This document shows, in pieces, positions 1 to 64,000 of a DNA stretch of 64,000 bases (position 1 is the first letter of the stretch; each line of letters begins with the position of its first letter). Location: NCBI RefSeq assembly GCF_900172335.1, contig NZ_FWFX01000005.1, forward strand, positions 186,001 to 250,000. Direction: 5' to 3'. Source of the stretch: Roseovarius albus (GTDB lineage Bacteria > Pseudomonadota > Alphaproteobacteria > Rhodobacterales > Rhodobacteraceae). Under the pieces are notes generated by a model. That model was not told the DNA's origin and made no database searches. It was given only the letters and a program-made list of their open reading frames with translations. The position numbers and the translations under genes are program-made.

Positions 1-1
1 T

Positions 2-907
2 TTACTGTTGCGCTCGGGGGCAATCAGTATTCCTGAAAGTGGCCAGATGCTGGTGATGGCACACATAGCATTCAACGCTGCACTGGTTGTTCTGGCGATG
101 CCGTTTGGCAAAGCACTTGAGGGGCTGTTCAAAACGCTGTTGCCGGATCATGCTAATCTGCCGGGCAATGATCCTCTGGCTGCGCGTCCTGTGTCAGCGC
201 TTGATGTTGACGATATTGGGACACCGGCGCAGGCGATTTCCAGTCTTAAGAAAGAATTGCTGCGTATGTCTGATTTGGTGGATGCAATGTTCCGGCCCGT
301 TCTGGACCTCTATAAGGTCAAAGACCCAGACAAAGCCCGGGCCATTCAAAGCATGGACCTTGAAGTTAATGAATGTCTGTCCGGCATTCGTGAATTTGTG
401 GCTGCGATCCCCACCGAGGAATTTGGCAAAGAAAACGCCAAAGTTGTTCGTGACCTGATGGAATATGCCATTCGGTTGGAGACGGCGGGCGATGTCGTGG
501 CCAAACGCCTGACGGTGCTGTCCAAGGACCTTCACAAGATTGATGCGCAATTTTCTCGTGAGGGGTGGGCGGAACTGGTACGAATGCATGAAAGCATCAT
601 TTCCAATCTCAAACTGGCGTCGAACATCCTTGTTTCGGATGATCTGGAAAGCGCGCGCATTCTGAGCTTAGAGAAGACCGAGCTGAAACGTGCCGAACGT
701 CAAAGCCGCAAGGGCCATCTGAAACGGCTGCAAAACGGGCAAGCGGAAAGCTTTGAAACCAGCGATATTCATCTGGAGACCCTGAGGGCGCTGCGCGAGT
801 TCAACAGTCACATCGCGGCGGTTGCTTACCCGGTGCTTTACCGCAATGGCCAGCTTTTGGAGACTCGCTTGATCGAAGACATGCCAACGCTTGAGAGTGC
901 AGAATAA
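2..907 (+). CDS. Na/Pi cotransporter family protein, C-terminal part (5' end outside window)
   Basis: The reading frame is open from the first bases of the window, so the true start lies upstream. The first 40 or so residues are the end of a membrane domain, with a small-residue hydrophobic helix containing the HIAFNAA stretch typical of Na/Pi cotransporter (NptA/PNaS) repeats. A soluble, helix-rich region of about 220 residues follows and looks like the PhoU-type domain attached to bacterial members of this family. The family imports phosphate with sodium across the inner membrane, and the PhoU part is thought to be regulatory. The downstream neighbour is convergent, so this gene ends its own transcript. 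The family call is fairly secure; the substrate is inferred from the family. Confidence 0.8.
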   Translation, partial: LLLRSGAISIPESGQMLVMAHIAFNAALVVLAMPFGKALEGLFKTLLPDHANLPGNDPLAARPVSALDVDDIGTPAQAISSLKKELLRMSDLVDAMFRPVLDLYKVKDPDKARAIQSMDLEVNECLSGIREFVAAIPTEEFGKENAKVVRDLMEYAIRLETAGDVVAKRLTVLSKDLHKIDAQFSREGWAELVRMHESIISNLKLASNILVSDDLESARILSLEKTELKRAERQSRKGHLKRLQNGQAESFETSDIHLETLRALREFNSHIAAVAYPVLYRNGQLLETRLIEDMPTLESAE

Positions 908-920
908 AGCGCCTTAGCGG

Positions 921-1775
921 TCAGGTGAATTTCCGAAAAAGTTTGGTGTCATCAAACACGCCTTCAAGCGCGTCGGTGCGTTCTTTGACCGATTCCCACG
1001 TGGCTTCTTGCACCGATGCGATGGCGCATTCAGCCAATAACAGGAGCGATTGGCAGGAATCCCATGCGGAGGGCACCGCAATGCGGGCACCAAAGCTGTA
1101 TTGGGCGAAGCGGTGAATGGGGGACCGCCACTGATCCGTAAAAAGGGCCACCTTGGCCCCGCGTTTTTGCGCCATCTGTGCCATGAGCAACGTGTCATTC
1201 TGATAGCGCCGGACATCGAAGGTGATCAGAAGATCATCTTCCCTGATGTCCAACAGGTCATGTGCCCAGGCCGAGCTTGCTGGGATCAAGCGGACCTCGG
1301 CCCGGATCATCTGCAAGTGCAGGTACAAATACTGCGCAATGGTGTGAGAGATGCGCCCCCCTGCGATGTAGATGCGCCGGTTTGGGTCGGCAATGAGGGC
1401 GCAGACGGCGTCAAAAGCCTCGATATCAAGATGTTCCAACGTCGCGCGCTGGTTTTCTTGCGAGGCACGGGAATAGCGGTTGACAATATGTTGTTCGGGT
1501 AGCTCATTCTGCCACGCATCGCGTTTTGCAATCGGGTTCGAAATAACCTCGCCCAGCTCTACACGTAGGTTGGCTTGGAAATCGGGAAAGCCCTTGAAGC
1601 CCAGCTTGCGCACCATGCGCAACACGGTTGGCGTGGAAACCCCTGCCTTTTCTGCGATCTCGGTCATGCTGCCGAGACCGGAGATTGGATAGTCTCCCAA
1701 GATAGACTCGGCCAATTGCAGCTCTGACCGCGTCATCTCTTTGGTGGTGGCTTGTATTTTTTCGGCGATCGACAT
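921..1775 (-). CDS. MurR/RpiR family transcriptional regulator (HTH + SIS domain)
   Basis: A 284-residue protein when started at the ATG of MSIAEKIQ; a longer upstream extension of the frame has no family support. The N-terminal 80 residues are an RpiR-type helix-turn-helix (AEKAGVSTPTVLRMVRKLGF). Residues of about 115-270 form a SIS sugar-isomerase-fold domain (IYIAGGRISHTIAQYLYLHL), which in this family binds a phosphorylated or acidic effector. The gene is divergent from the amidohydrolase/TRAP/ligase operon that starts at 1895, and the AT-rich gap contains dyad symmetries. It is therefore the probable local regulator of that operon. Whether it represses or activates cannot be told from sequence. 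Confidence 0.85.
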   Translation of the reverse strand: MSIAEKIQATTKEMTRSELQLAESILGDYPISGLGSMTEIAEKAGVSTPTVLRMVRKLGFKGFPDFQANLRVELGEVISNPIAKRDAWQNELPEQHIVNRYSRASQENQRATLEHLDIEAFDAVCALIADPNRRIYIAGGRISHTIAQYLYLHLQMIRAEVRLIPASSAWAHDLLDIREDDLLITFDVRRYQNDTLLMAQMAQKRGAKVALFTDQWRSPIHRFAQYSFGARIAVPSAWDSCQSLLLLAECAIASVQEATWESVKERTDALEGVFDDTKLFRKFT

Positions 1776-1804
1776 GCGTTCTCCGGTTTTTTGGCTCCGT
1801 ATTC

Positions 1805-1820
1805 TGTACAATACATTACA
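1805..1820. promoter_or_regulatory. Candidate regulator operator, TGTA-N8-TACA dyad
   Basis: In the gap between the RpiR gene and the divergent operon, TGTA (1805-1808) and TACA (1817-1820) form an inverted repeat with an 8-base spacer. It lies 30 bases upstream of the RpiR start codon, so it could mediate autoregulation. It is short, and this is a candidate only. Confidence 0.35.
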
Positions 1821-1867
1821 AAAACAAAAACCGCGATACGATAATTTCAGTAAATTTCTTGACAGGG

Positions 1868-1892
1868 GTAATATTTTTGGAAAATATTTTAC
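1868..1892. promoter_or_regulatory. AT-rich imperfect palindrome directly before the operon start
   Basis: The stretch from GTAATATT to ATATTTTAC is an imperfect 25-base palindrome that ends two bases before the ATG at 1895. RpiR-family operators in alphaproteobacteria are often AT-rich dyads of this kind. The only ribosome-binding candidate for the first operon gene (GGAA, 1879-1882) lies inside it, so a bound regulator would also cover the transcript start region. Confidence 0.35.
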
Positions 1893-1894
1893 AA

Positions 1895-2671
1895 ATGAAG
1901 ACTTCGCAGACTGATTCCAGCTTTGGACCCTCTGTCCAAGTTCTGCCCGCTCGTGCGGATGCAGAGGTGCTGGTTGTTTGCGAGCATGCTTCAAATCACG
2001 TGCCCGCGTGTTTGAACGACCTCGGGCTAAGTGGCGACGTTTTGCAAAGTCATGTGGCTTGGGACCCGGGGGCATTGGGTGTGGCGCAACATCTGGCATC
2101 GGTTTTTAACGGGCCTTTGGTGCAAGGCGAAATCTCGCGGTTGGTGTATGATTGCAACCGCCCGCCTGAAGCGGCTGATGCAATTCCGGCGCGAAGTGAA
2201 ATCTACGAGATTCTGGGCAATGCAGATCTGACGCCAAAGCAACGGCAGAAACGGGTTGATCGGGTTTATGAGCCATTTCGTGCGGCATTGGCCGATGAAA
2301 TTGCAACGCGCCGTTCTGCCTTGCGATTGATGGTGACCGTGCACAGTTTTACGCCGGTCTATCGCGGGCAAAAGCGTGATGTTGAGATTGGCATCCTACA
2401 TGGGAACGATGCGCGATTTGCCGAGGCGATGATGGCAACGCAACCCGGCGGATCCCCCTATCTGACGCTGATGAATGAGCCCTACAGCGCAGCAGACGGC
2501 GTGGCGCATACGTTGGACCTGCATGGCACAACAAACGACCTGCCATCTGTGATGCTGGAAATCCGCAATGATTTGATCACGACAGGGACGGAACAAGTGA
2601 AAATGTCAAACATGCTTGCCGCTTGGATTGAGCGCGCTTTGCAGCAATTCGATCGAGGATCGCAGGCATGA
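1895..2671 (+). CDS. N-formylglutamate amidohydrolase family protein
   Basis: A 258-residue protein started at ATG 1895 (MKTSQTD); an upstream TTG in frame is less likely. It carries family features: VVCEHASNHVP near residue 30, AWDPGALGVAQHL, SRLVYDCNRPPE and TVHSFTPVYRG. The founding enzyme (HutG) hydrolyses N-formylglutamate to glutamate and formate. No histidine-degradation genes are present here. As the first gene of an operon with a glutamine-synthetase-like ligase and alcohol and aldehyde dehydrogenases, it more likely cleaves a gamma-glutamyl or other N-substituted glutamate amide at the end of that pathway. Its stop overlaps the DctQ start (ATGA). The family call is strong; the substrate is inferred. 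Confidence 0.85.
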   Translation: MKTSQTDSSFGPSVQVLPARADAEVLVVCEHASNHVPACLNDLGLSGDVLQSHVAWDPGALGVAQHLASVFNGPLVQGEISRLVYDCNRPPEAADAIPARSEIYEILGNADLTPKQRQKRVDRVYEPFRAALADEIATRRSALRLMVTVHSFTPVYRGQKRDVEIGILHGNDARFAEAMMATQPGGSPYLTLMNEPYSAADGVAHTLDLHGTTNDLPSVMLEIRNDLITTGTEQVKMSNMLAAWIERALQQFDRGSQA

Positions 2672-3252
2672 TCGGTGCGATGCTGCGATATGTCCGCGTG
2701 GTGGATGCGATCAATCGTAGAATTGGTCGGATCACCATGTATGGGCTGTTTGCCATGATGGCCGTCTTGCTATGGTCGTCTATTTCAAAGACATTTTTTG
2801 TGCCGTCGCTCTGGACGTTGGAGATGGCTCAGTTCGGCATGGTGGCCTACTTCATGCTGGGCGGTCCCTATGCGATCCAGATGGGCTCAAACGTGCGAAT
2901 GGATCTGTTCTATGGCGGCTGGAGCACACGGCGTAAGGCGGCGGTCGATGCCATTACTGTCTTCTTCCTTATCTACTATCTCTACATGCTGTTTTACGGC
3001 GGTTTAGGGTCGATGGCCTATTCCTTGGGGTATTGGGGTGATGAGCCTTACTCGTTCTTTGCCGGGCTAGTGACTGGGAGTGAAGAGGTCGGGCGGCTTG
3101 AGCGATCTTCGACTGCATGGCGGCCCTATATCTGGCCCGCAAAGTTGATCATGGTCTCCGGTATTTTTCTGATGCTGCTTCAGGCCGTTGCCGAATTTTT
3201 CAAAGATGTCGCGCGGCTGTCCGGGCATGAGATTCCAGAGGTACGGGCATGA
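2668..3252 (+). CDS. TRAP transporter small permease (DctQ-type)
   Basis: A 194-residue inner-membrane protein with four predicted helices (about residues 20-40, 48-65, 85-108 and 150-172). Before the last helix it has the DctQ-type ERSSTAWRPYIWPAK segment, as in the family's conserved E-S-W-P-K pattern. It pairs with the large permease that follows with a four-base overlap (ATGA), and with the binding protein at 4624, to make a sodium-driven tripartite importer for small organic acids or related solutes. Translational coupling to both neighbours is evident from the overlaps. Confidence 0.9.
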   Translation: MIGAMLRYVRVVDAINRRIGRITMYGLFAMMAVLLWSSISKTFFVPSLWTLEMAQFGMVAYFMLGGPYAIQMGSNVRMDLFYGGWSTRRKAAVDAITVFFLIYYLYMLFYGGLGSMAYSLGYWGDEPYSFFAGLVTGSEEVGRLERSSTAWRPYIWPAKLIMVSGIFLMLLQAVAEFFKDVARLSGHEIPEVRA

Positions 3253-4568
3253 GCCAAGAACATATTGCGCTGTTTATGTTCGCATCGATGATGCTGATGC
3301 TGTTCACCGGTCAGCGTGTTTTTGGTGCCATTGGGGCGATTGCGGCTATTGCCGCCATGGCCCTGTGGGGGACCGGGGGATCGGACATCCCGTTTGCTGC
3401 TGCGATGAAGCTGATGAAGTGGTATCCGCTGCTGACCCTGCCGATGTTCATTTTCATGGGCTACGTGCTGTCAGAAAGCCGGTTGGCCGATGACCTGTAT
3501 CGTATGTTCCATATTTGGTTCGGCAATGTGAACGGGGGGCTCGCCATGGGCACCATCGGCTTGATGGTGCTGATCTCGGCGATGAACGGTTTGAGCGTTG
3601 CGGGCATGGCCATCGGGGCAACGATTGCGCTACCTGAACTGCTGCGCAGAAATTATGACAAACGCATGGTCACGGGAGTGATTCAAGCGGGATCGAGCCT
3701 TGGCATTCTGGTCCCGCCGTCGGTAGTGCTGGTGCTTTATGCGATGATCGCGCGGCAACCTGTAGGCCAGTTGTGGTTGGCTGGCGTTTTGCCGGGGCTG
3801 ATGATGGCGGGGATGTTCGTTCTATACATCTGGATCCGTTGCCGCATTCAGCCAGAGCTGGGTCCAGCCTTGCCTGACGCGGGCAACGTGCCACGCGCCG
3901 AAAAGATCAGGCTGCTTGGAGCGGGTCTTTTACCGCTGCTGATCTTTGCCGCGATGATGGTGCCATTTGTAAATGGCTGGACATCTTTGGTCGAAAGCTC
4001 GGCCATCGGCGCGCTGACGGCATTTTTTGCCGCCGTTTTGAAGCGCCGGATGACGTGGAATGTGTTCGAAACCTCGGTTCGCCAAACATTGGGCATCACC
4101 TGCATGTTCATGTGGATCATTTTGGCGGCGCTTGGTTTTGGCGCGGTGTTCGATGGGTTGGGCGCGGTGAGCGCGATTGAAAACCTGTTCACCGAGCAAT
4201 TGGGCCTGAGCCCGATCATGATCCTCATTCTGATGCAGCTCAGCTTTATCGTGATGGGCACGTTTCTGGATGACACGGCGATGTTGGTCATTGTGGCACC
4301 CCTCTACGTGCCCTTGGTTGGCGCGCTGGGTTTTGATCTGATCTGGTACGGCGTGCTATATACGATCACCACGCAGATCGCTTATATGACGCCGCCGTTC
4401 GGTTACAATCTGTTCCTGATGCGCGCCATGGCCCCGCCTGAAATTTCGCTGCGCGACATCTATGTTTCGATCATTCCATTTGTCGGGGTGATGGTACTGG
4501 CGCTGACGCTGATCATGATTTTCCCGCAGATTGCGCTGTGGCTGCCAGAATATGTTTATCAGAAATAA
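3249..4568 (+). CDS. TRAP transporter large permease (DctM-type)
   Basis: A 439-residue, very hydrophobic protein with about 11-12 transmembrane segments. It has the family hallmarks LPMFIFMGYVL near residue 65, GSSLGILVPPSVVLVLYAM near residue 155, and the C-terminal ITTQIAYMTPPFGYNLFLM. These belong to the transport module of DctM proteins. The start overlaps the DctQ stop. It is the ion-coupled channel component; the substrate is set by the binding protein encoded next. Confidence 0.95.
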   Translation: MSQEHIALFMFASMMLMLFTGQRVFGAIGAIAAIAAMALWGTGGSDIPFAAAMKLMKWYPLLTLPMFIFMGYVLSESRLADDLYRMFHIWFGNVNGGLAMGTIGLMVLISAMNGLSVAGMAIGATIALPELLRRNYDKRMVTGVIQAGSSLGILVPPSVVLVLYAMIARQPVGQLWLAGVLPGLMMAGMFVLYIWIRCRIQPELGPALPDAGNVPRAEKIRLLGAGLLPLLIFAAMMVPFVNGWTSLVESSAIGALTAFFAAVLKRRMTWNVFETSVRQTLGITCMFMWIILAALGFGAVFDGLGAVSAIENLFTEQLGLSPIMILILMQLSFIVMGTFLDDTAMLVIVAPLYVPLVGALGFDLIWYGVLYTITTQIAYMTPPFGYNLFLMRAMAPPEISLRDIYVSIIPFVGVMVLALTLIMIFPQIALWLPEYVYQK

Positions 4569-4623
4569 CCAAAAAAGAGTTTCGACTAAGGGACCTGAAC
4601 ATTCAAACAAGGAGAATAGGACC

Positions 4624-5661
4624 ATGACGACAACAAGACGTAAGTTTCTGACCAGCGCTGCAATGGGCGCGGCGGCGGCACCGCTGGCAACACCTGCACT
4701 GGCGCAAAGTACGATCACCTGGCGGATGCAGACTTATGCGGGCCCAGCTTTGGGTGAGCATGTGATCAAGCCTGCGATTGATATGTTCAACAAGATCGCT
4801 GGCGACCGGATGCAGATCGAACTGTTCTATGCCGACCAGCTCGTCCCTACAGGTGAGTTGTTCCGTGCAATGCAGAAGGGTACAATCGATGCGGTCCAGT
4901 CGGATGATGACTCGATGGCGTCACCAACCGAAGTGACTGTGTTCGGCGGTTACTTCCCGTTTGCCTCGCGCTACAGCCTGGATGTGCCTGTGCTGTTCAA
5001 CCAGTACGGCCTGAATGAGATTTGGGATTCAGAGTATTCTGCAGTTGGTGTGAAACACATCAGTGCCGGCGCCTGGGACCCGTGCCACTTTGCGACCAAA
5101 GACCCGATCAACTCGCTTGAGGACATGAAGGGTAAACGGATCTTTACCTTCCCAACCGCGGGTCGGTTCCTGACGCAGTTCGGTGTTGTGCCAGTGACAC
5201 TGCCTTGGGAAGATATTGAAGTTGCGGTGCAAACCGGTGAACTGGATGGCATCGCATGGTCGGGTATTACCGAAGACTACACTGTTGGCTGGGCCGATGT
5301 GACCAACTATTTCCTAACCAACAACGTATCTGGTGCATGGGCCGGTTCGTTCTTTGCCAACATGGATCGCTGGAATGAATTGCCTGAGGACCTGCAAACC
5401 CTGTTTAAGGTTTGTTGCGATCAATCGCACTATTATCGCCAGTGGTGGTACTGGGGCGGCGAAGCCCGCCTGCGGGTTCACGGTGATAAGATGCAACTGA
5501 CCACCATTCCAGATGAAGAATGGGCACAGGTAGAGCAAGCTGCAACGGTCTTCTGGGATGAGATTGCAGCAGAGTCCGAGACCAAGGCGAAGGTCGTTGA
5601 AATCTTCAAACAGTACAACACTGACATGCAAAAGGCCGGACGTCCGTATCGCTACGGCTAA
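4624..5661 (+). CDS. TRAP transporter substrate-binding protein (DctP-type), Tat-exported
   Basis: A 345-residue protein started at ATG 4624, preceded by AAGGAG. The N-terminus TTTRRKFLTSAAMGAAAA, with an ALAQ cleavage site near residue 27, is a twin-arginine signal, so it folds before export to the periplasm. The mature part has the DctP layout, including the GKRIFTFPTAGRFLTQFG segment around residue 170, whose arginine usually clamps the substrate carboxylate. A GC-rich stem-loop follows the gene. From operon context the substrate may be an amino alcohol or an acid derived from it, which would be unusual for a carboxylate-type TRAP protein. The substrate is therefore open. Confidence 0.92.
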   Translation: MTTTRRKFLTSAAMGAAAAPLATPALAQSTITWRMQTYAGPALGEHVIKPAIDMFNKIAGDRMQIELFYADQLVPTGELFRAMQKGTIDAVQSDDDSMASPTEVTVFGGYFPFASRYSLDVPVLFNQYGLNEIWDSEYSAVGVKHISAGAWDPCHFATKDPINSLEDMKGKRIFTFPTAGRFLTQFGVVPVTLPWEDIEVAVQTGELDGIAWSGITEDYTVGWADVTNYFLTNNVSGAWAGSFFANMDRWNELPEDLQTLFKVCCDQSHYYRQWWYWGGEARLRVHGDKMQLTTIPDEEWAQVEQAATVFWDEIAAESETKAKVVEIFKQYNTDMQKAGRPYRYG

Positions 5662-5681
5662 GCTGTGAAAGCGGTAAAAAC

Positions 5682-5704
5682 GCGGGGCGGCATGGTCGCC
5701 CCGC
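5682..5704 (+). other. Intercistronic stem-loop after the binding-protein gene
   Basis: GCGGGGCG (5682-5689) and CGCCCCGC (5697-5704) form a perfect eight-pair stem with a seven-base loop and no following T-run. Such stems after solute-binding-protein genes usually protect the upstream mRNA end, which gives more binding protein than downstream enzymes, rather than ending transcription. Confidence 0.6.
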
Positions 5705-5726
5705 ACCTATGACAGGGGAAAAGTGA

Positions 5727-7076
5727 ATGACATTTGATGAATTGAAACAGGCGGTTGCCGCTGGTGAGGTTGATACTGTTCTGGTCTGCTTTGTCGACAT
5801 GCAAGGCCGGTTGATGGGCAAGCGGTTCCATGCGGGTCACTTCATCAATGGCGCCTATGAGGAAACCCATTGCTGCAACTATCTGCTGGCAACGGACCTG
5901 ATGATGGCCACGCCGGATGGGTACGAAAGCACCTCGTGGGAACGGGGCTATGGCGACTATGTCATGAAGCCCGACCTAACGACCATACGCCCCATGCCAT
6001 GGCTGGAGGGCACGGTCATGGTGTTGTGTGATGTGCTGGACCACCATACGCATGAAGAGGTGCCACATAGCCCTCGTTCGATCCTGAAAAAACAAATCAA
6101 GCGGATTGAAGCAATGGGCTTTGACGCCAAGATGGCGACGGAACTGGAGTTCTTTGTCTTTGCTAAAAGCTTTGACGAAATTCGTCGCGGTGGATTTCGT
6201 GATTTAGAGCCTATTTCAGGCTATAACGAAGATTATCATATCCTGCAGACCAGCCGCGAAGAGCATATCATGCGCCCCATTCGCAATCATCTGTGGAATG
6301 CGGGCATCCCGATTGAGAATTCCAAAGGTGAAGCGGAAACTGGTCAGGAAGAGGTCAACATTAAATATGATGCCGCCCTGAACACCGCCGACTATCACAC
6401 GATCGCCAAACACGCGATCAAAGAGATCGCCTGGCAGCAGGGGCATGCGGTGACATTTCTGCCGAAGTGGCATCAAGACAAGGTTGGCAGCTCCAGCCAC
6501 GTGCACCAATCGCTGTGGAAAGATGGAAAGCCCGCGTTTTTTGATCCTGATGACAAGTTGGGCATGTCGGCACTGATGAAAAACTACATGGCGGGGATGC
6601 TGAAGTATGCGCCTGACTACACCTATTTCATGGCACCCTATATCAACAGTTATAAACGTTTCATGAAAGGCACATTTGCCCCAACTCGGATCATCTGGTC
6701 AGTAGATAACCGGACTGCCGGTTTCCGTTTGTGCGGCGATGGGACCAAGGCGATCCGCGCCGAATGCCGTATCCCAGGCTCAGATATGAACCCATACCTC
6801 GCGATGGCGGGGATGCTTGCCGCCGGGATTGCGGGGATTGAGGAAGGGTTGGAGTTACAGGAGCCTTCTGTGGGCGATGTGTATCAAGGGGATACCGGCA
6901 TGATCCCGGGCAATCTGCAGTCGGCACGGGATATTCTGCATGGATCAAAAATGCTGCGGGCGGCGTTTGGTGATGATGTGGTCAATCACTACACCCGCGC
7001 GGCCGAAGTTGAGATCGAAGAGTTTGAGCGCGTTGTGACCGATTACGAGGTTTCGCGCGGGTTTGAATTGGCCTGA
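5727..7076 (+). CDS. Glutamine synthetase family ligase (gamma-glutamyl-amine/alkanolamine synthetase-like)
   Basis: A 449-residue protein with a GS beta-grasp N-terminus (CFVDMQGRLMGKR) and a complete GS catalytic core: MATELEFFVF, the glutamate-rich ENSKGEAETGQEEVN, SSSHVHQSLWKDG, NSYKRF, NRTAGFR and the closing IPGSDMNPYLAMAGML. These residues bind two metals, ATP and glutamate. The short length and the operon place it with PuuA/GlnA4-type ligases, which condense an amine or ethanolamine with the gamma-carboxyl of glutamate, rather than with housekeeping GlnA. An alcohol and an aldehyde dehydrogenase follow immediately, as expected if the acceptor amine carries an alcohol group. The acceptor is inferred, not shown. 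Confidence 0.88.
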   Translation: MTFDELKQAVAAGEVDTVLVCFVDMQGRLMGKRFHAGHFINGAYEETHCCNYLLATDLMMATPDGYESTSWERGYGDYVMKPDLTTIRPMPWLEGTVMVLCDVLDHHTHEEVPHSPRSILKKQIKRIEAMGFDAKMATELEFFVFAKSFDEIRRGGFRDLEPISGYNEDYHILQTSREEHIMRPIRNHLWNAGIPIENSKGEAETGQEEVNIKYDAALNTADYHTIAKHAIKEIAWQQGHAVTFLPKWHQDKVGSSSHVHQSLWKDGKPAFFDPDDKLGMSALMKNYMAGMLKYAPDYTYFMAPYINSYKRFMKGTFAPTRIIWSVDNRTAGFRLCGDGTKAIRAECRIPGSDMNPYLAMAGMLAAGIAGIEEGLELQEPSVGDVYQGDTGMIPGNLQSARDILHGSKMLRAAFGDDVVNHYTRAAEVEIEEFERVVTDYEVSRGFELA

Positions 7077-7104
7077 TGGCCTTGAAAATCGAAGGATAGA
7101 TGGC

Positions 7105-8487
7105 ATGAGCCAGACATTGAAATGCATCACGCCGATTGACGGGTCGGTCTATGCCGAGCGTGAAACCCTATCGCGTGAGGCTGCTTTAGCGGTTACCTCA
7201 AGCGCGCGGCAGGCGCAGATAGATTGGGCCGCACGCCCATTGCAAGAGCGGATTGATCTGGTAATGGCGGGTGTCGCCGCCGTGGGCGCGATGAATGATG
7301 AGATTGTGCCGGAACTGGCCCATATGATGGGGCGGCCGGTGCGTTATGGCGGAGAATTTGGCGGCTTCAACGAGCGCGCCAGCCATATGGCGCAGATCGC
7401 GGAAACCTCTTTGGCCGATATCGAGGTGGGTGAAGACGAAACCTTCAAACGTTATATCAAGCGCATCCCGCATGGGGTGGTCTTTGTCGTCGCGCCTTGG
7501 AATTACCCATACATGACGGCGATTAACACCGTGGCCCCGGCTTTGATTGCGGGCAACGCGGTTGTCCTGAAACATGCGACGCAAACCTTATTGGTGGGCG
7601 AGCGGATGGCAAAGGCTTTCCACTCTGCAGGTGTTCCGGAAGATGTGTTTCAAAACGTGTTCCTTTCCCATGACGTGACCAATGACTTGATCGCCGGGCG
7701 CGCGTTTGACTTTGTGAACTTCACTGGCTCTGTCGGTGGTGGGCAGGCGATGGAACGTGCGGCGGCAGGAACCTTTACCGGCGTTGGTACTGAACTGGGC
7801 GGCAAAGATCCCGGCTATGTCATGGAGGATGCCGATCTGGACGCGGCAGTCGATACGCTGATCGATGGTGCGATGTTCAATTCCGGGCAGTGTTGCTGCG
7901 GGATCGAGCGGATCTATGTGCACGAAAGCCTGTATGACGCATTCGTAGATAAGGCCGTTGCCATCGTGAGCGGCTATAAACTGGGCAATCCGCTGGATCC
8001 GGACACGTCCATTGGACCCATGGCCAATGTGCGCTTTGCCGATGAAGTACGGGCGCAGGTTTCGGAGGCGCTGGCAGATGGGGCCGTGGCCCAAATTGCG
8101 CCGATGGAGGGCGATGATGGTGGGGCGTATCTGACACCGCAGATTCTTACAGGCGTGACCCATGACATGCGGGTGATGCGCGATGAAAGCTTTGGTCCGG
8201 TGGTGGGCATCATGAAGGTGTCCTCGGATGACGAGGCAATTGCGCTAATGAACGACAGCAACTTTGGTCTGACTGCGAGCCTGTGGACGCGGGATCTAGA
8301 ACGCGCCGCATCCGTTGGCGACCGGGTTGAGACCGGCACAGTGTTCATGAACCGCGCCGACTATCTTGATCCCGGCTTGTGCTGGACTGGCTGCAAAGAT
8401 ACCGGTCGGGGTGGCGGCCTATCCGAGATCGGCTACCACAACCTGACCCGTCCAAAGTCCTATCATTTGAAAAAGGTGACATCATGA
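7105..8487 (+). CDS. NAD(P)-dependent aldehyde dehydrogenase
   Basis: A 460-residue member of the aldehyde dehydrogenase superfamily, started at ATG 7105. Visible motifs are VVAPWNYPYMTAIN, NFTGSVGGGQAM (cofactor loop), the catalytic glutamate in ELGGKDPGYV and the nucleophilic cysteine region NSGQCCCGIERIYV, which has three consecutive cysteines. It lies 28 bases after the glutamine-synthetase-like gene and overlaps the alcohol dehydrogenase start by four bases (ATGA). In the proposed pathway it oxidises a gamma-glutamylated aminoaldehyde to the acid. Family certain; substrate inferred. Confidence 0.92.
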   Translation: MSQTLKCITPIDGSVYAERETLSREAALAVTSSARQAQIDWAARPLQERIDLVMAGVAAVGAMNDEIVPELAHMMGRPVRYGGEFGGFNERASHMAQIAETSLADIEVGEDETFKRYIKRIPHGVVFVVAPWNYPYMTAINTVAPALIAGNAVVLKHATQTLLVGERMAKAFHSAGVPEDVFQNVFLSHDVTNDLIAGRAFDFVNFTGSVGGGQAMERAAAGTFTGVGTELGGKDPGYVMEDADLDAAVDTLIDGAMFNSGQCCCGIERIYVHESLYDAFVDKAVAIVSGYKLGNPLDPDTSIGPMANVRFADEVRAQVSEALADGAVAQIAPMEGDDGGAYLTPQILTGVTHDMRVMRDESFGPVVGIMKVSSDDEAIALMNDSNFGLTASLWTRDLERAASVGDRVETGTVFMNRADYLDPGLCWTGCKDTGRGGGLSEIGYHNLTRPKSYHLKKVTS

Positions 8488-9629
8488 GCCTAACCGAAAA
8501 CTGGTCTTACCCGACCGCGATCAAATTCGGCCCTGGCCGGATCAAGGAACTGCCCGAGGCCTGCGCACAGGCGGGGATGAAAAAACCACTGCTGGTCACT
8601 GATAAGGGGCTGGCAGGATTGCCAATCACGACTGAGACGCTGGATATCATGGAATCCGCCGGTCTGGGCCGCGGCCTGTTTAGTGATGTTGACCCAAACC
8701 CGAATGAATTGAACCTTGCCGCGGGTGTTGCGGCCTTCAACGAAGGCGGTCATGACGGCGTGATCGCCTTTGGCGGTGGCTCTGGCCTCGATCTGGGGAA
8801 GATGGTGGCCTTCATGGCCGGGCAGACCCGCCCGGTATGGGACTTTGAGGATGTTGGGGATTGGTGGACTCGGGCCAATGCCGATGTGATTGCGCCCATC
8901 ATCGCGGTGCCAACAACGGCGGGCACCGGGTCTGAGGTGGGGCGCGCCAGCGTTATCACCAATTCAGTCACCCATGTGAAAAAGATCATCTTCCATCCCA
9001 AGGTGCTACCGGCGGTGGTGATCTGCGACCCGGAATTGACGGTTGGAATGCCTAAGTTCATCACGGCTGGTACAGGTTTGGATGCCTTTGCACATTGTGT
9101 CGAGGCTTTCAGCAGCCCGCATTACCACCCGATGAGCCAGGGTATCGCACTGGAAGGCATGCGTTTGGTCAAGGAATACCTGCCACGCGCCTACAATGAT
9201 GGCGGCGATATCGAAGCGCGTGCCCAAATGATGTCGGCCGCGGCGATGGGAGCGACGGCCTTCCAAAAGGGGCTGGGCGCCATTCATGCCATGAGTCACC
9301 CGATAGGCGCGGTGTTCAACACCCACCACGGCACCACCAATGCGGTCTGTATGCCAACAGTTTTGGCTTTCAACGCTCCGGCGATTGCGCAAAGATTCGA
9401 CACTGTTTCAGCCTATATTGGCATCAAAGGCGGGTTCGACGGTTTCCGCGCCTTTGTGCAGGAGTTCAACGACAGCCTTGGCATTCCGCGACATTTGGCC
9501 GAGCTTGGTGTGACGGCTGATGCCATTCCCGAACTGGCCAAAGAGGCGGTGCAGGACCCAAGCTGTGGCGGCAACCCGATTGAACTGACGGTGGATAACC
9601 TGACCAACTTGTTCCAAACCGCACTCTAA
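8484..9629 (+). CDS. Iron-containing (group III) alcohol dehydrogenase
   Basis: A 381-residue protein started at ATG 8484, inside the stop of the preceding gene. It has the Fe-ADH glycine-rich cofactor site (IAFGGGSGLDLGKM), the PTTAGTGSEVGRASV signature, and the metal-binding Asp/His set in AFAHCVEAFSS and AIHAMSHPIGAVFNTHHG. Enzymes of this type (EutG/4-hydroxybutyrate dehydrogenase-like) interconvert primary alcohols and aldehydes using NAD. It would catalyse the first oxidation after gamma-glutamylation. It is the last gene of the operon and is followed by a strong stem-loop. Confidence 0.93.
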   Translation: MSLTENWSYPTAIKFGPGRIKELPEACAQAGMKKPLLVTDKGLAGLPITTETLDIMESAGLGRGLFSDVDPNPNELNLAAGVAAFNEGGHDGVIAFGGGSGLDLGKMVAFMAGQTRPVWDFEDVGDWWTRANADVIAPIIAVPTTAGTGSEVGRASVITNSVTHVKKIIFHPKVLPAVVICDPELTVGMPKFITAGTGLDAFAHCVEAFSSPHYHPMSQGIALEGMRLVKEYLPRAYNDGGDIEARAQMMSAAAMGATAFQKGLGAIHAMSHPIGAVFNTHHGTTNAVCMPTVLAFNAPAIAQRFDTVSAYIGIKGGFDGFRAFVQEFNDSLGIPRHLAELGVTADAIPELAKEAVQDPSCGGNPIELTVDNLTNLFQTAL

Positions 9630-9641
9630 AATCTAAACGGG

Positions 9642-9670
9642 ACAGGCCAACGCATCCCGCGTGGGCCTGT
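9642..9670. terminator. Bidirectional stem-loop between convergent operon and tpm
   Basis: ACAGGCCAACGC (9642-9653) pairs with GCGTGGGCCTGT (9659-9670), with one mismatch in twelve pairs and a five-base loop. It sits 12 bases after the alcohol dehydrogenase stop and 12 bases before the tpm stop, so it can serve both converging transcripts. No long T-run is present. Confidence 0.65.
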
Positions 9671-9682
9671 TCAAACTGACGA

Positions 9683-10321
9683 TTAACGTTTAGTGAGTTT
9701 CCAAGCCTGTTCGCGGGCAGGACAGATACCCTTCAAACCGCCGGCGACATCCTCATCTGTGAGCAATGACATTTCGTAGTTTTGCTCATATAGGCGCGTG
9801 ATTTCGGCCTGAGGGACGGAAAACGGTGGCCCAGCCATAACATTCTGATCATATTCAAAAGAGATCAGAAGCTGCGGCGCCATCTGGGTGATCTCGGCCA
9901 GATGTTGCGCATAACGGTTACGCATGTCTTCGGGCAAAGCGACAAGCGCTGCGCGGTCGAACACGACATCCACCGAGCTGAGCAGATCTATGGTCACATC
10001 AAAGATATCACCGACGAAGACATTAATCTGACGGGCTGAATAGCTTTTCAACGACCCATGTTCCGTGATTTCAGGTGTGACACCGGCATTTTCAAAAAGC
10101 TGTTTAACAGCGATTTCGCTCAGTTCTGCCCCAACAACGTTGTATCCCTGAGTGCGGAGCCAACCAATGTCGAGTGTTTTGCCGCAAAGAGGCAGAAAGA
10201 TGCGCGCACCAGAATCTTCAACGACTTGTGGCAGATACTTTACCAGCATCGGGTGTGCTTGATCTTGATGCCAGCCTAGATGGTTGTTTTCCCACCGTTC
10301 GAGCCAGAAGTTTGGATCCAT
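9683..10321 (-). CDS. tpm: Thiopurine S-methyltransferase family protein
   Basis: A 212-residue SAM-dependent methyltransferase. MDPNFWLERWENNHLGWHQ at the N-terminus and IFLPLCGKTLDIGWLRTQGY near residue 41 (SAM motif I), followed by VVGAELSEIAV, are the TPMT-family pattern; FDRAALVALPEDMR lies near residue 122. Bacterial members methylate selenium and tellurium compounds and thiols and are linked to metalloid resistance. It is divergent from a MerR-type regulator, and the shared gap has a SoxR-box-like dyad inside a promoter with a 19-base spacer pointing at this gene. Confidence 0.9.
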   Translation of the reverse strand: MDPNFWLERWENNHLGWHQDQAHPMLVKYLPQVVEDSGARIFLPLCGKTLDIGWLRTQGYNVVGAELSEIAVKQLFENAGVTPEITEHGSLKSYSARQINVFVGDIFDVTIDLLSSVDVVFDRAALVALPEDMRNRYAQHLAEITQMAPQLLISFEYDQNVMAGPPFSVPQAEITRLYEQNYEMSLLTDEDVAGGLKGICPAREQAWKLTKR

Positions 10322-10361
10322 GTTGATGTCTTTCCGTTTGGATTTTGATGATGATTCTGGG

Positions 10362-10392
10362 ACACTACCACTTCAAGTCAACTTGAGGTCAA
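10362..10392 (-). promoter_or_regulatory. MerR/SoxR-type promoter and operator driving tpm
   Basis: On the minus strand, TTGACC (10387-10392) and TAGTGT (10362-10367) are separated by 19 bases, the overlong spacing that MerR-family activators correct by untwisting DNA. The spacer holds the dyad ACTTCAAGT-CA-ACTTGAGGT (10370-10389, 8 of 9 pairs). This is nearly the E. coli SoxR box (CCTCAAGTTAACTTGAGG). The predicted start of transcription would leave a leader of about 30 bases before the tpm ATG. The MerR gene starts only 10 bases away on the other side. Confidence 0.7.
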
Positions 10393-10399
10393 GACAGGT

Positions 10400-10807
10400 A
10401 TGATTCAAGATATCGATATTGGAGTAGTCGCAAAACGATCTGGATTTTCAGCATCGACTCTGCGGTATTACGAGGAAATCGGCCTGATTAGATCCATCGG
10501 GCGCAGCGGGTTGCGACGGATGTTTGATCCGGATGTGTTGAACCGGCTTGCTCTGATCGCACTGGGGCGGCGTGCTGGCTTTACCCTATCAGAGATTGCA
10601 GCAATGTTTCGTCCAGATGGGACGAAAATCGATCGTGATCAACTTCGCGCCAAAGCTGAGGAGCTTGACCTGAAGATCAAGCAACTGACAGCCATCCGAG
10701 ATGGATTGTCTCATGCAGCGCGATGCCCGGCACCAAGTCACCTGGAGTGCGAAACTTTCCAAAAACTTCTGACCCTTGCGGCGAAGGATCAGAAAAGGAA
10801 AAAGTGA
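10400..10807 (+). CDS. MerR family transcriptional regulator (SoxR-like operator, no SoxR cluster)
   Basis: A 135-residue protein. Residues 1-75 are a MerR winged helix-turn-helix (VVAKRSGFSASTLRYYEEIGL, then ALGRRAGFTLSEIAAMF), followed by a dimerisation helix. The C-terminus has only two cysteines, in RCPAPSHLEC. SoxR binds [2Fe-2S] with four cysteines (C-x2-C-x-C-x5-C), so this protein cannot hold that cluster in the same way. The two cysteines are suited to a thiol, metalloid or electrophile sensor. It begins 10 bases beyond the operator, with no good ribosome-binding site, so it may be translated from a very short leader. Confidence 0.88.
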   Translation: MIQDIDIGVVAKRSGFSASTLRYYEEIGLIRSIGRSGLRRMFDPDVLNRLALIALGRRAGFTLSEIAAMFRPDGTKIDRDQLRAKAEELDLKIKQLTAIRDGLSHAARCPAPSHLECETFQKLLTLAAKDQKRKK

Positions 10808-10823
10808 TAATCTTTAGTTATCA
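10805..10823. promoter_or_regulatory. TGATAA-N7-TTATCA dyad, candidate OxyR-type site upstream of katG
   Basis: A perfect six-pair inverted repeat with a seven-base spacer overlaps the MerR gene stop codon and lies 188 bases before the katG start. GATA-N9-TATC symmetry fits LysR/OxyR-type half sites, but there is no T-run or GC-rich stem that would make it a terminator. The remaining 190 bases before katG show no other clear element. Confidence 0.35.
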
Positions 10824-11001
10824 AAATCGTAAGTAATCACAATTTTATCATATCAAACCGATCTGCTATTCCTGTCTTGCAAGTCGTGCACGGATGTGCA
10901 CGCATTCAAATGCATATTTTATTCAAGAGTCGGCGCCACAGACGCAGGCCTCAGAACATCGTCTGGGCCATATGGCCCCGGCTTCCACTGCAGCCAACTA
11001 G

Positions 11002-13179
<2,178 letters not shown>

Positions 13180-13195
13180 GTTCAGCTAAAATAGA

Positions 13196-13224
13196 CGCAG
13201 AAGATTCTGCGCCTGTTTTATTTT
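13196..13224 (+). terminator. katG terminator
   Basis: CGCAGAA (13196-13202) and TTCTGCG (13205-13211) form a perfect stem, followed by CCTGTTTTATTTT. This is a Rho-independent terminator 16 bases after the katG stop. Confidence 0.8.
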
Positions 13225-13236
13225 CGGAACGGAAAA

Positions 13237-13254
13237 GGGCGCCAAATGGCGCCC
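13237..13254. terminator. argG-side terminator stem
   Basis: GGGCGCC and GGCGCCC form a perfect seven-pair stem around AAAT, extended by flanking AAA/TTT pairs. Read on the minus strand it follows the argG stop by about 26 bases and runs into TTTTCC. It may also back up katG termination. Confidence 0.7.
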
Positions 13255-13280
13255 TTTGAAAAATGTAGTTAAGTTACAAT

Positions 13281-14507
13281 TTAACTTTTCAAGCGTTTGT
13301 CACGCGCGGCCAGCAGTTTGAGACGCAATGCGTTCAGCTGAATGAAGCCTGCGGCGTCTTTTTGGTCATAGGCACCGGCGTCGTCCTCAAATGTGACGTG
13401 TGCCTCGGAATAGAGTGAGTGATCCGACCAGCGGCCAACAGTCGAAACCGATCCCTTGTAAAGTTTTAGGCGCACAAAGCCAGTGACGTGGGTTTGTGAC
13501 GCGTCGATCGCGGCTTGCAGCATCTCACGCTCAGGGCTGTACCAGAAGCCGTTGTAGATCAGCTCGGCATATTGCGGCATCAACTGGTCTTTTAGGTGCA
13601 TGGCACCGCGGTCCATGGTGATGGATTCAATACCACGATGGGCTTCGAGCAGTATGGTGCCGCCGGGGGTCTCGTAGATCCCACGTGACTTCATGCCCAC
13701 GAAACGGCCCTCGACCAAATCGAGGCGGCCAATGCCGTGCTTGCCACCGTATTCGTTCAACTTGGTTAGGATGGTGGCCGGGCTCATCGCCTCGCCATTG
13801 ATGCTGACAGCGTCGCCCTTTTCAAAGCCGATCTCGATGAACTCTGGCGTGTCAGGCGCATCTTCGGGGTGAACGGTCCGTTGATAGACATAGTCCGGTG
13901 CCATATCGGCGGGGTCTTCCAGAACTTTGCCCTCAGATGAGGTGTGCAGAAGGTTGGCATCGACCGAGAACGGCGCTTCGCCGCGTTTGTCTTTGGCAAT
14001 CGGGATTTGGTTTTGCTCAGCAAAGTCCAACAGCTTGGTCCGGCTGCTCAGATCCCATTCACGCCACGGGGCAATAACTTTGATGTCAGGGTTCAGGGCA
14101 TAGGCCGCCAGTTCAAACCGAACCTGATCGTTACCTTTGCCGGTGGCACCATGGGCCACGGCATCGGCACCGGTTTGTTCGGCGATCTCAACCAGACGTT
14201 TGGAAATCAGGGGGCGCGCAATGGAGGTGCCCAGAAGATACAGCCCCTCGTACACCGCATTGGCACGGAACATGGGGAAGACGAAGTCGCGCACAAACTC
14301 TTCTCGGACATCTTCGATGAAGATATTTTCTGGTTTGATTCCAAGAAGCTCGGCCTTTTTGCGGGCCGGATCCAGCTCTTCACCCTGACCCAGATCGGCG
14401 GTGAAGGTCACCACCTCGCAACCATATTCGGTTTGCAGCCACTTCAGGATGATCGAGGTATCAAGCCCACCGGAATAAGCCAGAACAACTTTCTTAGGCG
14501 CAGACAT
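13281..14507 (-). CDS. argG: Argininosuccinate synthase
   Basis: A 408-residue enzyme that joins citrulline and aspartate with ATP in arginine synthesis. The N-terminal pyrophosphatase loop [19 protein letters not shown], the [12 protein letters not shown] segment near residue 120 and the [20 protein letters not shown] segment are diagnostic. Length and sequence are ordinary. It is divergent from a small membrane-protein gene. Confidence 0.98.
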
Positions 14508-14635
14508 CGGTTTTCCCCCTTATTTCAATACGTCCGCGCGCTTATCGGGTTTTGCAGCGCAGGGCAAGCGATTGCGCTTTTCTCGCCCTTATTTACAGCG
14601 TAGGGGTGAGCAGATCGATTGTGATTGAGGGTATT

Positions 14636-15361
14636 ATGCAGGGTTTCAAAATTGTCATGCACGCGTTCCGGATGGTTTGGAACAACCTGAAAGAAGCGCT
14701 TCAGATCAGTCTGATACCACTATTAATCGTGGGCGCCGTGGCTTATGTTTTACTGCCGTCTTTTGATCTTGATGTTTCTGATCCAGAGGCCGTTGCACAA
14801 GCGTTGCAACCATTGTTGTTGGTTTGGTTGGCATGGATTATTGTGACCACATGGATTTTTGTCTCGTGGCATCGCTATGTATTGCTTGAGGAATATCCAA
14901 CCGGCTGGATGCCAGCGCTGCATCTCTCTCAGATACTTTCGTATCTGGGACATGGGCTAATGATTGGCCTTGTTGCGGGTCTGGCGTTGGTGCCGGGCGC
15001 AGTATTTGCCGCTGCATCACCGACTTTGGGAAGTATCTTCCTATTCATCGGAGTGATCGGGGCGATTTTGATCTTTTATCGCTTGGTGCCAATGCTACCG
15101 GCTGCCGCAATTGGCCGCCGAATGAAATTCGCCGAAGTCTGGGCTGCGACCGAAGGCGCGAACGGAACGATTGTTACGATCATTCTGATCCTGATCGTGA
15201 TCCAATCTATCTTGCAGTTGGCGTTTGGAACGCTTGCGGCGATTGCTCCGATGCTCGAAGTGATTGCCAGTATGGGGTTCACATTCTTTCTGGGATTGGT
15301 GAACGTGAGCATCCTGACCACGTTCTATGGCCATTACGTCGAAGGCCGCAGTATTGATTGA
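14636..15361 (+). CDS. Integral membrane protein of unknown function
   Basis: A 241-residue protein started at ATG 14636 (MQGFKIVMHAFR). It has about five to six hydrophobic segments: residues 20-38, 60-80, 110-135, 138-158, 185-205 and 215-235. A conserved-looking RRMKFAEVWAATEG stretch lies before the last pair. It resembles the loosely defined membrane proteins that flank argG in Rhodobacterales, but I recognise no function. It stands alone between argG and ilvA. Confidence 0.7.
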   Translation: MQGFKIVMHAFRMVWNNLKEALQISLIPLLIVGAVAYVLLPSFDLDVSDPEAVAQALQPLLLVWLAWIIVTTWIFVSWHRYVLLEEYPTGWMPALHLSQILSYLGHGLMIGLVAGLALVPGAVFAAASPTLGSIFLFIGVIGAILIFYRLVPMLPAAAIGRRMKFAEVWAATEGANGTIVTIILILIVIQSILQLAFGTLAAIAPMLEVIASMGFTFFLGLVNVSILTTFYGHYVEGRSID

Positions 15362-15414
15362 ATGGGTCGTTCAAGGGCTTGCCTTTCAGGTTAGGATAGA
15401 CCACTCAATCGCCC

Positions 15415-16653
15415 ATGACTGATTTTCAAACCCTTGCCCGTCTCGCAGCCAGCGAAATGCGTGCCGTTTTTAATGAAACGCCACTACAGCGCAACGCCCA
15501 TCTTTCCAATCTTTATGGCGCTGAGATCTATCTGAAGCGCGAGGACCTGTCACCGGTGCGGTCGTACAAATTGCGCGGCGCATTCAACGCGATGCGCAAG
15601 GTGTTGGAGGGTGATGAATCGATCAAGAATTTCGTCTGCGCAAGTGCGGGTAACCATGCGCAGGGCGTGGCCTATATGTGTCACCATTTTGGGGTGAAAG
15701 GCACGATCTTCATGCCAGTGACGACGCCGCAGCAAAAGATCGGCAAGACTGAGAGCTTTGGTGGAGACAATGTCACCATCCGTTTGGTTGGTGACTATTT
15801 TGATGACACTTTGAATGCCGCTCAGGCCTATTGCCATGGGGTTGGAGGGTATTTTCTATCTCCCTTTGACGATGAGGATGTGATCGAAGGGCAGGCTTCA
15901 GTCGCGGCCGAGGTCGAACAGCAGCTTGGCGAAACCCCAGATCGTATTATCATGCCGGTCGGCGGGGGCGGTCTGGCTTCTGGTGTGACCAGCTACTTTG
16001 GGGACGCCTGCGCGTTTACCTTGGTTGAGCCCGAAGGTGGTGCGTGTTTGAAGGCGGCGCTCGAGGCGGGCAAACCTGTTCGTCTGGAACATGTTGATAA
16101 CTTCGCTGACGGAGCAGCTGTTGCCCAGATCGGGGATAAAACCTTTGCCCGACTGCAACGCTTTACCCCTTCGCATGTGCTGGCGATCAACGAAGACCGG
16201 TTGTGCGTGACAATGATGGAGTTTCTGAATGTCGAAGGCATCGTGCTTGAGCCTGCGGGTGCTCTGGCATTGGATGCTTTGAAAGATGTAGCCGAGGATA
16301 TTCGGGGCAAAACCGTTGTTTGCGTGACCTCGGGTGGGAATTTTGATTTTGTGCGGTTTGCCGAAGTCAAAGAACGGGCTAGCCGCTCGTCTGGGTTAAA
16401 GAAATATTTCATCTTACGCATGCCGCAACGCCCCGGCGCTTTGAAAGAGTTCCTGCAAATTCTGGGACCCGAGGATGACATTGCCAGATTTGAATATCTG
16501 AAAAAATCTGCGCGCAATTTTGGCTCGGTTCTGATCGGAGTTGAGACAAAACATGCCGAAAGTTTTGAACGTCTTCAGAATGATTTAAAACAGGCAGGAT
16601 TCGATTTTCACGACATCACGGATGATGAACTTTTGTCAGAGTTTTTGGTATAA
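15415..16653 (+). CDS. ilvA: Threonine ammonia-lyase (threonine dehydratase)
   Basis: A 412-residue PLP enzyme that converts threonine to 2-oxobutyrate, feeding isoleucine synthesis. The PLP lysine lies in SPVRSYKLRGAFNAM (about residue 50) and the phosphate-binding glycine loop in IMPVGGGGLASGV. Residues of about 325-412 form one ACT-like regulatory domain (YFILRMPQRPGALKEFLQIL). This is the shorter, single-regulatory-domain form, about 100 residues shorter than the E. coli enzyme with two. It is the only biosynthetic step of this pathway in the window. Confidence 0.93.
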   Translation: MTDFQTLARLAASEMRAVFNETPLQRNAHLSNLYGAEIYLKREDLSPVRSYKLRGAFNAMRKVLEGDESIKNFVCASAGNHAQGVAYMCHHFGVKGTIFMPVTTPQQKIGKTESFGGDNVTIRLVGDYFDDTLNAAQAYCHGVGGYFLSPFDDEDVIEGQASVAAEVEQQLGETPDRIIMPVGGGGLASGVTSYFGDACAFTLVEPEGGACLKAALEAGKPVRLEHVDNFADGAAVAQIGDKTFARLQRFTPSHVLAINEDRLCVTMMEFLNVEGIVLEPAGALALDALKDVAEDIRGKTVVCVTSGGNFDFVRFAEVKERASRSSGLKKYFILRMPQRPGALKEFLQILGPEDDIARFEYLKKSARNFGSVLIGVETKHAESFERLQNDLKQAGFDFHDITDDELLSEFLV

Positions 16654-16666
16654 ACTGTCAAACAGA

Positions 16667-16999
16667 TTAAGCGGTTAACCTGTTCTCGAGTCCGCTGAGA
16701 AAAGCGGATTTCGAGGCGAAATAACTGCCCAAAACCTGCTCAGGGTCTATCGCTTTGCTGTTTCCTTTATCGGCGGCGTCTTCGCCGTGTTGGCACAAGT
16801 TTGCAAAATCAGCGAATCCAAGATTCAAAGCACTACCTTTCAGGAAATGGAGCATTTCGCCAAGTTCAACACAGGTTTCAAGTGTTGTCAGTTTTGTAAT
16901 TTCCGTCTCAACCTCATCCAGAAACAAGCTGACAATTTCACCGAAATCCTCTTCGCCAATTTCATATCGCAATTCAATTACCCGGTTCCAATCAATCAT
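16667..16999 (-). CDS. Stand-alone histidine phosphotransfer (Hpt) protein
   Basis: A 110-residue single-domain protein. The motif HFLKGSALNLGF near residue 51 holds the phosphorylated histidine (HxxKGS). I start it at ATG 16999, because the alternative start just before it is a GTG and the AGAGG upstream fits this ATG. It is divergent from a response regulator with a PP2C output, so it probably passes phosphate between a hybrid kinase and that regulator. No kinase lies next to it; one hybrid kinase without its own Hpt is encoded at 48796. Confidence 0.85.
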   Translation of the reverse strand: MIDWNRVIELRYEIGEEDFGEIVSLFLDEVETEITKLTTLETCVELGEMLHFLKGSALNLGFADFANLCQHGEDAADKGNSKAIDPEQVLGSYFASKSAFLSGLENRLTA

Positions 17000-17143
17000 C
17001 ACACAGCCTCTTTTGAGCTGAACATTCGCTTTGCTTGATTAAGAATTTCTGAACATCACATGGAAAATCAGGCAAATTTTAGCATTCACACCCTCTTAAG
17101 TGTCTCCGCTTAAACTCAGATGCTGATGTGAGAGGGTGTTTGT

Positions 17144-18403
17144 GTGGTTTGTCAGGTTTTTATTGGTGAAAAGGTGCCGGAACGTACCGCAATTCGTAGG
17201 GTTTTGGTCGTTGATGATAGCCGTTTGCAGCGGCGTATTCTGGCGGCGTCACTCAAAAAATTTGGCTATGACATTTCCGAAGCTGGAACAGGTGCGGAAG
17301 CGTTAGAGCTTTGCAAAGCCATGTCCCCTGATCTGATCATCAGTGACTGGATCATGCCGGGTATGAACGGTTTGGAATTTTGCCGGGAATTTCGTCGCTT
17401 ACCCCGCGAAGCCTACGGATACTTCATTCTGTTAACCTCTAAGAGTGACAAGTCGGATATCGCGAGCGGTTTAGATGCTGGTGCTGATGATTTTCTCACC
17501 AAGCCAGTCAATTCAGATGAATTGCGCGCCAGGATCGCTGCCGGGGATCGTATTTTGCGAATGGAGCGGGAATTGAACGAGAAAAACCGCCTGATCCAAT
17601 CAACGCTGGAGGAATTGCAGAGCGTTTATGACGCGCTTGATAAAGACCTGCAGGAAGCGCGACACTTGCAGCAATCTCTGGTGTCTGAGCGATATCGTGA
17701 TTTGGGTCCGGCGGAGGTGTCGCTCATCTTGCGTTCCAGCGGCCACGTTGGTGGTGATCTGGTTGGTACCTATCCGATCAATGGCCAACGGATTGGGCTA
17801 TATGGCATTGATGTCTCGGGCCACGGGATCAGTTCGGCTTTGATGACGGCCCGTTTGGCGGGTTATCTTTCACCGTCGCACGAACAAAACATCGCAATGA
17901 GAAAAACAGACACCGGATTGTTTGTACCCCGCCCGCCAAGTGAAACAATTTCGGATCTAAACCAGCTCATTTTGAATGAACTGGAAACAGAGCATTACTT
18001 TACGCTGTTGCTGGCAGATGTGGATCTGAGTTCCGGTCATGTTGTGTTTGCTCAAGCGGGGCATCCCTGCCCGGCGCTGCAAAAAGCGAATGGGCAGGTC
18101 GAGATGAAAGGGTCAGGCGGGTTGCCGGTTGGCCTTATCGATGGCGCGAACTACGAGGATACAGAGTTTACCATGTCGGCAGGGGATCGATTGATGATCC
18201 ATTCCGATGGGGTAACGGAATGTGCCGATCCTGAAGGTCGCATTCTGGATGACGGAGGCCTGTCAAAAATCCTTCGGTCATTGCACCAGACCAAGGGTGT
18301 ATCCTGTCTGGAATCGCTGATTTGGCGGATGTCAGAATATGCAGGGGATCAGAAATTTTCTGACGACGTCTCGGCGATTTTGCTGGAGTTTAAAACCGGG
18401 TAA
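17144..18403 (+). CDS. Response regulator with PP2C/SpoIIE-type serine phosphatase output
   Basis: A 419-residue protein from a GTG start. Residues 18-135 are a receiver domain (VLVVDDSRLQRR, phosphoacceptor Asp68 in LIISDWIMPG, Lys in FLTKPV). A coiled-coil linker spans about 140-195, and residues 200-417 form a PP2C-like phosphatase (GGDLVGTYPI, YGIDVSGHGISSALMTARLA, SDGVTECADPEGR). This architecture drives partner-switching: the phosphatase dephosphorylates an anti-sigma antagonist. A protein of this type (RbaY) acts in gene-transfer-agent and stationary-phase control in Rhodobacter capsulatus; orthology here is inferred. No antagonist or anti-sigma gene is adjacent. Confidence 0.88.
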   Translation: MVCQVFIGEKVPERTAIRRVLVVDDSRLQRRILAASLKKFGYDISEAGTGAEALELCKAMSPDLIISDWIMPGMNGLEFCREFRRLPREAYGYFILLTSKSDKSDIASGLDAGADDFLTKPVNSDELRARIAAGDRILRMERELNEKNRLIQSTLEELQSVYDALDKDLQEARHLQQSLVSERYRDLGPAEVSLILRSSGHVGGDLVGTYPINGQRIGLYGIDVSGHGISSALMTARLAGYLSPSHEQNIAMRKTDTGLFVPRPPSETISDLNQLILNELETEHYFTLLLADVDLSSGHVVFAQAGHPCPALQKANGQVEMKGSGGLPVGLIDGANYEDTEFTMSAGDRLMIHSDGVTECADPEGRILDDGGLSKILRSLHQTKGVSCLESLIWRMSEYAGDQKFSDDVSAILLEFKTG

Positions 18404-18833
18404 CGAAACGGCTAACAAAGTGGCGATCACCGTCATTTCCTAATTCTTGGGCTGCGATGTCGGGCGCAAGCCAGAGTGGGATATGTCCGGGCTCGTGCGG
18501 GTCTGACAGGCGGCGGACAGGGTGGGCTGTGTAGATCATGCAGATTTTTTCGGCCCACATGTCATATTCAGGCATATAGACAAAGCGCCGGAATGCACCC
18601 AAACGGCGGGGCCGGGCAATGCTCCACCCGGTTTCTTCGAGAACTTCGCGGTGAAGCGCTTCAATGGGCGATTCGCCCTGGTCGATGCCGCCACCGGGCA
18701 GTTGCAGCTCGGGTTCAGGTTCTTCTTGCAAAGTCACCAACAGGTTTCCGCCCCGCGGCAAGATAGCATAGACGCCGGGACGCGGTTTATACCGTCTGTT
18801 TGGATCAGGTTGTTTCCCAAATCGACGAATCAT
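18390..18833 (-). CDS. Nudix hydrolase
   Basis: A 147-residue protein started at the ATG of MIRRFGKQPD. The Nudix box GGGIDQGESPIEALHREVLEETGW (first residues GGGIDQGE, last REVLEETGW) is complete, so it should hydrolyse a nucleoside diphosphate-linked substrate using Mg. Its end overlaps the tail of the phosphatase gene by 14 bases, on opposite strands. The substrate is unknown. Confidence 0.88.
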   Translation of the reverse strand: MIRRFGKQPDPNRRYKPRPGVYAILPRGGNLLVTLQEEPEPELQLPGGGIDQGESPIEALHREVLEETGWSIARPRRLGAFRRFVYMPEYDMWAEKICMIYTAHPVRRLSDPHEPGHIPLWLAPDIAAQELGNDGDRHFVSRFVTRF

Positions 18834-18912
18834 CAATTGACCCCTTGGTCTGTGGCTTGCCGAACTTATATAGTCGCGATATGCCAAGTTTTGGCGTTTA
18901 AGGATACCCCCA

Positions 18913-19905
18913 ATGACACTTGGACAAAAAATCGCCTGGGACGATACCGTACTTCCGTTCCAGCTGGACAAATCAGACACACGTGGCCGTCTCGCGCGCC
19001 TTGACGGCGTGCTTGACGGGATATTGAAGCAACACAACTACCCTGAACAGGTCGAGGCGTTGGTTGCAGAGATGGCCTTGCTGACCGCGCTGATCGGGCA
19101 GACGATCAAGCTGCGGTGGAAATTGTCCCTGCAGGTACAGACCAACGGCCCTGTTCGAATGATTGCGACCGACTATTACGCGCCTGAAAAAGAGGGCGAT
19201 GCCGCGCGGATTAGGGCCTATGCCAGCTATGATGCGGATCGCATCACGGATGCACTGCCGTTTGAGCAGCTGGGCGAGGGCTATTTTGCCGTTCTGATCG
19301 ATCAGGGTCCTGGCTCGGAGCCGTATCAAGGGATCACGCCGGTTGCCGGATCGGGGTTGAGTGAATGCGCCGAGGCGTATTTTGCCCAATCTGAACAGCT
19401 CCCGACAAGTTTTGCGCTGAGTTTTGGGAAGTCAACCGAGGGCGATAGCGCCGAACATTGGCGAGCAGGTGGGATCATGTTGCAACACATGCCCAAGGCG
19501 TCACCCTTTGCCACGGATGGAGCGTCTGGCGAAGGTGGCCTGCTGACGGCAAGCGATCTGCTTGATGATGATGACGCGGAAAACTGGTCTCGGGCGAATA
19601 CGCTGCTGACCACGGTTGAAGAGCTGGAGTTGATCGGACCCTCGGTGTCACCGGCTGAGTTGTTGGTGCGCCTGTTCCACGAAGAGGCGCCGCGGGTCTT
19701 TGACGTGCAGGCCGTGCGGTTTGGCTGCACCTGTTCCGAGGATCGCGTGCGCAGCAGCCTGTCGATCTATTCGGCACAGGACATTGAGACGATGACAACG
19801 CCTGAGGGTACGGTCACAGCTGACTGTCAATTCTGTGGCGCGCATTACACGCTGGACCCCAAGTCCGTGGGTTTTGAGGCAGAAGAGCAGGCGCGTGACA
19901 ACTGA
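18913..19905 (+). CDS. hslO: Redox-regulated chaperone Hsp33
   Basis: A 330-residue cytoplasmic holdase. The C-terminal redox switch has the paired cysteines CTC and CQFC (residues around 272 and 307) that bind zinc when reduced and form disulfides under oxidative stress. The N-terminal domain has the QTNGPVRMIATDYYA segment typical of the family. It is the first gene of a compact run (hslO, CoA pyrophosphatase, cca) whose reading frames overlap. Confidence 0.95.
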   Translation: MTLGQKIAWDDTVLPFQLDKSDTRGRLARLDGVLDGILKQHNYPEQVEALVAEMALLTALIGQTIKLRWKLSLQVQTNGPVRMIATDYYAPEKEGDAARIRAYASYDADRITDALPFEQLGEGYFAVLIDQGPGSEPYQGITPVAGSGLSECAEAYFAQSEQLPTSFALSFGKSTEGDSAEHWRAGGIMLQHMPKASPFATDGASGEGGLLTASDLLDDDDAENWSRANTLLTTVEELELIGPSVSPAELLVRLFHEEAPRVFDVQAVRFGCTCSEDRVRSSLSIYSAQDIETMTTPEGTVTADCQFCGAHYTLDPKSVGFEAEEQARDN

Positions 19906-20503
19906 GGCGCTCAAGCTAATACACGATGCCATCCGTGATGGTGGGCGTTTGTCGTCTGACTACGATCTCAATCCGGATGTAAACCTGCCCGCCGGTCGCA
20001 AATTGCGGCCGGCGGCAGTGCTTGTACCGATCTACTTTCGGGATGGGCAGGCGCGACTGATCCTGACCAAGCGCTCATCGGCCTTGAAGCATCATCCCGG
20101 GCAAATTTCTTTTCCGGGGGGCAAACAGGATTCAGAAGACAAAGACCTGATTGCCACGGGATTGCGTGAGGCATCAGAGGAAATTGGGTTAAATCCGGTG
20201 TCAGTCGATGTTCTGGGCTGTCTGAAACCACATGAAACTGTCACCAGCTTCAATGTAACGCCCGTGATTGGTGTGATACGTGATGATTTCACCCCGATTG
20301 CCGAACCGGGAGAGGTTGATGAGGTCTTCTCAGTTCCTCTGGTACACGTGCTGGATCCGGAGCATTTTACTGTAGAAGGACGCTATTGGCAGGGCACTTT
20401 GCGCCGGTATTATGCGGTGCCTTATGGGCCTTATTATATCTGGGGGGCAACGGCGCGGATGCTTAGAACGTTGGCAAACTATGCAACACAAGATGAAGAT
20501 TGA
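19895..20503 (+). CDS. CoA pyrophosphatase (Nudix family)
   Basis: A 202-residue protein, best started at GTG 19895 inside the end of hslO. The longer frame extends back into hslO without support. LTKRSSALKHHPGQISFPGGK is the CoA-diphosphatase signature (cut here to its core KHHPGQISFPGG), and REASEEIGL completes the Nudix box. Family enzymes split CoA and oxidised CoA into phosphopantetheine and adenosine bisphosphate. The overlap with genes on both sides suggests translational coupling. Confidence 0.9.
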   Translation: MTTEALKLIHDAIRDGGRLSSDYDLNPDVNLPAGRKLRPAAVLVPIYFRDGQARLILTKRSSALKHHPGQISFPGGKQDSEDKDLIATGLREASEEIGLNPVSVDVLGCLKPHETVTSFNVTPVIGVIRDDFTPIAEPGEVDEVFSVPLVHVLDPEHFTVEGRYWQGTLRRYYAVPYGPYYIWGATARMLRTLANYATQDED

Positions 20504-21647
20504 GGCGGATTGGATCACATCAAAGGCATCGCAGGAGGTTTGTGACCTTCTGTCTACAAATGGGTATCAGGTTTTCTTTGTTGGGGGCTGCGTGCGCAAT
20601 GCGCTGATGGATGTCCCGGTCAGTGATTTGGACATTTCCACCGATGCCCGGCCAGATCAGGTCATGGAATTGGCAAGAGCCGCTGGTCTGAAGGCCATTC
20701 CAACCGGGATCGACCATGGCACTGTGACGGTCATGAGCGATGGTGAGCCTTATGAAATCACAACGTTTCGCAAGGATGTATCAACTGATGGTCGAAGGGC
20801 CGAGGTGCGTTTTTCCGATGACATCGCCCATGATGCCGTGCGACGCGATTTCACGATGAATGCGCTTTATGCAGACCCAGGCGGGAATGTCGCTGATCCT
20901 TTGGGAGGCCTGCCTGATCTCGAAGCGCGGCGTATTCGTTTCATCCAAGACCCCGAGCGGCGCATTCAAGAGGATTATCTGAGAATTTTGAGGTTCTTTC
21001 GATTTCATGCATGGTACGGCGATCCAGATGGAGGTTTGGATGCTGAAGGCCTTGCTGCAATTGCGGCCAACGTCAATGGTCTGGGAGGGATTTCAAAAGA
21101 GCGTATCGGGGCGGAGATGCTCAAACTGCTGTCGGCCCCAGATCCGGCACCGTCCGTTGCGGCCATGCAGATCACAGGGACCTTGCAAGCCGTATTGCAC
21201 GGGGCACAAAGTGAATCCCTGCCGATACTGGTTAAACTTGAGGAAGATTGCCGTATTTCACCAGATCCCATTCGGCGATTGGCTTGCCTCGGTGGGGAAG
21301 ATGCTTCTGACCATCTGCGTCTCAGTAAATCGCAGGCAAGGGACGTGATTTTGCTTAGCCAGATCAGCCGGGAGGCCCTTAGCCTGCCCGAGCTGGGATA
21401 CAAATATGGCCAACAAATGGGAACAAATGCTGTGTTGGTGAAAAGTGCTTTGATGCAGCAGCAAGTGACCGAGAGCCATCTTTACCAAATTTCTCAGGCG
21501 GCAACACAGGTGTTCCCCATATCTGCGGCAGATCTGATGCCAGACTATACGGGTCCGGCACTAGGTCGAAAGCTGAGAGAGCTGGAGGCAGCTTGGATTA
21601 TGTCCGGCTTTGCACTGACCAAAACCGATTTGTTAGCGCGGGAATAA
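20493..21647 (+). CDS. cca: CCA tRNA nucleotidyltransferase
   Basis: A 384-residue class II nucleotidyltransferase that adds or repairs the CCA end of tRNAs. Motifs are FFVGGCVRNALMDVPVSDLD (catalytic carboxylates), RRDFTMNALY, and DYLRILRFFRFHAWYG. I start it at ATG 20493; an ATG 12 bases upstream is also possible. It overlaps the CoA pyrophosphatase by 11 bases. Confidence 0.95.
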   Translation: MKIEADWITSKASQEVCDLLSTNGYQVFFVGGCVRNALMDVPVSDLDISTDARPDQVMELARAAGLKAIPTGIDHGTVTVMSDGEPYEITTFRKDVSTDGRRAEVRFSDDIAHDAVRRDFTMNALYADPGGNVADPLGGLPDLEARRIRFIQDPERRIQEDYLRILRFFRFHAWYGDPDGGLDAEGLAAIAANVNGLGGISKERIGAEMLKLLSAPDPAPSVAAMQITGTLQAVLHGAQSESLPILVKLEEDCRISPDPIRRLACLGGEDASDHLRLSKSQARDVILLSQISREALSLPELGYKYGQQMGTNAVLVKSALMQQQVTESHLYQISQAATQVFPISAADLMPDYTGPALGRKLRELEAAWIMSGFALTKTDLLARE

Positions 21648-21650
21648 TCT

Positions 21651-22529
21651 TTAATTCGTGGCGCCCAGATCAGCCACAATCAAATCGCAAAGTTCTTCGG
21701 CCAGTTTGATGTCACGCGACTGATCGCGCAAATACAGATAGACGTGGCGCTTGTCTGAGAGGTCTGAAATCGCGCGAAAGGCCAGCGCATCGGGCATGAA
21801 CTGCACAACTGTTTTGGGCAGAATTGTTACCCAATTGCCGCTACGGACCATAGCTATCAGAGAGTGCGTGTTGTGCACGGTCACTTCCGCCCCGGCAACC
21901 GCAGCTTGGAAAGCAGGAGTTTGAATCAAGCCGCACAGATTGTTGTGGATGTACCGGTCTGAGGTCACTTCGGCGATGGTGGGCGGAATGGGCGAGTGGA
22001 TCATCGGGTGGTCAGCCGAGCACACCAACCCGAATCGGTCTTCAAACAGCAGGGTGGAACGCACCCCATTGAGGGAAAATTGTCCTGATGCGATGCCAAT
22101 ATCGGCGTGGCCTTGCGCCATTGCATCCATCACTTGCTGTGTGTCGGTATCGCGTAGTTCGATCATGACGCCCGGGTGCCGTCTGGTGATGGTTTCAATC
22201 GCGGTCGGAAAGACATGCGCAGCGATGGATGGGACGGAAACAATGCGGATCAACCCGTGTGGCGAGGCGGCTGATGTCTCAATCGCGTGGACTGTATAAT
22301 CAAACTGCTGCAGTTGTTTTTGCGCTAGTTCAAAGACTTGCTCGCCAACAGGGGACAGGCGGTTCTTGCGTTCAGTTTCAAATAAACGCTCGCCAAGGTG
22401 ATCTTGCAACTGTTTGAGGGTCATCGACACCGCTGATTGGGTGCGGCCCAACCGGTTTGCAGCCTCGGACAGGTTTCCTGCGTGTACCACGGCGCAGAAG
22501 CATCTCAGCATTTCGATCTTGATGGTCAT
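21651..22529 (-). CDS. LysR family transcriptional regulator
   Basis: A 292-residue protein. Residues 1-60 form the LysR winged helix-turn-helix (AVVHAGNLSEAANRLGRTQSAVSMTLKQLQ). The rest is a periplasmic-binding-like effector domain (RIVSVPSIAAHVFPTAIETI). It is divergent from the aldehyde dehydrogenase/dipeptidase-like operon, and the 98-base gap has a dyad (22572-22587). The usual LysR arrangement points to it controlling that operon. Confidence 0.92.
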   Translation of the reverse strand: MTIKIEMLRCFCAVVHAGNLSEAANRLGRTQSAVSMTLKQLQDHLGERLFETERKNRLSPVGEQVFELAQKQLQQFDYTVHAIETSAASPHGLIRIVSVPSIAAHVFPTAIETITRRHPGVMIELRDTDTQQVMDAMAQGHADIGIASGQFSLNGVRSTLLFEDRFGLVCSADHPMIHSPIPPTIAEVTSDRYIHNNLCGLIQTPAFQAAVAGAEVTVHNTHSLIAMVRSGNWVTILPKTVVQFMPDALAFRAISDLSDKRHVYLYLRDQSRDIKLAEELCDLIVADLGATN

Positions 22530-22571
22530 ACTTCAGTTTTTTTGAAATTTCATTCAGTAGTTTGAATTTGA

Positions 22572-22587
22572 CTGATAGTGCTATCAG
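22572..22587. promoter_or_regulatory. CTGATAG-TG-CTATCAG inverted repeat, candidate LysR operator
   Basis: Two perfect seven-base arms separated by two bases lie between the divergent LysR gene and the dehydrogenase operon, 40 bases before the latter's ATG. It is the clearest symmetry in the gap. Confidence 0.5.
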
Positions 22588-22627
22588 AGTCCATCTGTTT
22601 CCAAACCCTAAAATTCCGGAGTCGACG

Positions 22628-24079
22628 ATGTCTGCAACGCAACTGAACCTTATTGCTGGCGAATGGGTCGCTGGTGAGAGCGAAATCGAAAACCGTAACC
22701 CGTCTGATCTGAGCGATCTGGTTGGCATGTTTGCACAGGCCAGCACTGATCAGCTGGAGCAAACTTTGGATCAAGCCCAAATCGCGCAACGTGAATGGGC
22801 CGCATATGGTTTGGAGCGTAAGCAAAACGCTCTGATGAACATCGGCAACGAGTTGATGGCCCGCGCAGAAGAGCTGGGCACATTGCTGAGCCGGGAAGAA
22901 GGTAAACCGCTGGCAGAAGGCAAAGGCGAAGTCTTCCGCGCTGGTCAGTTCTTTACATATTACGCCGCTGAAGTTCTGCGTCAGATTGGTGAAAACGCCG
23001 ACTCCGTGCGCCCTGACATCGAAGTTGACGTGCGTCGCGAGGCGGTTGGCATTGTTGCAATCATCAGCCCTTGGAACTTCCCAACTGCGACCGCTTCGTG
23101 GAAAATCGCGCCGGCGTTGTGCTATGGCAATGCTGTTGTATGGAAACCTGCAAATATCACACCGGCGTCAGCCGTTGCCTTGACCGAAATAATCAATCGC
23201 CAAGACATTCCCAAGGGATTGTTTAGCCTCGTCGTAGGTGCAGGCCGTTCAATCGGTCAACGTCTGGTCGAAAGTCCCAAGATCAATGCGATTTCCTTCA
23301 CAGGTTCCGTACCGGTGGGCAAAGGCATTGCAACAGCTGCAATCCAGAACTTGACCAAAGTTCAGATGGAAATGGGCTCCAAAAATGCTCTGGCGGTTAT
23401 GGATGATGCCGACATCGATCTGGCTGTATCCTTGGCACTGGGTGGCGCGTTTGGCTCAACCGGACAGAAATGTACCGCATCGTCACGCCTGGTTGTTGAT
23501 GCCGCCGTGCATGACGCATTTGTTGAGAAACTGATTGCTGGTGCACAGGCGATGAAAGTTGGCCACGCGCTGGAAGCAGGCATTCAAATGGGTCCGGTTG
23601 TCAGCGAGCAACAGCTGAACGAAAACCTTGCCTATGTCGATCTGGGTAAATCCGAAGGGGCCGAACTGGCCTGTGGTGGTGCCCGTCTCGATATGCCGCA
23701 CGATGGTTTCTACATGTCGCCTGGCGTGTTCCTGAACACCACTAATAACATGCGCATCAACCGCGAGGAGATGTTCGCCCCGCTGACATCTGTCATCAAA
23801 GTGGACAGCTACGACGAAGCGCTGAGCGTTGTGAATGACACGAACTTCGGCCTGACATCGGGCATTGTGACGCAAAGTCTAGCACGCGCCACGCACTTCC
23901 GTCGCAATGCGCGTACCGGTGTTGTGACCGTGAACCTGCCAACGGCTGGTACAGACTATCATGTACCATTCGGCGGCCGTGGCGACAGCTCTTACGGGCC
24001 ACGTGAGCAAGGTAAAGCAGCGGCAGAATTCTACACCACTGTGAAAACGGCCTACATCTCAGCCGGGACACCAGCATAA
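22628..24079 (+). CDS. Aldehyde dehydrogenase, ketoglutarate-semialdehyde dehydrogenase-like
   Basis: A 483-residue dehydrogenase started at ATG 22628. It has VAIISPWNFPTATASWKIA, SFTGSVPVGKGIA, the catalytic glutamate in EMGSKNALAVMDDADID and the nucleophile in STGQKCTASSRLVV. The GQKCTASSRL form, together with the PWNFP region, is typical of 2,5-dioxopentanoate (alpha-ketoglutarate semialdehyde) dehydrogenases, which feed sugar acids or hydroxyproline into 2-oxoglutarate. It is the first gene of the LysR-linked operon; its stop and the next start share a base (TAATG). Confidence 0.85.
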   Translation: MSATQLNLIAGEWVAGESEIENRNPSDLSDLVGMFAQASTDQLEQTLDQAQIAQREWAAYGLERKQNALMNIGNELMARAEELGTLLSREEGKPLAEGKGEVFRAGQFFTYYAAEVLRQIGENADSVRPDIEVDVRREAVGIVAIISPWNFPTATASWKIAPALCYGNAVVWKPANITPASAVALTEIINRQDIPKGLFSLVVGAGRSIGQRLVESPKINAISFTGSVPVGKGIATAAIQNLTKVQMEMGSKNALAVMDDADIDLAVSLALGGAFGSTGQKCTASSRLVVDAAVHDAFVEKLIAGAQAMKVGHALEAGIQMGPVVSEQQLNENLAYVDLGKSEGAELACGGARLDMPHDGFYMSPGVFLNTTNNMRINREEMFAPLTSVIKVDSYDEALSVVNDTNFGLTSGIVTQSLARATHFRRNARTGVVTVNLPTAGTDYHVPFGGRGDSSYGPREQGKAAAEFYTTVKTAYISAGTPA

Positions 24080-25053
24080 TGTTGATCGATGGCCTGCAGT
24101 ACGCCAACTGGTCGGAAAAGATTTTCCGTCAGTTACGGGAAGGCGACGTGGATGCGATCCACGTCACCATTTCCTATCACGAAAATTTCCGCGAAACGGT
24201 TCTGAACTTTGAAAAGTGGAACCGTTGGTTTGAACAATACCCGGATCTGATCATGAAGGGGCAATGGGCCAGTGATATCGATAAGGCCCGCGAAACTGGC
24301 CGTACGGCGGTGTTCTTTGGCTTCCAAAACCCCAGCCCGATCGAAGACGATATTGGACTGGTGGAAATCGTGCACACCCTTGGCGCGCGTTTCATGCAGC
24401 TGACCTATAACAACCAATCGCTGCTGGCGACGGGCTGTTACGAGGCCGAAGACATGGGCATCACCCGCATGGGCAAGCAGGTCATCAAAGAGATGAACCG
24501 CGTAGGTCTGGTTGTGGATATGAGCCATTCGGCGGATCGTTCCACAATCGAAGCGGCCGATCTGTCCGAGAGACCAATTGCCATCACGCATGCCAATCCG
24601 CACGAATGGTCGCCCGCGCTGCGCAACAAGAAAGAAGACGTCATTCGGGCGGTCACAGAAAATGGTGGCATGTTAGGCTTTTCGGTCTACCCTCATCATC
24701 TGAAAGACAAAGGCGACTGCACGCTGGAAAGCTTCTGTCAGATGATCGCAGATACGGCTGAAAAATACGGCGCCGAGCATTTGGGCATTGGCACTGATCT
24801 TTGTCAGGATCAGCCAGACAGTGTTGTTGAATGGATGCGTGTTGGCCGTTGGACCAAGGAAATTGACTATGGCGAGGGGTCTGCCAGCAACGCGGGCTTC
24901 CCGACAATGCCAAGCTGGTTCGAAGACAACCGCCACTTTGGCAATATTGAACAAGGCTTGCGCGGCGTCGGTATGAACGACGCCGAGGTTGCAGGCATCA
25001 TGGGCAAGAACTGGTACAAGTTCTTCGCTGAAAACTTTGGACCGCAAGGGTAA
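24079..25053 (+). CDS. Divergent membrane-dipeptidase-like (M19) protein
   Basis: A 324-residue protein of the M19 renal dipeptidase fold. Later metal-site motifs are present: VDMSHSADRS, ITHANPH and IGTDLC. The N-terminal H-x-D (usually DGHND) is replaced by LIDGLQYANWS. The bridging glutamate region (usually IEGG) reads FFGFQNPSPIEDD, with Gln instead of Glu. The canonical two-zinc site is therefore incomplete. A related GFQN-type subfamily is encoded near dimethylglycine demethylation genes in Pseudomonas, as far as I recall. It may act on a non-peptide amide or N-methyl compound. The operon context gives no direct substrate. Confidence 0.75.
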   Translation: MLIDGLQYANWSEKIFRQLREGDVDAIHVTISYHENFRETVLNFEKWNRWFEQYPDLIMKGQWASDIDKARETGRTAVFFGFQNPSPIEDDIGLVEIVHTLGARFMQLTYNNQSLLATGCYEAEDMGITRMGKQVIKEMNRVGLVVDMSHSADRSTIEAADLSERPIAITHANPHEWSPALRNKKEDVIRAVTENGGMLGFSVYPHHLKDKGDCTLESFCQMIADTAEKYGAEHLGIGTDLCQDQPDSVVEWMRVGRWTKEIDYGEGSASNAGFPTMPSWFEDNRHFGNIEQGLRGVGMNDAEVAGIMGKNWYKFFAENFGPQG

Positions 25054-25060
25054 TACTTAT

Positions 25061-26749
25061 ATGGAAGCACCAGCCCAAACCCACATCGCCCGTCGCGACC
25101 CCGAAACCGTGATGCGCCTGTCGCGTCTGGGGTCTTTTCATCAATGTCGGCTCAGCTTCATGCGGCAACTCACGCGCCGCTTGGCGCGAGAAAATTGGTC
25201 GTTCTCTCGACCTGTGTTCGATATCGATGAAAACGGTGTGGGGCGTGTGGTTTACACCGCTCAGGGGCCTGAGCATGCGTATTCTTTGGTGGCTTTTGCC
25301 CATGATCTGCCGCCCGAGAAACGCTCGGACCGTGTAATTGCGGATGCGTGGGATGCGACCTTTGCGTTGTTTGATGGTGTTCCAACCAAGGAAGATGTTG
25401 ACCGCCTGTCGCAGAATGTACCATTGCAAGAGGCGGGGCGCGTGAGCGAAAGCGAATTGTCCCTGTCGCGGGCCAACCGTTCGGTCCGTTTGTGGAAACA
25501 TGTGGTCGATGCACTCGCCAGCGGGCAGCAGCCCGATCTGGAGCAGATCTATCAGGTTGGATATCTGATGCGCACCACAGCTGTTTACGGTTCTGGAAAA
25601 TTCGGCGCTTCGGATCGCGAAAACATCGCAGACCGACCCGAGACACAGGCCCCGTTTCAGGCAGAAATGTTGTCAGTTTACCTGACCCGTACCTTTGTTC
25701 GTGATCTGGTGCAGCATATGGCAAACATCAAAGGTGGGGCAAAAACCGCTGAATTAGACTCTAATATTGCTCGATGGCTCGGCATTGGAAACTCTACTGG
25801 TCTCGGCATGGCGCCATTCTTGGTGAACCACCCGGTCTTGTTGAACAACTGGATCATAGCGCGGGAAGAGGCGATTGCCCGTGTGCGCTCGATCGAGTTC
25901 GCCTCCGCTACCGAAGCACAGCATTTCCGCGATGTTTTTGAACGCAGCAAACTGTCAGTGTCTTGGTGGACGTCCGAGCACCCGATCCAGATCGAAAAGC
26001 TGGCAAAGCTGCGGGAAGATCTGGATAAGATCACCGCATATCTGACGCAAGATGATCTGACGAGAGATTACCCATGGAACCGGATGGTCGAGTGGTCGGA
26101 AGATGCGCTAAGCGAAGAAGGTCAAGAACTGGTTGCCTCGCAAATTCTGGAGCCTTACGCAGATCTTGTAGATGATCTTGGTATTCAGATGGCCAACAAG
26201 AACATGGATGTGTTCTATATTGATGGGTCCATGAGCGTCGATGAACTACGGTCTACTTTGAAGGCACAATTCGGCTGGGCCTTGGATAAGGACTGGACGG
26301 TGCAGGAACACTGTGCCCGCGCTTGGTATGTGTCCGAGGAAAAGCTGGAACCGCGTCTTGGTGAACGGTTTGAGGAGCCAATTGAAGAGTACGAGCAGCC
26401 TTTGGCTCCGGCGCGTGATGCGGCGCGTGCCTATGCGGCACTCGCAGGTTGGGACGGCGACAAGCGCGTTGCGGAATTCTTGCTGCAACATCCTGAGCAC
26501 CGCCACACCGTGCGTCGGGTGCAGATCCGCCCGGTTGCGCCTTATGGTGAGATTCAGGACAACACCATCAGCTGTGACATCATGCCGATCGATATGCTGC
26601 GCTGTAAGCTGTCGTTCTTTGGGGCCACGCATTTCGATCCGCGCTCGGACCGTTGGGTACGGATCTGCATGTATTCCGGCGCGCCCTACCCGGAAGAGCT
26701 TTCAATTGAAAACGCAGACCAGTGGGTCTATCCGGAGTTGCCCGCATGA
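25061..26749 (+). CDS. Uncharacterised 562-residue protein
   Basis: Started at ATG 25061, seven bases after the preceding stop; the frame extends further upstream but only into the dipeptidase gene. It is soluble, acidic and helix-rich, with no signal peptide or membrane segment. Noticeable blocks are SRLGSFHQCRLSFMRQL (N-terminus), GSGKFGASDRENIA, GLGMAPFLVNHPVLLNNW (about residue 250) and the C-terminal FDPRSDRWVRICMYSGAPY. I recognise no family. Tight spacing and the ATGA overlap with the next gene make it part of the same operon, so an enzymatic or carrier role in this catabolic route is plausible. Confidence 0.75.
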   Translation: MEAPAQTHIARRDPETVMRLSRLGSFHQCRLSFMRQLTRRLARENWSFSRPVFDIDENGVGRVVYTAQGPEHAYSLVAFAHDLPPEKRSDRVIADAWDATFALFDGVPTKEDVDRLSQNVPLQEAGRVSESELSLSRANRSVRLWKHVVDALASGQQPDLEQIYQVGYLMRTTAVYGSGKFGASDRENIADRPETQAPFQAEMLSVYLTRTFVRDLVQHMANIKGGAKTAELDSNIARWLGIGNSTGLGMAPFLVNHPVLLNNWIIAREEAIARVRSIEFASATEAQHFRDVFERSKLSVSWWTSEHPIQIEKLAKLREDLDKITAYLTQDDLTRDYPWNRMVEWSEDALSEEGQELVASQILEPYADLVDDLGIQMANKNMDVFYIDGSMSVDELRSTLKAQFGWALDKDWTVQEHCARAWYVSEEKLEPRLGERFEEPIEEYEQPLAPARDAARAYAALAGWDGDKRVAEFLLQHPEHRHTVRRVQIRPVAPYGEIQDNTISCDIMPIDMLRCKLSFFGATHFDPRSDRWVRICMYSGAPYPEELSIENADQWVYPELPA

Positions 26750-27375
26750 GTTATTCCCTGAACGAGATTGAGGTCACCGCTAAAAAAGCTGCGCGAGGGG
26801 CCGGATACAGCTGGGGCATGGCCGAAGAAGCGGGCAAAGCTGCGCGCTGGTTGTGCATTCAAGGGCAGGAAGGTTGTGCCACTCTGGCAGGCTTTCTGGG
26901 TCAGATTGATGGGCAGGACCTTTCAGATCATACGCCGCTGACATTGTCGGTAGAATGGAAAGCAAAATCAACGCTTTGCCCGTTGACAAGTGGAGCTGCT
27001 TTATCAGATTGCGCGGCGGATTTGCAGAGCGGAGAGATCACCTTAAAAGAGGTCATCTATCCCGCCTTACTCATGCCCTTTGCCGCGCGGGCGGCAGTGC
27101 GGTTGGGTCGCGTTGTGGCGCTGGAGTGTGAAGGTGCGCGCGCGGTTACAAATGGGGCGGAACTGTCTTTGGATGGGGTATTCCCAACCCGTACGACGCA
27201 GGTGGTGGTGAGCCTGCAAGCAGAGATGCCCGCAGCGTTGCCCCGTCATACGCGCGGAACGCCAACACCGGAAGATCTGGCCACGCTGAGCAAATTTGCC
27301 CACCGCACCTATGCCCCGGCGACCGAGGAATCACGCTTGTTGGGCGCGGGGGCCGGCCTGTCTGACAACGACTAA
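26746..27375 (+). CDS. Uncharacterised protein, DUF3726-like
   Basis: A 209-residue protein started at ATG 26746, overlapping the previous stop by four bases. It begins MSYSLNEIEVTAKKAARGAG and has SWGMAEEAGKAARWLC. This looks like the DUF3726 family from memory, which has no assigned function. It has no membrane segment or signal. Its constant position before an Ldh2-type oxidoreductase suggests it helps that enzyme or its substrate path. Confidence 0.7.
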   Translation: MSYSLNEIEVTAKKAARGAGYSWGMAEEAGKAARWLCIQGQEGCATLAGFLGQIDGQDLSDHTPLTLSVEWKAKSTLCPLTSGAALSDCAADLQSGEITLKEVIYPALLMPFAARAAVRLGRVVALECEGARAVTNGAELSLDGVFPTRTTQVVVSLQAEMPAALPRHTRGTPTPEDLATLSKFAHRTYAPATEESRLLGAGAGLSDND

Positions 27376-27388
27376 GAACGAGAAAAAT

Positions 27389-28405
27389 ATGACTGAGACA
27401 CAAACACTTAGCCTGGCTGAGATCGAAGAAATTTCGCTGAAAGCCTTGATGGTTGCTGGGGCTTCCGAAGAAAACGCCAAGCCTTTGGCTGTCGCGACCG
27501 CCGCGACTGAAGCGGATGGCGTCGCCAGCCATGGTCTGGCTTATATCCCGATCTATTGCGAGCATGTGCAGTGCGGCAAAGTTGACGGCCAGGCCTCGCC
27601 GGTTCTGTCGCAGCCGCGCCCCGGGGTGATCACTGTTGATGCGGCAACTGGGTTCGCGCATGCGGCAATTGATATGGGGTTTCAAAAGCTTATCGAGGCT
27701 TCTGAGGCACAAGGCATCGCCGCGCTGGCAATCAACAACAGCTATAATTGCGGGGTTCTGGGGTATCATACCTACCGTCTGGCGCAGGCGGGGATGGTGG
27801 GGTTGGGCTTTACCAATGCGCCTGCGTCTATTGCGCCGTCAGGTGGGGCAAAACCGGTGGTTGGGACCAATCCGTTTTCGCTGGCTGTACCCGGATCGGA
27901 TGGCGAACCTGCGCTGCTGATTGACCAAAGCGCCAGCACGATTGCCAAGTCGGAGGTGATGAAACACGCCCGTGAAGGCAAGCCCATTCCAGAAGGTTGG
28001 GCATTAGATGTTGATGGAAACCCAACAACAGACCCAAATGTTGGGCTTAAAGGGTCGATGGCACCGTCCGGTGGATACAAGGGGGTGGGGGTGGCTTTGC
28101 TGACCGAGGTGATGGCGGCGGCGCTGGCCGGGGCCACGCTGGGCATTCATGCCTCGCCGTTTTCCGGCACCGCTGGCGGTCCGCCAAAGACCGGCCAATT
28201 CTTTATGGCGATTGATCCGGGGGCAACCTCAGGTGGGTATTTTGCTGAGCGAATTCAAGATCTTGTCGGGGCGATCCGGGCGCAGGATGGGGCGCATATT
28301 CCGGGCGATGGCCGCACCGCCAAGCGCAAGGTCAACCGCGAGGCGGGCGTGGCCGTGAACGTGGCCACATTGGACAAGATCAACGCCATTATCGCGGCGG
28401 GATAA
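27389..28405 (+). CDS. Ldh2 (malate/L-lactate/ureidoglycolate) family oxidoreductase
   Basis: A 338-residue NAD(P)-dependent dehydrogenase of the Ldh2/MDG fold, with ATEADGVASHGLAYIPIY near the N-terminus, VGTNPFSLAVPG, and KGVGVALLTEVMAAALAGA. Members reduce 2-oxo acids or cyclic imines such as delta1-piperideine-2-carboxylate and pyrroline-2-carboxylate, or oxidise hydroxy acids. Together with the 2,5-dioxopentanoate-type dehydrogenase at the operon head, a route through a cyclic imine or hydroxy acid to 2-oxoglutarate is possible. It is the last gene before a terminator. Confidence 0.88.
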   Translation: MTETQTLSLAEIEEISLKALMVAGASEENAKPLAVATAATEADGVASHGLAYIPIYCEHVQCGKVDGQASPVLSQPRPGVITVDAATGFAHAAIDMGFQKLIEASEAQGIAALAINNSYNCGVLGYHTYRLAQAGMVGLGFTNAPASIAPSGGAKPVVGTNPFSLAVPGSDGEPALLIDQSASTIAKSEVMKHAREGKPIPEGWALDVDGNPTTDPNVGLKGSMAPSGGYKGVGVALLTEVMAAALAGATLGIHASPFSGTAGGPPKTGQFFMAIDPGATSGGYFAERIQDLVGAIRAQDGAHIPGDGRTAKRKVNREAGVAVNVATLDKINAIIAAG

Positions 28406-28406
28406 C

Positions 28407-28429
28407 GTACAACTTGTACAAGATGTACA
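28407..28429. repeat. Three GTAC units at nine-base spacing (includes two TGTACA)
   Basis: GTAC occurs at 28407, 28416 and 28425, each exactly nine bases apart. The central part, CTTGTACAAG (28413-28422), is a perfect palindrome, and TGTACA appears twice, three bases apart. It lies between the Ldh2 stop and the terminator. Such a pattern could bind a dimeric regulator on stacked helical faces. Confidence 0.4.
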
Positions 28430-28460
28430 GGGGTTTTTACAAAACTCAGATGCATTCAAA

Positions 28461-28486
28461 GGGTGGGCGATTTGCCCGCCCTTTTT
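28461..28486 (+). terminator. Terminator of the LysR-linked operon
   Basis: GGGTGGGC (28461-28468) pairs with GCCCGCCC (28474-28481), with one G-T pair, and is followed by TTTTT. It is a strong Rho-independent terminator 55 bases after the Ldh2 stop. Confidence 0.85.
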
Positions 28487-28571
28487 CACACCAATCCAAG
28501 CGCTGAATGACAGGCTTGCCGGTGGTCCCTTTCGTCGCTCATAGTGGAGTTGCGAAACGGGAGCGTCTGTC

Positions 28572-29366
28572 ATGAGCAAAGAAATTGTACTGATCCACGG
28601 AGCCTTTGCCGGGCCGTGGTGCATGGAGGAGTATGCCGGGTTTTTCCGTGACCGAGGCTGGACGGTGCATGTGCCGGCGCTGCGGCATCATGGCGGCGAC
28701 CCGAATGCCGAACCTGATCCGGGGCTGACCGACACCAGCGTCATGGATTACGCCAATGACATTGCCGAATTTGTGCAGGGGCTGGACAGCACGCCGGTTT
28801 TGCTGGGCCATGCCATCGCCGGGGTGGTGGCGCAGCAGGTGGCGGCGCGCGGGCTGGCCAGCGCGATTGTGCTGATCAATCCCAATGCGCCCTGGGGCAA
28901 CCTGCCGGAAACCGATGATGAACGCGCCGTGCCACGCGCGCTGATGGAAGGCGGGGCCTTCTGGAAAGCGCCGATGCGGGTCGAGTTTGACCTGATGGCC
29001 CATTTTGCCCTGAACAAGCTGAGCGAGGCGGACCAGCATAAGGTGTTTGACCAGTTGGGGCCCGAAAGCGGGCGGGTGATGTTCGAGATGTTTTTCTGGA
29101 TGTTCGATGACCACCACGCGATGAAAGTTGAGATCGACAAGGTCGATTGCCCGGTTCTGGTGGTGTCAGGCGCCGAGGACCGTGCGGTGAACCCCAACAC
29201 CTGCCGCGCATTGGCGCAGATGTATGGTGAGCACGGAACATTCATGCTGATTGAGAACCACGCGCATTTCCTGTTCATAGAACCGGGATGGGAAAAGGTC
29301 GCGGGGCGGATTGACGGGTGGTTAGATGAAAGTATTTGTAGGATGAGTGTTTACACCCGTCTATGA
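28572..29366 (+). CDS. Alpha/beta hydrolase fold protein lacking the nucleophilic serine
   Basis: A 264-residue alpha/beta hydrolase. The oxyanion-hole HGAFAG (residues 9-14), the acid Asp203 (SGAEDRAVNP) and a C-terminal histidine (IENHAHF, His230 or 232) are all present. The nucleophile elbow reads LLGHAIAG, so position 81 is Ala (codon GCC), where GxSxG enzymes have Ser. The protein is otherwise full length and in frame. It either works without a serine nucleophile, binds rather than cleaves, or is losing function. The last dozen residues look like an unrelated extension into a repeat sequence. Confidence 0.85.
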   Translation: MSKEIVLIHGAFAGPWCMEEYAGFFRDRGWTVHVPALRHHGGDPNAEPDPGLTDTSVMDYANDIAEFVQGLDSTPVLLGHAIAGVVAQQVAARGLASAIVLINPNAPWGNLPETDDERAVPRALMEGGAFWKAPMRVEFDLMAHFALNKLSEADQHKVFDQLGPESGRVMFEMFFWMFDDHHAMKVEIDKVDCPVLVVSGAEDRAVNPNTCRALAQMYGEHGTFMLIENHAHFLFIEPGWEKVAGRIDGWLDESICRMSVYTRL

Positions 29367-29406
29367 TTGTGGGGCGTCGATAGATGAGGGCGAACACCCA
29401 TCTTAC
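29338..29406. repeat. Imperfect long inverted repeat at the hydrolase 3' end
   Basis: GTAGGATGAGTGTT (29338-29351) and AACACCCATCTTAC (29393-29406) pair with 12 of 14 matches around a 41-base loop. The GTAGGATGGGTGTT-type unit resembles dispersed small repeats of marine alphaproteobacteria. It overlaps the end of the hydrolase frame and sits in the gap between convergent genes. Confidence 0.5.
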
Positions 29407-29415
29407 GCGCGCCAT

Positions 29416-30483
29416 TTATCGCCGCGCCAGATTATTTATTTTAAGCAATGCGCTATGTAGAGCAGAAAATGCATTTCTTGGGCTTTCGGGTGATCCGTTG
29501 AACAAGATTACCACAGTCTCGTCGTCAGAAAATCGAAATACAGTGGTAAAGATGCCCTTTAAGGCACCCCAATGAGTCAAGTGCTGACCATTCTCCTCCA
29601 TCCAGACATGCCATCCCGATGCATAGAAGTCATCGCTTTGATCATCAGGTGAAGAATTTTTAAATAAGGGTTTCGGAGCTGACGCAAAATACCAAACTGA
29701 GTTTGCGTTGCCCACTGCTCCACCTGCGATACCCAACTCTGAGATCCAGGCTTGCTCAGCTTCGGTATTCTGTACGGGGGTCCAGCCCTCGCCGTCAAAT
29801 TCCCAATTGAGTCCGGCGCGCTCATACAAATTGACACCGGCGTTCTCCAACAACTTATTATCAAGGTTTTCAGGTTGATTGGGGGCAAGCAAGTCACTCA
29901 ACAGGCAAAACCCTACATTTGAATATGCTGTTTTGCTGCCGGGATCGTGGTCAAGCGGCATTGTTTGCCATGTAGCCTTGGCCACTTCAGCGCAGCTTGA
30001 TGAATTGTCTAGGCCAACCCGTTCAGGCGCAAAAATTGGATCGAAACTGATAGTCCAGTCGAATCCTCCCCGATGTGCCAGAAGGTGTCGCGGTGTAATC
30101 AGAGCGGCGCGAGGGTCATAAGGTTTGGGAAGGTCAATCAGCTTGGCGATTGGTCTGTCTAAATCGATCTGTTCTTTTTTTGCCTTCTCGATGAGCAACG
30201 TTGCCGCAATTGGTTTAGTGACTGAGGCCAGATAAAAAGACTGTTCAGGCAACATGGCTGTGTTTTTCAGTGGGTCCGATACACCAAACGCTACGACTTT
30301 AGGCCGTGTATTCGCTGCACCATAAGCCAAGACCGCGCCCGGAATATTGTGGACCTGAAGAAAGGTTGCGACAGTGTCTTCAATGTTGCTAGGTGAATGA
30401 CGTCGGTCGGTCAAAACTATGATCACCGCGATGATGACAAGAGCCGCGGCCCATCGCAGTCGTGCTCCACGCGTATTAATCAT
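29416..30483 (-). CDS. Serine hydrolase, beta-lactamase/penicillin-binding (class C) family
   Basis: A 355-residue protein with an N-terminal membrane anchor or signal (about residues 9-25). Active-site motifs of the class C serine-hydrolase fold are in place: SVTK (S-x-x-K) near residue 88, YSN (Y-x-N) near residue 188 and a HWG triad near the C-terminus. It therefore probably acts in the periplasm as an esterase, peptidase or amidase, and beta-lactamase activity is not implied. It lies 78 bases downstream of parE on the same strand. Confidence 0.85.
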   Translation of the reverse strand: MINTRGARLRWAAALVIIAVIIVLTDRRHSPSNIEDTVATFLQVHNIPGAVLAYGAANTRPKVVAFGVSDPLKNTAMLPEQSFYLASVTKPIAATLLIEKAKKEQIDLDRPIAKLIDLPKPYDPRAALITPRHLLAHRGGFDWTISFDPIFAPERVGLDNSSSCAEVAKATWQTMPLDHDPGSKTAYSNVGFCLLSDLLAPNQPENLDNKLLENAGVNLYERAGLNWEFDGEGWTPVQNTEAEQAWISELGIAGGAVGNANSVWYFASAPKPLFKNSSPDDQSDDFYASGWHVWMEENGQHLTHWGALKGIFTTVFRFSDDETVVILFNGSPESPRNAFSALHSALLKINNLARR

Positions 30484-30561
30484 TTGGGTTCACGGTGCAT
30501 CGCCTAAAATCGTGGGACACGACGAAGTTGGTCTGACATCGGATCGCCAGGCCAAGCTCCC

Positions 30562-32517
30562 TCAAACATCCAGCTCCTCTACGAACTTGGCGTTTTCCTG
30601 AATGTATTGAAAGCGCAGTTCGGGTTTTTTGCCCATCAGGCGTTCCACCAGATCGCCGGTTTCGCCCGGTTCGTCTTCGTCGATGGTGACGCGGATGAGT
30701 TTGCGGGTTTTGGGGTCCATAGTGGTTTCTTTGAGGTCCTTGGCGTCCATTTCACCAAGCCCCTTAAAGCGTTGCACGTCGATCTTGCCTTTGCCGCCCA
30801 GGCCCTTTTCCATCAACTCGTCTTTTTCCGCGTCATTGGCCACATACACCCGTTTGGCGCCTTGGGTGAGGCGATAGAGCGGTGGGCAGGCGAGGTAGAG
30901 GTGGCCCGCGTCGATCAGCGGGCGCATCTGGGTGAAGAAGAAGGTCATCAACAGCGAGGCGATATGCGCGCCATCAACGTCAGCATCGGTCATGATGATG
31001 ATCTTTTCATAGCGCAGATCATCGATGTTGAACTTGGTGCCCATGCCGCAACCCAGACTTTCGCAGAGATCCGAGATTTCAGCGTTGCTGCCTAGCTTAG
31101 AAGAGGCCGCCCCCAGCACGTTCAAAATCTTGCCTTTGAGCGGCAATAGAGCCTGTTTTTCGCGGTTGCGCGCGCCTTTTCCTGAGCCGCCGGCGCTGTC
31201 GCCCTCGACAATAAACAGCTCGGTGCCTTCGCGGTCTTTCGACGAGCAATCGGTCAGCTTGCCGGGCAGGCGCAGCTTCTTGGTGGCCGACTTGCGCTGG
31301 GTTTCTTTTTCCTGACGGCGGCGCAGGCGTTCCTCGGCCCGCAAGACAAGGAAATCAAGAATGGCCCCGGCCGATTTGGTATCAGACGCGAGCCAGTTGT
31401 CAAAGTGGTCGCGGACCGAGTTTTCAACGAGGCGCTGGGCTTCGACCGTGGCAAGGCGGTCTTTGGTCTGGCCGACAAATTCCGGCTCGCTGATAAAGCA
31501 GCTGACCAGCGCGCAGCCGCCGGTCATCAGATCATCACGGGTGATTTGCGCAGCCTTTTTGTTTGAGACCAGCTCGCCGTACGCCTTGATGCCTTTGAGG
31601 ATCGCGGCCCAGAAGCCGGCGACATGGGTGCCGCCCTCGGGCGTGGGGACGGTGTTACAGTAGGATTGGATGAAGCCATCGCGCGAGGGCGTCCAGTTGA
31701 TGGCCCATTCAACCTTGCCCGGGGCATTGAATTTTTCATTGAAATCAACGGTGCCCGCGAAAGGCGCGTCGGCGTAGGTGGAGGCGCTGCCAAGGGTTTC
31801 CTTGAGGTAGTCGCTGAGGCCGCCGGGGAAGTGGAACGTCGCCTCTTGCGGGGTGTCGCCATCACTTATCGCGGATTTCCAGCGGATTTCGACGCCTGAG
31901 AATAGGTACGCCTTGGAACGGATCGATTTGAACAGCCGCGCGGGTTTAAACCGGTGGTGGCCAAAGATCTGTTCATCGGCGTGGAAGGTCACCGTGGTGC
32001 CGCGCCGGTTGGGGGCGGCTCCGACCTTTTCGATTGGGCCAAGGGGCAGGCCGCGGGAGAAGCGTTGCTCGTAGAGCTCCTTGTTGCGCGCCACCTGCAC
32101 GACCATGGAATCCGAGAGCGCGTTGACGACTGAGGCCCCAACCCCGTGCAGGCCGCCCGAGGTTTGGTAGGCCTTGCCGGAGAATTTACCGCCGGCATGC
32201 AGGGTGCAAAGAATGACCTCCAATGCGGATTTATCGGGAAATTTGGGGTGCGGATCAATCGGGATGCCGCGACCGTTGTCGCGGATGGTGATGGCGTAGT
32301 CTTCGTGCAGCTCCACTTCGATCCGGTTGGCGTGGCCGGCGACCGCCTCGTCCATCGAGTTATCGAGCACCTCGGCCACCATGTGGTGCAGCGCGCGCTC
32401 ATCGGTGCCGCCGATGTACATGCCGGGGCGTTTGCGCACGGGCTCCAGCCCCTCCAGCACTTCGATGGAAGAGGCGTCGTAGGTCTCGGGCGCGGTGCCT
32501 TCGAGGAGGTCGGTCAT
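30562..32517 (-). CDS. parE: DNA topoisomerase IV subunit B
   Basis: A 651-residue type IIA topoisomerase subunit started at ATG 32517 (MTDLLEGTAPE); the upstream frame extension has no family support. The GHKL ATPase parts are visible (DNSMDEAVAGHA, DNGRGIPIDPHPK, SGGLHGVGASVVNAL), as are the TOPRIM motifs EGDSAGGSGKGARNR and DADVDGAHIASLL. The length and the KRPGMYIGGTDERALHHM start favour ParE over GyrB. With ParC (not in this window) it separates linked daughter chromosomes. Confidence 0.95.
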   Translation of the reverse strand: MTDLLEGTAPETYDASSIEVLEGLEPVRKRPGMYIGGTDERALHHMVAEVLDNSMDEAVAGHANRIEVELHEDYAITIRDNGRGIPIDPHPKFPDKSALEVILCTLHAGGKFSGKAYQTSGGLHGVGASVVNALSDSMVVQVARNKELYEQRFSRGLPLGPIEKVGAAPNRRGTTVTFHADEQIFGHHRFKPARLFKSIRSKAYLFSGVEIRWKSAISDGDTPQEATFHFPGGLSDYLKETLGSASTYADAPFAGTVDFNEKFNAPGKVEWAINWTPSRDGFIQSYCNTVPTPEGGTHVAGFWAAILKGIKAYGELVSNKKAAQITRDDLMTGGCALVSCFISEPEFVGQTKDRLATVEAQRLVENSVRDHFDNWLASDTKSAGAILDFLVLRAEERLRRRQEKETQRKSATKKLRLPGKLTDCSSKDREGTELFIVEGDSAGGSGKGARNREKQALLPLKGKILNVLGAASSKLGSNAEISDLCESLGCGMGTKFNIDDLRYEKIIIMTDADVDGAHIASLLMTFFFTQMRPLIDAGHLYLACPPLYRLTQGAKRVYVANDAEKDELMEKGLGGKGKIDVQRFKGLGEMDAKDLKETTMDPKTRKLIRVTIDEDEPGETGDLVERLMGKKPELRFQYIQENAKFVEELDV

Positions 32518-32691
32518 GGGCTGCTCATATTGTTTTTGATTAGCGGCATTAGACCATTCTGCGCCCGGTTGGGCAAGCGGCAGATCGCCTATGGGATCAG
32601 AAGAAGTTTTGTCAGGTGTTTGACCCTGATCAATGTTGCTTTCTTCTCGGAGGCTTATGGTTGCGGGGAAAGTGAAGCGACAGGAGTGAAC

Positions 32692-32928
32692 ATGTCCCAT
32701 ACCCCACATGAGTTGGCCGAAGAATTTCCGGAATTCGCGGTCAAGATTGCCGATCTGAAACAAAGCGATACGCATTTTGCGCGATTGGCGGAGGAATATC
32801 ACGAGATCAATCGCGCGGTGCACCGTGCCGAGATCAATGTGGAGCCGGTGGAAGAGTTGGCCGAGGTTGACATGCGTAAGAAGCGCGGGGCGCTCAAGGA
32901 CGAGATTTATCGGCTTTTGTCTGCGTGA
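32692..32928 (+). CDS. YdcH-like (DUF465) small protein
   Basis: A 78-residue helical protein started at ATG 32692, after CAGGAG. HELAEEFPEFAVKIADLKQSD and a C-terminal KKRGALKDEIYRLLSA are the family pattern. It probably forms a short coiled-coil dimer. The function of the family is not established. It is divergent from parE and followed 100 bases later by the polyphosphate kinase gene. Confidence 0.85.
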   Translation: MSHTPHELAEEFPEFAVKIADLKQSDTHFARLAEEYHEINRAVHRAEINVEPVEELAEVDMRKKRGALKDEIYRLLSA

Positions 32929-33028
32929 GTGCGGCAAGCCATGGAGGCGAATGCAGTGGTGGGGGATTTTACCAGCGTATTCGCCGCCATGATTGCGTGA
33001 ACTGAATTGAGGATGTGAGGACAAGATA

Positions 33029-33970
33029 ATGACGGCGCCAGCAAAGGCAAAACCAGCGAAAGTACAACCAGAGAATGGAACACCTAAACCGGCCAACCAA
33101 GCGCCTGTTCAGGTGAAGCCAGAGGAGGTGCGACACGCCTTTGAGAGCGGTGTCTATCCCTACACAACCAAAATGTCGCGCAAGGAATACGAAGAGTTGA
33201 AGGCGGCCTTGCAGGCAGAGTTGCTGAAGGTGCAGCACTGGGCGCAGGAAACCGGCCAGAAATATGTGCTGTTATTCGAAGGGCGTGATGCTGCTGGCAA
33301 AGGTGGGACGATCAAGCGGTTCATGGAGCATTTGAACCCGCGTCTGGCGCGGGTTGTGGCCTTGAATAAACCGACTGATGAGGAGTTGGGGCAGTGGTAT
33401 TTTCAACGCTATGTTCAACACCTGCCGACAATGGGTGAAATGGTGCTCTATGACCGGTCGTGGTACAACCGCGCGGGTGTGGAGCGGGTTATGGGGTTCT
33501 GTCAGCCGACCGAGTATCTGGAGTTTATGCGCCAGACGCCCGAGTTCGAGCGGATGTTGGTGCGGTCAGGCATCCAGCTTTATAAATATTGGTTTTCGGT
33601 TACGAAGGACGAACAGAAATGCAGGTTTGATGCGCGTGAAACTGACCCGCTGAAACGGTGGAAGCTGTCCCCAATTGATAAGGCCAGCCTGAACAAGTGG
33701 GAGGATTACACGGAAGCCAAAGAGGCGATGTTTTTCTACACCGATACGGCCGACGCGCCATGGACTGTGATCAAGTCGAACGACAAGAAGCGTGCGCGGA
33801 TCAACTGCATGTTGCATTTCCTGAATTCACTGGACTATCCGGGAAAGGATCGCAATCTGGTGGCGGAACCCGACCCATTGATCGTGGGGCAGGCGCATCA
33901 CGTGATTCATCGTTCCGATCACATTCTGGGTACAGCCTTACACCCTGAGGCACGGGTGAAGCAGGTCTGA
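33029..33970 (+). CDS. ppk2: Polyphosphate kinase 2
   Basis: A 313-residue PPK2-family enzyme, which uses polyphosphate to phosphorylate nucleoside mono- or diphosphates, or the reverse. The Walker A is FEGRDAAGKGGTIKRF near residue 84 and the Walker B/lid region is VLYDRSWYNRAGVE near residue 145. The first 45 residues are a low-complexity, Lys/Pro/Ala-rich tail not needed for catalysis. Length and motifs fit a one-domain class I or II enzyme; the preferred nucleotide cannot be told by eye. Confidence 0.93.
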   Translation: MTAPAKAKPAKVQPENGTPKPANQAPVQVKPEEVRHAFESGVYPYTTKMSRKEYEELKAALQAELLKVQHWAQETGQKYVLLFEGRDAAGKGGTIKRFMEHLNPRLARVVALNKPTDEELGQWYFQRYVQHLPTMGEMVLYDRSWYNRAGVERVMGFCQPTEYLEFMRQTPEFERMLVRSGIQLYKYWFSVTKDEQKCRFDARETDPLKRWKLSPIDKASLNKWEDYTEAKEAMFFYTDTADAPWTVIKSNDKKRARINCMLHFLNSLDYPGKDRNLVAEPDPLIVGQAHHVIHRSDHILGTALHPEARVKQV

Positions 33971-34088
33971 AATTGGAATTCCGATCAATTAAATTTTCTT
34001 GAAACTTAGAAAACAGGCGTTGCTATTGATCGGGGTTTGTGGCGATACCACGTTGTGTTCACCTCACAACCCGCAAAGGACTATCGCC

Positions 34089-35753
34089 ATGGCCCGCACG
34101 AAGACCCCATTGAAACTGCAGCATCCAGCGGCAGAACGTTATGCGGGGGAATATCGAGCGAAGCAAATAAGTAGGCGAGAATTTCTGGCGCGCGCCACTG
34201 CATTGGGTGTGAGTAGCGCTGCCGCTTACGGCTTAATCGGATCGGTTGCGCCTTCCCAAGCACAAGCGGCGTCGAAGCAGGGAGGCACTTTGCGTTGCCA
34301 GATGGAGGTTCGGGCGCTCAAAGACACGCGCACGTTTGACTGGCCCGAGATCGCAAATGTTACCCGCGGCACTCTGGAATATCTGGTGGAATACAATAAC
34401 GATGGGTCGTTTCGGGGCATGTTGCTGGAGCGTTGGGCAGCCAATGAGGACGCCACCGAGTTCACGCTATATCTGCGCGAGGGCATCAAGTGGAGCAACG
34501 GAGACGATTTCACCGCTGAGGACGTCGTGCGCAATTTCGCGCGTTGGGCGGACAAGACGGTGGAGGGCAATTCAATGGCGGGGCGGATGGCTACGCTGAT
34601 TGATCCTGAGACACAAAAGCTGATCGAAGGGTCCGTGACGGCGGTGAATGAGCATACCGTTCTGGTGAGCATGCCGACGCCTGACATCACGATCATTCCG
34701 AGCATTGCAGATTATCCCGCAGCAGTGGTTCACAGCAATTATGATCCCGGTCAGATGGCCGACCTAGTGGGGACTGGCCCTTATGTTATTGAGCGCTGTG
34801 AGCCAGGTGTTGGCGCCACATTGGTACGCAACGACGCGCACGGCTGGTGGGGGTCCGAGTTGTTTGGTGGGCCTTATCTGGACCGGATTGAATATGTCGA
34901 TTCCGGCAGTGATCCGGCTAATTGGCTCGCCGCTGCACAGGCGGATGAGGTCGACATGGTGCATCGCTCCGAAGGGGTGTTGGCCGAACAGCTTAGCGAA
35001 CTTGGCTGGGATCTGTCCGAAGTGGCGACAGCGGCGACAGTTGTGGTGCGCCCCAATCAAAAGGCTGAAGTGGACGGCGCCCGCCCCTACGCAGACCTAC
35101 GCGTGCGTCAGGCGTTGCAGATGGCAGTGGACAATGCGCTAGTGTTGGAGCAGGCGGCGCATGGTGACGGATTGGTGGCAGAAAATCATCACGTCGCTCC
35201 GGTGCATCCGGAATATGCCAAACTTCCAGCGATGCCCTATGATCCTGACCGCGCACGGACCTATATGGAACGCGCAGAGATGTCGGATTTTGAACACGAG
35301 TTGATTTCGGGCGAGGAAAGTTGGGTTAAGAATATGGCCGACGCCGTCGCCGCGCAGTTAAATGCAGCCGGTATCAAAGTGAAGCGCACCGTTCTGCCGG
35401 GCGAAGAGGTTCGTGAAAACTGGATGAACTATCCGTTCAGTACCACCAGTTGGATTCATCGGCCTTTGGGCGTGCAGATTCATGCCTTGGCCTATCGTTC
35501 GGGCGAGACATGGAATGAGTTTGGTTGGTCGAACAAGGAGTTCGACGCACTTTTGGGCAAGGCGCTGTCCTTGTCGGATGCGAATGAACGACGCAATGTC
35601 ATGGAGCAGATGGAACAACTGATTCAGGACGACGGCGTGACGATTCAACCCGTCTGGAGTAAGATTTTTCGCAATGCCAAGCCTGGATTGAGCGGTGTGG
35701 ATCAGCAGATCTCGTTTGAGCATCGTCACTACAGTTTTGCTTGGTCGGCCTGA
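34089..35753 (+). CDS. Orphan ABC transporter substrate-binding protein, family 5 (peptide/nickel type), Tat-exported
   Basis: A 554-residue protein started at ATG 34089. A twin-arginine signal ([19 protein letters not shown]) precedes the mature domain near residue 55. The fold matches DppA/OppA-type binding proteins ([60 protein letters not shown]). These normally deliver peptides or other solutes to an ABC permease. No permease or ATPase gene lies within reach on either side, so it must serve a transporter encoded elsewhere or a sensory role. Confidence 0.9.
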
Positions 35754-35853
35754 TCACGAATTCGCACACGTCAGATCATCGAAAAGATATTGGTCTGTGG
35801 GGCATGAGTGCCGGTAAAATCCTGTGTGACACAGGATTTCAAAAGGATTTCCC

Positions 35854-36678
35854 ATGCCCCGGTTTGTTCTCATTGCTCTGTCTTTGCTGGCGTTGTCGGC
35901 CTGTGCCTCGCTTGAGCGACTGGCCATTCCTGACAACAATCTGACCCGCCCTGATGTGAAGGGCAATGGGGCTGTTGCGCGGTTGGATCATGGGGCCTGG
36001 GACCGGTTTTTGCAGGATCATACTCGTAAGGATACGGCGGGTGTGGTGCGAGTTGATTATGCCCGAATTTCAGACTCGGATCATGCCAAATTAAAGAATT
36101 ATTTGCGTAAGTTGGCGGCGGTGGATGCGGCCATGCTGACCAATGAGGCTCAGTTGGCCTATTGGGTGAACTTTTATAATGCGCTGACGGTGGATGTGAT
36201 CTTGGATTACTACCCGGTCGAGTCAATCCGGGACATCAAAGGTAAAGGGTTTGATCTGGGGCCGTGGGAAGACAAGCGCCTGATGGTGAAAGGCGTTGAA
36301 ACCAGCCTGCATGATATTGAACATGGGATCATCCGTCCGCTATGGCCGGATGTGCCAGAGATTCATTATGTGTTGAATTGTGCCGCCGTCGGCTGCCCCA
36401 ATTTGGGACAGCGGGCCTATACAGCTCAGAATATCACCGAAACCTTAGAAGTGGCGGCGCGATCCTATGTCAATGATCCGCGCGGAGTTCGGGTGAGCGA
36501 GAACGGGCAAGTCACTGCCTCCAAAATCTATAGCTGGTATCTGGATGACTTTGGCGGATCAGAGGTGGTGGTGCTGGAGCATATCCGGAGCTACGCCTCG
36601 CCAGAACTGCGGGTGAGGCTGGTGGGCAAGACACGTATTCAGAAGTATGAGTATGACTGGGATCTGAACGAGTTCTGA
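35854..36678 (+). CDS. DUF547 lipoprotein
   Basis: A 274-residue secreted lipoprotein with an LSAC lipobox (cysteine near residue 17). The mature part has DUF547 blocks: AYWVNFYNALTVDVILDYYP, and a CAAVGCPNL stretch with two cysteines near residues 175-180. The fold is thought to be papain-like or thiol-protease-related, but no activity is established. It ends exactly one base before the convergent radical SAM gene ends, so the two genes abut tail to tail. Confidence 0.85.
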   Translation: MPRFVLIALSLLALSACASLERLAIPDNNLTRPDVKGNGAVARLDHGAWDRFLQDHTRKDTAGVVRVDYARISDSDHAKLKNYLRKLAAVDAAMLTNEAQLAYWVNFYNALTVDVILDYYPVESIRDIKGKGFDLGPWEDKRLMVKGVETSLHDIEHGIIRPLWPDVPEIHYVLNCAAVGCPNLGQRAYTAQNITETLEVAARSYVNDPRGVRVSENGQVTASKIYSWYLDDFGGSEVVVLEHIRSYASPELRVRLVGKTRIQKYEYDWDLNEF

Positions 36679-38019
36679 TCAGGCGGATTTGCGGGCCTCG
36701 GCTTGCAGCGCGCGAAGGCGGCCCTTGAGTTTTTTGTAGGGCAGGCTGGCGGCGGGGATCTCGGCCTCAATCGGGCTCCAGGCTCGTTGACCGGGCTTTT
36801 CGGGCACTGCTTCGGTGATCATGGCGTCGCGTTTTGAGTTATGAACGCACATCGACAGCGGTCCGCGCGCGGTGGCTACCATAAAGACGCAGGATTTGCA
36901 GCGATCTTCCTCAAGCTTTTCCGCATCCATGAAGTTATGAATGAAAAAACTGATCTTTTTTGGCATTTTCCGGTGAAATAGACTCGATTTAAACGCCCAA
37001 ACTTTTCGTATAACAAAGACTAATCCCAGCGCGGCAATGTGCGGGGAACGTATCGCCGTACGCAGGGCGCGGGGCAGAACCTTGCGCTCGACCGACCAGT
37101 CCACTCCCTGCTGTGCGATGGCGTGAAACAGCGTGGTGAAAAAGGGTGGGTCATCATAGAGCGGCACAGTGGTTTTGCCGTTTGTCAGAACGGCGGTGTA
37201 TTTGTTGCAATCCGGGTGACCGATCATCGGCATGTCAAAGGGCAGAGATGTGCCCGCGCCTTGTTCGACCAACTCCATGACAGACTGTTGATTGATCAGG
37301 GTCTCATCGCGTTCCCGCAATATCCCACGCCCGGTGTCAGCCTGCATTTGGAAAGAGGCGAGCGAGATCTGCCCGGCGTGTTGGATGAAGAACTGCACCA
37401 GATCTGGGATCTCATGCACGTTGTCGGCGCAGACAGTCGTATTGAACAAGACCCGCAAGGGCAGCCCAGCAGCGCGCTCCAGGTACTCCAATCGGATCGC
37501 GTTGAGCGCCGCCTCGCTCTCATATCCTTTGCGTTCCTGCGTGACATCGACGTGAAACGCCACATCATCCAGCCCGGCAGCCGCCATCCGTTCCAGCATG
37601 TGCCGGTTGGCCTTGATCCCGTTGGTAAAAAGGGCTGAGCGCATGTTGTGGGCTTTGATTTCGCGTACGATCTCTTCAAGATCCGGGATGGTGCGCAGAG
37701 TCGGATCGCCGCCGGTGATCTGGACATTGGTGTAATCGCCGTAGTGATCATGGATCATCTTGATCCGGCGCTTGAGTTCAAACAGGGGCACGTCACGCAC
37801 AGTTTCGGCCAGATCCGAGAGATAGCACAGCGTGCAGTCGAGATTGCAGCGCTGGGTGATTTCAAGTGCAACGCAGGCGATGGGAAATGTACGCCCGGCC
37901 AACTGCTCTGATCCGAAATGCCCAGACTGTTGCAGGCCCTCTCGCAATGAGGTGGTTGGATCATCTGGATGCGGGCGAGATGGTTGAAAGCGCTGAATGT
38001 CCTGCTTCGTCAAATACAC
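36679..38019 (-). CDS. Radical SAM protein with an extra C-terminal cysteine cluster
   Basis: A 446-residue enzyme from a GTG start. The radical SAM cluster motif is EITQRCNLDCTLCYLSD (C-x3-C-x2-C, near residues 58-65), followed by VQITGGDPTLR (SAM/GGE-like) and the HVDVTQERKGYE region. A second cysteine set, RCKSCVF plus a later C (about residues 380-400), may hold an auxiliary cluster. The family resembles the radical SAM proteins loosely annotated as pterin or peptide modifiers, but the substrate is unknown. A hydrophobic patch around residues 335-350 (IAALGLVFVIRKVW) suggests membrane contact. Confidence 0.82.
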   Translation of the reverse strand: MYLTKQDIQRFQPSRPHPDDPTTSLREGLQQSGHFGSEQLAGRTFPIACVALEITQRCNLDCTLCYLSDLAETVRDVPLFELKRRIKMIHDHYGDYTNVQITGGDPTLRTIPDLEEIVREIKAHNMRSALFTNGIKANRHMLERMAAAGLDDVAFHVDVTQERKGYESEAALNAIRLEYLERAAGLPLRVLFNTTVCADNVHEIPDLVQFFIQHAGQISLASFQMQADTGRGILRERDETLINQQSVMELVEQGAGTSLPFDMPMIGHPDCNKYTAVLTNGKTTVPLYDDPPFFTTLFHAIAQQGVDWSVERKVLPRALRTAIRSPHIAALGLVFVIRKVWAFKSSLFHRKMPKKISFFIHNFMDAEKLEEDRCKSCVFMVATARGPLSMCVHNSKRDAMITEAVPEKPGQRAWSPIEAEIPAASLPYKKLKGRLRALQAEARKSA

Positions 38020-38213
38020 GGAATTTTACCCTGTTGCGGTTGTCAGCATTGCAGCTAAGGTTTTGTTTGATCTTCGCCATTAACGTTCCATCGCGCTGAA
38101 ACAAGTTGCCGTGAGTTGGGCTTAGGCTCTTGCATGCCTGTGGTATCGGGTGACAGTGTGGTTTTGGGTTATGGTAAGATTGTATAAGCCAATCCTTCGG
38201 AGGAGCTCGGGTT

Positions 38214-39722
38214 ATGTCGCAGGTATCGGATTTCGTTTTAGGACTATTGCAACTGCTGTCGTATTTATTCGTCTTCGCAGTTGGTGTTGGGGCGCTGTGG
38301 ATTGCGGTGCTTTATGTACGGGACAAGACGCAAACCGAAAGCACGCTGCGGCGCAACTATCCGGTGATTGCGCGGTTTCGCTATCTGTTTGAGCATATGG
38401 GTGAGTTTCTGCGGCAGTATTTCTTTGCGCTGGATCGTGAGGAATTGCCGTTTAACCGGGCGGAACGGTCATGGGTTTATCGCGCTGCGAAGAATGTCGA
38501 TTCGACGGTGGCATTTGGATCGACCCGAGATTTGCGACCAACGGGCACTATTTATTTTGTGAACTGCCCCTTTCCAACCTTGGAAAAGGACGCGGTGGAA
38601 CCTTCGGCCGTGACCATTGGACCCTATGCCAAACATCCCTACACCACGGATTCCTTTTTTAACATTTCCGGCATGAGCTATGGGGCGATTTCCATTCCTG
38701 CGGTGCGGGCGTTATCGCGTGGGGCCAAGAAAGCTGGGATCTGGATGAACACCGGTGAAGGAGGGTTGTCGCCTTATCATTTGGAGGGTGGGGCGGACAT
38801 CGTATTTCAGATCGGTACCGGCAAGTTTGGGGTGCGCAAGCCCGAAGGTGGCTTTGATGAAGACAAGCTGCGCGAAGTTGCGGCGCATGACGAAGTGAAG
38901 ATGTTTGAGTTGAAGCTGAGCCAAGGGGCCAAGCCGGGAAAAGGCGGCATGTTACCCGGTGAAAAGGTGACCGAGGAGATTGCCCGAATTCGCGGACTGG
39001 AGGTTGGCAAAGATGCGATTAGTCCGAACCGTCACCCGGAAGTGGATAGCGTCGCTGATCTGCTGGATATGTTGAATTACGTTCGCGATCTAACCGGAAA
39101 GCCGATTGGGTTTAAGGCTGTGATCGGCGCTTATGGGTTTTTTGAAGACCTGTGTGAAGAGATTTTGAAGCGTGGCATTGAAAGTGCGCCGGATTTCATC
39201 ACCATTGATAGTGCCGATGGTGGCACCGGGGCGGCACCGATGAGCTTGATAGACAATATGGGCATGCCGTTGCGGGAGAGTCTGCCTTTGGTTGTCGATG
39301 TCCTGATCCGCAACGGGCTGCGGGACCGGATCAAAGTCTGTGTCAGCGGCAAGATGATCAACCCCTCAGAGGTGGCCTGGGCGTTTTGCGCGGGCGCGGA
39401 TTTTGTCAATTCGGCACGCGGATTCATGTTTGCGCTGGGCTGTATTCAGGCCTTGCAGTGCAACAAGAACACCTGCCCCACCGGGATCACCACTCATAAT
39501 CCCAAGCTGCAATATGGGTTGGACCCGACCAACAAGGCGGAACGGGTCGCTTATTACGCCAAGAACATGCGCAAAGAAGTGGGGATCATTGCCCACAGTT
39601 GTGGCGTCTCGGAGCCACGTCTGCTGCAACGCTATCACGCGCGTACAGTATTGGATAACGGTCGGTCTGTTGCGCTGAGTGAGTTGTTTCCGGAGCCGGA
39701 GAACAAATCTGCCGCTGAGTGA
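38214..39722 (+). CDS. FMN-binding glutamate synthase-like protein, membrane-anchored
   Basis: A 502-residue protein with an N-terminal transmembrane helix (about residues 8-32), then a glutamate-synthase central/FMN-barrel domain: FFNISGMSYGAISIPAVRALS, TGEGGLSPYHLEGGADIVFQIG, SADGGTGAAP and the cluster cysteines CIQALQCNKNTCPTGI. It lacks the glutaminase domain of GltB. Such stand-alone proteins may use ammonia or have another redox role, for example in methylamine-linked gamma-glutamyl metabolism. No partner GltD gene is next to it. Confidence 0.88.
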   Translation: MSQVSDFVLGLLQLLSYLFVFAVGVGALWIAVLYVRDKTQTESTLRRNYPVIARFRYLFEHMGEFLRQYFFALDREELPFNRAERSWVYRAAKNVDSTVAFGSTRDLRPTGTIYFVNCPFPTLEKDAVEPSAVTIGPYAKHPYTTDSFFNISGMSYGAISIPAVRALSRGAKKAGIWMNTGEGGLSPYHLEGGADIVFQIGTGKFGVRKPEGGFDEDKLREVAAHDEVKMFELKLSQGAKPGKGGMLPGEKVTEEIARIRGLEVGKDAISPNRHPEVDSVADLLDMLNYVRDLTGKPIGFKAVIGAYGFFEDLCEEILKRGIESAPDFITIDSADGGTGAAPMSLIDNMGMPLRESLPLVVDVLIRNGLRDRIKVCVSGKMINPSEVAWAFCAGADFVNSARGFMFALGCIQALQCNKNTCPTGITTHNPKLQYGLDPTNKAERVAYYAKNMRKEVGIIAHSCGVSEPRLLQRYHARTVLDNGRSVALSELFPEPENKSAAE

Positions 39723-39836
39723 GGTCTATTGTTTGGCGAGATCAAGAACCCCAAACAAAGGTTAATTGGCCCTGTTGTCCTTCCCGAAAAACACACGTAG
39801 GCTGCGCGATACAGTGATTGAAAGGGGCAGACTTAA

Positions 39837-40814
39837 ATGACGCCATTCGCGGTTGCCGGTGTACAAATGTATGTAAATGCATTGCATCCGAATGTTGAAG
39901 GAATGATCCAGCGGCTTGATATTCTGATGGCGCGGTTTCCTTGGACGCAGATGGTTCTGTTCAGCGAGCTGGCTCCCTATGGTCCGCTTAACAAGTTTGC
40001 CCTGCCCGTGCAGAACGAGGCGATAGATCAATTCTGTGCAGCGGCGAAAAAGCATAATGTCTGGCTGATCCCCGGGTCGATGTTTGAAAAGACGCCCGAG
40101 GGTAAGATTTACAACACCGCCACGGTCATCAACCCGCAGGGTGAGGTGATTTCAAACTATCGCAAGATGTTCCCGTTTCGGCCTTATGAAGAAGGTGTTG
40201 AGGCAGGCACAGGGTTTTGCGTGTTTGATGTGCCAGATGTGGGCCGCTTTGGCCTGTCGATCTGTTATGACATCTGGTTTCCTGAAACCACGCGTGAATT
40301 GACCAGCCAAGGAGTTGAGGTGCTGTTGCACCCGGTTTTGACCGGCACCACGGATCGCGAGGCGGAGCTGTCGATTGCCCGTGCAACGGCAGCACAGTTC
40401 CAGTGTTATGTCTTTGACGTCAACGGTTTGGGTGCGGGCGGTGTGGGCCGATCCTGTGTGATTGATCCGTCTGCCACGGTTCTGCATCAGTCTGCCGGAC
40501 AAGAGGATATGTTCCCGATCGAACTGGATTTGGACATGGTCCGCCGCCAGCGCGAGACCGGCATGAAAGGTCTGGGTCAGGTGCTCAAGAGTTTCCGTGA
40601 CAGATCAACCGATTTTTCGGTCTATGACCGCAGCAGCGGCACAGACGCATATTTGAAAACCTTGGGTCCGCTTGAGACCCCAAGGCAAGGCTCTCGTGCG
40701 GGCATCCATGTGGATGTGCCTGCCGAGGTTGAAACAAAAGATATTAATCCGGCCGAAGGTGCTGCCGCACCCGAAGAACCGATTCCCTTTGCTATAGAGG
40801 CCGCAAGCGGCTGA
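39837..40814 (+). CDS. Carbon-nitrogen hydrolase (nitrilase superfamily amidase)
   Basis: A 325-residue enzyme with the Glu-Lys-Cys triad of the superfamily: Glu in LFSELAPYG (about residue 44), Lys in SNYRKMFPF (about 110) and Cys in GLSICYDIWFPE (about 142). A 40-residue tail after position 285 has no recognisable domain. It is followed 58 bases later by a large Orn/Lys/Arg decarboxylase, so an N-carbamoylputrescine or related amide of polyamine degradation is a reasonable substrate. This is inferred from context. Confidence 0.88.
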   Translation: MTPFAVAGVQMYVNALHPNVEGMIQRLDILMARFPWTQMVLFSELAPYGPLNKFALPVQNEAIDQFCAAAKKHNVWLIPGSMFEKTPEGKIYNTATVINPQGEVISNYRKMFPFRPYEEGVEAGTGFCVFDVPDVGRFGLSICYDIWFPETTRELTSQGVEVLLHPVLTGTTDREAELSIARATAAQFQCYVFDVNGLGAGGVGRSCVIDPSATVLHQSAGQEDMFPIELDLDMVRRQRETGMKGLGQVLKSFRDRSTDFSVYDRSSGTDAYLKTLGPLETPRQGSRAGIHVDVPAEVETKDINPAEGAAAPEEPIPFAIEAASG

Positions 40815-40872
40815 CAAATAAGAGGGGGCGGGCCGATCCAGCATAAAGCCAGCAACAACAGGGACAGATCAT

Positions 40873-43635
40873 ATGCAATCCATGGACGACTATTATTCAG
40901 CAGTTCAGTTACGCAATGATCACTGGAGTACGCTGAAGGAAGCGACCGCTGCTTTGGCGCGAGACCCGAATGGAGAGCGTGCTAAGGCGCTCTCGGATAA
41001 GATCGAAGACATCTTCGACTCGCTGGCATTGGTTGAAGGCTATTGGGCGTTTCCGGGCCTGCAGGTGTTTGATCGCGTACGTCGACAGTATAATCACAAA
41101 AGCTATGATGATCTGGCCTTTACTGTGCAACGGATTCTGCGTGCACTGACGACCGGGGCCTATCGTCGCCGTCTGATTCCGCTGGAGCGGGACAGCGTTG
41201 ATGTCGAAGAGCATGAGGATGAAGCGACACAATCGCTTGAGGCGCGCTCCTTGGCCAAGCCGTACTTCGAGGTGATGGTCGTTGATAATCTCAACGAGCA
41301 TCAGGAACAGTGGCTGAAAAATAATTTCGCCAAGCTGCGCCGTCCCGAAGATCCGTTTCACTATGAAATCGTCACGGTGCCCAGTCTCAAGGACGCGTTG
41401 ATCGGGGTTTTATTCAACCACAACATTCAGGCCATTATTGTCCGCCCCGGGCTGGTATTGGATTCACAGGTCGAGCTGGAATTGCTCAAGCGGTATATCA
41501 GCCAGGCCAGCAGTGTGGACAATCTGAACGCGCTGGAACCCGAAAATTACGGCCCCGAGCTGTGCCGTTTGATCGCGCAGGTGCGGCCCGAATTGGACGC
41601 CTATCTGGTGACGGAACGGTCTGTGGAAGAGATTGCCGGGTTGGATCTGGGGATCTGTCGGCGGGTGTTCTACAATCAGGAAGATTTTTCCGAGCTGCAC
41701 CTGAACATCCTGCGCGGAGTGCAATCGCGTTATAACACGCCGTTTTTCACCGCCTTGGTGGAATATTCCAAGCAACCTACCGGCGTGTTCCATGCGATGC
41801 CAATCAGCCGCGGCAAGTCGATCACCCGCAGCCATTGGATTCAGGATATGGGTGCCTTCTACGGGCCCAATATCTTTATGGCGGAAACCTCAGCCACATC
41901 TGGCGGCCTCGATAGCCTGCTGGAACCGCACGGGCCAATCAAGGAAGCGCAGGAACTGGCCAGCCGGGCGTTTGGATCAAAGCAGACGTTTTTCGCCACC
42001 AACGGCACCTCGACCTGTAACAAGATCGTGGTGCAGGCGCTGGTGCGTCCGGGGGATATCGTGCTGGTCGACCGCGATTGCCACAAATCGCACCATTACG
42101 GCATGGTACTGGCGGGTGCGCAGGTGGTGTATCTGGATAGCTATCCGCTGAATGAATATTCAATGTACGGTGCTGTGCCGCTGCGCGAAATCAAACATCA
42201 GCTGTTGCAGCTGAAAGAGCAAGGCAAACTGGACCGTGTGCGGATGCTGTTGCTGACCAACTGCACCTTCGACGGCATTGTCTATAACGTCGAGCGGATG
42301 ATGGAAGAGTGCCTGGCGATCAAACCTGACCTGGTTTTCTTGTGGGACGAGGCGTGGTTTGCCTTTGCCCGCTTTGGACCGATCTATCGTCACCGTACGG
42401 CGATGAATGCGGCCAATACCTTGCGGGCCAAGTTCAGATCCGAAAGCCATGCAATCGCTTATGAAGCGCAGCAAAAGGCCTTAGCGGGCGCGGATCTCGA
42501 AACGCTGTTGAACACGCGGCTGATCCCGCCACCAAATGCACGAGTGCGGGCCTATGCGACCCAATCAACTCACAAGACGCTGACGTCACTCAGGCAGGGG
42601 TCGATGATTCACGTCAACGATCAGGATTTTAAAGGCGAGGCTGAGGCAAGTTTCCACGAAGCCTATATGACGCATACGTCGACCTCGCCCAACTACCAGA
42701 TCATTGCATCACTGGATGTGGGGCGACGACAGGTCGAGCTGGAAGGGTTCGAATTTGTCCAGCGGCAAGTTGAGGCGGCGATGTCGATGCGGCGCGCGAT
42801 TTCGACCCATCCTAAGTTGAAGAAGTATTTCAAGGTGCTGACCTCGGGGGACATGATCCCTGAAGAGCATCGCGAAAGTGGGGTGACCAGCCATTATAAC
42901 CCCGAGCAAGGCTGGACGGATATCTGGGATTGCTGGCAGAATGATGAGTTCGTGCTGGATGCCACGCGCGTTACATTGGCCGTCGGCGGCACTGGTTGGG
43001 ATGGCGATACCTTCAAGACCAAGATTCTGATGGATAAATACGGTATCCAGATCAACAAAACCTCGCGCAATACCGTGTTGTTCATGACCAATATCGGCAC
43101 GACGCGGTCCTCGATCGCTTATCTGATTGAGGTGCTGGTTGAGATTGCCAATGATCTCGATGATCTGCTGGATGATGCCTCGATGATGGAGCGGCGTGGG
43201 TTTGAAAAACGTGTCTCGAATCTAATGCATGAATTGCCGCCTCTACCGGATTTCAGTCGCTTCCATGACGGGTTTCGCACCGATGACGCGACGTCTGAGG
43301 GGGATATTCGCTCGGCGTTTTTCCTCGCTTATGACGAAAACAACTGCGATTATCTGGAACTGGATGGGTCCGTGAAAGCAGCCATGGAGAGTGGGCAAGA
43401 AGTGGTCTCTGCCTCCTTCATTATCCCTTATCCGCCCGGTTTCCCGATCCTCGTACCGGGGCAAGTCGTCAGCAAGGAGATCCTTGAGTTCATGCGGGCA
43501 CTGGATGTGAGCGAGATCCATGGCTATCGCCCGGATTTGGGACTGCGCGTATTCACGCAGGATGCGCTCAAACAGCAGCTCAAGGCCAATGCCGCCCGGC
43601 TGAAGATGAACGCCGAGCGATACAAGATCACTTAG
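40873..43635 (+). CDS. Orn/Lys/Arg decarboxylase, group III PLP type, long form
   Basis: A 920-residue protein. After an N-terminal extension of about 130 residues comes the response-regulator-like wing domain (FEVMVVDNLNEHQEQWLKNNF). The PLP domain follows, with the Asp of VFLWDEAWFAFARFGP near residue 492 and the PLP lysine in TQSTHKTLTSLRQGS near residue 567. A C-terminal domain follows (FIIPYPPGFPILVPGQ). It is longer than E. coli AdiA/CadA (about 715-755 residues). Which of arginine, lysine or ornithine is the substrate is open. The next gene to the left is a nitrilase-family amidase. Confidence 0.9.
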   Translation: MQSMDDYYSAVQLRNDHWSTLKEATAALARDPNGERAKALSDKIEDIFDSLALVEGYWAFPGLQVFDRVRRQYNHKSYDDLAFTVQRILRALTTGAYRRRLIPLERDSVDVEEHEDEATQSLEARSLAKPYFEVMVVDNLNEHQEQWLKNNFAKLRRPEDPFHYEIVTVPSLKDALIGVLFNHNIQAIIVRPGLVLDSQVELELLKRYISQASSVDNLNALEPENYGPELCRLIAQVRPELDAYLVTERSVEEIAGLDLGICRRVFYNQEDFSELHLNILRGVQSRYNTPFFTALVEYSKQPTGVFHAMPISRGKSITRSHWIQDMGAFYGPNIFMAETSATSGGLDSLLEPHGPIKEAQELASRAFGSKQTFFATNGTSTCNKIVVQALVRPGDIVLVDRDCHKSHHYGMVLAGAQVVYLDSYPLNEYSMYGAVPLREIKHQLLQLKEQGKLDRVRMLLLTNCTFDGIVYNVERMMEECLAIKPDLVFLWDEAWFAFARFGPIYRHRTAMNAANTLRAKFRSESHAIAYEAQQKALAGADLETLLNTRLIPPPNARVRAYATQSTHKTLTSLRQGSMIHVNDQDFKGEAEASFHEAYMTHTSTSPNYQIIASLDVGRRQVELEGFEFVQRQVEAAMSMRRAISTHPKLKKYFKVLTSGDMIPEEHRESGVTSHYNPEQGWTDIWDCWQNDEFVLDATRVTLAVGGTGWDGDTFKTKILMDKYGIQINKTSRNTVLFMTNIGTTRSSIAYLIEVLVEIANDLDDLLDDASMMERRGFEKRVSNLMHELPPLPDFSRFHDGFRTDDATSEGDIRSAFFLAYDENNCDYLELDGSVKAAMESGQEVVSASFIIPYPPGFPILVPGQVVSKEILEFMRALDVSEIHGYRPDLGLRVFTQDALKQQLKANAARLKMNAERYKIT

Positions 43636-43636
43636 T

Positions 43637-46600
43637 TTAAGAGCGCGACTGTGCAGAAAGTTTGGGATTCGCCTGCGTGATGGGCGTGTTCTGGATGGTG
43701 ATGGACCCATCGGTTCGGATATCGAGGATCATGCCGTCGTGCAACTGGTCCAACCCGGTGCAGCCAACCAGCATAAGGATATCGCGTTCGCGTGCGACAA
43801 TCGCCATATGGCTGAGCCAGCCACCGATTTCGCTGAGCACGCCGCCGGATCGCTGCACCCAAGGCAGCCATGTGGGGTTGAGCATGCGACAAACGATGAT
43901 GTCGCCATCTTTGAACCCATCGAACGCCGCCGGGCTTTCATCCGCGACATGGAACACGTGACCAGTATTCCCTTCGCTGCCAGCTACACAAGTTCCCGAC
44001 AGATCGGCATCATGTTCACCGCCCACAGACGAAGATGGTGCTGAAAGCTGCTCGCATTCTCGCAGAGTCAAATGAGTCTGGCTTGGCGCCTGTGACGCGA
44101 GCAGTGCCAAACGCTCTTTGCGACGCTGAGCCTTGGCCCTGATCAGCGCTGTGTCTACTTCTGCGAGGGTTTTAAGTTCATCAAGCTCAAGCTGGAAAAT
44201 CAGATCCAACAATCCAGTTTGGTTGGACAAGGCATGGATGGCGCGCCGGAGTTGGGCAAAGAGCTTGAGCGCCTCGTGTTTTGCCTGTTCCTTTAGATCC
44301 TGAAAAGCAATGGCCAAATCCACTGGGTTGTCTGGCTCTGTCGGCTTGCACGCGGCCTGGGCGCTGGGCATCGCCGTCTCCAGCAACGGCCAGAGCAACG
44401 CAGGAGCGTCAGCATAACGCGGAATGCTAAGTTCATAGTCATAGATCGCGCGGTGGCCCATTTGTGCCATTAAGGCGGTTTTTTGTTCGCCTTCAGGCAG
44501 GGCTGCGCAGGCGTCAATCATCCGGATCGGGGCGTGCGGCAGATGGGGATGTTGCAAGGCCTCTTGCGCTGCGGGGTCGTTTTCGGCAAGCGCCTCGGCC
44601 TCGCTCAGGGTAAAGCCCGCGATGATGTTAATCTTTTCCGCCTCGACATAGATGTCTTCGATCAGCTTTGCCTGCAGGGTCTGAATGGTGTCGATCAACT
44701 GCTGTCGGGGCAAAGCCTCAAAAACCACGGCCTGCCAGAACGCCAGATCTTGTGCCAAGGCCGGGATCATCTGATCGCGAAACTCGGTAATCATCTGCGG
44801 TGCCCGTTTCCGCAGCTGTTTGGCCTTGGCCTTGCTCAGGCGCAGAGTCAGGCCGGTCTTGAGGCGCTTGTCCACGTAGGTCCGTCCAAACAGATTGACC
44901 AGATAATCAGGCGGCCCTTCGGGCAGGGTGTAGGCCACACCAAGCTGACGGCAGGCCAGATCAACACTACCGCCCGGCGCCCAAATGCGCGACATCAGGG
45001 AAAACGACAGCGGCGTGGGTTTGGGCAACACCTCTGACATCTCATCCTGTTCAAGGATCACTGTATCAGGGTCAGCGTCCTGATAGGTCTCTAATATGCG
45101 TTGCCATTCGCGATTTCGAGCCAATAGCGCCGGGTCTCGTGCTGCCAGCGTGGTAATGTCGCGGCTTTGAACGATGTAGAACCTGCCGCCCGCATAGGCC
45201 CATTCGATGTCTTGCGGGCAGCCAATCAGGGCTTCGATCTGTTGTCCCAATGCGATCAGCGGAGAGAGGTCAATTGGAGTCGAAACAGAGTCTATTATTG
45301 ACAAACTATACCGCCCAAGACGTAAACTTTGCGGTGTGACACGACCCGATACCAGATCCTCACCATCGCCTTTGGCCAATTCGATCATCATCAATCCAGG
45401 CGCTGTTGGGTCCTGCGTGAACATCACCCCAGCATAATCGGGGCTGATCATCCGCTGGATCAGGATATTGCCCTTGTGCTGCATAGATGCATCCTGATCA
45501 TAGCTGGCGGACCGGTCAGAACTGAACGAGGTGATTACCGTGTCCAGTGCCGCGCGCAACGTCTCATCCGTGACATTCAACACGCTGTCAAATACCCCGG
45601 CATAGCTGTTGTCTGCACCGTCTTCCCCCGTGGCGGAACTACGCACAGCGCAGGGGGTCGGACCGATCTGTTGCCAGATCGATTGCACAAACCTGTCCTT
45701 TTGCGCATCTGTCATTGCCAGATAGCGGTCGATCGCGCTGGCGCGGACGACCAGCCCATCGGGGATCGGGAGCCCAGCGTTTTTGAGCACCGACAGCCGA
45801 AAGGACTTGTTTCCGCTGCCTTGCAAAGAGGCGCTGAGCGGAAGGGGAATGACGCCCTTTGGCAGCTTAGAATCGAGTCTATTCAAGCGCATTTTGTTCA
45901 GTTTTCCTTTGATACGCCCGCCGAATCCCGTGACATATCCGCGTTGGATCAACAACAACATCAAACTGAAACACAGATAGACGTTACCTGCCGCACTCAA
46001 GCGAAAGCACAGGACAAACAGCAGTGGTACACCGAAGGCCCACCACAGGATCGCTTGCCGTCTTGTCTTGGCTACAGCCCAGTGCAGATAGACCCCACCA
46101 AGGAGGGCGAACAACAAGGGTAGTAGATGGCTGGGATCTGGTTGTCCTAATGTGGTGATCCAGAGGAAATGATCTGATGTCATCTGCGCAGCCTGCCCTG
46201 CGGCGCTGAGCCCCAGCATCATGATAGGCAGAAATAGTAGTGCGGTCAGATTGCGCATCGGGGTCAATCCCTGGTCTGCATAGAACTGCTGTACGGCCCG
46301 GGCCTTGCGGATGGGATCGTGGTGCAATTTTTCTTTCAGAGCGCGCAATCCATCGGTATTTTGTGCTGTTGTGATCTGATCTCGTTCGGATTTCAGCGCG
46401 ATAGGGAGTACCAGTACGCGCGACAGCAGCGACAGCATCAGAAGGCCAAGGACAAAATGCGCCCGATCTCCCACCCAGATTAGGGCGCTGGCGAGGGCGT
46501 CAACGGCCTTGTCCCAGAGTGTCGCCTGCTGTTCGATCAGCCAAGCCTGCACATGTGGTTTGGGCTTGGGGGGAATGAAAAACTCCCACGGCGTGGTGTA

Positions 46601-47680
46601 GCGGCCAAGGAATTCGATCCCAGCCTCGCCCATCTCCAAGCCCAACACCTGCGCCATGAAGCAACTGCGCCGGTCATAGCAGGCCGCGATGGTGGGTTTG
46701 TCCTGCAATTGCGCGATGCGCTGCGTCAGTTCCTCGGTGGGCATAGCGCGGATCGGGATGTTGATCGCACCGGGCAGGTGGCCAGTGGCGAAATCACCGG
46801 GATAACGCGTATCAACGATCTGCAAATCCATACTCTGGCGCAGGGTGCTGAACTGCTTTGTTCCGATCAGCACGTCCTTGTTGGGATAGTCGGGAATGGC
46901 CCGCAGATCGGACAAGGTTTTGACCGCCTTGTCACTAAACGGCTTTCCCTCAACAATCCACTTTTCAATCCCCCCAGCGATGAAACGACAATCAGTGCCT
47001 CGTGCAGCTAATTCCGCGCAGGTTTCGCTGCTGCGGTTGCCATTGTGGCAAAAAAGGACGACTTGTTTATCAACTAAATATTGATCTGCGTTAAGAAAAT
47101 CTGGAAAACGCACATGCTGAGCCCCGGGTAATGTACCCATTCGGTGCTCACCCGATTCGCGGACGTCGAAAAAAGCCACATTGCCGTCAGACACCAATTG
47201 GTGTGCCTCATCCGTGGTGATGGCAAGAGGGCTGAGTGATTGTTTGCTGAAATTTGTCTCTTTAAGGTTTTCATCCTTAATGGCCTGTCCATCAAACTGC
47301 GCGGGGCGCGTCAATGTGGCGTGTAGGTGAGATTGTTCGGCCGATTTTTGTGTCTGATACTGCCAAATATTGATCGCCGCCAACAGGGTCGCGACGCTGA
47401 GCAGGCCAATGATGGTTCGAACTGGATAGCGATGGGATTCGCCTTTGGCTGACCGGGTGTATCCCAATCTACGTGCAATGACCGTGGTGGCTCCTGTGAT
47501 TGTAGCAATCGCCACAGCAAGTACCTGTGACAATGAAGAAACTGAGCCAATTACAAGCTCTGGAGATGGAATTGCCAGAGCTGGAGGTGCAAAAAGAAAT
47601 ACCACGCTTAACAACATTGCGAGACGGATGAAATTTGAGTTGAGAAACGGCTTTGGCTTCTCTGCCGCGTGGCGGGTCAT
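43637..47680 (-). CDS. Rhodanese-rhodanese-YidC-like-ATP-grasp-phosphohistidine fusion protein
   Basis: A 1347-residue inner-membrane protein, open across its length. Residues 18-36 and 88-106 are hydrophobic helices. Rhodanese 1 (about 150-250) has active-site CHNGNRS (Cys211); rhodanese 2 (about 265-375) has CYDRRSC (Cys334). Residues about 405-580 match the YidC/Oxa1 insertase domain: RVLVLPIAL with the conserved Arg421, a cytoplasmic helix hairpin and FLWITTLGQPDPSHLLPLL. Residues 610-845 are a PEP-synthase/PPDK-type ATP-grasp domain (VRSSATGEDGADNSYAGV, GVMFTQDP, DIEWAYAGGRFYIVQSRD). Residues about 1245-1330 are a swivelling phosphohistidine domain (His1291 in GGWLSHMAIVARE). The PEP-binding barrel of true PEP synthases is absent, as in rifampicin phosphotransferase. 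Its true function is unknown. Confidence 0.85.
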   Translation of the reverse strand: MTRHAAEKPKPFLNSNFIRLAMLLSVVFLFAPPALAIPSPELVIGSVSSLSQVLAVAIATITGATTVIARRLGYTRSAKGESHRYPVRTIIGLLSVATLLAAINIWQYQTQKSAEQSHLHATLTRPAQFDGQAIKDENLKETNFSKQSLSPLAITTDEAHQLVSDGNVAFFDVRESGEHRMGTLPGAQHVRFPDFLNADQYLVDKQVVLFCHNGNRSSETCAELAARGTDCRFIAGGIEKWIVEGKPFSDKAVKTLSDLRAIPDYPNKDVLIGTKQFSTLRQSMDLQIVDTRYPGDFATGHLPGAINIPIRAMPTEELTQRIAQLQDKPTIAACYDRRSCFMAQVLGLEMGEAGIEFLGRYTTPWEFFIPPKPKPHVQAWLIEQQATLWDKAVDALASALIWVGDRAHFVLGLLMLSLLSRVLVLPIALKSERDQITTAQNTDGLRALKEKLHHDPIRKARAVQQFYADQGLTPMRNLTALLFLPIMMLGLSAAGQAAQMTSDHFLWITTLGQPDPSHLLPLLFALLGGVYLHWAVAKTRRQAILWWAFGVPLLFVLCFRLSAAGNVYLCFSLMLLLIQRGYVTGFGGRIKGKLNKMRLNRLDSKLPKGVIPLPLSASLQGSGNKSFRLSVLKNAGLPIPDGLVVRASAIDRYLAMTDAQKDRFVQSIWQQIGPTPCAVRSSATGEDGADNSYAGVFDSVLNVTDETLRAALDTVITSFSSDRSASYDQDASMQHKGNILIQRMISPDYAGVMFTQDPTAPGLMMIELAKGDGEDLVSGRVTPQSLRLGRYSLSIIDSVSTPIDLSPLIALGQQIEALIGCPQDIEWAYAGGRFYIVQSRDITTLAARDPALLARNREWQRILETYQDADPDTVILEQDEMSEVLPKPTPLSFSLMSRIWAPGGSVDLACRQLGVAYTLPEGPPDYLVNLFGRTYVDKRLKTGLTLRLSKAKAKQLRKRAPQMITEFRDQMIPALAQDLAFWQAVVFEALPRQQLIDTIQTLQAKLIEDIYVEAEKINIIAGFTLSEAEALAENDPAAQEALQHPHLPHAPIRMIDACAALPEGEQKTALMAQMGHRAIYDYELSIPRYADAPALLWPLLETAMPSAQAACKPTEPDNPVDLAIAFQDLKEQAKHEALKLFAQLRRAIHALSNQTGLLDLIFQLELDELKTLAEVDTALIRAKAQRRKERLALLASQAPSQTHLTLRECEQLSAPSSSVGGEHDADLSGTCVAGSEGNTGHVFHVADESPAAFDGFKDGDIIVCRMLNPTWLPWVQRSGGVLSEIGGWLSHMAIVARERDILMLVGCTGLDQLHDGMILDIRTDGSITIQNTPITQANPKLSAQSRS

Positions 47681-47917
47681 GACCTATCGCCTCATTTTGA
47701 CTAAAATAAAATTCAACTATTAAGGGAGTTGAGAGGTTAATAAATCGTTTATGAAATAATTGGTTAACGATGCAGCCGTTCAAGACAGCTAGGTTTTGCA
47801 CAGTCAAACATTGTGCTTTTGAATTAACGAAGTCTTTTGAATCTGCGGTCTTAATGGGCGGTGTTCTTTTGGCTGGTGCAACAAGCGGCGCCCTAACAGA
47901 TGACTGAGGATAGCGAC

Positions 47918-48793
47918 ATGACAGGTCTTTGTGGACTGCTGATCAACTACTTTATCAAAACGGCCTTGCCGATTTTAGCGGCCCTTTTTCTGGGTCTGCA
48001 AACATCTGTGACCAATGCTGAGATCCAGCTGACCTTTGGTACATATACGGCGGATAAACCAACCACCACGGTGAAAAAGTACAAACCCTTTCTGGATTAT
48101 CTCGCACAAGAGATGTCAGAAATTTTGGAAGAGCCGGTGTTCATAAAAATGAAGATCGCCAGTGATTATGAAGCAGGCATCAATCAATTGGTCAGCGGCA
48201 AGGTTGATTTTGCCCGGTTTGGCCCCGCATCCTATGTCACCGCTTTCACGCGTAATGACGGAATTCGTATCATTGCGATGGAGGCGAAGAAGGGAAAGAA
48301 ACGCTTCAAAGGCGTTATAGTAGTACATGCCGATAATGAGATGCAAACATTGGCTGAGCTGTCGCAGCACAGTTTCGCATTCGGGAGTGAACTGTCGACC
48401 ATTGGCCGCTATTTGGCGCAAAGTTATCTAATTCAAGCCGGGGTCACCAGCAATGATCTGAGCAACTATGCCTACCTTGGGCGCCATGATCGCGTCGGAA
48501 TGGCGGTAGGAAGCGGAAAATTTACTGCTGGCGCGCTGAAGGAAAGTACATTCAAAAAACTGGTCGAACAGGGTGTTCCACTTCGACCGCTCTTTGAATT
48601 TGACAATGTGACCAAACCTTGGATTGCTGCTGTGGACCTGGACCCTGCAGTGACGGCTGCAATGCGACAAGTCATGTTGAGTGCCGAAGATAAAGAGGCG
48701 ATACAAAACGTTAGCAAGGGAGGTTTTCTAACCGGAACAGACTCTGATTTTAATCTAATACGTGAGGCGATGATACAGAGCGAAAGATTCTGA
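47918..48793 (+). CDS. PhnD-like phosphate/phosphonate-type periplasmic binding protein
   Basis: A 291-residue protein, best started at ATG 47918 with GAGGA eight bases upstream; an ATG 18 bases earlier lacks one. A signal peptide covers about residues 1-33. The mature part reads as a PhnD/TauA-like binding protein ([65 protein letters not shown]). It is followed two bases later by a hybrid histidine kinase and no permease, so it probably senses a ligand for that kinase, as TorT does for TorS. Confidence 0.85.
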
Positions 48794-48795
48794 AA

Positions 48796-51057
48796 ATGTC
48801 GCTTTTCAATTTTTTCAAAAACCAGCGCATCAATACGCAGTTCGTGTTGTCTATGACCCTTGCTGCTGCGTTGGTGACCTTTTTGGTTGGGGAATATGAG
48901 CGTCGTTCCGAGACACAACGCCTGAATGCAGAATTGTTGTCTCAGGCCAACCTGACAGTCTCTTTGCTAAGTGGCTTACTGGTTGAACCGATCATCATTC
49001 AAGATACACCTGTCTTAGAAAGCGCCTTGGACGAGGCATTGCAACGCAATCCAAAATTGTTGAATATTACGATCAAGGATGATGCCGGGATGGTGATCGC
49101 CAAAACAGTCCGGCATGCAAATCCCAACAGCGCTGGTGTGCGAAAGTTTACTAACGACGTCATTGTCGAGGGTGAACCATTTGGGACGATGGAGGTCGAT
49201 TGGTCAACAGCGGAAGGACAAGCCCAAATCGCGGATAATGTTGTTCGCCTCAGAATCGTGACCGCGATCACTGTTGCAGCCTTGTCGCTGTTGTTTCTAT
49301 TGCAAACAAACTTTTTGGCCCTGCGCCCACTGCGCAATATACACGAGCGGATGTCGGCAGTGATATCAGGGCAAAAACACAACAGGAAATGTCTTTCTTC
49401 CTTTGTCAGCCAAGAGTTCAAGGCCTTGGACTTTTCGGTCACCGTACTGCAGGACACTTTCGCAGAACGAGACGAGCGAGAATGTGCACTGGAGCAAGCA
49501 AAGGAAGAGGCGGACAAGGCCAGCCGCGCTAAATCTGATTTTCTGGCCAATATGAGTCACGAGATTCGCACTCCGATGAATGGAGTGATCGGCATGGCCG
49601 AATTGATGCAAGAGTCCGACCTAAATGAAGATCAGAAAATGTATGCTGATACGATAGCCAAGTCAGGTGCGGCCCTGTTGGCGATCATCAATGACATTTT
49701 GAATTTCTCTAAAATTGAGGCTGGTAAAATGGAGCTTGAAGTGGCCCCGTTTGACCTGCAATCGGCAATGGAAGATGTGGTGACATTATTATCGACAAAG
49801 GCGAGTGAAAAATCTGTCGAAGTTACGTTGCGCTATGATCCGGAATTGCCCAGATTCTATGAGGGCGACGTCGGGAGGCTAAGACAGGTAATTACGAATA
49901 TTGCCGGGAATGCCATCAAATTTACTTTGGAAGGCTATGTCTACATTGAGGTCACTGGGGTCAAACGTGCGGATGATTATGCGCTGACAATTTCGATTAT
50001 CGACACGGGTATCGGTATTCCACCTGATCAGTTGGACAAAATTTTCAATGAATTTGAGCAAGTCGATAGTGCACGTAACCGGCAGTTTGAAGGCACCGGA
50101 TTGGGTTTGGCGATTTCTACCCGTCTGATTGCCCTTATGGGTGGGCGGATTTCTGCGGTTTCCGAACTAGAGCAGGGCTCGGCCTTTATGATCGAAATAC
50201 CTTTGGTCGGCACACGCGAGCCTTGTGAAATGCAGTCGGCAGGCACACTAGACATGACTGGCCTGCATGTGCTGGTTGTTGATGACCTTGAGCTGAATCG
50301 TAGGATTTTGTCCGAAAGACTGGGAACTTGGGGGGTCAAATCGGTCTTGGCTTCATCGGGGGCTGAAGCGCTGGAGGTGCTTGCTCAACATCAAGAGAAG
50401 TTTGATCTGATCATTCAAGATTATCAAATGCCGGGAATGGATGGGGAGGAGCTGGCGAAGAAGATAAGAGCAACCGAAACGTTCAAAAATTTGCCACTGA
50501 TCATTTTGTCCTCGGTAGATCAATCGCTCAGTGTTGCGACGCGCGATGAAATCGGATCATGCGAATTGCTTCTTAAGCCGGTGCGTTCTGAACAGCTACG
50601 TAATACCATAGCCCGCGCCTTGCATATGAGTTCGCGCCCTAGACCTGAGAAAGAACCTCGGAAGGAGGCAGTTAAAAACGAATGTCGCGCGATTAATATC
50701 TTGGTCGCTGAAGACAACAAGACCAATCAATTTGTCGTCAAAAAGATGCTGAAAGATGCGCCGGTTAAATTGACCTTTGCGAATGATGGAATTGAGGCTG
50801 TGGATCATTACGTCAGTGTCAAACCCGACATCATATTAATGGACATGTCGATGCCGCGAATGGATGGCTTGGAGGCGACCAAGGCTATTAGGCAGATGGA
50901 GCATGAACGAACGACTCAAAACTGTCCGATCATCGCATTGACGGCCAACGCGATGCGAGAAGATCGCGACAAGTGCCTGCAGGCCGGGATGAACGACTTC
51001 CTCAGTAAGCCAATAATCAAAAAAGCGCTGCTAGAGACAATTGACACGTGGCACTAG
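48796..51057 (+). CDS. Hybrid histidine kinase (sensor-HisKA-HATPase-REC-REC)
   Basis: A 753-residue kinase. Two transmembrane helices (about 17-33 and 155-176) flank a periplasmic region of about 120 residues. The HisKA box [11 protein letters not shown] holds His255. A full ATPase domain follows ([24 protein letters not shown]). Receiver 1 has Asp542 ([12 protein letters not shown]) and receiver 2 has Asp683 ([11 protein letters not shown]). It has no Hpt domain or DNA-binding output. Phosphate must pass to another Hpt protein, for which the free Hpt at 16667 is the only candidate in the window. It is translationally close to the binding protein, which it probably senses. Confidence 0.92.
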
Positions 51058-51101
51058 AGTTGGCGTTGCTTGACGACAAGTTCTAACCGTAGCCGAGCAC
51101 G

Positions 51102-52559
51102 CTATAGTTTACGTCGTCTGAACCTAATCGTCTGCAACCAGCGTAAACCGCGATACATCGTAGTGTCCCAAGGCGGCCCTACGAGCGACGCGGTGTTCAG
51201 CCGCCCCTTTCGCAAAACGCCCTTGGCCTTGGAGAAGGTATAAAAGCCCTCTTTGCCATGATAATGCCCCATGCCCGAGGGGCCGATACCGCCAAAAGGC
51301 ATGTCATCGACAGCGACGTGAGTGAGTGTTTCGTTCAGGCCCACCCCACCAGAATGGGTTCGAGAAAGGAGTTCATTTGCGCGCGCTTTGTTCCAATCGA
51401 AATAATACAGCGCCAGCGGACGCGGTCGGGCATTCACGAATGCAATTGCGTCATCGAGACTGTCGTAGGGCAGCACCGGCAAAATCGGGCCAAAGATTTC
51501 TTCTTGCATTACCAGCATGTCGTCTGTTGCATCTCGGATCAGTGTCACAGGGAGTTTGCGACTGCCCTCAAAAGAGTCTTTTGCGGGGTTGATCGTAATC
51601 AGCTGCGCGCCTTTGTCCTGCGCATCTGACAGGTATCTCTCAAGCCGTGCTTTTTGCCGGTTTGTGATAATGGCGGTGTAATCAATGTTGTCGCGCAGAC
51701 TTGGATAGCTCTTGCGGACAACCTCGGCGAAGGCATCGCAAAAGTCGTCAAGTTTTTTGCGCGGGCACAGGATGTAATCAGGGGCGACGCAGATTTGCCC
51801 GGCGTTCATGCATTTTCCAAAGGCCAGACGTTTGGCGGCCTCTTCAACGGGAAAGTCTTCGTGGACGATGGCGGGTGATTTTCCCCCAAGCTCCAGCGTT
51901 ACCGGTGTCAGGTTTTCGGCTGCGGCCCGCATCACTACTTTGCCGACCTGGGTCGAGCCGGTGAAAACAAGATGATCGAAAGGTAACGCGGTAAAGGCGG
52001 TGGAAATTGCCTCGTCGCCGGTCACCAGGGCCACTTCGTCCTGCGCATAAAGATCGTTAAGAATCTTTTGCAACAGCGTGCCGGTTTGGGGGGCAAATTC
52101 GGACGTTTTCAACATCACACGGTTGCCTGCTGCAAGCGCCCCGATCATCGGTGACAGCGTCAAAAAGATCGGAAAATTCCACGGCACAACAATACCGACA
52201 ACCCCAAGTGGCTGACAATAGACTCGCGCTGAGGCGGGTTGCAGCAACAGGGGAACATGGCGGCGCTGGGGTTTCATCAGGCGTTTGAGACGTTTTCGAT
52301 AATATGCGATCCCTTCAAGCAGCGGTGCGATTTCGGTCAGATAGGTCTCGGCGGCGGCTCGGTTGCTGAAATCTGAACTGACGGCAGAAATCAATGCGTC
52401 GGTGTGATCCAGCAGAGCGTTGTGCAATTTATCCAAGCGTCGAATTCTGCTGGTGCGATCTGGCATTGGGTCGGCTTGAAATGCGGCTTTTTGTGCGCCC
52501 AGCAAGTCATCCAATTTGGGCATAACCAAGGGTTCAGGTGTGAGCGCCGACAAATGCAT
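51102..52559 (-). CDS. Coniferyl-aldehyde-dehydrogenase-like aldehyde dehydrogenase
   Basis: A 485-residue dehydrogenase started at ATG 52559. It resembles CALDH/YwdH types: the C-terminal membrane-associating tail (TMYRGLRWLQTIRFRRRKL), LGVVGIVVPWNFPIFLTL, FTGSTQVGKVVM, ELGGKSPAIVHEDF and GKCMNAGQICVAPDYILC with the nucleophilic cysteine. Such enzymes oxidise aromatic or long-chain aldehydes to acids using NAD. It begins two bases after the end of the degraded RidA-like frame. Confidence 0.88.
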   Translation of the reverse strand: MHLSALTPEPLVMPKLDDLLGAQKAAFQADPMPDRTSRIRRLDKLHNALLDHTDALISAVSSDFSNRAAAETYLTEIAPLLEGIAYYRKRLKRLMKPQRRHVPLLLQPASARVYCQPLGVVGIVVPWNFPIFLTLSPMIGALAAGNRVMLKTSEFAPQTGTLLQKILNDLYAQDEVALVTGDEAISTAFTALPFDHLVFTGSTQVGKVVMRAAAENLTPVTLELGGKSPAIVHEDFPVEEAAKRLAFGKCMNAGQICVAPDYILCPRKKLDDFCDAFAEVVRKSYPSLRDNIDYTAIITNRQKARLERYLSDAQDKGAQLITINPAKDSFEGSRKLPVTLIRDATDDMLVMQEEIFGPILPVLPYDSLDDAIAFVNARPRPLALYYFDWNKARANELLSRTHSGGVGLNETLTHVAVDDMPFGGIGPSGMGHYHGKEGFYTFSKAKGVLRKGRLNTASLVGPPWDTTMYRGLRWLQTIRFRRRKL

Positions 52560-52561
52560 CG

Positions 52562-52813
52562 TCAAGTTCCGTAACTGAGAAGCTGCATGTCAATAAATGC
52601 TGCTGCGAGCACCCTGATCAAGTCTGCCGTTGCGTAATCCTGCCAATGTCCATGCCGAATTGAATCGCCGGCGGTGTCACCTTGAATAGCATGGCTGTCC
52701 ACATCCAACGCGCCAATGCCTGACAGGAACAGGAAGTCACCGGCGCGCACGGCTTGAGAATAGGGGCCGGCACCTGAGGGGGCCTGATTGGTGGTGTGAA
52801 CTGTGATGGGCAT
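52562..52813 (-). pseudogene. Truncated RidA/YjgF-family gene
   Basis: The first 37 residues (MPITVHTTNQAPSGAGPYSQ, then VRAGDFLFLSG) are a normal RidA start, from ATG 52813. RidA proteins detoxify reactive enamines and are about 125-130 residues long. After about residue 50 similarity is lost, and the frame ends at 83 residues without the conserved C-terminal arginine region. Downstream codons in other frames still show short RidA-like words. I read it as a decayed gene that lost about 45 codons by deletion and frameshift. Confidence 0.7.
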
Positions 52814-52815
52814 GG

Positions 52816-53791
52816 TCAATGATCCTGTCGTGGCAATGATGTAGAGGTGGCTTGTGCAAAGCTTTGACGCTTTTCCAAAGGCACCTGGCCAAACTGCTGG
52901 GTGTACCATTTCGCCAGATAGGACGAGGAGGAAAAGCCGCTAGCCAAGGTCGCCTCGTAAATCGGCAGATCAGTTTGGCGAACCAATGATCGCGTTGGCC
53001 GCAACCGGCATTCCAGATAGTGCCGCTTTGGGCTGCGCCCCAGATGGGTGCGAAACAGGCGGTCCAGATGTCGCTGCGATAATCCCGCTTGTGCGGCGAT
53101 GTCCGGCAATAGCATCGGGCTTTCGATGTCGTGCTCCATGATCTGTACGGCGTTGCGAACATAGCTGTTGGTTGAGCGCGCGTGTTCTTGAAGGCGAGCG
53201 GGTTTCGCTGTGCAAGACCTGTTCAGCCACCTTATTGGCCAGATCGATGCCATGCGCGGCGGCCACAAAAGTGAGCGATAGATCCACAACCGCCGTGCCA
53301 CCCGAGCAGGTGGAGATCGGCCCGTCGGTTTCAAAAATTGCCTCAGTCACTTCGAGTTCCGGATAGGTTTCGCGAAATGCGGCGCGATCTTCCCAGTGAA
53401 TGGTGCAGCGTTTGCCCTCCAGCAGCCCGGCCTTGGCCAAAACCCAGCTGCCCGTTGACACCGCTCCGATGCTGGTGCCCCCCGCCTTGAGCCGACGCAA
53501 CCAGGTCGAAACCTCGGTGCTGGTCTGTTTATGCCCATCTACCCCGGCGCCCACCACCAGATTTATGAGAGGTGGGGCATCTTCGATCAAGTGGTCTGTC
53601 TGGACGTTGAGCCCGTTCATTGACCTCGCCGAGTGAATGCGATGGCCAATGGTGCACCAGGAATAGATCGGCTCACCACTGACGTAGTTTGCCAGGGCCA
53701 GCACATCAATTGCTGCCGAAACCGGCAACATCGGATGCCCGGGCAAGAGGAGAAAGCCGAAAGATTCGGTCTGGGCAGATGGCAACGTCAT
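52816..53791 (-). pseudogene. GlxA-type (DJ-1/PfpI + AraC) regulator broken by a frameshift
   Basis: From ATG 53791, about 200 residues are a DJ-1/PfpI-like domain (FGFLLLPGHPMLPVSAAIDVLALANY, cut to its core LLLPGHPMLPVSAAIDVL; IGAVSTGSWVLAKAGLL). Then, near 53185-53205, the frame changes. The AraC helix-turn-helix continues in another frame (EHARSTNSYVRNAVQ, then AAQAGLSQRHLDRLFRTHLG) to 52816. Each half is good, so a one-base shift explains the break. Regulators of this type control amine and betaine catabolism. A sequencing error is possible but neighbouring genes are also degraded. Confidence 0.8.
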
Positions 53792-53861
53792 GTTGATGCT
53801 AGTCGGCTCCTCTCTGGTATCTAGGTCTGTGTGGTCGTGCAATTTTACCCTAGCCTGCGCT

Positions 53862-54992
53862 CTACTGGCTGCGCAATTGCGCGGTTTTAGCGGTATCGAC
53901 CTCACCGCTCGCTGTCAGGGTAACGTCATATTCGAGCTCGGCTGCCTCGGCGCTGACGATCCCAAGGCGCACGTCATCAGCGACAAGCTCTTGTGGACGA
54001 TCCACCGGGTTGCGCAATCCGCTGCTGGGGAAGGCCGCGACAGACAGACCGTCCTTGCCCGGGCGCGCCCCGGTGCCTCCATTATGAGTCACTTCGACCG
54101 CATATTTGGTAGCGTTCTGGTCGTTGTTCATCTCAAACCCGCCACTCAGGGGCAGGTCATACATGTTCGAGGACCCTTCCGCAGGGATTCGGTCGGGGAT
54201 GGCCTGATGTAGACAGCCATACATCAGGTCTGGCATGATCTGACCCAGAACATGCCGCTGCGCGACGGGGGCGGGACGCGGGGCATTAAGGATGCAGCCC
54301 TCGTCCGGGGCGGTGACCTCAAAACAACCCAGCGACCCGGCATAGTTGGGCACTTCGGGGGCAAAGATGCAGCGCAGGCCAAAGACGCTGTAGGCGGTGG
54401 AATAGTTCAGTGGCACGTTGATGCCATAGCGCGAGCAGGGGGAGGAACCTGCGAAATCGACCTCGTTCTGGAACGGCGCACGAGAGTTAGATTTGAACAG
54501 GATCAGCAGGGGTGTCGTTCATCTGCCCTGCATCGACCAGTTTGATCGGCGGGATCAGTCGTCCTTAATCATAAACGTCCGATCCACCCGGCCCCATGCC
54601 AGGGCCGCCAAGGTCGACCAAATGCGAGGTGCAGGAGACCATGCCAACCAGTTTGCCATCCAGAAAGGACGGCTGCACCAGCACAAAGTCATTCAAGTGC
54701 CCGGAACCGGGCCAAGGATCATTGGTCAGGTAGGTATCACCGGGCTTCATCGTCTCGGGCGGGAAGTTTAGGTGAAATATTTAACCGATTCCGCCATGGT
54801 GTTGATATGCCCCGGTGTGCCAGTCACGGCCTGCGCCAGCATCCGGCCTTGCTCGTCAAATACACCTGCGGAAATGTCGCCGCTTTCGCGCACGATGGGG
54901 ATGAAGGCGGTATGCATCAACGCCTGCGCCTGTTCATCGACAACCGATTGCAGGCGATTCCACATCACCTGAAGTTCGATGTCCGAGGCCAA
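53862..54992 (-). pseudogene. Scrambled hydantoinase B / N-methylhydantoinase (HyuB-like) gene
   Basis: Three pieces of one gene are visible in different frames. An N-terminal piece (54768-54992) has RESGDISAGVFDEQGRMLAQ and GTPGHINTMAESVKYF. A middle piece (54565-54750) has PGDTYLTNDPWPGSGHLNDF. A C-terminal piece (53862 to about 54510) includes FAGSSPCSRYGINVPLNYS and GGFEMNNDQNATKYAVEVTHNGGTG. Intact HyuB proteins are about 550-600 residues; here about 1130 bases remain, so material has been deleted as well as frameshifted. It would have hydrolysed an ATP-dependent or ATP-independent cyclic ureide. Confidence 0.78.
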
Positions 54993-55158
54993 GCGCCGTC
55001 AAATGTATTGGGAAATGCAGGACATTGTCGCCAATCAGGGCGGCGTGATTGTCCCAATGTTTGCCAATTGGGTCTTTGGCCATTCCGATAAAATCGCAGT
55101 GCCCGACCAGATGGCTTCGAACTGGGATCTGGACGGTGAACGCTGGTCACTCGCGTAA
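54979..55158 (+). pseudogene. C-terminal fragment of a family 5 ABC substrate-binding protein gene
   Basis: Read on the plus strand, about 60 residues start SEAKRRQMYWEMQDIVANQG and end VPDQMASNWDLDGERWSLA before a TAA stop. This is the usual end of a DppA/OppA-type binding protein. No upstream part exists: the sequence before 54979 is the hydantoinase B remnant on the other strand. It marks a deletion or rearrangement junction. Confidence 0.75.
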
Positions 55159-55172
55159 TTCTCGCAATCAAC

Positions 55173-55198
55173 GGGCGGCTGGCACAGGTCAGCCGCCC
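55173..55198. terminator. Stem-loop terminator of the binding-protein remnant and the MttB operon
   Basis: GGGCGGCTG and CAGCCGCCC form a perfect nine-pair stem with an eight-base loop, followed by TTATTA. It lies 15 bases after the remnant stop and just after the MttB stop on the other strand, so it can end both. Confidence 0.8.
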
Positions 55199-55201
55199 TT
55201 A

Positions 55202-56662
55202 TTACGTCAGGATGTCCGACAGTTTAGCACCAATCCGCGCCTTGAGGTCAACGCTACCATTTTCAATCCAGGCATCGGCATCGGAACGCTCAAACAAGGC
55301 AGGATACCAGTTTTCGCTCAGGAACCTGTCCTGGGTATGCTGATCCGTCAGAAAGCTGTTGTCGGGCGCGGCGCGTTGCACCACGTCAAAGGCGATGGTG
55401 TCGGCATTGACGGGGCAGCCCGCTGCCATCTGATTGGTCCAGCCCACTAATTCATCACATAACGCCAGCATTTCAAGTGATCCGGTTCTGCCGCCGGACA
55501 GAAAACCCAGATTGTGCACAAAAGGTGTACCCGCCAGCCCGGCGATAGCCATATTGGCCCCGGCTTCGGCGGCGGCTTGCGCGTCAAACGCGTGCGAGTC
55601 CGAACAGCCCGACCCGATCCACGACGGCACGCCGATGGACTTGAAATAATCCGCAGCCCCCAGCCCATTCAGCATGTATTCGGGCGACCCGTAGGCCAAA
55701 TCTGCTTGCCGCATATCCATGGGCAAAACCGCAGATCCGCTCATGATCGGGGCGCCCGGTTCCGTGAGTTGGTGGATGACAATCCCGGCGATGGCCTCCG
55801 CCGAAGATTGGGCAATGGCCCCGGCCACGCTGATCGGGCTGGACATGCCGGGGAAGGTGGCCGGGTAACACACGATTGGCAGGTGGTGGCGCGCGGCATT
55901 GATCACACGGTCGCAAAAATCCTCGGGCAGGCGCAGGGGCGAGATTGGCCCCATCAATTCCAGCGCAATCGGCTTGTCCGCCAGATTGTTGTATCCCCCG
56001 GCCAGATCCGCCAAATGGGCCAATATGCGGCTCTGAATATGCTCATCATGGGCCAAAACGGCAGCGGGTTTCGAGCAATGCGCAAAAAGCGCTTTCACCG
56101 TCTCCACCGCCTCATCCTCGGCTGAAATATCACTGGGATAGCCGAGGGAACAGGACATGCTGAGATTAGGCAGTGCTTCGCAGACCTTGGCGGTTTCGCG
56201 AATATCGTTCAGCGTACAGGGACGTAGTTCTCCGGTTGTCCGGTCCAGAATGCGCACGCAGTTGTGCCCCGGGCAATAGGACGTGATCCGGCTGGAGGTA
56301 TCGACCCTGAGCTTGCCATTCAGATCATACAGCTTGATCTCACGCGGCACCGTTTCAAGTGCGCGTTCGACCAGATCCGACGGCATCCGCAGGTATCCGT
56401 CATCGCCCAATGTGCAGCCATGATCCGCGATCAGCATGGCCCGCACGCCATCATGCTCAACAATCACGCCAATCTGCGACAGGATTTTTAATACCGCCTC
56501 GTGGATCTGTGCCAACTGCCCCACATCCGCCACACGCAATTGCAGCGCCTGATCCTTGAGCGGCGAGATGTCGGCAATTTGGGCTTTGCGGTTGACCTTG
56601 TCCGAACGCGAGCTTTTACGGCGGCCACCGCTGCGGCGTGGTTTTTGCGCGAGTTCAGCCAT
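55202..56662 (-). CDS. Trimethylamine methyltransferase (MttB) family protein, non-pyrrolysine
   Basis: A 486-residue protein of the MttB superfamily. A basic N-terminal tail (RRSGGRRKSSRSDK) precedes the barrel. Motifs include LKILSQIGVIVEHDGVRAML, CPGHNCVRILDRTTGELRP and GSGCSDSHAFDAQAAAEAGANM. The frame is open for 486 codons with no in-frame amber stop, so it is the non-pyrrolysine kind, like the glycine betaine methyltransferase subgroup. Those pass a methyl group to a corrinoid protein, and none is encoded nearby. The substrate here is unknown. It is the last gene of a three-gene operon. Confidence 0.9.
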   Translation of the reverse strand: MAELAQKPRRSGGRRKSSRSDKVNRKAQIADISPLKDQALQLRVADVGQLAQIHEAVLKILSQIGVIVEHDGVRAMLIADHGCTLGDDGYLRMPSDLVERALETVPREIKLYDLNGKLRVDTSSRITSYCPGHNCVRILDRTTGELRPCTLNDIRETAKVCEALPNLSMSCSLGYPSDISAEDEAVETVKALFAHCSKPAAVLAHDEHIQSRILAHLADLAGGYNNLADKPIALELMGPISPLRLPEDFCDRVINAARHHLPIVCYPATFPGMSSPISVAGAIAQSSAEAIAGIVIHQLTEPGAPIMSGSAVLPMDMRQADLAYGSPEYMLNGLGAADYFKSIGVPSWIGSGCSDSHAFDAQAAAEAGANMAIAGLAGTPFVHNLGFLSGGRTGSLEMLALCDELVGWTNQMAAGCPVNADTIAFDVVQRAAPDNSFLTDQHTQDRFLSENWYPALFERSDADAWIENGSVDLKARIGAKLSDILT

Positions 56663-57275
56663 TGGGTTGCCCCTCCATAATGTCAGTCAGTGTTGTGGTT
56701 TCCAGACCTATGGCCTCATCGCCAAGGGTGATGCCCAGCCCGTTGATCATCCGGGTCCAGTAGGCAAAGCTGGCGGTGATTTGGTTGACGTGCACAATCT
56801 CAGCGGCGCTGAGTCCGGTGGCGGTCAATGCATCGATATTCTCTCGCGTCATGGTTTCGGGCGTATGGCTCAGCTTGCGGGTATAAAGCGCGATGGCACG
56901 CTGGCGGTCCGACAGGACATCAGATTGCAGATCGCCTTGTTCCAACACTGCCAAAACCTGTTCGGCCTTGTGCCTGTCCGGGGCTGTGGCACAGAAGTTT
57001 TCACCATGATGCGCGCGGGCATAGATACAGTGGTTCAGGATTGCGACATAGGTCGCCACAAACTCGGCATTGTGCAGATCAAGCGGCGCGTCCGGTGCGT
57101 GCAGGATCGCCTGATAGAATTTATGCACCGGCAAAATGGCCGAGGGCCAGGGTGACAGGGCCTGATACAACCGATGCAACGTGCCATCGTCGCGGCATAC
57201 CTCTTGGCGCATCTCCTCGGTTAGAAAGCTCTCGACCGGGGTGTCGTCTTCGATCCAGCTAACAGAATGAGTCAT
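56655..57275 (-). CDS. Carboxymuconolactone-decarboxylase/AhpD-fold protein
   Basis: A 206-residue protein started at ATG 57275. The AhpD-type helix has NHCIYARAHHGENF, where the family's C-x2-C reads C-x2-A, so only one of the two redox cysteines remains. The histidine is kept. It is usually annotated as a peroxidase-related enzyme, but a disulfide mechanism would be impaired. It overlaps the MttB start by eight bases, so the two are co-translated. Confidence 0.8.
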   Translation of the reverse strand: MTHSVSWIEDDTPVESFLTEEMRQEVCRDDGTLHRLYQALSPWPSAILPVHKFYQAILHAPDAPLDLHNAEFVATYVAILNHCIYARAHHGENFCATAPDRHKAEQVLAVLEQGDLQSDVLSDRQRAIALYTRKLSHTPETMTRENIDALTATGLSAAEIVHVNQITASFAYWTRMINGLGITLGDEAIGLETTTLTDIMEGQPNG

Positions 57276-57282
57276 GATCCCC

Positions 57283-58380
57283 TCACAAGCCAATGTCTTG
57301 ATTCGTGGTCATGTCATCAGTGGTCAGGCCGAATTCTTGTAACAGCGCTTGTGTCGCATCGGTTTGAAAGAAGGTGACCTCTCCATCCGTGAGGAATGCC
57401 TCATCATCAAACCGCACTGTCGGGTCGATGATGTGCCAGTTGATCTCTCCAGGCGGATAGTCCCCGCAGGTATGAAAATGCAGGTGGCGTGGTGAGCCAA
57501 AGATCATCCCGTTCCACCGCACCGGGTCATCTTTGGCAGCGGCAAAGTACCCGGTGCCGGGGTTAAGCCCGTGATGCCAGGAATGGATCAGGGTTTCATC
57601 AAGGCCAAACTTTTCCGCCACCATCCGGGCATGGGCGCGAAACGCCTCGACGTCTGGCCCGTTGCCTTGAATGTCGGTGCTATGTCCGTTTTCAACATGA
57701 ATGGTAATGGGCGTTTTCAGGTAATGCACCTCGGGCGAATAAGCATGGGTATTGGTTCCGGTGACCCATCGTTGCAGCACGATTTTGCCGTTCATCGTTT
57801 GCGCAGAAATCGGTTTGTGCACTGACATCGGGAACAGGCGCACGGCAAAGCCACCGCTTTCGGCGGATACAGGCTTGGGGGCCGGCATCTCACCACTAAC
57901 ATCGGTGCCCGCCGGGCAGGTGATGTGCCATGTTTTCTTACTGTCCAGCGCACCGTTGAACAGGGCAACCATGCGCACCATGAAATCATGATCATAGGTT
58001 GCTGCGCGCGAGGCCAAGGTATCAACATCAAGCGTATAGACCATGGTTTTGCTACCCGTGCCGGGCAGAGACCTGAACCGCATCTGATCTCCGATCCTAT
58101 TGAGGAACACGGTATGGTCCACCTGTGTCATGGCGGCATTCAGGGCTTCGGGCACATCATCAGGGCCGCTGGCGCGTGGTGTAGACAGGGTCAAAACGGT
58201 TGCTCCCATGTCCCGTGCTTTGTCTGCAATGATGTCGATCACCGCATTTTCAAAGTAATCGATCTGCCGATCTTCGGTGATCAACAGCAGGCTTTGGCCC
58301 TTTGAGATCTGCACGCAGTTGCGCAGTAAATTCCGGGCACCTGTGGTGGCCAGCGCTAGTTTGTTGGCGTGTAAATTCAT
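57283..58380 (-). CDS. NicX/M29 aminopeptidase-like metalloprotein
   Basis: A 365-residue protein resembling the M29-like superfamily that includes 2,5-dihydroxypyridine dioxygenase (NicX) and thermophilic aminopeptidases. Recognisable parts are ISKGQSLLLITEDRQIDYFENAV at the N-terminus (core KGQSLLLITEDR), THAYSPEVHYLKTPITI, and the metal-site-like SWHHGLNPGTGYFAA and SPRHLHFHTCGDYPPG. A dioxygenase or hydrolase acting on a ring or amide compound is plausible. It is the first gene of the operon under the LacI-type operator. Confidence 0.72.
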   Translation of the reverse strand: MNLHANKLALATTGARNLLRNCVQISKGQSLLLITEDRQIDYFENAVIDIIADKARDMGATVLTLSTPRASGPDDVPEALNAAMTQVDHTVFLNRIGDQMRFRSLPGTGSKTMVYTLDVDTLASRAATYDHDFMVRMVALFNGALDSKKTWHITCPAGTDVSGEMPAPKPVSAESGGFAVRLFPMSVHKPISAQTMNGKIVLQRWVTGTNTHAYSPEVHYLKTPITIHVENGHSTDIQGNGPDVEAFRAHARMVAEKFGLDETLIHSWHHGLNPGTGYFAAAKDDPVRWNGMIFGSPRHLHFHTCGDYPPGEINWHIIDPTVRFDDEAFLTDGEVTFFQTDATQALLQEFGLTTDDMTTNQDIGL

Positions 58381-58415
58381 GATTTTGTTCGCTCTGGTAT
58401 TCGAAGAATCATCTT

Positions 58416-58431
58416 ATTGTAACGTTACAAT
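58416..58431. promoter_or_regulatory. Perfect 16-base palindrome ATTGTAACGTTACAAT, LacI-type operator
   Basis: This perfect palindrome with a central CG is the standard form of a LacI/GalR-family operator. It lies 36 bases before the NicX-like gene start and 39 bases after the end of the LacI gene. The local LacI protein is its likely ligand, giving induction of the NicX-CMD-MttB operon. Confidence 0.85.
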
Positions 58432-58469
58432 ATGCAAAAGTCGGAAAAGATCCAGAGAAATTTTAAATG

Positions 58470-59501
58470 TTAGGTGGTGTCACCTTCGATCAGCTCTGCA
58501 GGTAGGGTAATCGAGTTTTGCGCAAAGCTGCCGTTGTCCAAGGCCTGCAGCAACTCACGCGCCCCAACACAGCCCATCTCATAGGCAGGGGATTGCATCG
58601 TGGTTACGGTTTGTGCTGCGATCTCGTGCAAGCCAAAGGCGTTGAAACCCGTCACGCAGGTTTGCCCGGGCACATCGACTCCAGCCTGTTGCAAGGCTTT
58701 GAGGGCCCCAAGCGCGATCTCATCGTTGATACACATGATCGCATCCGGGTACCCGTGTTGCGCCGTATGCACATTCAAAGCAGCGACGACATCCCGCTGG
58801 CGACCGTTGCCGCTGGGAACAAGATCTAGCCGTTCAACACTGCCCGTACGCGCAATTTCATCGCGCATGCCGGCAACACGCAGGTTGACCGCAGCCCATT
58901 CATTTTCGCCTGCTGTCATGATCAAGACCGAGCGAGGCTGTCGCCTTAACACGCGCCGCGTCAGTGCGCGCGCCGCAGCATAGTCATCTTGCATGACCGC
59001 GCAGATTTGATCCGATGGCGTGTCCGGCGCTTCGAGAAATAGAACGGTCGGCTGCTGAAACTCCCGGATAAGGTTGAATTGATGTGCACGCTGCGCGTCT
59101 GACCCGGACAGCAGAACGCACAAACCATCGGTTTGCACATTGCGCAACATGGCCGATGTATCAAAGGCGTCGGGTTTGACGCCTTGCAAGATCGCGGAAA
59201 ACCCGCCGTCGTTCAGTGTGTTGCTGATCCCGGCGATGATCTGCGTTGTGTAGCCGTCTGAGAGGTAATGATCAGAGGCATCCACCACGATTATCCCAAT
59301 CGACCACAGTTTGGAGGTCCGCAGCATGTGCGCGCCATGGTTTCGGCGGTAATTCAGCTCTTTGACCGAATGCTCGACCTTCTGGCGCATCTCAGGCGTC
59401 ATCAGATTGAACCGGCCGTTCACGAAATTCGAAACGGTCATCGGTGAAACCTGCGCATGTTCAGCGACTTGTTTCAATGTGACTCGTTTGGGTCGGGCCA
59501 T
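58470..59501 (-). CDS. LacI family transcriptional regulator
   Basis: A 343-residue protein. The N-terminal helix-turn-helix (VTLKQVAEHAQVSPMTVSNFVNGR) and hinge are typical, and residues 60-340 are a periplasmic-binding-like sensor domain (IGIIVVDASDHYLSDGYTTQ, CINDEIALGALKALQQAGVDV). It sits upstream of the NicX-CMD-MttB operon on the same strand and should bind the palindrome at 58416-58431. Its effector would be a compound of that pathway rather than a sugar, if the assignment is right. Confidence 0.92.
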   Translation of the reverse strand: MARPKRVTLKQVAEHAQVSPMTVSNFVNGRFNLMTPEMRQKVEHSVKELNYRRNHGAHMLRTSKLWSIGIIVVDASDHYLSDGYTTQIIAGISNTLNDGGFSAILQGVKPDAFDTSAMLRNVQTDGLCVLLSGSDAQRAHQFNLIREFQQPTVLFLEAPDTPSDQICAVMQDDYAAARALTRRVLRRQPRSVLIMTAGENEWAAVNLRVAGMRDEIARTGSVERLDLVPSGNGRQRDVVAALNVHTAQHGYPDAIMCINDEIALGALKALQQAGVDVPGQTCVTGFNAFGLHEIAAQTVTTMQSPAYEMGCVGARELLQALDNGSFAQNSITLPAELIEGDTT

Positions 59502-59589
59502 GAAAATACACCTGTCTTGCGGACGGTTTACGGGGTGACCATAACACCGGCCTTAGGAAATTAAACCGCGCGGCATCTGCTGCGTCGGT

Positions 59590-59976
59590 TTATGCCTTTG
59601 ACAGCATCGGGCCCAAATTGTGCCCACCAACGATATGAATGTGAAAATGCGGCACTTCCTGCCCGCCGTCATCATCGCAATTTGCAATCGCTCGATACCC
59701 ATTGCCACCAGCACCTGGCGCCACGCCGGTCATCTGGCTGACCTTGGCGACCGCGCGATTGAAATCGGCGATCTCAGTATCACTGGCCTCAATCGCAAAA
59801 TGATCAAAACAAACATAAGGCCCTTTGGGGATGATCAGCACATGCACCGGCGCCTGTGGCCCGATATCATTGAACGCCAGCGCATGATCAGTTTCCAACA
59901 CCGTATCATTCGGGATCTCACCGCGCAGAATTTTGGCGAAGATATTCTGGTTGTCATAGTCATAAGGCATGGGCAT
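59590..59976 (-). CDS. HIT-family nucleotide-binding protein (HinT-like)
   Basis: A 128-residue histidine-triad protein. The triad HFHIHIVGG (residues about 110-118) acts as a nucleotidyl hydrolase/transferase site, and the N-terminal IFAKILRGEIPNDTVLE is the family pattern. Members hydrolyse AMP-lysine-type phosphoramidates. It starts five bases after the end of the glycosyltransferase gene, so the two form an operon. Confidence 0.93.
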   Translation of the reverse strand: MPMPYDYDNQNIFAKILRGEIPNDTVLETDHALAFNDIGPQAPVHVLIIPKGPYVCFDHFAIEASDTEIADFNRAVAKVSQMTGVAPGAGGNGYRAIANCDDDGGQEVPHFHIHIVGGHNLGPMLSKA

Positions 59977-59981
59977 TGATC

Positions 59982-61559
59982 CTAGTCGTCAAAAAGGTGA
60001 TCGGTTTTCGCAATGTTTAGCGCGGTGTCTTGCGTCACGGCAAGAAAACGGGAAATCTGCTCTGCCATCCATTCGTGGCTATCCGACTCGCACAAGATGA
60101 CATGGTTTTCAAATTCCGCATCCCGGATCTGATCGCTTTCATAATAGATATCACGACGAATGGTGGGCAGCAGTCTTGTAATAGACTCTGCAGGCGTTTG
60201 ATCTCCGGCCAGGCCGACACGTTTGGCGTGGCCTTCCAGATAGTCCTCGGTAAAATCACATTTGAGTTCCAGCAAACGGGTGGTGCAACGATCGCTGCAG
60301 AAATCCTGCAGCAAATCCAGGTCTGAGGGATCAATACAAATTACCATTCGGTCGCTGTTATGATGTTCAAACAACATCCGCAGTAGCGCCCGGCGATGGC
60401 GCGCACGTTTATGCAGTTTAGACCCAATTCCACCTAAATCTGGCAGGTCTGTACTTTCTTCGTTGAAAAGATAGTCGATGGCAGGAATATCTGTGTTTTG
60501 TCTGATCGATTTACTCAGGCGTTTGGCGACATGCCACTTCTTACACAGAATAATCATCAATTCGCGTTCGCGACCCAGTGTGCTTTCAGTTTCCCAAAAC
60601 CGACTGGCAAAACGGCGCCCGATCCGACCGCGTTTTGTCAGAAATTTGAACAGATTGCGCCCTTCGTTGGATATCTGGAATTGCATCTCGCTTGCCGAAT
60701 ACATCTTGCCCAGTCGTTCCTTGAGTTCATGGGCCTCGGGGCTGATCTTGCGGGCGAAAAGATAATCCTGCGAGAGCAGCATATCATAGTGATCGTTATA
60801 GAACGTGACCGGCATCCCATAGTCGGTAAACATCAAAAGGGTCAGCGTGCGCGCCCGGATTTGATCGCCAGGGATCAGGTGCCGAACGAGTGTCTGGAAG
60901 AAAGTCTCATCTGGAATCCAAGTTGAACGGAAAAACCGCATCACATCTTTTCGCTTTCGGGTAAACTCCAGAATCGATTCAATGGTCCGTCGCCGCAGAC
61001 ACCACCATTGGCTTCCAATTTGGATCTGTAGATCCTGAGGTATCTCACGCTCCATCCTCAGCTTTTGTTGCAGCGCAAGACCGGCGTAAAAGGCATGCTT
61101 GTTTTTACGCTCATTCAGAAAATGACGGTAAATCAGGCGTTCTTCCTTGATGCCGGTCTTGATCCAGTCGCTCTCGAAAAAATCAAAGCTTTCAATGTAA
61201 TCGACATCACTGGCATCGAGAAAATCATGCGCATACTCGGCGGACTTGATTGCAGCGCAATCCCCCGACAGCATGTAAAAATGGGTGGCCCGGGGAAAGG
61301 CGTCAACTGCTGCTTCAATCGCATTCAATGTGGCCTGAACCAGCGACCACTCTCCCCAACCACACTTTATCCGCTTCTTGGCGTAGGTCACATTTGGATT
61401 GTTGGATAGGGCAGTTCGTATTCTCTGTAAATGCTCTGGTTTTGCGCGGGCATCAAAATGAATCGAGATGTAATCGCCTTTTGTCGTCAACATATTGGCT
61501 TGTTCAATGATCGCATCAGGATCTTTGTGGCACAAAAGGATAAAAGCGATATTTGCCAT
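59982..61559 (-). CDS. Core-2/I-branching (GT14-like) glycosyltransferase with an unknown C-terminal domain
   Basis: A 525-residue protein without a signal peptide. Residues 1-270 resemble the GT14 branching enzymes (AFILLCHKDPDAIIEQANML, YISIHFDARAKPEH, FYMLSGDCAAIKSAEY, WWCLRRRTIESILEF, WIPDETFFQTLV). Residues about 290-525 form a second domain of basic, helix-rich character, which I associate with a Rhodobacterales-specific DUF (DUF5928-type, from memory). It should add sugars in cell-surface or capsule polysaccharide. It is divergent from a sulfotransferase gene, which suggests a sulfated glycan. Confidence 0.82.
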   Translation of the reverse strand: MANIAFILLCHKDPDAIIEQANMLTTKGDYISIHFDARAKPEHLQRIRTALSNNPNVTYAKKRIKCGWGEWSLVQATLNAIEAAVDAFPRATHFYMLSGDCAAIKSAEYAHDFLDASDVDYIESFDFFESDWIKTGIKEERLIYRHFLNERKNKHAFYAGLALQQKLRMEREIPQDLQIQIGSQWWCLRRRTIESILEFTRKRKDVMRFFRSTWIPDETFFQTLVRHLIPGDQIRARTLTLLMFTDYGMPVTFYNDHYDMLLSQDYLFARKISPEAHELKERLGKMYSASEMQFQISNEGRNLFKFLTKRGRIGRRFASRFWETESTLGRERELMIILCKKWHVAKRLSKSIRQNTDIPAIDYLFNEESTDLPDLGGIGSKLHKRARHRRALLRMLFEHHNSDRMVICIDPSDLDLLQDFCSDRCTTRLLELKCDFTEDYLEGHAKRVGLAGDQTPAESITRLLPTIRRDIYYESDQIRDAEFENHVILCESDSHEWMAEQISRFLAVTQDTALNIAKTDHLFDD

Positions 61560-61700
61560 GTCAGAAACGGTTTGTCCTGCAGTTCACTCGATGTCTATAC
61601 TGATAGCGTTGAACGCCCGGCGAATAAACCGGGCTTTCTCGGGTTTTAAGAGTTTAGAAAAATTTAGCTGTTTCAAAAGCTAAATACGGAGGCAGCAGGT

Positions 61701-62519
61701 ATGGGATTTCCGGGCGTTTGGATGACCGAGAGCGAAAGTGTGGTATATCGGGTGGTACCAAAATGTGCTTGCTCTACCATCGGTCAGATCATGTACTATT
61801 CCGACCACGGTGAATTCTTTGATGGCGACATTCATGATGCCAAAGACAAGATGCACAAGTGGGCGCATGACTATAGTCAGCCGGTTATCGAACAAAACGT
61901 GAAGTCGCACAAATCCTATGCCTTTACCTGTGTGCGCAACCCTTACACGCGGATCCTATCCAGTTTTTTCGACAAGATTTGCGGCATCCAGCGCAATGGT
62001 CAGCGCTATCGTGGCAAAATGGTACCCCTTCTGGTGCAGAAATATGGAATCGAAGTCGGCGGTGATGATGGCAAGCAGGAGTTTGACCAGATCAAAAGTT
62101 TCCGCCGCTTTCTGCTCTTTGCTCGCGACACCATCCGCTGGCGCCGCCCGATGGAGCCGGACATTCACTGGTCGGCCATGTCGGGGCATGTCTCAACCTT
62201 TATCGTCAATGGCGGACGCTACAACAAGATTTTCTGGACCGAGAAATTTAACGGCGGCATGGATCAGGTCTTGCAGTCGATCGATTCACCACATGCTGTG
62301 GATATCAAAGCCATCCCGCGGTTCAACGAATCCGAAGGCCACGGCCCGAAACGCGCCCACCCAGTCGAGGATTACTTCGACGACCTGTCAATGCATCTGG
62401 TCTATGAGATGTACAAACGTGATTTCGATCTTTTCAAATACGACTTTCACGATCCATCAAACAAAATGCCGGTGGGCGAGATCGATCTGGATGAGGTGCA
62501 CGCCAAGCTGGGTGAATAA
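61701..62519 (+). CDS. Sulfotransferase family 2 protein
   Basis: A 272-residue enzyme started at ATG 61701, after GGAGGCAGC. The PAPS 5'-phosphosulfate loop is VPKCACSTIGQIM (residues 18-30) and the 3'-phosphate motif is CVRNPYTRILSSFF near residue 75. It transfers sulfate from PAPS to a hydroxyl or amino group, usually of a carbohydrate. The divergent GT14-like gene suggests the acceptor is a surface glycan. It has no membrane anchor or signal and so acts in the cytoplasm. Confidence 0.88.
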   Translation: MGFPGVWMTESESVVYRVVPKCACSTIGQIMYYSDHGEFFDGDIHDAKDKMHKWAHDYSQPVIEQNVKSHKSYAFTCVRNPYTRILSSFFDKICGIQRNGQRYRGKMVPLLVQKYGIEVGGDDGKQEFDQIKSFRRFLLFARDTIRWRRPMEPDIHWSAMSGHVSTFIVNGGRYNKIFWTEKFNGGMDQVLQSIDSPHAVDIKAIPRFNESEGHGPKRAHPVEDYFDDLSMHLVYEMYKRDFDLFKYDFHDPSNKMPVGEIDLDEVHAKLGE

Positions 62520-62605
62520 GTCCAGCCATTGCAATGCCTTGAAAATTCCCGGTTCCCTTTTATTCGATTTTCCCGTTTAGTTGCTGGCAACCAAGGGGGA
62601 CCAAA

Positions 62606-62842
62606 ATGCGTTGTGTTTTCGTCAATATCCGTTGTCGTCCGGGCACGTCCTATACCGTGGCCGAAAATATTGCGTTGCGTGAAATCCATTCTGAGCTTTA
62701 CTCGACCTCTGGTCCCTTTGATCTTTTGCTCAAGCTCTACATCCCCGAGGGCGAGGATGTGGGTAAATACATCAATGACAATCTGCTCGACATTGATGGG
62801 ATCGAGCGGACCGAGTCAACGCTGACCTTCAAAGCGTTTTGA
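62606..62842 (+). CDS. Stand-alone Lrp/AsnC ligand-binding (RAM) domain protein
   Basis: A 78-residue protein that is only the ligand-binding half of an Lrp-type regulator (CVFVNIRCRPGTSYTVAENIA, SGPFDLLLKLYIPEGEDVGKYI). It has no DNA-binding part, so it may bind an amino acid and modulate another Lrp protein or the transporter. It lies 20 bases before a LivK-type binding-protein gene. The ORF is short but the family pattern is clear. Confidence 0.85.
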   Translation: MRCVFVNIRCRPGTSYTVAENIALREIHSELYSTSGPFDLLLKLYIPEGEDVGKYINDNLLDIDGIERTESTLTFKAF

Positions 62843-62861
62843 AAATATCAGGGAGAGGGAC

Positions 62862-63998
62862 ATGAAACTGAAATCATTTGTGGCTGCCGTGTGCATGGGG
62901 CTGATCGGCACGGCGGCGCTGGCCGAAGAAGGCAAGGTCAAGGTCGGGATGATCACCACGTTGTCTGGCGGCGGTGCCGGTCTGGGCATTGATGTGCGTG
63001 ACGGCTTTTTGCTGGCCACCAAGATGGCTGGCAATGACAATCTTGAGGTTGTGGTCGAGGATGACCAGCGCAAGCCTGACATTGCTGTGCAACTGGCCGA
63101 CAAGATGATTCAGTCCGAAAAGGTCGATGTGCTGACCGGCATCATCTGGTCCAACCTCGCCATGGCCGTGGTGCCCGCCGCCACCGCACAAGGTAAGTTT
63201 TATCTTTCACCCAATGCTGGCCCTTCTGCGCTTGCAGGCAAGGGCTGCCATCCGAACTATTTCAACGTCGCATGGCAGAACGACAACCTGCACGAGGCGG
63301 CAGGCGGCTATGCCAATGACGCGGGCTTCAAGAAAACCTTCATCCTTGCGCCAAATTATCCTGCTGGTCAGGACGCTCTGACCGGCTATAAACGCGTGTA
63401 CGAGGGTGAACTGGCTGGCGAGCTTTTCACTAAGCTGGGGCAAAAGGACTACGCCGCTGAACTGGCTCAGGTCCGGGCCTCAGATGCTGATAGCGTGTTC
63501 TTCTTCCTGCCGGGCGGCATGGGGATTTCCTTCCTCAAGCAATACGCCGACAGCGGTATCGACCTGCCGGTTGTTGGCCCCGCCTTCAGCTTTGATCAGG
63601 GCATCCTGCAGGCCGTCGGTGACGCGGCGCTGGGTGTGAAAAACACCAGCCAGTGGAACAAGGATATCGACAATGCCGCCAACGCCGCCTTTGTCGAGGC
63701 GTTCCAGGCTGATTACGGACGCCTGCCGTCGCTCTACGCTTCGCAAGGCTATGACACGGCAAACCTGCTACTTTCGGCCATGGCCAAGGCCGATGTCAGC
63801 GACGCCGATGCCTTCCGCGCGGCCCTCGAAGCGGCGGAATTTGATTCCGTCCGGGGCGATTTTGAATTCGCCGCCAACCACCACCCGGTGCAGGATATTT
63901 ACGTGCGCGAGGTGATCAAAGAGGGCGACGTCTTCACCAACAAGATCATCGGCACTGCGCTCAGCGATCACAGCAACGTCTATGTGGATGAATGCAAA
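62862..63998 (+). CDS. Branched-chain amino-acid-type (LivK) ABC substrate-binding protein, 3' end cut by window
   Basis: About 379 residues are encoded before the window ends, with no stop reached. A signal peptide (MKLKSFVAAVCMGLIGTAALA) leads into the family fold (VKVGMITTLSGGGAGLGIDVRDGF, YLSPNAGPSALAGKGCHPNYF, GYDTANLLLSAMAKA). The start is at ATG 62862 with GGGAGAGGG before it. The permease and ATPase genes would be expected just beyond the window. The small Lrp-domain protein before it may report on the same amino acid. Confidence 0.92.
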   Translation, partial: MKLKSFVAAVCMGLIGTAALAEEGKVKVGMITTLSGGGAGLGIDVRDGFLLATKMAGNDNLEVVVEDDQRKPDIAVQLADKMIQSEKVDVLTGIIWSNLAMAVVPAATAQGKFYLSPNAGPSALAGKGCHPNYFNVAWQNDNLHEAAGGYANDAGFKKTFILAPNYPAGQDALTGYKRVYEGELAGELFTKLGQKDYAAELAQVRASDADSVFFFLPGGMGISFLKQYADSGIDLPVVGPAFSFDQGILQAVGDAALGVKNTSQWNKDIDNAANAAFVEAFQADYGRLPSLYASQGYDTANLLLSAMAKADVSDADAFRAALEAAEFDSVRGDFEFAANHHPVQDIYVREVIKEGDVFTNKIIGTALSDHSNVYVDECK

Positions 63999-64000
63999 CT

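Follow-up and report, generated by a model that had tools for sequence, protein, structure and literature searches.

A fusion gene with divergent sensor genes

The window analyzed here, a stretch of 64,000 nucleotides from Roseovarius albus, carries on its minus strand a single frame open over 1347 codons, in an interval whose plus strand has many stops (Table 1); the strand was not given in a preliminary description of this DNA. Pfam detects in the product PPDK_N (128 bits, cut-off 27), Rhodanese (84.6 bits over two stretches, cut-off 22.2), PEP-utilizers (55.6 bits, cut-off 23.1) and 60KD_IMP (39.2 bits, cut-off 35), and AlphaFold models match solved rhodaneses, YidC and rifampin phosphotransferase (RPH). 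Together with motifs and alignment, these matches establish the five-domain fusion proposed in that description—two rhodaneses, a YidC-like domain, an ATP-grasp domain of PPDK/PEP-synthase type and a swivel domain—and the motifs lie where it had placed them: CHNGNRS (Cys211), CYDRRSC (Cys334), Arg421, VRSSATGED, IEWAYAGGRFYIVQSRD and His1291 in WLSHMAIVARE. Its concern that searches might recover only two domains falls away, more than two being present both in the window and in the homologs of alignment A1 (window included), where PPDK_N, Rhodanese and 60KD_IMP occur in 22 of 22 members and PEP-utilizers (swivel) in 21. An RPH-type middle domain, an apparent signal peptide with two N-terminal helices, and conserved partner genes at 47900-51057 complete the picture and were absent from the earlier account.

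Table 1 Features of the fusion gene and its partner genes, in window coordinates
Feature	Position	Strand	Basis
Fusion protein, 1347 aa, whole gene including stop codon	43637..47680	-	Open frame; full-length homologs, 42-62% identity
Apparent signal peptide, then two hydrophobic helices, residues 1-108	47357..47680	-	Hydropathy and charge scan
Rhodanese 1, residues 151-250, CHNGNRS, Cys211, Cys221 and Cys231, predicted periplasmic	46931..47230	-	
Rhodanese 2, residues about 265-368, CYDRRSC, Cys334 and Cys340, predicted periplasmic	46577..46888	-	
YidC-like five-helix membrane domain, residues 387-584, predicted cytoplasmic hairpin, Arg421	45929..46522	-	
ATP-grasp domain, PPDK/PEP-synthase/RPH type, residues 606-846, predicted cytoplasmic	45143..45865	-	
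RPH-type acceptor (rifampin-binding-like) domain, residues about 872-1212	44045..45067	-	RPH fold match
Swivel (phosphohistidine) domain, residues 1230-1325, SEIGGWLSH, His1291 at 43808-43810	43706..43993	-	Pfam PEP-utilizers
PhnD/PtxB-like periplasmic substrate-binding protein, divergent neighbor	47900..48793	+	Pfam Phosphonate-bd, 151 bits
Hybrid sensor histidine kinase (HisKA, HATPase_c, two REC domains)	48796..51057	+	Pfam

In an alignment of 38 proteins, namely the window protein and 37 others from those of the 41 homologous loci whose frame exceeds 1250 aa, Cys211, Cys334, Arg421, Lys625, Arg680, Glu826, Gln838 and Arg840 are invariant. At the N-terminus A36-L42 is invariant, and the conserved boundary of the apparent signal peptide (by eye) lies between AxA and IPSPELVIGS. 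The standard rhodanese active-site loop is CxxGxR; rhodanese 1 has CHNGNR and rhodanese 2 has CYDRRSC, without the Gly, and the region combines the sulfurtransferase fold with the active-site Cys. Five cysteines of this region are kept in 38 of 38 proteins of the Rhodobacteraceae form, and topology prediction assigns the two rhodaneses to the periplasmic side and the dikinase half to the cytoplasmic side.

The membrane part has the five-helix fold with hairpin of the YidC/Oxa1 family, with a 60KD_IMP match, a fold match and the groove arginine (Arg421 in 38/38), and falls under the NCBIfam cut-off for the YidC core (TIGR03592; 39.2 versus 84.3 bits). E. coli-type YidC has a periplasmic domain unlike that of the fusion. 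The fusion also differs from YidC/Oxa1 proteins of solved structure (PDB 3wo6, 3wo7, 6al2) in having two rhodaneses before the core and an enzyme after it. A dedicated insertase or membrane-protein modifier, in which the YidC-like domain would insert or hold a specific protein while the dikinase phosphorylates it or powers its handling, would fit the retained fold and Arg421 and its position as the second YidC-like protein of a genome that also encodes a canonical YidC (an open frame of 604 aa, 211 bits). However, the C-terminal half resembles a small-molecule dikinase, and no conserved client gene was recognized among the frequent neighbor families, which were clustered over 46 loci from frames of at least 130 aa, so that smaller ones would be missed; we regard this reading as very unlikely.

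A probable RPH-type dikinase half

The C-terminal half consists of an ATP-grasp domain with its ATP-site residues, an RPH-type acceptor domain and a swivel domain. PMC12167813 gives the swivel motif of dikinases as T/SxxGGxxxH; the fusion has SEIGGWLSH, and His1291 is present in 37 of the 38 aligned proteins, the exception (L024) being a metagenome assembly in which the match to the query ends at residue 1273. RPH of Listeria monocytogenes (PDB 5hv1, 5hv2, 5hv3, 5fbs) shares the order of the three domains and a catalytic-type His, with 626 residues aligning to 5hv3 at 22% identity; structure alignments extend over model residues 460-1065 (5hv1) and 460-1183 (5hv3) at high rmsd (12-14). Unlike the fusion, RPH has three domains only, with neither rhodanese nor membrane part, according to PMC12167813. 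Against the NCBIfam model of rifamycin phosphotransferase proper (NF041857) the fusion scores 126.5 bits, where the curated cut-off is 999.

That the protein is an ordinary PEP synthase to which a faulty assembly or annotation attached unrelated genes is vanishingly improbable. Plasmid records do call the homologs only 'PEP/pyruvate-binding domain-containing protein', but the same architecture recurs on finished plasmids and in many genera, no family match to a PEP/pyruvate-binding barrel was found (Pfam, E 0.1), the protein ends in the swivel domain, and the longer fold match is to RPH. PEP synthase and PPDK carry a regulatory Thr two residues before the catalytic His, as PMC12167813 states; none was found two residues before His1291, where Leu1289 is conserved in at least 90% of the fusion alignment. 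Domain order, conserved residues and fold support well the membrane-bound dikinase suggested earlier, as one of RPH type, and by analogy with the family its chemistry would be phosphotransfer. Its target may, as the preliminary description also proposed, be a lipid or a membrane-associated metabolite.

Distribution, a two-gene form and the gene neighborhood

Within the host family Rhodobacteraceae, the fusion was found in 9 of 295 genomes with at most two candidates scored per genome, a search drawn within one phylum in which absences are not absolute, while a contig scan spanned all phyla and detects close relatives only. The carriers are marine bacteria of the Roseobacter group, and the gene lies on plasmid pPGA2_239 of Phaeobacter inhibens 2.10 and on the megaplasmid of Ruegeria sp. 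TM1040. The conserved fusion on finished plasmids and in many genera, with each domain in 21 or 22 of the 22 A1 members, rules out an assembly artefact. Separate genes, which the preliminary description had named as a sign of such an artefact, do exist in another class of the same phylum, where dikinase and YidC-like part are overlapping genes; this overlapping pair supports the coupling of the two rather than an artefact. The start of one two-gene form (PAYA followed by LPTPDA) resembles that of the fusion. HpeHI, PpsAB and CreHI are two-component small-molecule dikinases, and according to PMC12167813 HpeHI divides ATP-grasp from acceptor and swivel, whereas in the two-gene form the dikinase is complete and it is the membrane part that has a gene of its own.

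Neither recognizable rhodaneses nor a PhnD-like binding protein was found in the two-gene form, and sequence comparison detected no relatedness to rhodanese in the soluble part of its membrane protein. The rhodaneses are therefore not part of the core, and the sulfur chemistry suggested earlier fits the Rhodobacteraceae form, with its five conserved cysteines, and not the core. A phage or defense origin was discarded, with no relative of the fusion found in viral contigs and no PADLOC match of the fusion; the kinase gave weak PADLOC matches, located in its REC and ATPase regions. No description of this domain combination was found in open PubMed Central papers, which, as weak evidence, agrees with the earlier statement that no such system is described.

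The two partner genes are conserved with the fusion. Of the 41 homologous loci, 38 have the binding-protein gene (truncated at a contig end in one of them), and the remaining three lie on contigs starting within the fusion; the kinase gene was found in 37, with contig ends cutting off the other four. These counts come from the 41-locus comparison because the overlap filter of the neighbor-family clustering loses some genes. Across Rhodobacteraceae, the binding protein occurs in 9 of 9 fusion genomes versus 1 of 286 others. Its nearest solved relatives are PtxB (best) and phosphonate binders. The arrangement resembles AioX-AioS and TtrS/ThsS, where a PhnD-like periplasmic protein, separate or fused, accompanies a histidine kinase (PMC5908839, PMC5408782), but differs in that its kinase is of hybrid type, carrying two REC domains, and that no adjacent response regulator with an output domain or DNA-binding regulator was found in the window, where the pair is flanked on the other strand by the fusion and an aldehyde-dehydrogenase-like frame (by eye). 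No 8- to 10-mer in the intergenic region between fusion and binding protein is common to more than 20 of 38 sequences.

This association, together with the predicted periplasmic double rhodanese and its invariant cysteines, raises a sulfur-oxyanion system, in which the PhnD-like protein would sense thiosulfate or another oxyanion, whose sulfane sulfur the rhodaneses would take up in the periplasm, and the dikinase would use or signal the result. It would have precedent in TtrS, which likely binds tetrathionate via its PhnD-like domain, and in ThsS, a demonstrated thiosulfate sensor (PMC5408782). However, the binding protein is closest, among solved relatives, to PtxB and phosphonate binders, the same fold senses arsenic oxyanions (PMC5908839), the ligand is not predictable here, and the two-gene form has neither recognizable rhodaneses nor binding protein; we consider such a system unlikely.

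Other neighbors are less constant. A zinc-binding-protein family occurs in 31 of 46 loci, and zinc-uptake-type genes adjoin the kinase in all five fusion-bearing plasmid records examined; the family was not found in the window or in the divergent loci L058-L060, and the association was treated as shared plasmid order. The downstream decarboxylase, nitrilase-like, glutamate-synthase-like and radical SAM genes were set aside, since no match to any of them was found within the available flanks of the 41 homologous loci L002-L042; a glutamate-synthase-like gene was seen on other Leisingera plasmids. A MurR/RpiR-type regulator lies near the fusion in 19 of 46 loci, and a tviB-like family, whose annotation is polysaccharide-type UDP-sugar dehydrogenase, in 27. 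The latter points weakly to surface glycans and counts in favor of a lipid or polyprenol kinase. Such an enzyme would phosphorylate a membrane lipid, for instance an isoprenoid alcohol or a hopanoid, bound in the groove of the YidC-like domain, and would yield a phospholipid precursor. Membrane embedding combined with an acceptor domain of RPH type, and the coupling of YidC-like part and dikinase by fusion or operon in two classes, would suit such an enzyme, but tviB is not near the fusion in the window or in L058-L060, no lipid-biosynthesis gene was recognized among annotated neighbors in the plasmid records examined, and we know of no lipid kinase with this fold, which makes this reading rather improbable.

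A putative membrane-embedded small-molecule dikinase

We favor, tentatively and at slightly less than an even chance, a membrane-embedded small-molecule dikinase working like rifampin phosphotransferase. At the level of sequence, this proposal builds on the domains, the conserved residues, the conserved fusion, the two-gene form and the co-occurrence with the sensor genes. The ATP-grasp domain would split ATP in the cytoplasm, His1291 of the swivel domain would carry the phosphate, and the acceptor would sit in the middle domain, its phosphorylation releasing AMP and Pi. The YidC-like domain would be a membrane docking groove and not a general insertase, delivering to the acceptor site a hydrophobic or amphipathic compound drawn from the bilayer; the substrate would then be membrane-soluble, and phosphorylation on the inside may trap, activate or detoxify it. 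The predicted periplasmic rhodaneses, with their five invariant cysteines, may gate the enzyme as sensors or carriers of sulfane sulfur or redox state, and in Rhodobacteraceae the PhnD-like protein and hybrid histidine kinase would be part of this system and probably regulate it.

A bolder version, possible but doubtful, is that of a new transmembrane enzyme class in which the YidC fold would not insert proteins and would give a phosphohistidine dikinase its gate in the membrane, the enzyme importing or capturing its substrate by vectorial phosphorylation, with persulfide or redox gating by the rhodaneses and a PhnD-like sensor tuning expression. Such an enzyme would parallel the sugar phosphotransferase system as one protein powered by ATP.

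The characterized relatives RPH, phenylphosphate synthase and HpeHI are soluble. With a membrane-embedded member, the range of small-molecule dikinases would come to include substrates that reside in the membrane or pass across it, and the YidC fold would be seen at work within an enzyme. The partner sensor offers a handle on the signal and, via the signal, on the substrate. Because plasmid-borne homologs are present in Phaeobacter inhibens 2.10 and Ruegeria sp. TM1040, both of which serve as laboratory strains, the function of this family is open to experiment soon.

Domain content and conservation of the fusion

The fusion, a 1347-residue protein joining two rhodaneses, a YidC-like domain and a C-terminal dikinase half (ATP-grasp, rifampin phosphotransferase-type middle and swivel domains), is made of known families: Pfam matches to two rhodanese stretches, 60KD_IMP, PPDK_N and PEP-utilizers all exceed curated cut-offs, and the residues read from sequence in the preliminary description (Cys211, Cys334, Arg421, VRSSATGED, the IEWAYAGGRFYIVQSRD motif and His1291) are confirmed in the translation. 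The opposite (plus) strand of the gene is full of stops. To our knowledge, the domain combination and a membrane-embedded dikinase are undescribed; an open-access literature search found no published description of the fusion, and plasmid records name its homologues 'PEP/pyruvate-binding domain-containing protein'.

Features of the fusion locus and of other genes in the window
Feature	Position	Strand	Remarks
Fusion gene	43637-47680	minus	single open frame, 1347 codons
60KD_IMP (YidC) domain	residues 410-583 of fusion		Pfam
PEP-utilizers domain	residues 1256-1319 of fusion		Pfam
PhnD-like binding protein	47900-48793		adjoins fusion
Hybrid histidine kinase	48796-51057		beside binding-protein gene, near fusion
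586-aa frame	24989-27375		overlaps DUF3726 protein; no Pfam match at E 0.001
Radical SAM protein and adjacent gene run	36679-43635	minus (radical SAM), plus (run)	run: glutamate-synthase-domain protein, nitrilase-family protein, 920-aa Orn/Lys/Arg decarboxylase
MttB-type trimethylamine methyltransferase homologue	55202-56662	minus	
365-aa frame	57283-58380		near MttB-type gene; no Pfam match
525-aa protein	59982-61559		Core-2/I-branching glycosyltransferase domain fused to DUF5928

Scanning genome contigs uncovered homologues at 37 loci, whose names are all of Rhodobacteraceae type and whose best segments show 48-62% identity; with four from plasmids they make 41, some genera occurring in both sets. 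At least 80% of the fusion protein lies in one place in 81 of the 266 plasmid records with any match, and Phaeobacter, Leisingera and Parasedimentitalea are the sources among the 30 plasmid matches listed. Aligning the window's protein with those of 37 of the 41 loci (L023, L025, L028 and L035 being too short or interrupted) showed cysteines 211, 221, 231, 334 and 340, Arg421 and the ATP-site residues to be invariant, while His1291 is kept in 37 of 38, the exception (L024) being a match that ends at residue 1273. By Pfam, PPDK_N, Rhodanese and 60KD_IMP are each found in 22 of 22 aligned members, window included, and PEP-utilizers in 21.

With at most two candidates scored per genome and all draws inside one phylum, the fusion was present in 9 of 295 genomes of the host family (Rhodobacteraceae), in 1 of 289 class-wide (the window's own) and in 3 of 299 phylum-wide, where two more had dikinase-only matches; a dikinase-profile search of a phylum-wide draw of 398 returned the same five genomes.

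The adjacent binding protein and histidine kinase

Of the 41 homologous loci, 38 contain the binding protein (as a piece at a contig end in L024) and 37 the kinase; L024, L025, L028 and L035, which account for the missing cases, are cut by contig ends. Fusion and binding protein point away from each other in 37 of these 38 loci; L023 has them convergent, and so does locus L058. At E <=1e-40, the binding protein occurs in 10 of 295 family genomes (the same as in the fusion draw, as far as listed), including all nine with the fusion, a co-occurrence with a hypergeometric probability of 2.4e-16 when relatedness is ignored. The tenth genome (G089) has binding protein and kinase without the fusion; in G120 the fusion is close to the end of one contig and the pair close to that of another, and in G019 they are apart.

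Among solved structures, PtxB and phosphonate binders are most closely related to the binding protein. Since proteins of PhnD-like fold sense arsenic oxyanions (passages of PMC5908839) and probably tetrathionate (passages of PMC5408782), its ligand is likely an oxyanion.

Zinc-uptake-type genes, for a binding protein, a Fur-family regulator, an ATPase and a permease, adjoin the histidine kinase in all five fusion-bearing plasmid records examined (L039-L042 and L084). On the fusion's other side in the window, the stop codons of the 920-aa decarboxylase and the fusion adjoin each other; a search of the 41 homologous loci, as far as their flanks reach, found none of the genes at 36679-43635 next to the fusion.

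A two-gene form in another class

The two dikinase-only genomes carry the family label f171 and represent 2 of 78 genomes searched of another class. There, the membrane part has a gene to itself (633-639 aa), which overlaps the dikinase gene by 4 bases (as longest frames; the dikinase gene of G682 is cut off at a contig end). The dikinase and the fusion's C-terminal half align across 657 columns with an E-value of 5e-57, and the alignment takes in the middle domain. The start of the membrane protein (LPTPDALISVAN) resembles that of the fusion, and the protein has a YidC-like domain, for which 60KD_IMP passes the cut-off of 35 in L057 (37.4 bits) but falls short of it in L056 (24.1 bits); a whole-length profile comparison with the fusion's N-terminal half gives a weak match (probability 9.5). 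Neither Pfam nor profile comparison detected a rhodanese in its soluble part, the invariant columns of the two membrane proteins include just one cysteine, and the binding protein is absent from both genomes searched. On this evidence the YidC-like part plus the dikinase form the core unit, with the rhodaneses apparently a trait of the Rhodobacteraceae.

At L023:4499-8515 the fusion frame is broken by a stop codon where the YidC-like domain ends, near the boundary where the two-gene form is split. A protein on a Thioclava plasmid (L085:4353-8703) matches the dikinase half at 27.9% over two pieces, in a gene run that looks biosynthetic (FAD oxidoreductase, aminotransferase, methyltransferase), with a homoserine-lactone synthase nearby.

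Predicted topology and proposed mechanism

The orientation of YidC in the membrane is known. Together with the ratios of K+R to D+E, which are 6:1 for the loop joining helices one and two, 9:6 for the loop of the YidC hairpin, 3:0 for the cytoplasmic loop that follows and 8:1 beyond the final helix, as against 0:2 and 1:0 in the long and short periplasmic loops, it leads us to predict that the rhodaneses lie outside and the dikinase inside the membrane. Because a canonical YidC is encoded separately in the host genome (open frame of 604 aa), the YidC-like domain would be free to specialise.

The fusion retains the ATP-site residues and a T/SxxGGxxxH motif, but has Leu where PEP synthase has its regulatory Thr. 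In HpeHI, a two-component small-molecule dikinase, AMP is the main product, and phosphorylation has been proposed to hold diffusible phenols inside the cell (passages of PMC12167813). The cysteines predicted to lie in the periplasm hint that the enzyme may be gated by sulfur or redox state. For a dikinase attached to a YidC-like domain at the inner face of the membrane, the simplest use would be phosphorylation of something that is located in the membrane or crosses it.
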